Shown in pieces: positions 1 to 33,986 of a DNA stretch of 33,986 bases (positions are counted from its first letter, which is position 1; every line of letters starts with the position of its first letter). The DNA is taken from NCBI GenBank assembly GCA_026991135.1, contig JALXCD010000156.1, positions 1 through 33,986 of the forward strand, read 5' to 3'. The DNA comes from Deltaproteobacteria bacterium (GTDB taxonomy: Bacteria > Desulfobacterota > Dissulfuribacteria > Dissulfuribacterales > QOAL01). The notes under the pieces are model-generated. The model saw nothing but the letters and a program-made list of their open reading frames with translations. It did no database searches and had not been told where the DNA came from. A program made the position numbers and the translations under genes.

Positions 1-23
1 AAAGGTATTTTATTATTATTTTG

Positions 24-51
24 ATTATTGCATTTAGAAAAATCCTGTCAA
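24..51 (-). promoter_or_regulatory. Possible promoter for a gene beyond the left edge
   Basis: Read on the minus strand, a perfect -35 hexamer TTGACA (46-51) is followed after 16 bp by AATAAT (24-29), a 5/6 match to the -10 consensus. It lies downstream of the ihfB-like stop and points out of the window. Positions 1-100 otherwise show no gene or hairpin. The call rests on the hexamers alone in AT-rich sequence. Confidence 0.4.
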
Positions 52-100
52 TATGAATTAGATCTTTTAATAACTAGGAAGAGGTTCAGAGAAGAAGTGG

Positions 101-373
101 TTAAAATTTATTTTTGAGGTCTTTCCCAGGCCTAAATACAATCCTTAAACTGTCTTTACAGTTTGTAACCTTTCCTGTCTTTGGATTTTTAAAAACCTTC
201 CCCCTTTGAGGTCTTAAGGAAAAGCTTCCAAGCCCTCTAATTTCTATTCTTCTTCCAGAAAAAAGGGCTTCTTTCATGGAAGAAAAGATTATATCCACAA
301 CATCAGAAAGATCTTCTTTTGTAAATTCCGGATGTAGCTCTTTTAACCTTTGAACAATATCTGATTTTAACAT
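101..373 (-). CDS. ihfB: Integration host factor beta-like DNA-bending protein (HU/IHF family)
   Basis: This 90-aa protein is a small histone-like DNA-bending protein that works as a dimer in the nucleoid. The start MLKSDIVQRL matches the opening helix of IHF-beta. RIEIRGLGSFSLR (about 42-54) is the family signature, and NPKTGK carries the proline that intercalates DNA. The length is normal (IHF-beta is about 94 aa). The ATG directly abuts the sppA stop codon, with no spacer and no obvious Shine-Dalgarno site, so translation is probably coupled to sppA. In Escherichia coli rpsA is followed by ihfB. The same pairing here, with sppA inserted, supports the beta-subunit call over plain HU. It could still act as an HU-like homodimer. 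Confidence 0.8.
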   Translation of the reverse strand: MLKSDIVQRLKELHPEFTKEDLSDVVDIIFSSMKEALFSGRRIEIRGLGSFSLRPQRGKVFKNPKTGKVTNCKDSLRIVFRPGKDLKNKF

Positions 374-1312
374 CTAGAGTTTTGACTGAGGCTGGATATT
401 AAGTGGGGATTGAAAAAAGATATTCAGAAATCGAAGCATTGTCCGTGCCCCTGAATCTTCAAGTATCTCCTTTATGGCAGTAATCTTATCCTTTTCAGGA
501 TAACAAAGAACTGGTTCACCCTTAATCTTGGCAAACTCTGCTGCCTTTTTTATGGCAGTATTAAAATTCCCAATTTCGTCTATTAAACCAAGTTTCAGGG
601 CCTGTTTGCCAGAAAATATTCGTCCATCTGCTATTTCCTTTACACTTTCGTAAGAAAGCTTTCGTCCACTTGCTACATCCCTGATGAACTGATCATGGAC
701 ATCATCCATGACGGCCTTAAGGACCTCTCTTTCCTCATCTGTGAGATCCCTTGTTATTGAAGCAAGGTCTTTTAAGCGTCCACTTTTTATTACTGTGGTC
801 TTTATTCCAAGTTTTTCTAAAAGCCCCCCTATGTTTGGAAGCTTCATTATCACCCCAATACTGCCAGTAACAGTTCCAGCATCAGAGACAATGTACCTAG
901 TACCGCAAGCAGCATAAAAGGCACCAGATGCGGCTGTATTTACCAGTGATGCAACCACTGGCTTTATATTATCTGCCTGTCTTAAGGCCCTGAAAATTTC
1001 CTGGGATGCACCAACTGCGCCTCCTGGGCTATCAATCCTTACTATTATTGCCTTTATAGATTCGTCTTTCCTGAACTCTCTTAGATCCTTTAAAAAGGCA
1101 TCGGGAGAGGTAATAACTCCTTCAAGCTTTAAAATCCCTATCTTCTCTCCAGAGGAAACAAGGGGGACATTTGCCTTTCCTGATTTAAATAAAAGGGTGA
1201 ATATGATACCTGCAAAAAACAAAAAATTTAGGAGGGCAAGCCCTCCTATTGTAGCTAAAACTATAACAAACGTGCTTGGCCTTTTGGCCTTTACACCCTT
1301 TTCGTCTGCCAA
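374..1312 (-). CDS. sppA: Signal peptide peptidase SppA, short form (peptidase family S49)
   Basis: This 312-aa membrane-anchored protease degrades signal peptides released after secretion. An N-terminal transmembrane segment spans about residues 14-42. The S49 core follows, with DSPGGAVGAS (94-103), the nucleophile Ser129 in NTAASGAFYAA, and Lys181 in KSGRLKD. The 52-residue Ser-to-Lys spacing equals that of Bacillus subtilis SppA. It is the single-domain form, not the roughly 600-aa E. coli form. The start is TTG, placed immediately after the rpsA TAA stop and preceded by a strong AAGGAAG ribosome-binding site that lies inside the end of rpsA. It is therefore very likely co-transcribed and translationally coupled with rpsA. 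Confidence 0.9.
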   Translation of the reverse strand: MADEKGVKAKRPSTFVIVLATIGGLALLNFLFFAGIIFTLLFKSGKANVPLVSSGEKIGILKLEGVITSPDAFLKDLREFRKDESIKAIIVRIDSPGGAVGASQEIFRALRQADNIKPVVASLVNTAASGAFYAACGTRYIVSDAGTVTGSIGVIMKLPNIGGLLEKLGIKTTVIKSGRLKDLASITRDLTDEEREVLKAVMDDVHDQFIRDVASGRKLSYESVKEIADGRIFSGKQALKLGLIDEIGNFNTAIKKAAEFAKIKGEPVLCYPEKDKITAIKEILEDSGARTMLRFLNIFFQSPLNIQPQSKL

Positions 1313-3145
1313 TTAACTTCCTTCCTTTTTACCCTTATCCTTAATTAATTCTTCTTGGAGCAATAAACCCAGGGTAGTAGGTGCTGACTGGGAAGAATAT
1401 TCTGAAAAAAATGCCCTTTCCTCATCTTCTTTAAGTTGTTTGATGGAAAGGCCAATGCGCCTGTCCTTTGGAGAGACATTTATGACCTTTGCAGTGAGCT
1501 CATTACCTACTTCAAACTTACCTACTGGACTTTTTGGCCTGCCATGGGCTATTTCAGAAACATGAACCAATCCCTCAATTCCTTCCTCAAGCTCCACAAA
1601 GATGCCAAAGTCAGTAACATTGGTGATTTTACCAGTAACCTTGCTGCCTACAGGATATCTTTCAGGCGCAGATTCCCATGGATCGGGCTGAAGTTGTTTC
1701 ACCCCTAAGGAGAAACGCTCCTTTTCCTTATCAATATTTAAGACAACGGCCTGAATTTTATCACCCTTTTTGTAAAGTTCTGAAGGGTGCTTGATGCGCT
1801 TGCTCCATGAAAGATCAGATACGTGAACAAGACCATCTATTCCCTCTTCTATGCCGATAAAAAGGCCAAAGTCTGTGATATTTTTTACTGTTCCCTCAAT
1901 AATTGTGCCTTCAGGATACTTCTCTTTTACTACATCCCAAGGATTTGGATGAACCTGTTTAAGACCTAGAGATATCCTTCTGGCTTCTGGATCAACCCTC
2001 AATACTACCGATTCAACCTCATCACCAACTTCAACAACCTGCTTTGGGTGTCTAATTCTCCTGGTCCATGACATCTCGGATACATGTATGAGACCTTCAA
2101 CCCCTTCTTCAAGCTCGACAAAGGCACCGTACTCTGTAAGATTAACCACACGACCCTTTACTTTTTCACCCTCTGGATATTTTTCAGCCACTCTGAGCCA
2201 AGGATCTTCAGTGAGCTGTTTAATACCAAGGGCTACCTTTTCCTTTTCTTTATCAAAGGAAAGGACTTTAACCTTAACCTTATCTCCAACCTTTAAGACC
2301 TTAGAAGGATGATCAACTTTTCCCCAGGAAATATCTGTTACATGAAGAAGTCCGTCTATTCCACCAAGATCTATAAATGCCCCATAATCTGTAAGGCTCT
2401 TTACCACACCTTCCCTGACCTGCCCTTCTTCCAAGGAGTCAAGTGTTGCCTTTTTCTTTTCTTCAAGTTCTTTTTCAATAAGTTCTCTTCTGGAAACAAC
2501 TACATTTTGACGTTTTCTGTTATAATCTAGAATTACACATTCTATTTTTTGGCTTAAAAGTTTATCCAAATTGGGATGGGGTTTTATATCAACTTGGGAA
2601 TAGGGCAAAAATGCCTTTACACCGCCGGCTCCATTGCCGATTAAAACAGTCAATCCTCCCTTTACCTTCGAAAGGACTGTAACAGTAATTGGTTCCTTTG
2701 CCTCGTGGGCCTTTACAATTTCATCCCAGACCTTTCTTCTTACGGCCTTTGCATAGGAAACCCTTAGGGTTCCATCGTCTGGATTCCAGCGATCTACCAA
2801 TACCTCAATTGAATCTCCCGGCTGTACCAGAATATTTCCTTCAGTATCCTTGACCTCCCTTGCTGGGATGACGCCTTCGGATTTATATCCGATATCCACC
2901 ATCACATAGTCGTCGGCTGTGCTGACAACAAGCCCATTTATAATTTCACCTTCTTGGAAGTTGCGAAGGCTTTGCTCAAAGAGCTCTTCAAACTGACCCA
3001 TATCTTCGGTTTCTTCGTTTGAGTCAGTTGTTTGAACCTCACTATCTTGAGGTTTTAAGTTTTGAGCAGCATCTCCTGCTGCCTCCGCAGACGCACTGGC
3101 TGCGGACATTGTTGTGTCTTGTGTAACTTCTGTGGCCTTATCCAT
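1313..3145 (-). CDS. rpsA: 30S ribosomal protein S1
   Basis: This 610-aa protein has six S1 RNA-binding repeats. The last four begin near residues 237, 325, 412 and 499 at about 87-residue spacing, each with the pattern GxVxxxTDYGAFVxL...GLxHVSExSW. The first two are more diverged, as usual for the ribosome-docking repeats. An acidic, alanine-rich tail of about 50 residues precedes repeat 1, longer than in E. coli S1 (557 aa). S1 helps the small subunit bind and unfold mRNA. It is the first gene of a minus-strand set with sppA and ihfB, and a likely promoter lies at 3181-3209. The ATG has a purine-rich AGGGGGA site about 9 nt upstream. Confidence 0.97.
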   Translation of the reverse strand: MDKATEVTQDTTMSAASASAEAAGDAAQNLKPQDSEVQTTDSNEETEDMGQFEELFEQSLRNFQEGEIINGLVVSTADDYVMVDIGYKSEGVIPAREVKDTEGNILVQPGDSIEVLVDRWNPDDGTLRVSYAKAVRRKVWDEIVKAHEAKEPITVTVLSKVKGGLTVLIGNGAGGVKAFLPYSQVDIKPHPNLDKLLSQKIECVILDYNRKRQNVVVSRRELIEKELEEKKKATLDSLEEGQVREGVVKSLTDYGAFIDLGGIDGLLHVTDISWGKVDHPSKVLKVGDKVKVKVLSFDKEKEKVALGIKQLTEDPWLRVAEKYPEGEKVKGRVVNLTEYGAFVELEEGVEGLIHVSEMSWTRRIRHPKQVVEVGDEVESVVLRVDPEARRISLGLKQVHPNPWDVVKEKYPEGTIIEGTVKNITDFGLFIGIEEGIDGLVHVSDLSWSKRIKHPSELYKKGDKIQAVVLNIDKEKERFSLGVKQLQPDPWESAPERYPVGSKVTGKITNVTDFGIFVELEEGIEGLVHVSEIAHGRPKSPVGKFEVGNELTAKVINVSPKDRRIGLSIKQLKEDEERAFFSEYSSQSAPTTLGLLLQEELIKDKGKKEGS

Positions 3146-3520
3146 TTAAAAAATTCCCCCTACAAAACGTTAAATGTGGATTTATAACAAGAAGTCCCTA
3201 AAAGTTCAATGAACAAATTTTGGCAGTGGGTTGAGATGAATTGGGTTTTAAGACTTTTGGGGGACATTTAACGAGAACCCGGTAAATTTTTGTGAAAAAA
3301 TTTGACTTTTTCAATACGAGAGCAATAACCTAATTTAAGAAGTCTTCTATAATAGAAAACCAGAAATTTCACTCTTGATTTAATGGGTCGTTATTTTTTA
3401 AATCTTGGTGGGTACTTACAAACGCCTTTTAACAATGATTCGAAAGCCAAGTCAAAACTATCGCACTTTGCAAGCTACCATGATAAATTTGTAAGAAAAT
3501 ACAAAGGATAAAACCCTGTC
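3146..3520. other. 375-bp divergent intergenic region, rpsA / 172-aa gene
   Basis: This is the only gene-free stretch over 300 bp in the window. It holds the likely rpsA promoter near the left end. A 10-bp perfect inverted repeat is also present, CGTTAAATGT at 3168-3177 and ACATTTAACG at 3264-3273, with 86 bp between the arms. A TATAAT on the plus strand (3348-3353) has no matching -35. I found no tRNA-like cloverleaf, no small gene and no strong terminator. Confidence 0.5.
3181..3209 (-). promoter_or_regulatory. Likely sigma-70 promoter of rpsA-sppA-ihfB
   Basis: On the minus strand, TTGAAC (3204-3209) and TATAAA (3181-3186) are separated by exactly 17 bp. The -10 is a 5/6 match and the -35 a 4/6 match. 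It lies 36 bp upstream of the rpsA ATG, giving a short leader. Confidence 0.6.
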
Positions 3521-4039
3521 ATGGAAAACATTCAAGAGTCTCCTACCTCAACTGAAAAAGGCTATATCAGTCATCTCAGGGATGGGATAGATATAGTTAG
3601 AATGGTTCTTTTCCTTAAGTTAAAGAAAAGACTAAAAGAAAAGTTTCAGGCCAAAAAGGGGAAGGAATTTGTAATGCTCTTAAGTGGAGCTGTAGTTAAC
3701 GAACTTTTTGGCCTTAAGAACCCCAAAGAACCCTTTGCCACATTTTCAAAAGAAAATAAAAAACTTATTCAGGATGAACTTTCAAAGATACCAAAAACAT
3801 TCCCAGAACTTCTTATCCCCATAACAGATTCCTTGAGGATGCATTTTTTCTGTAATCACGCAGAAGGGATGCCAGATCTTAGCGCAACAACCCTTGAAAG
3901 GGCTAGAAACCTTGGCATCCTCCTTGAAGATAGACCAACTCCCCTTCCAAAAAATTTTATGGAACTGGTCTATAAGATAGGGGAATCCTATGGCCTCATA
4001 ACTACTCAGGAAAAATCCAAAGAAAATGGCAATGGTTGA
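3521..4039 (+). CDS. Uncharacterised 172-aa protein upstream of the M32 carboxypeptidase
   Basis: I do not recognise this protein. It is soluble, lysine-rich and probably mostly helical. Residues 25-50 contain a strongly basic stretch (KLKKRLKEKFQAKKGK), and a middle part includes LLSGAVVNELFGLKNP. There is no signal peptide, membrane segment or nucleotide-binding motif. Its 3' end overlaps the start of the carboxypeptidase gene by 14 bp, so the two are co-translated and may act together. The ATG has only a modest AAAGGA site about 11 nt upstream and no convincing promoter, so the start is less certain. Reading-frame quality and codon use match the neighbours. Confidence 0.75.
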   Translation: MENIQESPTSTEKGYISHLRDGIDIVRMVLFLKLKKRLKEKFQAKKGKEFVMLLSGAVVNELFGLKNPKEPFATFSKENKKLIQDELSKIPKTFPELLIPITDSLRMHFFCNHAEGMPDLSATTLERARNLGILLEDRPTPLPKNFMELVYKIGESYGLITTQEKSKENGNG

Positions 4040-5552
4040 GCTAAAAGAAAAAAAAGAGTTTAAGGAATTAAAAGATATATTTTCAGAAATTACCCACCTG
4101 AGAGGTATAAGAAGGCTTCTTTCCTGGGATCAAGAGACTTTTATGCCAAAGGCTGGCGAAAAGAATAGGGCAGACCAGATCGCCCTAATATCGACCCTCA
4201 TTCACCAAAAACTTACTTCGAATGCATTAAAGGAAAATCTCTACTCCCTTCTGGAAGGTATTAATGCCAATGAACTCGATTCCGACAGGGCTGAACTAGT
4301 CATTTTAAGGGAGTGGAAAAGGGATCATGAAAGGGCGGTCAAGATACCAGAAACTCTCATAAAAGAACTTTCCTATAAAAGCGTCATTGCCCATGAAATA
4401 TGGGTTAAGGCTAGAGAAGAAAAGGATTTCAACCTATTTTTGCCACATCTTTCAGAGCTAATAAAGCTCACAAGAGAAAAGGCCAAGTGCCTGGGCTATG
4501 AAGATCACCCCTATGACGCCCTTCTGGATGAGTATGAACCCTATGAAAGAACAAAGGATATTGATGAACTTTTTAATGCACTCATACCGCCACTAAAAAG
4601 GCTTTATAAGGAAATAATTGAAAGACTTAAAAGAAAAAAACGGCCTGATATCTCCGGGAAATATCCCATAGAACGCCAAAAGGCCCTTTCCCAGATTATG
4701 GCCTCAAGCCTAGGCCTTAAAAATCCATCGTCAAGGATTGATACGGTTGTCCACCCTTTTTCCACAAAAATTGGACCTGGAGATGTACGCATCACCACCA
4801 GATGGAATGAAAGGGATTTTACAGAGGGTATCTTTGGCATATTACACGAGGCAGGTCATGGCATATACAGCCAGAACCTTTTAGCCGAATACTATGGAAC
4901 ACCTCTTGGAGAATCGGTTTCCCTGGGAATACATGAGTCCCAGTCACGGCTTTATGAAAATATTATCGGAAGAAGTAAGGAATTTTGGGAATTTTTCTTT
5001 CCCATTTCAAAGGGCATATTCCCAGATGGGCTGTCAAACCTTGATCTAAACTCCTTTTTACTTGCAATAAACTGGGTAGAGCCCTCTTTCATAAGAGTTG
5101 AGGCAGATGAAGTCACCTATAATTTCCATATCTATTTAAGATTTACCATTGAAAAGGAACTCATTGAAGGAAGCCTTTCACCAGTTGACATACCTTTAAG
5201 ATGGAACACTCTCTTTGAAGAACTACTTGGCCTTAAAATCCCGGATGATTCAAGGGGTTGCCTTCAGGATGTCCACTGGTCAGGTGCAGCCTTTGGTTAT
5301 TTTCCCACCTATACCCTTGGAAATGTATATGGGGCCATGTTATTTGAAAAGGCAAAAGAGGAACTTCCGGGACTTTTTGATGACTTTAAGATGGGTAAAT
5401 TTAGAACTATCACCAGATGGCTTGGAGAAAAGGTCCACAGCCAGGGTAGAAGATATAGGCCTAAAAATTTAATTGAAAAGGTAACTGGGAATAAGCCAAC
5501 GCCCTCGGCCTTTTTAGATTATCTTCAGGAAAAATACAAACAAATCATCTAG
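4026..5552 (+). CDS. Carboxypeptidase Taq-type metallopeptidase (family M32)
   Basis: This 508-aa cytoplasmic zinc carboxypeptidase, the usual length for family M32, trims C-terminal residues from peptides. All M32 landmarks are present in order: HPF (243-245), DVRIT (253-257), the zinc site HEAGH (274-278), the third ligand Glu304 in HESQSRLYEN, then IRVEADEVTYNFHI and GCLQDVHWSGAAFGYFPTYT. The 30-residue gap between the first His and Glu304 is the same as in the Pyrococcus furiosus enzyme. The start overlaps the preceding gene by 14 bp, and a second in-frame ATG two codons later (4032) is equally possible. The family is common in thermophiles but not restricted to them. Confidence 0.93.
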   Translation: MAMVELKEKKEFKELKDIFSEITHLRGIRRLLSWDQETFMPKAGEKNRADQIALISTLIHQKLTSNALKENLYSLLEGINANELDSDRAELVILREWKRDHERAVKIPETLIKELSYKSVIAHEIWVKAREEKDFNLFLPHLSELIKLTREKAKCLGYEDHPYDALLDEYEPYERTKDIDELFNALIPPLKRLYKEIIERLKRKKRPDISGKYPIERQKALSQIMASSLGLKNPSSRIDTVVHPFSTKIGPGDVRITTRWNERDFTEGIFGILHEAGHGIYSQNLLAEYYGTPLGESVSLGIHESQSRLYENIIGRSKEFWEFFFPISKGIFPDGLSNLDLNSFLLAINWVEPSFIRVEADEVTYNFHIYLRFTIEKELIEGSLSPVDIPLRWNTLFEELLGLKIPDDSRGCLQDVHWSGAAFGYFPTYTLGNVYGAMLFEKAKEELPGLFDDFKMGKFRTITRWLGEKVHSQGRRYRPKNLIEKVTGNKPTPSAFLDYLQEKYKQII

Positions 5553-5562
5553 GAGGTAAGCC

Positions 5563-6276
5563 ATGAACAACTTCAAGGGCCAAATAGTTATTGGACTTTC
5601 CATCTTTTTGGGGCTGTTGGCCTTTGGCCTATCCATCAAATCAAGTGTTATTGCCTTTAAGCGATTTGAAAGGACAGTTACAGTCAAGGGGCTATCAGAA
5701 AGAGAGCTTCCTGCAGACACTGTTATATGGCCAATTGTATTTAGCACTGCTACAAATGACATTAATGAGCTTTATGATCAGCTTGACTATGAATCTGGTC
5801 TTGTCCTTAAGTTTCTTAAAGAACATGGAATCAAGCCCGATGAGATAAATATTGGAATCCCCGAAATAACAGACAAATTTGCTAGAAAATATAGCGACAC
5901 CTATAGGGCAAGGTTCAGATACACGGCACAACAGACCATCACTGTTTGTTCAAAAAGAGTGGATACGGTCCGCTCCATCATGAAGGCAATGGTAGAGCTT
6001 GGGAAACAGGGGGTGGTATTTTCTGGCGATCCATATGAAACCAAACCTGAATTTCTCTTTACCAAATTAAATAAAATAAAGCCTGTTATGATTGAAGAGG
6101 CCACCAAAAAGGCTAGGGAGGTGGCACTTAAGTTTGCCAAGGACTCCAACAGCAGGCTAGGAAAGATAAAAAGGGCGAGACAAGGCCAATTTTCAATTAG
6201 AGACAGAGATAAAAACACGCCCTGGATAAAAAAGATACGGGTTGTATCAACTGTTGAATATTATCTCATTGATTGA
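5563..6276 (+). CDS. SIMPL-domain (DUF541) protein with N-terminal membrane anchor
   Basis: This 237-aa protein has one hydrophobic segment (about 7-26, IVIGLSIFLGLLAFGL) that acts as an anchor or uncleaved signal. A periplasmic SIMPL/DUF541 domain follows, with the typical start of RTVTVKGLSERELPAD and the end of VEYYLID. The biochemical role of the family is not settled. A perfect AGGAGGT ribosome site overlaps the stop codon of the carboxypeptidase gene, 10 bp before this ATG, so the two belong to one transcript. It overlaps nothing downstream, but the prenyltransferase ribosome site follows within 10 bp. Confidence 0.85.
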   Translation: MNNFKGQIVIGLSIFLGLLAFGLSIKSSVIAFKRFERTVTVKGLSERELPADTVIWPIVFSTATNDINELYDQLDYESGLVLKFLKEHGIKPDEINIGIPEITDKFARKYSDTYRARFRYTAQQTITVCSKRVDTVRSIMKAMVELGKQGVVFSGDPYETKPEFLFTKLNKIKPVMIEEATKKAREVALKFAKDSNSRLGKIKRARQGQFSIRDRDKNTPWIKKIRVVSTVEYYLID

Positions 6277-6296
6277 TTTTTCTTGAGGAGCCATTG

Positions 6297-7193
6297 ATGA
6301 GCCAGGTAGTCACGAAGGGGAAAAATGGGACAGGCGCCTTTGAAAGAGTCCGCATTCTCCTTGACATGATAAAATTTGAACACACCATCTTTGCCCTTCC
6401 CTTTGCATATGTTGGAGCCTTTTTGGCAAAAAGGGGCATTCCGGATTTTTGGACAAACTTCTGGATACTAATTGCCATGGCAGGTGGAAGGACCGTTGCA
6501 ATGGCTGTAAACAGAATAGTTGACCTTGAATTTGACTCAAAAAACCCAAGGACCAGAGAAAGGCCCCTTGTAAGCGGAAAGATAAACAAAAAAGAGGCCT
6601 GGCTCATGGTCATAATCGCAGCTATCTTTTATTTTGTTGCATGCTACAATCTTACACCCCTTGCCTTTAAACTTTCTCCCTTTGTACTCTTTGTCCTGAT
6701 CTTTTATTCATATACAAAAAGGTTTACTTCCCTTTGTCATCTCTTTCTGGGATTTGCCATTGGAATTACCCCAACTGCAGGATGGATTGCTGTTAAAAAT
6801 TCTATTGAATTAATACCTCTTGTATTAAGCCTTGGCGTAATGTTCTGGATTGCCGGTTTTGATATTCTTTATGCTTGTCAAGATGTGGATTTTGACAAAA
6901 AAGAGGGGCTTTTTTCAATCCCCTCTTCAGTTGGGGTAAAAAGGGCCTTTTTAATTTCAAGTATATTTCATCTCATAGCCTTTTTAGCATTTCTCATTAC
7001 AGGTATCCTTTCAAGGCTCAACTGGGTTTATTTTCTTGGAATAGTTGCAGTATTTGTGCTCCTTCTTCTTCAAAGAAGGGTCGTTACTCCAGATGACTTA
7101 AGTAAGATGAATATTGCTTTTTTCAGGCTCAATGCAGCCATTAGCGTAATACTTTTTCTTTCAACAACCTTGGCTCTTATTTCAGGGACCTGA
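6297..7193 (+). CDS. ubiA: UbiA-family polyprenyltransferase, MqnP-like (menaquinone synthesis)
   Basis: This integral membrane enzyme transfers a polyprenyl chain to an aromatic acid during quinone synthesis. Asp-rich motif 1 is N72-R-x-x-D76-x3-D80 followed by KNPRTRERPLVSG. Motif 2 is the acidic patch DVDFD (196-200) after FDILYACQ. About eight hydrophobic helices fill the rest. The true start is taken as the ATG at 6297, because GAGGAG (6285-6290) sits 6 nt before it; a TTG upstream at 6273 lacks a site. The protein is then 298 aa. In anaerobes that lack ubiquinone, members of this kind usually serve the futalosine menaquinone route (MqnP), an inference here. The stop overlaps the pyrK start (TGATG). 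Confidence 0.85.
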   Translation: MSQVVTKGKNGTGAFERVRILLDMIKFEHTIFALPFAYVGAFLAKRGIPDFWTNFWILIAMAGGRTVAMAVNRIVDLEFDSKNPRTRERPLVSGKINKKEAWLMVIIAAIFYFVACYNLTPLAFKLSPFVLFVLIFYSYTKRFTSLCHLFLGFAIGITPTAGWIAVKNSIELIPLVLSLGVMFWIAGFDILYACQDVDFDKKEGLFSIPSSVGVKRAFLISSIFHLIAFLAFLITGILSRLNWVYFLGIVAVFVLLLLQRRVVTPDDLSKMNIAFFRLNAAISVILFLSTTLALISGT

Positions 7194-7993
7194 TGCTACA
7201 AAAAAGACAGATATTAAGACAAAAAGTCCTTTCAAACACCGAAATTAGACCGAACATCTTTCTTTTAAAGGTAGCATCTCCTGAAATTTCCGTTAGCGCT
7301 ACACCTGGACAATTTTGTATGTTGAGGGTCACAGAGGATGAAAGCAATGACCCTTTTCTAAAAAGGCCTCTTTCAATCCACTGGATCAATAAGGATACTG
7401 GAGAGATCCAATTTCTTTACAGGATTGTTGGGAGGGGAACCGAGCTTTTATCCTTAATAAGGGAGGGGGAAGAAATAGAATTAATAGGCCCTCTAGGCCA
7501 GGGTTTTAAGATAGAAGATAAAGAGATCCCCATTATTGTTGGGGGGGGACTCGGGATTGCTCCCCTCCTTTTTCTGGCTGACATTTTAAGGGGCACAAGG
7601 GGTGTTGTCATACTTGGAGCTGTGACAAAGAGTCATCTTCTAAGGCTTGGCGCCTTTAAGGAATCTGGTCTTGAGATACTTGTTGCCACTGAAGATGGCA
7701 GTTTTGGAAACAAGGGCCTTGTTACAGAGGTATTTGATAGATTAATGGCCCGGCTTGATGAGTCTGACAGAAAAAGGTGTATGGTCTTTTCCTGTGGCCC
7801 CTTTCCTATGCTTAGGGCCCTCTATCATCTTTGTAAAATCTATGGTGTAAAGTGTCAGGTCTCCCTTGAAACCTTTATGGCCTGCGGAACTGGCCTTTGC
7901 CTTGGCTGTGCGGTGAAGGCCCGGGAAGGCTTTTTGCATGTCTGCAAAGATGGACCATGTGTTGATGCAAAACTCATAGACTGGGAAGGTTAA
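7193..7993 (+). CDS. pyrK: Dihydroorotate dehydrogenase electron-transfer subunit PyrK
   Basis: This 266-aa iron-sulfur flavoprotein passes electrons from PyrD to NAD+ in pyrimidine synthesis. The FAD-binding RPLS is at 58-61, the pyridine-nucleotide-site GGGLGIAPLL at 117-126 and CGPFPML at 201-207. A C-terminal [2Fe-2S] site is formed by Cys231, Cys236, Cys239 and Cys251, which sets PyrK apart from ordinary ferredoxin reductases. The start codon overlaps the stop of the prenyltransferase gene by 1 bp. pyrD follows 2 bp after the stop, so the heterotetrameric PyrD-PyrK enzyme (class 1B) is encoded as a unit. Confidence 0.95.
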   Translation: MLQKRQILRQKVLSNTEIRPNIFLLKVASPEISVSATPGQFCMLRVTEDESNDPFLKRPLSIHWINKDTGEIQFLYRIVGRGTELLSLIREGEEIELIGPLGQGFKIEDKEIPIIVGGGLGIAPLLFLADILRGTRGVVILGAVTKSHLLRLGAFKESGLEILVATEDGSFGNKGLVTEVFDRLMARLDESDRKRCMVFSCGPFPMLRALYHLCKIYGVKCQVSLETFMACGTGLCLGCAVKAREGFLHVCKDGPCVDAKLIDWEG

Positions 7994-7995
7994 GG

Positions 7996-8901
7996 TTGAT
8001 TGATCTTAAGGTAAAAATTGGCACCCTGAGGCTAAAAAATCCGGTCCTTTTGGCCTCTGGAACCTGTGGTTATGGAAAAGAGCTTTCTGATTTTCTGGAT
8101 GTCTCAATGCTCGGAGGCATAGTGGTCAAGGGTATTTCTCTTGAGCCCAGAAAGGGTAATCCCCCTCCCAGGATATGTGAAACCCCGTGTGGACTTTTAA
8201 ATTCAATCGGGCTTGAAAACGTAGGAGTAGAAAGGTTCATCAGTGAAAAACTGCCCTGGCTAAAGGATAAGGGTGTTACTGTAATAGTAAATTGCCTTGG
8301 AAATTCCATAGATGAATACAGAGAGCTTTCAGGCCGCCTTGGAAATGTAGATGGGATTCATGCCCTTGAGATAAACATCTCGTGCCCCAATGTGAAAAAA
8401 GGGGGGGCCCTTTTTGGCACAGATCCAGAACTCACCTTTAAGGTTACAAAGGCGGTTAGAGAAGAGACAGATTTACCAATAATAATAAAACTTTCTCCCA
8501 ATGTTACAGATATCTGTGAAATAGCAAGGGCCTGTCAAGAAGGCGGAGCAACGGCCGTGTCCCTGATTAACACCCTTCTTGGAATGGCAATAGATATAGA
8601 GAGAAAAAGGCCTTTTCTCGGAAATATTTTTGGGGGCCTTTCTGGCCCTGCAATAAAGCCTGTTGCCCTTCGGATGGTTTGGCAAGTGGCAAGATGCGTG
8701 GATATCCCTGTTATTGGAATAGGAGGGATTACAAGTTTTAAAGATGCCATTGAATTTTTTATGGCAGGGGCCACAGCCATTCAGGTTGGAACTGCAACAC
8801 TAATAGATCCCACATCATCAGAAAAAATCCTTAATGGCATTATTGACTTCATGAAAGAGAATAACTATCTAAAAATAGCCGATATGAAAATTAAGGATTA
8901 A
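7996..8901 (+). CDS. pyrD: Dihydroorotate dehydrogenase class 1B, catalytic subunit
   Basis: This 301-aa FMN enzyme oxidises dihydroorotate to orotate. KNPVLLASGTCGYG (14-27) is the N-terminal family pattern. The catalytic base Cys130 lies in NISCPNVKKGG at the position known for class 1B enzymes (classes 1A and 1B use Cys, class 2 uses Ser). GIGGI and GATAIQVGTA near the C-terminus bind the FMN phosphate. The start is TTG, 2 bp after the pyrK stop. It is chosen because MIDLKVKIGTLRLKNPV matches the usual start of the family and no ATG is nearby. The pairing with pyrK confirms the class. It ends the plus-strand group, and 223 bp separate it from fusA. Confidence 0.95.
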   Translation: MIDLKVKIGTLRLKNPVLLASGTCGYGKELSDFLDVSMLGGIVVKGISLEPRKGNPPPRICETPCGLLNSIGLENVGVERFISEKLPWLKDKGVTVIVNCLGNSIDEYRELSGRLGNVDGIHALEINISCPNVKKGGALFGTDPELTFKVTKAVREETDLPIIIKLSPNVTDICEIARACQEGGATAVSLINTLLGMAIDIERKRPFLGNIFGGLSGPAIKPVALRMVWQVARCVDIPVIGIGGITSFKDAIEFFMAGATAIQVGTATLIDPTSSEKILNGIIDFMKENNYLKIADMKIKD

Positions 8902-8938
8902 TTGGATAAATATTAACCAAATTTTAACATAATTTTTC

Positions 8939-8967
8939 TTGACAAAAAAAGGTTAAGAAGTTAGATA
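8939..8967 (+). promoter_or_regulatory. Likely promoter of fusA
   Basis: A perfect -35 TTGACA (8939-8944) is followed at 16-17 bp by a weak -10 (TTAGAT 8961-8966, or TAGATA 8962-8967). It would give a leader of about 150 nt before the fusA ATG. The -35 is convincing and the -10 is not. Confidence 0.5.
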
Positions 8968-9065
8968 GGCAAGCCTCTAAAGTCTAGGGATTACCCGAAC
9001 TCTTTAGATCGAGCCAGTTCTAAAAATCACAGACTGAGACAATTGCTTTAGAGGGAAGATAAGGC

Positions 9066-9084
9066 CCCTGATGAACAATCAGGG
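9066..9084 (+). promoter_or_regulatory. Hairpin in the fusA leader
   Basis: CCCTGAT (9066-9072) pairs perfectly with ATCAGGG (9078-9084) across a 5-nt loop. A run that includes GTTTTT follows about 15 nt later, 40 bp before the fusA ATG. It could be a leader attenuator, a processing site or a leftover of the pyrD terminator. The U-run is too distant for a textbook terminator. Confidence 0.4.
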
Positions 9085-9124
9085 CTAGTTAAGAATTTTG
9101 TTTTTAAATCGAGGTAGAAAGGCC

Positions 9125-11206
9125 ATGAAAAAAGATCCAAAAAAGGTTAGAAACATTGGAATCAGCGCACACATTGACGCTGGTAAGACAACCCTTACAG
9201 AAAGGATTCTCTATTACACCAACAGGATCCATGCCATTCACGATGTAAAGGGGAAGGATGGTGTTGGTGCCACAATGGACTTCATGGAGCTAGAAAAGGA
9301 GCGTGGCATCACCATCACCTCTGCTGCAACCTATTGTGAATGGAATGATCATGAGATAAATATCATTGATACCCCTGGGCACGTGGATTTCACCATTGAG
9401 GTTGAAAGGGCCCTGAGGGTGCTGGATGGAGGAATACTGGTCCTTTGCTCTGTTGGTGGCGTCCAGTCGCAGTCAATTACTGTTGATCGCCAGATGGCAA
9501 GGTACAATGTCCCTTGTATAGCATTTGTAAATAAATGTGATAGAAGCGGTGCTAACCCCATGAAGGTTGTGGAACAGCTCAGGGAAAAGCTCAAGCACAA
9601 TGCAGTTGCCATGCAGATTCCAATCGGCCTTGAAAACGACTTTCAAGGAGTGGTTGACCTTTTAAAGATGAAGGCCATCTATTTTGAAGGTAAGCAGGGT
9701 GAAAAGGTGAGAATTGATGAGATCCCTGAAGAACTTAGGGAAGAGGCCGAGGCAAAAAGAGAAGAGCTCATTGATGCAGCGTCCATGTTTTCTGATGAGC
9801 TTATGGAGGCTGCCCTTGAAGGTGAGGTGACAGAAGAGCTCTTGATTGATGCAATTAGGACCGGAACTCTTAAAAGGGAACTCACCCCAGTCTTTATGGG
9901 TTCAGCCTATAAAAATAAGGGTGTTCAACCCTTACTTGATGCCATTACAAGGTATCTACCCCATCCGGGAGAGGTAGAAAATGTTGCCCTTGACCTCGAA
10001 AAGGATGAGGAGAAGGTCGTTCTGGAATCCGACCCGGAAAAACCCCTTGTTTCACTGGCATTTAAGCTTGAAGAGGGAAGATACGGCCAGCTCACCTACA
10101 TAAGGGTATATCAGGGAACCCTTAGAAAGGGAGACTTCATTGTAAATTCCAGAACAGGCAAAAAGGTCAAGGTAGGTAGAGTTGTCAGAATGCATGCCAA
10201 TCAGATGGAAGATATAGAAGAGATCCCTGCTGGCTACATTGGTGCACTTTTCGGTATTGACTGTGCTTCTGGTGACACCTTCACATCCCCTGGCATTCGC
10301 TACAGTATGACTTCTATGCATGTGCCTGAGCCTGTCATTTCCCTTGCCATTGTGCCAGAGGACAATAAAAGCCAGCAGAATATGTCAAAGGCCCTTTCCC
10401 GTTTTTCAAAGGAAGATCCAACCTTCAGGGTCAAAGTTGATCACGAGACTGGAGATACTATTATTTCCGGAATGGGTGAGCTTCACCTTGAGGTATATAT
10501 TGAAAGGATGAGGCGTGAATATAACGCAATTGTCCATACGGGAGCGCCGCAGGTGGCCTACAGGGAAACCATCACCCAGAAGGCGGACTTTAACTACACA
10601 CACAAGAAACAAACAGGTGGTGCCGGGCAATACGGTAGAGTTGCAGGATACATGGAGCCCTTTGACGGCGAGTTTGAATTTGTAAACAAGATCGTTGGAG
10701 GCGCAATACCTTCTGAATTCATCTCATCGGTTGAAAAGGGCTTTAGAAGCGCCATGGAAAAGGGACAGCTTTTGGGATTTCCTGTGACAGGAATAAGAGT
10801 GGTCATAAACGATGGTCAGGCACACTCAGTAGATTCTTCTGATACTGCCTTTCAGGCGGCAGCGCGCGGCGCCTTCAAGGAGGGCTTTCAAAAGGCAAAG
10901 CCTGCAATCCTTGAACCCATAATGAAGGTTGCAGTCGAAACACCTTCTGAATTTCAGGGTGCTGTTATGGGAAGCCTTAACCAAAGACGTGGTATGATAC
11001 TTGGCGCACAGGACGAGGGAGATACCTGTGTAATCGAGGCAGAAGTGCCACTTTCTGAGATGTTTGGTTATTCCACTGACCTTCGTTCCCTTACCCAGGG
11101 AAAGGCCCAGTTTACCATGGAATTTTCCTGCTATCGCCAGGTACCTCAAAATATCTCAGAAGAACTTATTAAAAAGGCACAGGAAAAGAAGAAAAAGGCT
11201 GCCTAA
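9125..11206 (+). CDS. fusA: Elongation factor G, resembling the spdEFG1 / mitochondrial EF-G1 type
   Basis: This translational GTPase moves tRNA and mRNA through the ribosome. GTPase motifs are AHIDAGKTT (15-23), RGIT, DTPGH and NKCD. The start is the ATG at 9125, because [20 protein letters not shown] fits the family and AAAGG/GAGGT sites precede it. The length is 693 aa. The text [47 protein letters not shown] and [11 protein letters not shown] resembles mitochondrial EF-G1 more closely than E. coli FusA. That similarity defines the spdEFG1 class of spirochaetes, planctomycetes and deltaproteobacteria. It stands apart from the rpsL-rpsG-tuf context, as expected for such a copy. The subclass call comes from recalled sequences, not an alignment. 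Confidence 0.93.
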
Positions 11207-11214
11207 TTAATGGA

Positions 11215-12003
11215 ATGGAAAAAAGAAGAGAGCTTGCCAGGTCTTTACAAAGTGGGCCTGGCAGTAGCAATAATATCATCTACTTGCGGGAAAGGTCCAT
11301 CACAATGTTAAAAAGAGAGTTAATTCTAAGAAACCCTTTAAGCATAGTTAAAACAGAAGACAAAGAGCCCTTAAAGGAAGGCCAGTTTGGGGCAGTCCTT
11401 GCCAAGGCGGGTGTAGGTAAAACCGCTTTTTTGGTACAGCTTGCCCTGAGCAACCTTTTAAGGGATAGAAATGTCCTTCATGTAAGCCTCACCCAGCCTG
11501 TTAGAAAGGTATGTCTCTGGTATGAAGAGGTCTTTCACAATATCTCACAGGAATACCAAATAAAAAATACCACCGAGCTTTGGGAGACCATTCTTCCCCA
11601 CAGATTCATAATGACCTTTAACAAAAATGACTTTTCCATTGACCGGTTTGAAGAACGGGTTAATGACCTTACCGAACAGGGAATATTTTTCCCCCAGCTT
11701 GTCATTATTGATGGACTGGATTTTGACGAAGGAAGCAGAGAATCCCTTACTGAGCTAAAGATACTTGCCAGAGAAATGGGTTTTCCTGTGTGGTTTGCCA
11801 TTACAGTTGGCCCTGATGAGGTTCTTAAAAAAGGGACCTTGCCTACAAACGTGGAGCCAATTTCCGATCTTTTCGAGATCCTTATCGGTCTTAAGGCCTC
11901 CAAAAAGGAGATAAATATTTTGCTTCTTAAGGGTGAGCCATCAAAGGATGAAGAAAATGTCTATCTTGACCCTTCAACCCTTCTTATAAAAGACAGAAAA
12001 TAA
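11215..12003 (+). CDS. RecA/KaiC-like P-loop ATPase, function unknown
   Basis: This 262-aa soluble protein has one RecA-fold ATPase core. The Walker A motif is AKAGVGKT (63-70), with Ala in place of the usual first Gly. The Walker B strand is LVIIDGLDF. A core strand, NVLHVSLTQP, precedes the variable middle. It lacks the DNA-binding loops of RecA and the second domain of KaiC, so I assign no role. The gene starts 8 bp after the fusA stop. ATGs occur at 11210 (another frame) and 11215. An internal ATG at 11308, preceded by GGGAAAGG, would remove a poorly structured 31-residue head and may be the true start. It is probably co-transcribed with fusA. Confidence 0.75.
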   Translation: MEKRRELARSLQSGPGSSNNIIYLRERSITMLKRELILRNPLSIVKTEDKEPLKEGQFGAVLAKAGVGKTAFLVQLALSNLLRDRNVLHVSLTQPVRKVCLWYEEVFHNISQEYQIKNTTELWETILPHRFIMTFNKNDFSIDRFEERVNDLTEQGIFFPQLVIIDGLDFDEGSRESLTELKILAREMGFPVWFAITVGPDEVLKKGTLPTNVEPISDLFEILIGLKASKKEINILLLKGEPSKDEENVYLDPSTLLIKDRK

Positions 12004-12006
12004 AAG

Positions 12007-12972
12007 GTGCCTGAAAAACTTCTTGAAATAAAGAACCTTTCTATAGCTATAAAGGAAAAAAAACGCTCCTTGCATCCTGTAAGGGGCGTTTCTTTTTTTA
12101 TAAATAAGGCCCAAAGGGTATGTCTTGTTGGAGAGTCGGGCTGTGGAAAGACATTAACCGCCTTTAGCATAATGAGGCTTTTACCAGATGATAAATTTTC
12201 ATTAACCGGCTCAATTGAATTTGATGGAAAATCCATTTTGGACCTCTCACACGATGAAATGAGAAGGCTCAGGGGAAAGGCCATCTCCATGATATTTCAA
12301 GAGCCAATGACCGCACTGAACCCGGTATTTAAGATTGGTGACCAGATAGTTGAGGCAATCCTTGTCCATGAAAGACTTAAAAAGGAAAAAGCAAAGGAAC
12401 GTGCCATTAATATGCTTTTCAAGGTAGGAGTGCCTGAACCTGATATAACCTTCAACCAGTATCCCCACGAACTTTCAGGAGGCCTTAGACAAAGGGCAAT
12501 GATTGCAATGGCTCTTTCCTGTAGTCCAAATCTATTGATTGCCGATGAGCCAACAACGGCCCTTGATGTGACCATTCAGGCACAGATACTGGATCTATTA
12601 AGAATGCTTTCTGACTCCTTGGGACTTACCCTTTTACTCATTACTCACAATCTTGGAGTGGTTGCCCAGATTGCCCAGAAGGTCCTTGTAATGTACGCTG
12701 GAAAGATAGTTGAAGAATCACCAGTTAAGGACCTCTTTAAGGAGCCCTTGCACCCTTATACAAAGGGACTTATAAAGTCAGTTCCCTATGGACAGAACAT
12801 TAAAGGTAAAAGGCTTTATGCAATTCCAGGGCATGTTCCAGGTATTGAAAATATTCCAGGCGGATGTGCCTTTTACAAAAGGTGCAATCATGCAAAAGAA
12901 GTCTGCTCAAAGAGACAACCTGAACTTTTGACTTTGGGAAATGGAAGAGGAGTTGCCTGCCATCTTTATTAA
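12007..12972 (+). CDS. Oligopeptide/dipeptide ABC transporter ATP-binding protein (OppD/DppD type)
   Basis: This 321-aa ATPase powers peptide uptake. Walker A is GESGCGKT (42-49), the signature LSGGLRQR (156-163), Walker B LLIADEP (176-182) and the switch His214. HPYTKGLIKSVP (249-260) opens the C-terminal domain specific to the Opp/Dpp family. That domain carries four cysteines (287, 293, 300, 318), a conserved feature of the family. The start is GTG, 3 bp after the preceding stop, and no ATG is available nearby. No permease, binding protein or partner ATPase is adjacent, so its transporter must be assembled from genes elsewhere. Its stop is 1 bp from the convergent recD stop. Confidence 0.9.
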   Translation: MPEKLLEIKNLSIAIKEKKRSLHPVRGVSFFINKAQRVCLVGESGCGKTLTAFSIMRLLPDDKFSLTGSIEFDGKSILDLSHDEMRRLRGKAISMIFQEPMTALNPVFKIGDQIVEAILVHERLKKEKAKERAINMLFKVGVPEPDITFNQYPHELSGGLRQRAMIAMALSCSPNLLIADEPTTALDVTIQAQILDLLRMLSDSLGLTLLLITHNLGVVAQIAQKVLVMYAGKIVEESPVKDLFKEPLHPYTKGLIKSVPYGQNIKGKRLYAIPGHVPGIENIPGGCAFYKRCNHAKEVCSKRQPELLTLGNGRGVACHLY

Positions 12973-12973
12973 G

Positions 12974-14878
12974 CTAGTCAATGCCCCACAAACGCATGCC
13001 CAATCCTGACATTCTCATTGTGGGCTGAGTAATAGCGCGTCTTAGTGCCTCTTTTGCCCCAATTATTGTAATCTTTTCCCTGGCCCTGGTTATGGCCGTA
13101 TAAAGAAGCTCGCGTCCAATTATGAGGCTATCTTCCCTTGGAAGAATAAAAAGGACTCTTTTAAATTCAGAACCCTGACTTACATGGACTGTAACTGCCC
13201 ATGCAGGTTCAAATCGCGGAAGACGGGAAGGGGCCAGGAACCTGATTCCTTCATCCTTTTGCAAAAAGCCCACCTTCAGTCCATCCTCCATTTTCCAGGT
13301 AATTCCTATATCTCCATTAAAAAGACCAAGTTCATAATCATTTTTCCTGATTATTATGGGAAGGCCGTGGTGTAAACCATGCTCAAATAAATTTTTACCA
13401 AAAAAGCGATTAGAGACAAACTGATTTAAATTTTTGTTCCCAAAAGGTCCTTCTTTAATGGCGCAAAGAATCTTAAATTCTTCTAAAAGCCCTAGAGCTG
13501 AAGAAGGTTCCTTTTCTTTTTTTACAGCCTGAACGAATACCCTCATTTGGTATTCAATGAAGGAAGAAAGCTTGATGTCCTTTATATCAAAAAATTCTAT
13601 TCCCTTTAGATCAGGCCTTTTTAAAAGATCAAAAGCAGTGTCAAAATCCCCCTTGTTTACAGCATCAGATAGCTCGTAAATACCGCTTCCTTCTTTAAAT
13701 CTAAAATTGTGGCAAAGGGTTATGATGGAATCGCGTAAATCTGATACTTTCTGGTCTCCTTCCACTTTATTTATAGGCTCACCAATGGCCCTTGCCATTT
13801 CAAAAAATTCTTTTGAATAGACAAAACTCCCTGTTCCTTTACAAATATCTGAAAGGACATTTCCCGCTTCTACTGAGGCCAACTGATCTTTGTCCCCAAC
13901 GAGTATCAGCTTTGATCCTTCGCCAAGTGCATCAATCAGATGATACATCATTGGAAGGTCAAGCATACTCACTTCATCAACTATGATGACATCAAAATCT
14001 AGAGGATTTTGGTTATTGTACCTAAAGACCCCCTGTCTCTTCCCACTACCTAGCAATCTGTGGACTGTGATTGCCTTTTGAGCTAAAAGTCCTTCATAAA
14101 TAGCCTCAACAATTCCAGCAAGGGCCTTTTCCTTTTTTAGGACTGGAATAATAGCCTCAAAGACAACTTGTATAGACTCTGTTAACCTTGATGCAGCCTT
14201 TCCTGTCGGTGCTGAAAGGGCAATCCTTAAATCCGAACCCTTGATGGCACTTGACATTGAAAGAAGCAGAATTATTGAGGCAATGGTCCTTGTCTTTCCA
14301 GTTCCAGGTCCTCCAGTTATCACCAGCAGATCCTTCTTAAGGGCGTTTAGACAGGCCAATTTTTGCCAGTTTGGACTTGTGGGACTGGCAGGAAAAAGCT
14401 TATCTAATATCCTAAGCTCTGTGTCTGTAATGGACATTGAAGGACTTTTTGAAAGTTCCAGGAGTCTTTGAGAAATACTCTTTTCAAAAAAAAGATATTT
14501 TTGGATGTAAAGGTTATCTTTTTCCAGGGCCATTGGCCGAATATCTGATGAAGTCCCAAGAACCGTGGGAAATTGGTCCAAAGATAAGGTGATGGAGTTA
14601 AAATCAAAGCTTTTTTTAAATATTTTATAAAGGCCCTTTTCACTGGCATATTCCTTTAAAAATCCTGGATTGAGCTTTAAGCAGGTATGGGAGTCTTCTA
14701 TTGCACAGGCACAAAGATAACAAAGGGCACAAATCTCTTTTGAAAGTCCAGGCTCTATCCTTTTTAGAAATCTTACAAATTCTACACCAGAAGATTCAAG
14801 TTCACCCAAATACCCAGCCAAAAAGAAGGATTCAAAAAAATCTCTTTTTTCAGGTGGTTTCAAATAAAATGGCTCCAT
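12974..14878 (-). CDS. recD: Exodeoxyribonuclease V alpha subunit RecD
   Basis: This 634-aa 5'-3' helicase subunit of RecBCD repairs double-strand breaks with RecB and RecC. Superfamily 1B motifs are visible: Walker A GGPGTGKT (189-196), APTGKAASRL, DVIIVDEVSMLD, LILVGDKDQLASVEAG, TVHVSQGSEF and LLYTAITRAREK. The length is close to E. coli RecD (608 aa). The N-terminal domain has an unusual cysteine group (residues 50, 53, 56, 58 and 66). Whether this binds metal cannot be told from the sequence. The gene is last in the recC-recB-recD order, 40 bp after recB, with a 13-bp palindrome (14896-14908) in the gap. Confidence 0.95.
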   Translation of the reverse strand: MEPFYLKPPEKRDFFESFFLAGYLGELESSGVEFVRFLKRIEPGLSKEICALCYLCACAIEDSHTCLKLNPGFLKEYASEKGLYKIFKKSFDFNSITLSLDQFPTVLGTSSDIRPMALEKDNLYIQKYLFFEKSISQRLLELSKSPSMSITDTELRILDKLFPASPTSPNWQKLACLNALKKDLLVITGGPGTGKTRTIASIILLLSMSSAIKGSDLRIALSAPTGKAASRLTESIQVVFEAIIPVLKKEKALAGIVEAIYEGLLAQKAITVHRLLGSGKRQGVFRYNNQNPLDFDVIIVDEVSMLDLPMMYHLIDALGEGSKLILVGDKDQLASVEAGNVLSDICKGTGSFVYSKEFFEMARAIGEPINKVEGDQKVSDLRDSIITLCHNFRFKEGSGIYELSDAVNKGDFDTAFDLLKRPDLKGIEFFDIKDIKLSSFIEYQMRVFVQAVKKEKEPSSALGLLEEFKILCAIKEGPFGNKNLNQFVSNRFFGKNLFEHGLHHGLPIIIRKNDYELGLFNGDIGITWKMEDGLKVGFLQKDEGIRFLAPSRLPRFEPAWAVTVHVSQGSEFKRVLFILPREDSLIIGRELLYTAITRAREKITIIGAKEALRRAITQPTMRMSGLGMRLWGID

Positions 14879-14918
14879 GATTTCAGTCTTTTACTGGAAA
14901 AATTTTCCTGGCTAGTTT

Positions 14919-17900
14919 TTATAAAATGGGAAGCTTTTCCTTAAGCCTTTCCTTAAGTTCATGCCTTGAAATAAAAAGGACACCATATCTTGAACCATTT
15001 TTTTTGTGCCCGGCTCCTCTTAAAAATAGATAGATTGCACCTTTTACAAGGGGCCTTTTGTCATTTTTTGAATATATTCTTTTAAGATAGGTCTCAAATG
15101 CCTTGATGTAGATTGCAGCCTGAAGCCAGTAGTCATGTGCATCCATGGCCATCTCCATATTTTTTCTAGAATAATCCTCAATGGCAGGCCCAAGCCAATT
15201 GCTTTTATAATCAAGGCAGTAATATGAATCACCAAATTTAAAGGTAAGATCAATGAACCCCTTTATCACCCCTCCTTCAAGATCATCAAAAAGCCTAGAA
15301 TAAATTCCGATCTCTGCCCTGTTAAAGGACATGTGAAAGTCCATTTCCTTTACCATATTGCCTTTTTCTATATCTTTAAGCCTTAAACCAGGTAAAATCT
15401 CTGTGCCAAAAATATTGTAGATATGTTCTGAAAGGACACAGGTCCACTCTTGATCAAAACCATATTCATTGATTAAATCCTTTGCCCTTTCAAAGATTTC
15501 ATCCCTTTCTGCATCAAAATCAATTGTTTCCAGCAACTTATGAATAAGATCTCCTGCATGGGTACCCTTTGGAAAGGCTAAGATTGAATGTGTTTTCCGA
15601 AGATCATGGGGATCTTTTGCCATATCGAGTTTTAGAAAAGATGAATCAAGGTCCTCAACCAATGCCTCATTTGCTATGGAAGAATAGCTTAGCCTTCTCC
15701 ATGACCAGGGTGCAAGGGGAAGGCGCCTAATCTTTGGAACATCAAAAAGATAATCAGAATATCTTTCTGTTATTTCCTTTTCTTTAAAGGATTTTACATC
15801 TAAGAACTTTTCATCCTTAAAAAATGCTTCGAGCCCCTTTTTGCCATATAGCTTCCCAAGATATCTTTTTAACTTTTCCTCATTATCCTTTACTTCACCT
15901 TCTAAAAACGCAGCATGTTCATTTAAAAGCCCATTAAAAAAGCCGCCTTTAAGTGCCAGATAGCACTTTGCCTTGGCCCTGGTAAGTGCCACATAAATCA
16001 ATCTCTGGGTTTCGGAAAATGCTTCTTTTTCCTGTTCCTCCCTATGCTCATTATGAGAACCCTTGCCTTCCATGCCCTCAAAAATTCCCGTTAGCCACCT
16101 TTTAAAATCCCTGTCTTCAGGCCTTTTTGGGGCAGTTTCAACCACATAGGAACTGCACCTGTGACAGAAATAATAATCATTTGGCTTTGGATTCATTTCA
16201 TCCAAAAAGGGCAAAAAGACAACTGGAAACTCAAGCCCCTTGCTCTTGTGATAGGTCATGATGTTTACAATATTTTCATCTGTCTCTAGCCTTAGCTCAT
16301 GCTCTTCCTCAAGCTCCCTTGGATTTTCAATATTTTCCTTAAGCCAGGCTATAAGCCTTTCACCACCTTCTTTTTCCAACTCCGCCTTGGAAAGAAGCTC
16401 TGAAAGATGCCTTAAATTTGTAAGGGCCCTTTCTCCATCCCTGCTTGAAAGAAGTCTTTCAGGCACATTAAATCTTTTAAAAAGGGTCATTAGCATGGGA
16501 AAGACTCCACTTTGTTGCCAGATGAGCTTAAGCTCATGAAACTTATCACATATTCCATCCCATCCTTCTAAATCATTTTTTAGTTCTAAAAGCTCCTTTG
16601 CAGAAACGCCCAAAAGCCTTGTGCAAAGAGCTGCGGATACGGCCTTTGAATCTAAAGGATTAAAGATACCATTTAATACATACAAAAGCTCTCTAGCCTC
16701 AAAGGAAGAAAAAACACTATTTTTTCCACTATAAGCAAAGGGAATTCCAAGCCTTGTAAGTTCCCTTGCTACGATCGTAGCCTCATAATGACTCCTGACC
16801 AAAACCGTTATATCCCCTGCTGTTAAGGGCCTCTTCTTAACATCTCCTTGATATATCCATGCCCTTTTTTGCTGGCCCAAATAAATCAGCCTTTTTATTT
16901 CAAGACAAAAAAGCCTTTCAGTGGGGATTTCGTTTATATTGTTGGCTGAGACATTACCTGAAACGTCATCAATCAAAAACTCAAACCCTTCTTCCCTATA
17001 GCCATCTATAAAAAGCCATTCTCCCCTCTGAGCCGTGACCCGTTGATAACGGATTCCATCAAAAACAAAGGGATTTTCATCCTGATTTAAGAAAATTTCA
17101 TTTATTATTTCGACTAGTTCAGGGTTTGAACGCCAGTTTCTTGAAAGGCTAAATATCCTTGTTTCTGGTATCTTCTTTTTTGCACGAATATAAGTAAATA
17201 TATCCGCCCCTCTAAAGCCATAGATCGCCTGTTTGGGATCGCCAATAAGAATAAGGGTAGATTTGTTATAATCATCATAGATTCTTTTAAAAATTTTCCA
17301 TTGGATTGAGTCTGTATCTTGAAATTCATCTATCAATGCAACAGGAAATTTATCTCTAATCTTATGACTGAGTATCTTTCCAAACCTTTTATGATAAATT
17401 GCATCCTTAAGATTAAGGAGCATATCATCATAGGAAAAAAGCATCTCCTTTTGTTTTTCTTTTGATACATAATCAAGTGTAAAGGCTATTGAATCACGCA
17501 AAAGGGCTGAAAATAGTCTTTTCTCAATACCTTCGTAAAAAAAATAGAGCCTCTGAATACCTGAAATTAACGAGTCTTTTAAAATGAGATCATGATGCTT
17601 TTTTAAAAAGGAACGACCTGATTCTTTCCATTTTAATAATAGGCTTTCTTTAAGTTTTTTTCTTGTACTGATATCTATTTTTTTAAGGTCCTTTGATTTA
17701 CTTGAGACAAAGGCATCAAATAAAAAGTCCAAATTTTCTCCAGAAGCAACATTACTTAAATCCAATAAGGGAAGACCTGGTATTTTTGAATCATGTCTTG
17801 GAGAAAAAGAATCTAGTTCCGAAAAGGCCTTTTTTAACCCGGTCTTAAGTCTTCTGACCATCATCTTTTTAATGGCGTCACGGGAAATGAAATTCCCGAT

Positions 17901-18686
17901 TATTTCATTTATAGGCTCAAGGAAGGTATCTATTGCTTCCTGATAAAAGGTTTCAAGTGTCTTTAACGATTTTGCGGAATGTGTTTTTAAAACTTTCCCC
18001 AATTCCTTAATTTCCCTTTCAAAGGTAAAGAATTCTTCTATCACCTCTTGAAGGGATATTTCTGGAAGTATCTTTGGCCTTGGAAGGGAAAGATAGGGGT
18101 ATGCCCTTTGGAAAAGGCCTTGGGGAAGGGCCTCTCCAAAGAGATTGATGGCCTTTTTAATAAGCCACTCTTCTTCTTTGTAGAACCTTTTTCGAACATA
18201 TTCAAAAAAATTTAATCTGTAGAGTTCTTCCTGAGACTTAATAACCTTTTTTTCAAAAAGGGTGCCGGATTCAAAGGAAAACTCGCTAAGCATTCGTTGA
18301 CAAAAGCCATGAATGGTAAAAATAGCAGCTTCATCCAGCCTTAAAAGGGCCTCTTCCACCCGTTGAATAAGTATATCCTCGGTAAGCCCCTTCCTCTTTA
18401 ATGCCTTAAAAAGGTGTAAGATAAAATCGTCTTCAATATCAGATATTTTGCCTTGCAGAAATAAAAGGGCTTCTTTCAGCCTTACACCTATCTTAAATCT
18501 CAATTCCTCAGTTGCTGCCTTGGTAAAGGTGACAACCAGAATCTTTCCTGGCAAAAGTCCCCTTTCCATAACAAGCCTTAAGTAAAGGCTTGTGATACCA
18601 TGTGTCTTACCGGTTCCTGCACTTGCTTCAATAAGGGCATGGCCCTTTAACGACATCTTTACAGGGTCAAACGTTTGCATTTGCAA
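14919..18686 (-). CDS. recB: Exodeoxyribonuclease V beta subunit RecB
   Basis: This 1255-aa protein is the 3'-5' helicase and nuclease of RecBCD. The UvrD-type helicase shows ASAGTGKT (21-28), VTFTKAATEEL, LIDEFQDTD, GDPKQAIYGFRGAD, YHKSKGLEFPVVFLP and YVALTRAKAK. The C-terminal nuclease domain has GFIDL with Asp1146 and LDYKSNWLG with Asp1159 and Lys1161. This is the same spacing as the E. coli catalytic residues D1067, D1080 and K1082, so the nuclease should be active. The ATG lies 5 bp after the recC stop, and an AGGAAA ribosome site overlaps that stop codon. The intact nuclease and the recC neighbour exclude an AddA assignment. Confidence 0.97.
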   Translation of the reverse strand: MQMQTFDPVKMSLKGHALIEASAGTGKTHGITSLYLRLVMERGLLPGKILVVTFTKAATEELRFKIGVRLKEALLFLQGKISDIEDDFILHLFKALKRKGLTEDILIQRVEEALLRLDEAAIFTIHGFCQRMLSEFSFESGTLFEKKVIKSQEELYRLNFFEYVRKRFYKEEEWLIKKAINLFGEALPQGLFQRAYPYLSLPRPKILPEISLQEVIEEFFTFEREIKELGKVLKTHSAKSLKTLETFYQEAIDTFLEPINEIIGNFISRDAIKKMMVRRLKTGLKKAFSELDSFSPRHDSKIPGLPLLDLSNVASGENLDFLFDAFVSSKSKDLKKIDISTRKKLKESLLLKWKESGRSFLKKHHDLILKDSLISGIQRLYFFYEGIEKRLFSALLRDSIAFTLDYVSKEKQKEMLFSYDDMLLNLKDAIYHKRFGKILSHKIRDKFPVALIDEFQDTDSIQWKIFKRIYDDYNKSTLILIGDPKQAIYGFRGADIFTYIRAKKKIPETRIFSLSRNWRSNPELVEIINEIFLNQDENPFVFDGIRYQRVTAQRGEWLFIDGYREEGFEFLIDDVSGNVSANNINEIPTERLFCLEIKRLIYLGQQKRAWIYQGDVKKRPLTAGDITVLVRSHYEATIVARELTRLGIPFAYSGKNSVFSSFEARELLYVLNGIFNPLDSKAVSAALCTRLLGVSAKELLELKNDLEGWDGICDKFHELKLIWQQSGVFPMLMTLFKRFNVPERLLSSRDGERALTNLRHLSELLSKAELEKEGGERLIAWLKENIENPRELEEEHELRLETDENIVNIMTYHKSKGLEFPVVFLPFLDEMNPKPNDYYFCHRCSSYVVETAPKRPEDRDFKRWLTGIFEGMEGKGSHNEHREEQEKEAFSETQRLIYVALTRAKAKCYLALKGGFFNGLLNEHAAFLEGEVKDNEEKLKRYLGKLYGKKGLEAFFKDEKFLDVKSFKEKEITERYSDYLFDVPKIRRLPLAPWSWRRLSYSSIANEALVEDLDSSFLKLDMAKDPHDLRKTHSILAFPKGTHAGDLIHKLLETIDFDAERDEIFERAKDLINEYGFDQEWTCVLSEHIYNIFGTEILPGLRLKDIEKGNMVKEMDFHMSFNRAEIGIYSRLFDDLEGGVIKGFIDLTFKFGDSYYCLDYKSNWLGPAIEDYSRKNMEMAMDAHDYWLQAAIYIKAFETYLKRIYSKNDKRPLVKGAIYLFLRGAGHKKNGSRYGVLFISRHELKERLKEKLPIL

Positions 18687-18691
18687 ATTTC

Positions 18692-21600
18692 CTATGATTT
18701 TGCATGCAAAAGAGGAAGAAAAAACTTTAGAGAAAGCTCAATAAATTCTATTTCTTTTAGAAATGCCATAAGGCCATCATATTTATGCAGACCTTTAAAG
18801 GCATATTCCAGCCACCTGTCTGTTGCCCAATATTTTCCATTTCTTTTCCTGAACTCTTCATTTTTCAATATTGCATTAATGGCCTCATTACACTTCTCAT
18901 CTTCATACAAAAGGGGCATTATCTCTTCTATGTCTGAAAGGGAAACAGGAGAATCATCCCTGTTGTGAAGTTTTTCTGCTATCTTTTTTGAAAAGCGAGG
19001 CAGAAAATAAAGTGGACGCCTTAAGCCCTCAAGGTAGGTAATAAAAAATTCTTTAAAAATCTTATTGGAAATATCATCCTCAAGGATTCTCAATCTCACT
19101 TCCTTGGATTTTGGACTGACTATTATACTAATTTTTCCGTCGCTATCTTCGTTAAATATTCTTGAGATTATAATATGCTTTATCCAGAAAACAGAAAGAT
19201 AAGAATCAGTTAGCTTTCTATGGGAAAACTCCAACAGTCCCCCATCATTCTTAAGATTCCTTAATGCCCCTTCAAGATCTATAAAAAGTTCCCCTTCTCC
19301 GTCCTTAACCTTGATCATTTCTTTAATATCAAGGACATCTTTTGAAAGACCATATTTTTTTAGGGCCTTTATTAGTTTTGGCAGATTGACCCCATTTAGA
19401 AGGTGATATTCCCAGTGAATCTTTGCCTGATTTCCAGGGGGAAGAAGCCCCATTGCCCTTGACCTTCTAAAGGCATACTCCCAAAAAAGCAGGATCTCTT
19501 TTGTAGAGACCTTTTGGGGAAAATCATTAATTTTTTCAGACAAAGGCTCTTTAAAACCTTCCATTATAATCTCATTGACTTTTGGGTCGGGCCTTTGGGG
19601 TTCTGTTATCTCAAGAAGGGTCTTACCAATATCAAGATCAATTCCCAGTCTTTTTCTCAAAAAGTGTCTTACAGGATGTGAAAAAAACCAGGCAAAGTCA
19701 TCCACCGATACCTTTGAATAAAGCTTCATTTCTTCATCAGTCAGAGGAAGTGGACCATGGCAGAGCTTTAAAAGGTGAGCATCTTTATCCTTAAAAATTT
19801 TTTGTGCGTGCCATTCCTTTGCGTAGGTGGGTGGAAGCCATTTTTCATCAGTATCTCGATACCTACTGCTAAAGGGCTGAAGAGGGTGTTCCACAAATAT
19901 AAGGGGTCTTATGGAATCTCCATCTGTTCTTTTGAAGGAATCTTCAAGATAATCTAAAAGCTCTTGAACCACAGAGGAAGGATTCTTTTCAGTGTTATCC
20001 CGTTCATTTTTGCCAGTAAAACTAATCCAAAGCATCTTTCTGGCAGCACAAATGGTCTCAAGGAAAAGGTATCTATCTTCATCCCTTGGATTTCGATCCC
20101 CAGGCCTAAGGTCCCTGGCAATAAGATCAAAGGAGGGGAATCTTACCTTCCTTGGAAAATCTTCATCATTCATTCCAAGAAGGCAGATTACCTTGTAAGG
20201 AATAGTCCTCATGGGAATAAAGTTTGAAAAAAGGACCTTCCCAGTGATCTGGGAGCCATGAGGGAAAGCCCTGCAAAGACTCCTTTTAACAACAGAAAAC
20301 ATCTCATTAAACCCAAGTGCTTCTATGCCTTCGTCTTTCATTTTTTTAACAATATCCAAAAGGGTGGCGTAAAGGTCCTTGACCTTTTCATCTTGAGCTG
20401 GCTCCTTTGATAAAAAGGTCTTCATGACCAAAAGGAACCATTCCCTCCATTGTTCTGGGCTAAGCCCTATCTTAAGCTCTTTGGGGCTACAAACTATCTC
20501 CTGAAGGCCATGAACAAAGGACGAAAGGATTGCCAAGGACCGGACTTCCGAACCCTCTATTGGACATTCAAGGGGATATATACCTGTTTCTTTAAGTATC
20601 TCATCTCCTTTTCCTTCCATACACCAAGAGGCAAACATTCTATCAATGCCAAAAAGCCAGGTATTTTCCCTTATGTCTAGACCCCTTGAAATGGTATTAA
20701 AACCAGTCCGGATATTGCTATCAGCTATCCATTCCCTAATATTTGAAATATCCCCCTCATCAATTTCCAGATGTTCCATAACTGGCTTTAAGGATAAAAG
20801 GTCATATACCTCCTGGGAATTAAAATGCTTAAAGGGAAAAGAAATAATCCTTAAATAGGCCCTTGCAACTGGATCGTCTTCCTCAAAGGACCTATCACCA
20901 ATGCTAAAGGGTATGAAACGTTCCTTTGGAGTTGAACCAAAAACTGCCTCTATGTAAGGTCTATATTTTTTTAAGTCAGGACATAAGACAAGACAATCCC
21001 TTGGATTTAATGACAAATCGCTATTGAAGATATGGACAAAAAAATCATGAAGTGCCTCCACCTCCCTTAAAGGGCTGTAACAGCTATTTATCAAAATGGA
21101 TCTATCTTTATCCTCTATTACACCCTTATCGCCATCTCTCAGCCTATTCAGCAAGATATCTTCTTGGAGCATCTCAAGAAGGCTTGTTGCCTTTTGAGAA
21201 GGCATTTCTTTTGGCGAGATAAAAATCTCCTTGCTTTTAAAGGAATCAATCTCAAATCCTTTGGACAAAAGCCTTTCCCAAAAGGCCTTCCCTGACTGAC
21301 CTAGTGAAGAAAGAAGCTTATGCCCCCTTAGATAAAGGTGACTTATTCCCTTCCAGTCTTTTATTCTTTTAAAGAAGGCTCTTTCCTTTTCTGGGGCTAA
21401 ATCAAGCCAGTATTCTTTGCATGGATTAAAGACAAATAATTGCACCTTTGTAAATCGTGAAAGCCCTCCCAAAATATCTAGATGTAGCGGTGAAAGATAT
21501 GAGATGCCAAATACGAAAAGATCCCTTGGAAGTGTTAGGTTTAAATTCGTCTCATTATAAAGGGCAGTTAATAACCTTCTTAGATAATCGGTTCTGAATC

Positions 21601-22144
21601 TTGCCCCCTTTTTCGTAGAAATCCTTTTCCAAATATAAGCCTGCCAACCGTATTTATCTAAATCTTTTCCCTTTTCCCATTTAGCCAGAATATCAAAGCG
21701 ATAATTTAAGTAGCCATCAAAAACCCTTGCTATTTCTGATGCCAAGGGGAAAAAATCCCTTTTATCTCTATCTCCTAAAAGCTCTTTAAGTCCTATAAGC
21801 CCTTCTTCTGGCTCTGATCTGTTGGTTAAATCCAGCAGTTCTTTAAAAACAGACCACTCAAGTTCTTCCTGGGTAATAACTTCTCTTGATATATTCTCAC
21901 CCAAGAATCTTTTAGAGATTTCCCAAAAAAAAGAGCCTACCAGTCGAAAATCAATATTTGCACAGATGCCGTGCCGCTCTGAAAATCTTATTGAAAACCA
22001 CTGGGCCATTTCAAAGTTATTTATGAGAACCGTAGTGGATTCAAAAGGAGAACCCTCGTTTTTGGAGTCCATGATAAGATCAGAGGCCAGGTCTGCCAGG
22101 GCTTCAAGCCTGTTTGATTGATGAAGAATTAGGGCCTTATTCAT
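18692..22144 (-). CDS. recC: Exodeoxyribonuclease V gamma subunit RecC
   Basis: This 1150-aa protein is the scaffold and Chi-recognition subunit of RecBCD. It resembles E. coli RecC (1122 aa) throughout. Examples are the N-terminal HQSNRLEALADLA, IRFSERHGICANIDF, VLCPDLKKYRPYIEAVFG, and the segment PMRTIPYKVICLLGMNDEDF followed by GDRNPRDEDRYLFLE. The helicase-like fold has no working Walker A, as expected. It is the first gene of recC-recB-recD. The 82 bp upstream contain no clear promoter hexamers, and the gene lies just downstream of napH on the same strand, so read-through from the nap cluster is possible. The Chi sequence read by this complex is unknown. Confidence 0.95.
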   Translation of the reverse strand: MNKALILHQSNRLEALADLASDLIMDSKNEGSPFESTTVLINNFEMAQWFSIRFSERHGICANIDFRLVGSFFWEISKRFLGENISREVITQEELEWSVFKELLDLTNRSEPEEGLIGLKELLGDRDKRDFFPLASEIARVFDGYLNYRFDILAKWEKGKDLDKYGWQAYIWKRISTKKGARFRTDYLRRLLTALYNETNLNLTLPRDLFVFGISYLSPLHLDILGGLSRFTKVQLFVFNPCKEYWLDLAPEKERAFFKRIKDWKGISHLYLRGHKLLSSLGQSGKAFWERLLSKGFEIDSFKSKEIFISPKEMPSQKATSLLEMLQEDILLNRLRDGDKGVIEDKDRSILINSCYSPLREVEALHDFFVHIFNSDLSLNPRDCLVLCPDLKKYRPYIEAVFGSTPKERFIPFSIGDRSFEEDDPVARAYLRIISFPFKHFNSQEVYDLLSLKPVMEHLEIDEGDISNIREWIADSNIRTGFNTISRGLDIRENTWLFGIDRMFASWCMEGKGDEILKETGIYPLECPIEGSEVRSLAILSSFVHGLQEIVCSPKELKIGLSPEQWREWFLLVMKTFLSKEPAQDEKVKDLYATLLDIVKKMKDEGIEALGFNEMFSVVKRSLCRAFPHGSQITGKVLFSNFIPMRTIPYKVICLLGMNDEDFPRKVRFPSFDLIARDLRPGDRNPRDEDRYLFLETICAARKMLWISFTGKNERDNTEKNPSSVVQELLDYLEDSFKRTDGDSIRPLIFVEHPLQPFSSRYRDTDEKWLPPTYAKEWHAQKIFKDKDAHLLKLCHGPLPLTDEEMKLYSKVSVDDFAWFFSHPVRHFLRKRLGIDLDIGKTLLEITEPQRPDPKVNEIIMEGFKEPLSEKINDFPQKVSTKEILLFWEYAFRRSRAMGLLPPGNQAKIHWEYHLLNGVNLPKLIKALKKYGLSKDVLDIKEMIKVKDGEGELFIDLEGALRNLKNDGGLLEFSHRKLTDSYLSVFWIKHIIISRIFNEDSDGKISIIVSPKSKEVRLRILEDDISNKIFKEFFITYLEGLRRPLYFLPRFSKKIAEKLHNRDDSPVSLSDIEEIMPLLYEDEKCNEAINAILKNEEFRKRNGKYWATDRWLEYAFKGLHKYDGLMAFLKEIEFIELSLKFFLPLLHAKS

Positions 22145-22226
22145 GTTCTATTTAGAAATTTTTAAGCTTCTATATAGAATTTTGGATTTTACCAAGGGAA
22201 AGATGATTGGGGCAATTCAAAAATCT

Positions 22227-23054
22227 TTAGAGTGATTTCCACTTAAAATTAAGTGCACCTGTTTTACAACTGTCAATACACTCCCCACAGTTCCAGCAAT
22301 AGGGAGAAAGGGCCTGTCCCTTTTCAGGATCAAGGGTAAATGGACACGCCCTTTTGCAAGTACCACAACTTACGCAGAGTTCTTCTTCTTTTTGAATGAC
22401 AAGTCTTCTCTTTATACCTAAAAGGGCTAGAAGACCGCCTAAGGGGCAAAGATATTTACAAAAAAAACGCTTTTGGAAAAGGTGCATTAAAAGGACCATG
22501 ATAACGACTACCCCTTCAATGGCCAGGGTATGAAATATAGTCGCAACCATTATCTCTCTTCCAACAAGACCGGGAGGGGATAAAAAAACAAAGATTGGAG
22601 CACCAATAACCAGGGCCAATAATATCTCGCCAATAAGAGCATACCATATTAAAGACCTTGGAAGGGGATTTGCATCCTTTCGATAGCGCTTCCCCTTTAT
22701 CTTTAGAATGATTCTGTCAATTAGCTCTGATAAGAAGCTTATTGGGCATATCCAGCTACAAAAGACCCTTCCAAGAAAAAGGGCGATGATTACTGGGATG
22801 GCCATTCCAACCAGAAGAGGGCCATACAAAAGACGCGATGTAAGAATACTTTCAAGGCCCTCAAGGGGAGAGACAAACCAGAGTTTTCCAATGCTAAGGC
22901 TTTGAAACCAACCCTGCACAAAATTAAAGTGGAGTTTTGAATTCAAATAGGGTGTAATGGCAATAAGTAAAAAGGCCCCCAAAAGCATTAAGAATCTTAT
23001 CGGCCTGTATCTAAAATGCCTCTTTTTCTTTAAAGATATCTTTTTTTCTACCAC
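22227..23054 (-). CDS. napH: NapH, membrane ferredoxin-type quinol dehydrogenase component
   Basis: This 275-aa membrane protein works with NapG to take electrons from menaquinol to periplasmic nitrate reductase. About four or five transmembrane helices are interspersed with the cytoplasmic cysteine motifs CSWICP and CKYLCPLG that define NapH. Two 4Fe-4S motifs follow at the C-terminus (CVSCGTCKRACP and CWNCGECIDSC). The start is GTG within GTGGTAG, overlapping the napG stop by 7 nt, so translation is coupled. It is the last gene of the cluster, with 82 bp before recC and no terminator that I can see. Confidence 0.93.
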   Translation of the reverse strand: MVEKKISLKKKRHFRYRPIRFLMLLGAFLLIAITPYLNSKLHFNFVQGWFQSLSIGKLWFVSPLEGLESILTSRLLYGPLLVGMAIPVIIALFLGRVFCSWICPISFLSELIDRIILKIKGKRYRKDANPLPRSLIWYALIGEILLALVIGAPIFVFLSPPGLVGREIMVATIFHTLAIEGVVVIMVLLMHLFQKRFFCKYLCPLGGLLALLGIKRRLVIQKEEELCVSCGTCKRACPFTLDPEKGQALSPYCWNCGECIDSCKTGALNFKWKSL

Positions 23055-23665
23055 TTAACAGGCCCCTGGGAATAAATTGGTTCAATATTTATGGCCTTTT
23101 TGCCATCTTTGGTCACAACTGGGCAGCCATGGGTACATAACCCGCAACCGGTGCAATATTCTTCAATAACCACCGGACGTAATTGGTCCAATTTTATTGC
23201 GGTTTCTTTAAATGGACAGACGTTGTAACAGGTCCTACAAAGGGCAAGTTCCTCATTCCAGGTTTTGCATGCGTGCTTATCTATAACTGCAAGCCCCATC
23301 CTGGTTTCATTCTGTTTTATTGGCTGCAAGGTTCCAGTAGGACAAACTTCCACACATTTCATACAAAGATAGCAGGGAATATCCTCTACATAGATAAGGG
23401 GAGTGCCTGCATAAATACCCTCTTTTATATCAAGGGGCACAATGCAATTATATGGGCAGACTTCAACACAACGCCCACACCTTATACACTTTGATGGGAA
23501 TATCCTTTCTGAAACAGCCCCTGGCGGCCTAAGTCTATTAGTAGTGACAGGGCTTGTAATGGCACTTGCCTTTTTGTACCTAAATGACAAAAGGCCAACG
23601 CTGCCTGCCAATATCTCTTTAATGAATTGTCTTCTTCCCTTGTTCTTCCTGGATTTCGATTTCAT
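23048..23665 (-). CDS. napG: NapG, periplasmic ferredoxin with four 4Fe-4S clusters
   Basis: This 205-aa exported ferredoxin is the partner of NapH. The N-terminus carries a twin-arginine signal (GRRQFIKE, 10-17) and a hydrophobic stretch. LRPPGAVSERIF (46-57) is a NapG hallmark. Four clusters follow, with the motifs CIRCGRCVEVCP, CYLCMKCVEVCP, CRTCYNVCP and CTGCGLCTHGCP. It probably takes electrons from NapH and gives them to NapM or NapA. The gene overlaps napD by 47 bp. The overlap seems real, since no later start would keep the twin-arginine signal. Confidence 0.94.
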   Translation of the reverse strand: MKSKSRKNKGRRQFIKEILAGSVGLLSFRYKKASAITSPVTTNRLRPPGAVSERIFPSKCIRCGRCVEVCPYNCIVPLDIKEGIYAGTPLIYVEDIPCYLCMKCVEVCPTGTLQPIKQNETRMGLAVIDKHACKTWNEELALCRTCYNVCPFKETAIKLDQLRPVVIEEYCTGCGLCTHGCPVVTKDGKKAINIEPIYSQGPVKW

Positions 23666-23891
23666 CTTCTACATTAAAATAAGTGAGCCCTACACTCAGC
23701 ACGTTTTCCATTTTCATAATCTTTTCTACCATTTCTTCCATGGCCTTTGAGGAGTCAGCCTCAAGGACAACCACCACATTACCTTTTTCATCTGAGCCAT
23801 AAACTTCAAGGCCTGAAATTCGTTTCAGGTCCCTTATGGAGTTCTCCAGATGATCGGGATGAACATTTACTATAAATCCTCCTATTGGCAT
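23619..23891 (-). CDS. napD: NapD, chaperone of the nitrate reductase signal peptide
   Basis: This 90-aa cytoplasmic protein binds the twin-arginine signal of NapA and holds back export until the molybdenum cofactor is in place. The ferredoxin-like fold is evident from PIGGFIVNVHPDHLENSI at the start, the alternating strands around GNVVVVLEAD, and the ending VLSVGLTYFNVEDE. The usual NapD length is about 85-90 aa. It follows the 219-aa exported protein by 11 bp, with AAAAGGG as its ribosome site, and overlaps napG. Its presence fits a Tat-exported NapA nearby. Confidence 0.92.
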   Translation of the reverse strand: MPIGGFIVNVHPDHLENSIRDLKRISGLEVYGSDEKGNVVVVLEADSSKAMEEMVEKIMKMENVLSVGLTYFNVEDEIEIQEEQGKKTIH

Positions 23892-23902
23892 ATGAATCCC
23901 TT

Positions 23903-24562
23903 TTATTTGTATTTTTTGGGCGTTAACGCCTTCATTGATTCAACTCTTCTTTTTAAAATGGTAGCCCCTGTTGCAGTATGAGAAGGAGAAAACACATGTG
24001 ATACGGTATCTTCTCCCAAAAGTCCGTCCAAGGTCTCCACATCATTAAAGCAAGCCAATGTCCCTATGGCATCTTTTGACAAGGTCTTTTTAGCAGAGGC
24101 CTTTACTCTTTCCATATAATCATGGTTTAATTTTTCGTCACCCATAAGTATTGCAGAACATCTTGCAATATAGGCCCTTATCCTACCCCAAAAACAATCA
24201 ATTCGCGCCTCATTACAAAACCTTTCTCTTGCCTCATTACTTAAGGCATCAACTTCAATATACCTTGCCTGAAGATCTGCACGCCTTAATAGCTCTAGCC
24301 ACTCATGTTGTGAATATTTTGTTGAAATCTTTTTGGATAGTTCCAAAAGGGTCTTAGGCCCCCTTAAATATGGAAAACCCTCCAGGGAGAGCAAGCCCTT
24401 ACACCTTACTTTTTCATTTTGAATCAATCTCTCCATCAATAGCCAGCTCTCTCCGCAAGACTTTCCCTTTGTATGATTATAAAAAAAGGAACTTGTTTCA
24501 CCTGAAAAGGCTACCGTACATAGAAAGAAAAAAATAACAATATTTAAAATTAACTGTCTCAT
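23903..24562 (-). CDS. Uncharacterised exported 219-aa protein inside the nap cluster
   Basis: I do not recognise this protein. Residues 1-20 form a Sec signal peptide (MRQLILNIVIFFFLCTVAFS). The mature part is mainly helical and polar and has six cysteines (36, 54, 116, 123, 135, 171), none in a CXXCH haem motif. An even number suits disulfides or a metal site. HTATGATILKRRVESMKAL closes the protein, and no lipobox is evident. It is placed after the hairpin that follows napA, with GAAGGAG 6 nt before the ATG, and ends 11 bp before napD. None of the named Nap subunits (B, C, E, F, K, L, M) fits. A periplasmic assembly or electron-transfer helper of NapA is a guess from position only. Confidence 0.8.
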   Translation of the reverse strand: MRQLILNIVIFFFLCTVAFSGETSSFFYNHTKGKSCGESWLLMERLIQNEKVRCKGLLSLEGFPYLRGPKTLLELSKKISTKYSQHEWLELLRRADLQARYIEVDALSNEARERFCNEARIDCFWGRIRAYIARCSAILMGDEKLNHDYMERVKASAKKTLSKDAIGTLACFNDVETLDGLLGEDTVSHVFSPSHTATGATILKRRVESMKALTPKKYK

Positions 24563-24580
24563 TTCACTCCTTCAAAAAAT

Positions 24581-24602
24581 AGGGCTGGCAAAAGCCAGCC
24601 CT
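24581..24602 (-). terminator. Hairpin with U-tract after napA
   Basis: A 9-bp perfect stem (AGGGCTGGC paired with GCCAGCCCT) closes a 4-nt loop. On the minus strand it is followed by ATTTTTT, the form of a rho-independent terminator. The ribosome site of the next gene begins straight after the U-tract. It may be a partial terminator or a 3' stabiliser that sets napA apart from the genes behind it. Confidence 0.75.
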
Positions 24603-24612
24603 GTTAATGATA

Positions 24613-27018
24613 CTATGTTTTCATTTCAACAAGGAATGGTTTCAATGGCTTTGGCCCTGACACCTTCCTTATTTTACAGGCACAGATCTTAAACTCAGGT
24701 TCCTTTGATCCTGGATCAAAGGCGTCTTTGGTTACCCTATTTATCATCCTGGACTCTTTCTGATCATGCCAATAAACAAAAACCATTCCCTCACAAGGCC
24801 CAACATATACCTTCGCTGGTAAAATATTTTTTCCACGCCTTGATGCTACTTCAACCATATCCCCAGGTTTTATGCCAAGTTTTTTGGCATCCTTAGGATT
24901 AATTTCCACATAGGCATAGGGATTGGCCCTCATAAGTTCGGGAATTCGACCGGTCATACTGCTTGTGTGCCAGTGGTCAATGACCCTTCCTGTTGATAGA
25001 TAAAAGGGATAGTCAGAATCTGGCATCTCTTCTGGACCGCGTTGCGGCCGTAACCAAATCCACAATTTTTTATCGGGATGGGCAGGTCCATAAAACTGAT
25101 AAGGCTTTTGATCCTTGGCATGTTTATCGGCAAGTGGATCAAGACCCCGAACAAACTTGATATCAGTTCCCCCTTTAAGTGCCCATTCCTTGGTTGGAGC
25201 TGGCCACTGAACACCATCTGGCAATTTTTTAAGGACTTCATAGGTGGCACCCCTTAGGTCGTTATCACGACCCTTTGTTAACTTCTGGGTATATTCGTCC
25301 CAAATGGCTTTTGGAAGCTCATAATCAGGCTCTTTCCCAAGAAACGGTTCAACACATTTTTTGATTACAGGATCATTTAGCTCCTTAGATAACTTAAGGG
25401 CCCATTCTCTTACAATCCAAACATCAGGCTTTGCCTCTCCTGGAGCATCCACTGCCTTTACAGTTAACTGTGAACGTCTTTCAGTACAGCCGTAGACACC
25501 AGTCTTTTCAAAATGAAAGGCAGTTGGTAACACGAGATTTGCAAGCTCTGTGGTCTTTGTTGGGAAAATATCAGTAACCACCATAAAGACATCTTCCCTG
25601 GACATGCCTTTTCTATACTTATCACAATTTGGTAAGCTCTGGGCAGGACTTGTACAGTTAATCCAGATTGCCTTTATCTTTCCCAGGTTCACAGCCTCAA
25701 ACATGGCAATGGTGTGGTAGCCAGGCTTTGGAGGAATACGACCCTGTGGAATTCCCCAAAGCTTCTCCACCTGGTGACGAAGCTTATCCTTTTTAACAAG
25801 TCTGTGGCCTGGAAGAATGTGGCAAAGTCCACCGCCTTCGCGAACACCCCCGCAGGCATTTGGTTGACCTGTAAGTGAAAAGCTGTCCGCCCCTGGTCGA
25901 CAAAGTTGCCCTGTTAGGATGTGCAGATTGTGAATAAGATTGTTGGCCCAGACACCGCGTTTTCTCTGGTTAATGCCCATGGTCCAAATGCTCACTGTGC
26001 CTTCTGATTTTGCAAACCACAACGCTGCAGTCCTGATTTTTTCAGGAGTGATATTTCCACCACAGATGTCAGCAGCCTTTTCAGGTGTATAATCCTTTAA
26101 AAATTCCTTATACTTTTCAAAGGAAACCTCTTTTTTCTTGCCCATACGGAAAGTCGCATAGTTTTTGAGAAATGTTTCATCGTAAAGCTTTTCCTTAACA
26201 ATCACATGGGCCATGGCATTTAAAAGGGCAAGGTCTGTTCCTGGCTTAAACTGTAAGTGTAAATCGGCAATTCTGGATGTGGGAGAAACCCTTGGATCTG
26301 CATTTATAACCTTGACTGTTTCACGATTATCCAACTTCCTACGCATCACACGTCTAAAAAGAACAGGATGTGCCTCGGCCATGTTACTGCCAATGATGAA
26401 AAAACAACTGGCCCTTTCAAAATTCGTATAGCTTCCAATGGGTTCATCGGCACCAAAGGATGTCAGATAACCCCCAACTGCACTTGCCATGCAAAGGCGC
26501 GGATTTCCTTCAACATTATTGGTTCTAAGCCCGCCCCTAAAAATCTTTTGAAAGAGATAGGTCTCTTCTGTAAGGGCCTGGCCTGATCCATAATAGGCAA
26601 CAGAATTATTGCCATGATTTTTGACGGCCTTTGCAAACTCCTTTGCTGCAATATTTAGTGCCTCATCCCATGAAATCTCTTTAAAGGGTTCTTTTTTGCT
26701 CTTTCTGTAAAGAGGCTTTTTTAGCCTGTCTGGGTTATTGTAACCCATTAGCTTGTAGAATAGCATGCCCTTCATGCAGAGATAGCCATAATTTGTTCTA
26801 GAATCTGAAATACCCCTAAGGGCTACTGCCTTTCCATTCTTCACACCCAGTTCTAGCCGACAGCCTGCCCCACATAATCTACAGGTCCCTTTATGCCAAC
26901 TGTCGGCATCTGAGGCTTGGGATGTATTCTCGTTTTTAAAAGGAAGATTTATACCCACATAAGATGCAGCTGTTAGTGCTGCAGTCCTTTTTAAAAATTC
27001 TCTTCTTGAAAGACCCAT
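24613..27018 (-). CDS. napA: Periplasmic nitrate reductase catalytic subunit NapA
   Basis: This 801-aa Mo-bisMGD enzyme reduces nitrate to nitrite in the periplasm. The twin-arginine signal is SRREFLKR (4-11). The 4Fe-4S cluster is held by Cys46, Cys49, Cys53 and Cys81. Cys176 in NPRLCMAS is the expected molybdenum ligand, found in nitrate reductases, whereas formate dehydrogenases have selenocysteine or cysteine in another context. HTSSMTGR and the C-terminal cofactor-binding half are complete. The length lies between the Desulfovibrio desulfuricans and E. coli enzymes. A TAGGAGG site precedes the ATG, and napM ends 13 bp before. No napB is present, so NapM is the likely haem partner. Confidence 0.95.
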   Translation of the reverse strand: MGLSRREFLKRTAALTAASYVGINLPFKNENTSQASDADSWHKGTCRLCGAGCRLELGVKNGKAVALRGISDSRTNYGYLCMKGMLFYKLMGYNNPDRLKKPLYRKSKKEPFKEISWDEALNIAAKEFAKAVKNHGNNSVAYYGSGQALTEETYLFQKIFRGGLRTNNVEGNPRLCMASAVGGYLTSFGADEPIGSYTNFERASCFFIIGSNMAEAHPVLFRRVMRRKLDNRETVKVINADPRVSPTSRIADLHLQFKPGTDLALLNAMAHVIVKEKLYDETFLKNYATFRMGKKKEVSFEKYKEFLKDYTPEKAADICGGNITPEKIRTAALWFAKSEGTVSIWTMGINQRKRGVWANNLIHNLHILTGQLCRPGADSFSLTGQPNACGGVREGGGLCHILPGHRLVKKDKLRHQVEKLWGIPQGRIPPKPGYHTIAMFEAVNLGKIKAIWINCTSPAQSLPNCDKYRKGMSREDVFMVVTDIFPTKTTELANLVLPTAFHFEKTGVYGCTERRSQLTVKAVDAPGEAKPDVWIVREWALKLSKELNDPVIKKCVEPFLGKEPDYELPKAIWDEYTQKLTKGRDNDLRGATYEVLKKLPDGVQWPAPTKEWALKGGTDIKFVRGLDPLADKHAKDQKPYQFYGPAHPDKKLWIWLRPQRGPEEMPDSDYPFYLSTGRVIDHWHTSSMTGRIPELMRANPYAYVEINPKDAKKLGIKPGDMVEVASRRGKNILPAKVYVGPCEGMVFVYWHDQKESRMINRVTKDAFDPGSKEPEFKICACKIRKVSGPKPLKPFLVEMKT

Positions 27019-27031
27019 AGTTGCCTCCTAA

Positions 27032-27385
27032 TTACTTATGAATAAAGAAATGATGGGCTGGATGGCAATCCCAGCAGGTCTTGCCTTTTGGCTTTTTACC
27101 GAATTGGCCACTATGACATGGTGCACAATTTGTTTCCCTTGGAGTAACATGAAAATCTTCATAGGTGCCATGACATTGATAACATTTGACATTTGCAATA
27201 CCGTGAACCGAACCAAACCACTCCTTGTAGACATCTGGTGTTGCCTTAATGTGACAAGTTGCACAAGCTGTCAATTTTTCTTGGTCACTCAATTCAGGGT
27301 GCTCGTCTGCCCATACTACTGAGCCCATGGCACAAAAGCATAAAATCAAAATCAACGAAGGTAGAAGGACTTTAAATCTTTTCAC
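27032..27385 (-). CDS. napM: NapM-type tetrahaem cytochrome c
   Basis: This 117-aa periplasmic cytochrome has a signal peptide (1-26) and four haem sites: CATCH (41-45), CYQCH (68-72), CAPCH (87-91) and CWDCH (104-108). In Desulfovibrio nap clusters the tetrahaem NapM takes the place of dihaem NapB, and the size and position just before napA fit that. The start is GTG, preceded by a strong AAAGGAGG site right after the hairpin that follows the porin gene. It probably passes electrons between NapGH or the HaoC quinol dehydrogenase and NapA. An alternative is a general small tetrahaem shuttle that also feeds HaoA. Confidence 0.85.
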   Translation of the reverse strand: MKRFKVLLPSLILILCFCAMGSVVWADEHPELSDQEKLTACATCHIKATPDVYKEWFGSVHGIANVKCYQCHGTYEDFHVTPRETNCAPCHSGQFGKKPKGKTCWDCHPAHHFFIHK

Positions 27386-27408
27386 TTTTATACCTCCTTT
27401 AAAAGAAA

Positions 27409-27429
27409 AGGCCAGCAGAAAGCTGGCCT
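27409..27429 (-). terminator. Hairpin with U-rich tail after the porin gene
   Basis: The minus strand reads AGGCCAGC, a 5-nt loop, then GCTGGCCT, followed by TTTTCTTTT. The stem has 8 perfect pairs. The tail merges into the AAAGGAGG ribosome site of napM. The stem begins 12 bp after the porin stop codon. Confidence 0.7.
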
Positions 27430-27440
27430 ATCGTTTTAAC

Positions 27441-28895
27441 CTAGAAAGTTAGCCTGAACTCTACATAGAAGAAGTCCAGGTCGTCGTCTTTTTGGAAGTT
27501 GTCTTCCACAACATCATCTCCCCAAACATGGCTGTAGTAAAGGTCCATTCCCAGAGCAAGGCCGTTATATTTGTAAATATTTTTGAAAAATAGGGAAATA
27601 TCCCACATGCTACCAAGGGAATCATGGCCTTGTCCAATATGCCCCTTAAGACCTTTGTAACCAAAGATATCAGGCCTTGTCATACCGGAACCCTGGTACC
27701 ACGCATCGTCCTCTTCGGTAAGCCAAAGTTTTGTGAAATCACTTCTTACCACCAGATTACACATTGGCTTGGCGATCACCTGGAAGAACCAGTATTTGGT
27801 ATTCATAAGATTGTACCAAGGGGTCATTGCATAAATACGAAGTGTTGGCGTCATCATGAAAAAGGTATTACGATCATTGTCAGTGGGGTCGTCATCACCT
27901 GAGCTTCTGAAAAATCCTGTACGAAGCCAGGGTTGCCATGCAACATCTTCAAACTTGTAACCACCTTCAACTGCAATGGCAAATGCACTTTGATCAGCAC
28001 TTCCCCAACTTCCTGTCTGGGCGTCACCCCACAAGAGAAAATCAAAACTACCAAGCCATACCTTAGGTGTCACATAGAGGATGTGGCCTCCGAAATTGCT
28101 GATTTCTGGATTCTGAACAATCCCACCTACGCTCACATCCCTTTCATCATTGTAGTAGTAATAAAAAAATTGGGCATCTAGTCCCTTTATTACAGTATCC
28201 TTTAAGGTCGCAACCACTGTGAGAAGATCAATATCATGGCTTTTATACCCGTTATAGGTATCATCCATAATATCAAGATAGAATCCACCTGGGGTTGGCT
28301 GCATTCCTGCCACAGTTATATTGAATGCCTTGTCATCATAGGCAACCTGAAAACCGTCATAGGAACGGCCAACACGTGACCATTCAAAGCCACCGATGAG
28401 GCGCTGGGAAATACGAAGCTTTCTAAGCCAGGCAAGCCTCTTGTTCTTTGGCAATGTCTTATATTCTAGAGCACTATTGTATTTAAACCGTCCAATTGTT
28501 GCACTCAGACTTTCAAAACCAGGAAAACGGGCACGAATCCATGCCTGGGTGATACCCACCTGGCCCACGTTTCCAGAACCATTGTTTTGGCCAAAATAAA
28601 GGGCTCCTGTACCATAACTGGCAGTCCTTGGAAGACCGAAGAACTGGGTCCAGTTAAAAGATCCATAAGCATCAATAAGCTTTGATGTAAAACCAAAGCC
28701 CAACCTCATCTTGCTAGAAGCAAAGGTGTATGAATCCTTCTTTGTAGTAGGTTTTTCAAAGGTGGACCAAGTTTCAATCCTGAATTCCTCTTTCCACTTT
28801 AAGTAGGCGTTATCATTTATTTTATACGCAAGAAGTGGTGATACCAAAAATGTGCTTAAGGCTAATAACACAGCAAAAAAGATAAATCGTTTCAT
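27441..28895 (-). CDS. Outer-membrane beta-barrel (porin-like) protein
   Basis: This 484-aa exported protein has a signal peptide (about 1-23, ending in PLLA). The rest is built of alternating aromatic and polar stretches typical of beta-strands, with Tyr/Trp-rich girdles. The last residues, DFFYVEFRLTF, end in phenylalanine, the usual signal for the BAM assembly machinery. I cannot name the substrate family. There is no plug domain and there are no haem motifs, so it is neither a TonB receptor nor a decahaem conduit. Set between haoA and napM, it may admit nitrate or nitrite, which is an inference from position. A strong AAGGAGG site lies before the ATG. Confidence 0.8.
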   Translation of the reverse strand: MKRFIFFAVLLALSTFLVSPLLAYKINDNAYLKWKEEFRIETWSTFEKPTTKKDSYTFASSKMRLGFGFTSKLIDAYGSFNWTQFFGLPRTASYGTGALYFGQNNGSGNVGQVGITQAWIRARFPGFESLSATIGRFKYNSALEYKTLPKNKRLAWLRKLRISQRLIGGFEWSRVGRSYDGFQVAYDDKAFNITVAGMQPTPGGFYLDIMDDTYNGYKSHDIDLLTVVATLKDTVIKGLDAQFFYYYYNDERDVSVGGIVQNPEISNFGGHILYVTPKVWLGSFDFLLWGDAQTGSWGSADQSAFAIAVEGGYKFEDVAWQPWLRTGFFRSSGDDDPTDNDRNTFFMMTPTLRIYAMTPWYNLMNTKYWFFQVIAKPMCNLVVRSDFTKLWLTEEDDAWYQGSGMTRPDIFGYKGLKGHIGQGHDSLGSMWDISLFFKNIYKYNGLALGMDLYYSHVWGDDVVEDNFQKDDDLDFFYVEFRLTF

Positions 28896-28937
28896 TCCTT
28901 TAACCCTCCTTTTTATCTAAGTATTAGAAACATAATA

Positions 28938-28972
28938 AGGCTGAAGGCCAGTCCCCACCTAGCCTTCAGCCT
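28938..28972 (-). repeat. Stem-loop in the haoA-porin gap
   Basis: AGGCTGAAGGC (28938-28948) and GCCTTCAGCCT (28962-28972) form an 11-bp perfect stem with a 13-nt loop. The gap also has GCTCCC/GGGAGC (28986-28998). The minus strand has only a weak U-rich tail; the plus strand has GAGTTTTT. It is more likely an RNA-stabilising or processing hairpin than a full terminator. Confidence 0.6.
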
Positions 28973-29005
28973 GAGTTTTTCCTTTGCTCCCAGGGAGCTC
29001 ACCTA

Positions 29006-30385
29006 TTAAAGAGGACCAGTGCTCATTACTGTGCTGAGCTCTTCAATCTTATTGTTCTTTATACGATAGTTGTAAATTGCCTGAAGGTCCTTATACATCT
29101 GGAATAACTGAAAGAAGCCATGCCAATGGGCATAATCGGGACCATTCATGGCCGCACCCTGGCGAGCACGCCTTCCTGCATGATGCCAGAAATAGTATGC
29201 AATTTCTTGGAATCCGTCTGACCATGGATCCTTTCCTAAAAGCCCCTTAGCTGCAAGATCCTTTTTCATCTTTAGCACACCATCCCAGTAAAAATTATAA
29301 AGAGCCACTGCATCATCCAGGGTATTCTTTTCCTTGGCTATCTGGGTGGGGCCGTGACAGTTAGCACATACCTTTCTCATAAGAACAGCACCTTTTTCTC
29401 CATTACCCCTTTCTCCTGAGCGAATTACACTCTTTGGATGAACAAGATCCCATTTAAGCCTTTCATTGATATTATGAGTGGTTGTTAGCTCCCCAATTCC
29501 GCTCATATGACATGTGGCACAAGTTGGAGCGGTGTAATCTCCCGGCTGCCATGCATCTGGGGCGCTATCCCACTCCCAGCTCTCACCATGGGTTGCAAAT
29601 ATCTGTCCGTGTTTGCTTTCCATATAGATTTCAATATCAGGATGGTCTGGTCCAAGGTGACAACTTGCACATGCCTCAGGCTTTCTTGCCTCTTCTATGG
29701 AAAACTGGTGCCTTGTATGGCAAACCGTACAGGTTCCAATGCTTCCGTCAGGATATCTAGTACCTACACCGCCCGGCCAAGTATTCTTGATTGGCTTATG
29801 ATCTGGGCCAAGTTCTACCTTCCCACCATGGCACATCTGGCATCCAGCCGCACGAGATGCCATATTACTTGAGTTGGCCCTTGAATTTCCTGCGAATTCA
29901 CCACCTTCAAGATGGTACATGAGATTCAAGGTCTTCTTTTTTTCAACTACAGGTGCCGAAGCCAATTTCGCATGACCGCTTTTCAGGAACTGCTCAACTT
30001 CTTGTGGATGGCAACGTGAACAGGTCTTTGATGATACCATTGGAGAAATGTAAATGTTCGAGCCCTTGATCCCTGAACACTGACTCGCCATGGGCGAACT
30101 TTTTTCAACCACATGACAGTCAAAGCATGTTACAGAAGCATGGGCCATTTTGCCCTTCTTCCATGACTCTATTATTCCTGGAGTCTTTTTGGAGTGACAC
30201 TCAATACACTTGGCCGCCTCAGGAGAAAGCCCCCTCTTGATCACTAGCTTCTTATGAAGCGTCGGGGTAGTGTTACCTGTAGCTTGGTCAACACCATTCT
30301 CCTGGGCCATTGCAACGCTCATGGTTAGCCCCACAAAAAGTGCGGCTAATAACAGCGTGCCAGCCTTACCAAATAATTCTTTCAT
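29006..30385 (-). CDS. haoA: Octahaem cytochrome of the hydroxylamine oxidoreductase family (HaoA-like)
   Basis: This 459-aa periplasmic protein has a signal peptide (1-27) and exactly eight CXXCH sites starting at residues 60, 87, 122, 182, 219, 239, 289 and 340. Family marks are GPDHPDIE with the Asp247-His248 pair, the SKHG motif, and the haem-free tail [10 protein letters not shown] (415-424). The family includes ammonia-oxidiser HAO, anammox enzymes and the campylobacterotal haoA thought to reduce nitrite. Here haoC lies 42 bp upstream and nap genes downstream, so a reductive role, nitrite to hydroxylamine or ammonium, is most likely. Tyr418 needs alignment to see whether it matches the haem-crosslinking Tyr of oxidising forms. 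AAAGGAGG precedes the ATG. Confidence 0.92.
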
Positions 30386-30427
30386 GTTAACCCTCCTTTA
30401 TATTATTTTTTTATATCCTGACCAAAG

Positions 30428-30985
30428 CTATTTGGCGGAAGCCTGTATCTCCCTAAATTTTGCCACCAGATCACCGTGTCCCACTTCATGATGACAATCA
30501 ATACACGTACGCTTTGTTTCACCATTCAAATAGGCCTTGTGGCCAGTTATGGCCTTTAATGGAATGCCAGGGGCTATCAATTCTTTGTGACACTCTTTGC
30601 ATCCAGATTCATAGGCGGCATGAACATAAGGACCCCTATTCTTCCAAATACCAAGCCAATCAGTCTTTTTCCCCATCCAGTGGGCCTTAATGTCATGCAA
30701 CCCAGCCTTTGTCTTTGTGGAAAGATAATTGGCAAGACTGTCATGAGGTAAATGGCAGTCCACACACCTTGCCCTGATGACGCCTTTAGCGTCTGTCCCA
30801 TGCTTTCCTGCTGCCCAAGTTTCATAAAAGGGATTCATTTCATGACATGAATTGCAAAATTCTACAGTACTGGTAGATTGAACTTGTTTAGCAGCAAAAA
30901 AGGCAACCAAAAGGGCAATAAGGAAGGCAATTATACATACAATTACTACTGCCCCCCTGTTATTTTTGATAAATTTCATGGACAC
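30428..30985 (-). CDS. haoC: NapC/NrfH-family tetrahaem quinol dehydrogenase, partner of HaoA
   Basis: This 185-aa membrane-anchored cytochrome has a single N-terminal helix (about 10-32) and four CXXCH sites starting at 44, 74, 129 and 161. The first reads CNSCHEM, the CXXCHxM pattern that supplies the unusual Met-side haem ligand in NrfH. It oxidises menaquinol and feeds periplasmic reductases. The gene pair with haoA copies the haoCA order of nitrite-reducing Campylobacterota. Because the cluster has no napC, it might also serve NapM/NapA. An AGGAGGGTG site precedes the ATG; a second in-frame ATG lies two codons on. It is the first gene of the cluster, next to the proposed operator. Confidence 0.93.
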   Translation of the reverse strand: MSMKFIKNNRGAVVIVCIIAFLIALLVAFFAAKQVQSTSTVEFCNSCHEMNPFYETWAAGKHGTDAKGVIRARCVDCHLPHDSLANYLSTKTKAGLHDIKAHWMGKKTDWLGIWKNRGPYVHAAYESGCKECHKELIAPGIPLKAITGHKAYLNGETKRTCIDCHHEVGHGDLVAKFREIQASAK

Positions 30986-31038
30986 CCTCCTGTCTCAAGA
31001 TATCAGATTAATTTAATTATTTAACTTAACGAATTTTT

Positions 31039-31076
31039 CTGTTACTGTGTTGTTAAATATGTAACTAAATTGTAAC
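31039..31076. promoter_or_regulatory. Candidate OmpR/PhoB-type operator: two 7-N4-7 direct repeats
   Basis: Four related 7-bp elements occur on the plus strand: CTGTTAC (31039-31045), TTGTTAA (31050-31056), ATGTAAC (31059-31065) and TTGTAAC (31070-31076). Starts are 11, 9 and 11 bp apart, so two 7-N4-7 direct repeats lie in tandem. This is the layout of Pho-box-like sites bound by dimers of winged-helix response regulators. The site lies between haoC and the cupin-kinase-regulator genes, and the regulator encoded at 32998 is of that family. Control of both directions is an inference. Confidence 0.55.
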
Positions 31077-31080
31077 AAAA

Positions 31081-31104
31081 TATGATAAATCAAAATATGG
31101 AGGG
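31081..31104 (+). promoter_or_regulatory. -10 box and ribosome site of the cupin-kinase-regulator operon
   Basis: TATGAT (31081-31086) is a 5/6 match to the -10 and follows the last operator element after 4 bp. There is no good -35, as usual for activator-dependent promoters. GGAGGG (31099-31104) is the ribosome site for the ATG at 31109. An ATG at 31082 lies inside the -10 box and so cannot be the start if this promoter is used. Confidence 0.6.
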
Positions 31105-31108
31105 TGGT

Positions 31109-31450
31109 ATGATTATTTCTTATAAGGCCGATGATATTGATTTTCAAGATCATCCTACTTTTGAAGGGGTAAAAATTGCAAAATTAGTAGGCGAAAATGA
31201 TAGCTCACCAGTAGGTATCTCTATATTAAAAATAGAAAGCGGAGTAGAGATACCAATTCATACCCATGAGGAAAGCATAGATTCCATCTATTGTCTCTAT
31301 GGAGATGGTGAGATTTTTGACGGATCAACCTGGAAGCCACTCCAGGAGGGGGATTACTATTTTGTCCCAAAGGGTGAAAGGCATGGCGTAAAAAATACAG
31401 GGAGTGACATCTTAAAGCTTTTTATTTGTCACAGCCCTCCTCTTTTTTGA
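31109..31450 (+). CDS. Small single-domain cupin
   Basis: This 113-aa cytoplasmic beta-barrel protein has cupin motif 1, HTHEESIDSIYCLYGDG (from His51/His53, with Asp58 in the place of the usual Glu). Motif 2 is GDYYFVPKGERHGVKN (81-96, with His92), a perfect match. His51, His53 and His92 should hold a metal ion. The start is set by GGAGGG at 31099; a longer form from 31082 would begin inside the -10 box. It is the first gene of a three-gene unit and ends 3 bp before the kinase start. Possible roles are sensing or an effector in nitrogen-oxide stress, but nothing in the sequence proves either. Confidence 0.85.
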   Translation: MIISYKADDIDFQDHPTFEGVKIAKLVGENDSSPVGISILKIESGVEIPIHTHEESIDSIYCLYGDGEIFDGSTWKPLQEGDYYFVPKGERHGVKNTGSDILKLFICHSPPLF

Positions 31451-31453
31451 TTT

Positions 31454-32980
31454 ATGCGTTTTAGTCTCGGTCAAAAGATACTTCTTTGGATAGTTTTAAT
31501 TATAGGAGCTTTTGGTCTTATTCTTCTAACCTGGGAAAATAGACAGTACAGAAGCTCTGGAGTTCATCAGCTTTTGCAACAAGCAAGGGGCATCTATCAT
31601 TATGTGGTCCTAACAAGGCAACTTATTTCAGAACTTAAGGGTGTGTATATTAAAAAAGGAGCCACCTATAAAAGGATGACTCCTTCTGCATTTACAGCAA
31701 AACTAACTTCTTACGCCGGCCAAAAGGCGCCCTTTTATTTAAAAATTGCAGTTGCTGAAAGCAGTGATCCTAATCATATCCCAGATGAATTTGAAAAAAG
31801 GGCCATTGATATATTAACTAAAGAAGGGAAAAAGGAATTTTGGGAAATCCAGCACCATCAAAGGAATTACAGATTTAGATATGCTGGCCCTCTTATTTTT
31901 GAAAATCAATGCCAAAGTTGCCATAGTCGAATTCCTACAAAAAGAATATTGGGTTGTATCTCTATTGGGCTGGACGCTAATAAATTTTTTCACAATCTCA
32001 ACAGGGACGTACTTCATTATACAATATACATGGCCCTCAGCCTGATTGTCATCCTGGTACTGTTATGGTTTATGTTGAGATCATATGTCCTAAAACCTTT
32101 ATCTTTGTTAAATAAGGCAGCAGAGCGAGTGAAAAATGAAGATTTTTCTGTGAGGGTGAATCTTAATGCCAGCAAGGAATGGGAAAATGTAGGCGAAAAT
32201 TTCAACAATATGGTCTCTGCCCTTGCAAAACGACATTCTGCCCTACAAGAAGAGGCAGAAACTGCTGTTAAAAAGCTTAGGAAGGCCTATGAAGAACTGA
32301 AAAGAACCGAAAAATATAAGTCTGACTTTTTTACCAATATCACCCATGACTTAAAAACACCAATTACTGCAATGAAAGGGGCCATAAATCTTCTTGATAG
32401 AAAATGCAGTGCCAAAGAGGCCACATATGTGGAAATTCTTCACAGAAACATAGAAAAACTATCGTCTATGGTTCAGGATCTCCTTGATTGTTCCAGGCTT
32501 GAAAGTGGAGAGCTTGAACTTCAACTCGAAAGTGCCGATCTTGCCGAAGTTTTGGAAGACGCCATTTTGATAGCTATGCCCCTTGCCTGGAAAAAGAAGA
32601 TAAAACTTGATTATCAAGTCCCTGACGAACCGAGCATTGCAAAGATCGACAAAAAAAGGATCGAACAAGTTATAATAAATCTCCTTTCAAATGCCATAAA
32701 GTTTTCTCCTAAAGGCCAGAAGATTGAAATAAGTCTGTCAAAGGAAAACTCTTTTTGGAAAATTCAGATCCAAGACCATGGCCCTGGAATACCTAAGGAC
32801 GAACAGAAACGTGTCTTTGACAAATTTTTCCATAGAACAGAATCTAAATATGATAGTGGTATGGGCCTTGGCCTTGCCATTGCCAAGGGGATTGTCGAGG
32901 CCCATGGTGGCAAAATAGGACTTTTTTCAGAGGAGGGAAAGGGAAGTAAATTTTATTTCCTTATCCCGCAGGCAAATTAG
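31454..32980 (+). CDS. Membrane sensor histidine kinase with periplasmic c-haem site (DUF3365-like)
   Basis: This 508-aa kinase has TM1 at about 9-26 and a periplasmic sensor region to about 188. That region carries a CXXCH haem site, NQCQSCHSRIPTKR (Cys153, Cys156, His157), of the DUF3365/Tll0287-like type. TM2 follows at about 189-208, HAMP at 210-262 and a short coiled coil. The kinase core has His298 in HDLKTP, Asn413 in NLLSNAIKF, DHGPGIP (441-447) and GMGLGLAI (469-476). The haem may sense redox state, NO or oxygen. The start has no clear ribosome site but is coupled to the cupin stop 3 bp away. The response regulator follows 17 bp later. Confidence 0.9.
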   Translation: MRFSLGQKILLWIVLIIGAFGLILLTWENRQYRSSGVHQLLQQARGIYHYVVLTRQLISELKGVYIKKGATYKRMTPSAFTAKLTSYAGQKAPFYLKIAVAESSDPNHIPDEFEKRAIDILTKEGKKEFWEIQHHQRNYRFRYAGPLIFENQCQSCHSRIPTKRILGCISIGLDANKFFHNLNRDVLHYTIYMALSLIVILVLLWFMLRSYVLKPLSLLNKAAERVKNEDFSVRVNLNASKEWENVGENFNNMVSALAKRHSALQEEAETAVKKLRKAYEELKRTEKYKSDFFTNITHDLKTPITAMKGAINLLDRKCSAKEATYVEILHRNIEKLSSMVQDLLDCSRLESGELELQLESADLAEVLEDAILIAMPLAWKKKIKLDYQVPDEPSIAKIDKKRIEQVIINLLSNAIKFSPKGQKIEISLSKENSFWKIQIQDHGPGIPKDEQKRVFDKFFHRTESKYDSGMGLGLAIAKGIVEAHGGKIGLFSEEGKGSKFYFLIPQAN

Positions 32981-32997
32981 AAAATTGGGGGAGCGTT

Positions 32998-33696
32998 ATG
33001 CCATCTGCCAAAATATTAGTAGTTGAAGACGACCCTGACATCCGCACGGTTTTGATGGATCAATTAAGCCTTGATGGCTATGATGCTATTGGAGCATCCA
33101 CTGGGAGAGAGGCCCTTGACCTTTTGGATGCCCATACCCCAGACCTTATAATACTCGATTTAAAATTGCCTGATATTGACGGCATACTTATATGTCAACA
33201 AATCAGAAAAAAATCAAATGTCCCTATCATCATAGTGAGTGCCAGGGATTCCTTGCCTGACAAAATTAGAGGCCTTGAGGTTGGAGCAGATGATTATGTG
33301 ACCAAACCATTTGAATATCTTGAGCTTGAAGCTCGTATCCGTGCTTGCCTTAGAAGAAGGATGACTGAACTTAGTGAGAAAGAACCCTTGGACTTTGGAG
33401 ATCTAAAGGTCTATAGGCAAAAAAGGTCCATAGAGGTTAATGGCAAAGAGGTAAAACTGACAAAAAAGGAATATGAATTGCTTACGCTTTTTATAGAAAA
33501 CCCAGGAAAGGTCCTTTCGCGGCAGTTCTTAAGTTCTCGGCTCTGGAATCAAAAAGAAGTATATCCATGGAGCCGTGCCCTGGATGTTCACATAAGAAGG
33601 CTTAGAAAAAAGATAGAGCCAGATCCAGCAAATCCCAAATATATATTGACACATGCGGGAGTTGGTTACCGATTCACCCAGGGTGACGAGAAATAG
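32998..33696 (+). CDS. OmpR/PhoB-family response regulator
   Basis: This 232-aa protein has a receiver domain with the acidic pair Asp11/Asp12, phospho-acceptor Asp54, Ser81 and Lys103. A winged-helix DNA-binding domain follows (about 132-228) with the family ending VDVH-like ALDVHIRRLRKKIEPDP and GVGYRF. A GGGGGAG site precedes the ATG. It is the cognate partner of the kinase just upstream. Its fold binds tandem direct repeats of about 11-bp period, the pattern found at 31039-31076, so it may regulate haoC and its own operon. Confidence 0.94.
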   Translation: MPSAKILVVEDDPDIRTVLMDQLSLDGYDAIGASTGREALDLLDAHTPDLIILDLKLPDIDGILICQQIRKKSNVPIIIVSARDSLPDKIRGLEVGADDYVTKPFEYLELEARIRACLRRRMTELSEKEPLDFGDLKVYRQKRSIEVNGKEVKLTKKEYELLTLFIENPGKVLSRQFLSSRLWNQKEVYPWSRALDVHIRRLRKKIEPDPANPKYILTHAGVGYRFTQGDEK

Positions 33697-33758
33697 CTTA
33701 TTAGGGCTTTTTCTGATAAAAAAATCCTTAAAACAATAAGTCTCTTTAAAATTTCTTA

Positions 33759-33986
33759 ATGGTCAAAAGGACAAAAGTTAAAATAGGACCGCTAACCATA
33801 GCACCTCCTTTGTTTATTGCACCAATGGCTGGGCTGACACATAGCGCACTCAGACAACTTATTCTCGATTTTGGTGGAGTCGGCCTTTTAAGCACGGAAA
33901 TGCTTTCAGCTGCAAGACTTCCATCAGAAAATCCAGCTACTTCCCCTTATCTAATAACCACTGAAAGAGAACATCCATTGAGTTAT
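33759..33986 (+). CDS. tRNA-dihydrouridine synthase, 5' part (cut by window edge)
   Basis: Translated from the ATG at 33759, the 76 visible codons contain PPLFIAPMAGLTHSALRQL and GGVGLLSTEMLSA. These match the FMN-binding start of the Dus family (APMAG with a following T-x3-R-type turn). The enzyme reduces uridine in tRNA. DusB is the likeliest member in this kind of bacterium, but the visible part cannot decide. It starts 62 bp after the response regulator on the same strand. I see neither a strong ribosome site nor a clear promoter. Confidence 0.85.
   Translation, partial: MVKRTKVKIGPLTIAPPLFIAPMAGLTHSALRQLILDFGGVGLLSTEMLSAARLPSENPATSPYLITTEREHPLSY

Follow-up and report, generated by a model that had tools for sequence, protein, structure and literature searches.

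Two-component control of nitrate and nitrite ammonification is known from the NarX/NarQ-NarL/NarP systems, which act on nap and nrf and in which NarL is a LuxR-type regulator, and in PhoB-controlled promoters the pho box lies about 10 nt from the -10 element. OmpR/PhoB-type tandem operators are themselves a known kind of site, represented by the pho and ArcA boxes (PMC4415409, PMC3798270): the former consists of 7-N4-7 direct repeats of 11-bp period standing in place of the -35 element (PMC4415409), and the latter of TGTTAA-like repeats whose centres are 11 bp apart, a site often having three to five of them, and serves respiration control (PMC3798270). Among sensors, the signalling Tll0287-type (DUF3365) domains are described in a 2026 preprint as heme-c Cache domains (sCache_heme) with NO-sensor properties in vitro and tight NO binding, the NO-sensing data stemming from Pseudomonas proteins (PMC12889525). 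Ammonification by Nap and an HAO-type octaheme cytochrome without NrfA ('reverse HURM') was reported for Nautilia and Thermosulfurimonas, in a text with no discussion of its regulation (PMC5276818).

We analysed a stretch of 33,986 nucleotides from a Deltaproteobacteria bacterium (hereafter the window), in which haoC (minus strand, with its ATG at 30979) and a cupin gene (ATG at 31109) diverge from a 129-bp gap with 26% GC. This gap holds four half-sites on the plus strand, H1 CTGTTAC (31039–31045), H2 TTGTTAA (31050–31056), H3 ATGTAAC (31059–31065) and H4 TTGTAAC (31070–31076), with start-to-start steps of 11, 9 and 11, which delimit a putative 37-bp 11-9-11 operator (31040–31076, plus strand) directed away from the respiratory operon. 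The repeats and their spacing, already claimed by the initial annotation, were borne out far beyond chance: when the gap (taken as 123 bp) was dinucleotide-shuffled 20,000 times, the four-element 11-9-11 array never appeared, two 11-bp pairs on one strand appeared once, and at least four half-sites on one strand appeared 23 times. The 7-N4-7 pair occurs at only two places in the 34-kb window, both within the array, and the degenerate 37-bp array pattern has one match in this genome. A second site on the opposite strand (31041–31077) was rejected, being the same array read backwards, as the half-sites are nearly palindromic; TGTWACA is approximately its own complement, so that the facing direction of the monomers is not given by the sequence alone.

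Relatives were gathered with the kinase and with the HAO protein as queries. The initial annotation had staked its reading on conservation in relatives keeping both operons, and the array is in fact in register in 12/12 divergent gaps of the window's family, where the flanking sequence drifts. Alignment of haoC upstream regions and pattern scans showed it recurring both within the family and in distant families, more than ten families in all carrying it in the 11-9-11 and 11-10-11 scans. H1 is present in all 12 family-level gaps and reads TGTWAC in family f1 and YGTAAA or AGTAAA in distant families, H2 reads DGTTAA in nearly all arrays, and H3 and H4 read TGTWAM across arrays. In Thermodesulfobacteriales (L041, L042, L043 and L045) the half-sites diverged to CGTAAA, RGTTAA, TGTAAC and TGTTAM, the 11-9-11 spacing being unchanged. 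Direct repeats of 10–11 bp period near the -35 position are what characterizes an OmpR/PhoB-type tandem operator, and the array's proposed membership of this class appears sound.

On the respiratory side, the minus strand encodes, in this order, HaoC, a NapC/NrfH-type four-heme quinol dehydrogenase (30428–30979, by profile match), an HAO-family octaheme cytochrome with eight CxxCH motifs and a Multi-haem_cyto profile match (29006–30385; PDB relatives 4qo5 and 1fgj), which is the candidate nitrite reductase, an alginate-export-type outer-membrane porin (27441–28895, by profile match), a small multiheme cytochrome c (27032–27385, from its sequence), a NapA-like periplasmic nitrate reductase (24613–27018; NapA is its best-scoring family, at a score under the NCBIfam cut-off), a 219-aa protein without Pfam match inside the nap operon (23903–24562), and, at the operon end, NapG- and NapH-like ferredoxins (22227–23665, by sequence inspection). 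The operon is predicted to encode a complete nitrate-to-ammonium route, and no NrfA (PF02335) was found in this genome, which is 97% complete (the E. coli control was positive); Nap together with an HAO-type octaheme and no NrfA is also the combination described in Nautilia and Thermosulfurimonas. A 210-aa protein in the related operon of genome G022 (L195:8443-9075) may be compared with the 219-aa protein. Further along the minus strand (12974–22144), three large genes resemble, by sequence inspection, RecD, RecB and RecC (exonuclease V).

On the other side of the gap, the plus strand encodes a cupin-domain protein (Cupin_2/ChrR-like, 31109–31450), a histidine kinase with a periplasmic Tll0287/DUF3365 c-heme sensor (31454–32980) and an OmpR/PhoB-family response regulator (32998–33696), the proposed operator-binding protein, recognized by profile matches and its recognition helix. 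The cupin, located between operator and kinase and found beside the kinase in family f1 only, might assist the sensor by binding a ligand or metal. The kinase sensor matches PF11845 with 40 bits (cut-off 24.1), is fused to HAMP and HisKA, and carries its CxxCH at residues 153-157, a motif present in every aligned kinase. It shares PF11845 and CxxCH with the sCache_heme proteins for which NO binding is reported; however, the accessible part of the preprint names no operator or target genes (PMC12889525), whereas the present analysis connects a subfamily with its regulator, DNA site and target operons. The kinase probably responds to NO or to a heme state linked to nitrite. Unlike the NarX/NarQ-NarL/NarP systems, the pair described here combines an OmpR-type regulator (Trans_reg_C) with a covalent-heme Cache sensor.

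A putative conserved promoter flanks the array towards haoC. In 23/25 arrays a TA starts 11 nt past the outermost half-site on the respiratory side (10 nt in 2/25), an offset equalled in 0/2000 permutations; the -10 offset is 11 in 8/8 of the 11-10-11 arrays and is kept within one base in most degenerate ones. In the window, the predicted -10 of the haoC operon is TAAGTT (31023–31028, minus strand), 11 nt from H1 and with no -35; most congeners have TAAAAT there, the window's own version being weak. When a -35 was sought under the arrays, the mean best match was 2.72/6 versus 2.62/6 in random sequence. The phylum does use -35 elements, as seen in the rplU-side promoter of L050 (TTGACA-17-TATGCT). 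A candidate sigma70 -35/-10 pair at 31045–31016 (minus strand, 9/12) was discarded, being at shuffle level and out of register with the conserved -10. The link between the array and HAO-based nitrite respiration, drawn by the initial annotation, is upheld, with the conserved -10 lying on the haoC side.

Comparative genomics establishes the half-sites, the 11-(9 or 10)-11 spacing, the -10 at approximately 11 nt (rarely 10 or 12) and the linkage to kinase and regulator. We consider it probable that the array is a two-dimer operator of the regulator encoded at 32998, serving a PhoB-like, class-II-type and NO/nitrite-sensing activation of the nap/octaheme-HAO operon, a reading in which we infer the binding, the sign of control and the signal. 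The periplasmic c-heme Cache domain of the kinase would bind NO, or read the heme redox or a nitrite-derived state, and this sensor state would set the phosphorylation of the regulator. Two phosphorylated dimers, placed head-to-tail where the haoC operon would have its -35, would bring RNA polymerase to a weak, -35-less promoter, as PhoB does, and the activated nap/octaheme-HAO operon would convert nitrate to nitrite and nitrite to ammonium.

The main doubt about activation concerns orientation, since the half-sites, read as TGTWAM, face away from the respiratory promoter. For PhoP of Salmonella, only the direct orientation of a box at 12 nt from the -10 is active (PMC3335776), and the orientation seen here, non-activating at such a distance in PhoP, would suit a repressor, as would the fact that the array overlies the -35 region. 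The same site and regulator would then work the opposite way, with phosphorylated dimers blocking RNA polymerase until the signal removes them. Nevertheless, we regard repression as the less likely sign of control, albeit one with a real share of the probability, since with no usable -35 below the array the promoter could be expected to be weak on its own, and the distance from array to -10 equals the class-II distance. For activation by the 32998 regulator, the operator may be an inverted one placed at class-II distance.

The initial annotation had the array control haoC and the regulator itself, and noted a TATGAT element (31081–31086, plus strand) as a -10; in the version built on this, the array would mainly drive the cupin-kinase-regulator promoter through TATGAT, with haoC as second target. 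TATGAT is indeed present 4 nt after H4, the array points its way, and in many genomes the operon diverging from the respiratory one is that of the kinase. As a controlled promoter, however, this element did not hold: the 97%-identical sister species (L003) has TATAAC in its place, there is no consistent counterpart elsewhere, and no -10 position is conserved on the regulator side of the arrays (679/2000 permutations were as good). Moreover, the respiratory -10 persists where array and kinase are apart, as in G022, G030, G305, G012 and G017 and at the nap site of G285. We therefore judge this arrangement to be improbable. As for the regulator's control of its own genes, the array may also affect them in divergent gaps, where its position allows it, but no conserved promoter signature supports this and the array is not always adjacent. 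In G305 (L197), napC-hao is followed by kinase and regulator genes of the same orientation, which the array could control too, as operon members.

The 32998 regulator is likely the protein that binds the array, given the co-occurrence of the array with the kinase, the recognition helix, and PhoB being the sole other OmpR-type regulator; the initial annotation's assignment of the site to this regulator is, on these comparisons, very probably right. The regulator has a receiver domain (PF00072, 106 bits) and a Trans_reg_C winged helix (PF00486, 95 bits). Its recognition helix, WSRALDVHI.RLR, recurs in the orthologs of families that carry the array (slightly altered in f52 and f19); the genome's PhoB has a different one. 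Among HAO genomes with a kinase ortholog and an assessable upstream region, the array precedes napC-hao in 20/20 (G000-G008, G011, G012, G014, G016, G017, G196, G243, G285, G305, G395 and G149), and among HAO genomes without the kinase (G010, G013, G021 and G045) in 0/4, with a best score below 1 versus 35 for the window; because the genomes compared are related, neither the 20 nor the 4 can be taken as independent. G012 and G017, whose kinase sits on a different contig, still have the array, degenerate but clear, and G033, whose HAO is more distant, carries a degenerate array too; the count leaves out G018, G025 and others in which contig ends cut the region. Genomes G013 (L038/L138) and G010 (L137) belong to the same family and keep napC-hao, kinase and array having both been lost or never present; their hao promoter must have other control.

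Could the site belong to another regulator, such as PhoB or an ArcA-like protein? TGTTAA at an 11-bp period does resemble the ArcA and PhoB boxes (PMC3798270). The genome, however, has only two full-length OmpR-type regulators, the 32998 protein and a PhoB-like protein that adjoins a phoU-like gene and a PhoR-like kinase (by sequence inspection). The half-site here is TGTWAM instead of the CTGTCAT of the pho box, the dimers are 20–21 bp apart instead of 22, and a c-heme sensor kinase and a nitrite-respiration target take part, PhoB being separate; CTGTCAT half-sites, a pst/pho neighbourhood and a score over the PhoB family cut-off (200.7 bits against 296.2) are all absent from this array and regulator. 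ArcA arrays mainly use 11- or 22-bp steps; the arrays here have 11-bp pairs but a centre step of 9 or 10, and their -10 is fixed. The kinase is not ArcB, and against the ArcA profile the regulator reaches 159 bits (cut-off 334).

Spacing gave a further distinction. We scanned 395 genomes of the phylum with one degenerate pattern at three centre spacings, allowing at most one mismatch. The 11-9-11 form had 18 matches in 17/395 genomes (the reversed control had 0 matches in 395), and in 18/18 a Tll0287 c-heme kinase is on the same contig, at most 13 kb away, counting the G182 kinase, which is truncated by the contig end yet recognisable. All eight matches of the 11-10-11 form, in eight genomes, lie in the gap beside a Tll0287-sensor kinase, whereas 0/8 matches of the 11-11-11 control (in 7 genomes) adjoin such a kinase; by sequence inspection, two of these adjoin pst-like genes and two ammonium-transporter-like genes. 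Linkage to the kinase with a centre of 9 or 10, and none with 11, makes the shortened centre the signature of this regulator. The 11-11-11 arrays at L208, L210, L211 and L212 probably comprise pho boxes and a similar box connected with nitrogen. Since the site tracks the Tll0287 kinase even as the target operon changes, and the classical 11-11-11 arrangement does not, ownership by another regulator has a very small probability. Chance repetition in AT-rich DNA, for which only the base composition of the gap speaks, is negligible in view of the shuffles and is already refuted by the conservation across families.

The array heads not only napC-hao operons but also a separate cytochrome-napA operon in G285 and G015. 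In G022 it heads an NrfC/NrfD-octaheme-porin-Nap operon, whose leading cytochrome/ferredoxin genes are matched in G030, G020, G042 and G034 and whose octaheme cytochrome (L195:9177-10802) is a different member of the HAO superfamily, with 27% identity to the window HAO and 4qo5 as best solved relative. In f52 the array heads a Rieske-cytochrome b-octaheme operon (L198:3764-7087; L200 and L201 are further f52/f19 loci), and in f19 Rieske and cytochrome b also lead the array-headed operon, a possible bc-type complex feeding an octaheme reductase. The element common to the operons read far enough is an HAO-superfamily octaheme cytochrome. In genome G028 (L156), a two-mismatch array lies near an NrfH/NrfA-like operon, on the side opposite to the rule.

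A regulon for HAO-based nitrite respiration had also been proposed; the link to this respiration stood, but the regulon in this genome appears limited to one operon and not spread over many sites. The single-dimer pattern TGTWAMN5TGTWAM gave approximately 6–7 matches per genome in nine congeneric genomes, versus approximately 3–4 in the control; apart from the hao site these matches were mostly noise and gave no wider regulon. The sole extra match at three mismatches in this genome (C86:25046, beside an HDOD-like protein) was judged to be chance.

We lean, with some reserve, towards a phylum-wide module in which a covalent-heme NO-sensor kinase and an OmpR-type regulator, acting through the 11-(9/10)-11 operator, would form a dedicated switch of NrfA-independent nitrite ammonification, reused before differing octaheme operons (NapC-HAO, NrfCD-octaheme-Nap and Rieske-cytochrome b-octaheme). 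In the literature searched, with most subscription journals outside, we found neither the 11-(9/10)-11 architecture, its exclusive pairing with a heme-Cache kinase and its link to octaheme operons, nor a regulator of the HAO ammonification route.

In many Desulfobacterota-type bacteria of vents and the subsurface, ammonium seems to be formed from nitrate without NrfA, and the array recurs before similar clusters in a phylum of mostly uncultured bacteria. It offers a first candidate for how HAO-type ammonia-forming respiration is switched on, and makes this question testable by defining sensor, regulator, operator and promoter, with conservation and a specific spacing. One branch of the heme-Cache NO sensors, a group described only recently, is also given target genes. 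The 11-9/10-11 array with a -10 at 11 nt provides a genome-scan signature, marking HAO-superfamily octaheme operons likely involved in nitrite or NO reduction, including, as candidates, those of the Rieske-cytochrome b-octaheme type.
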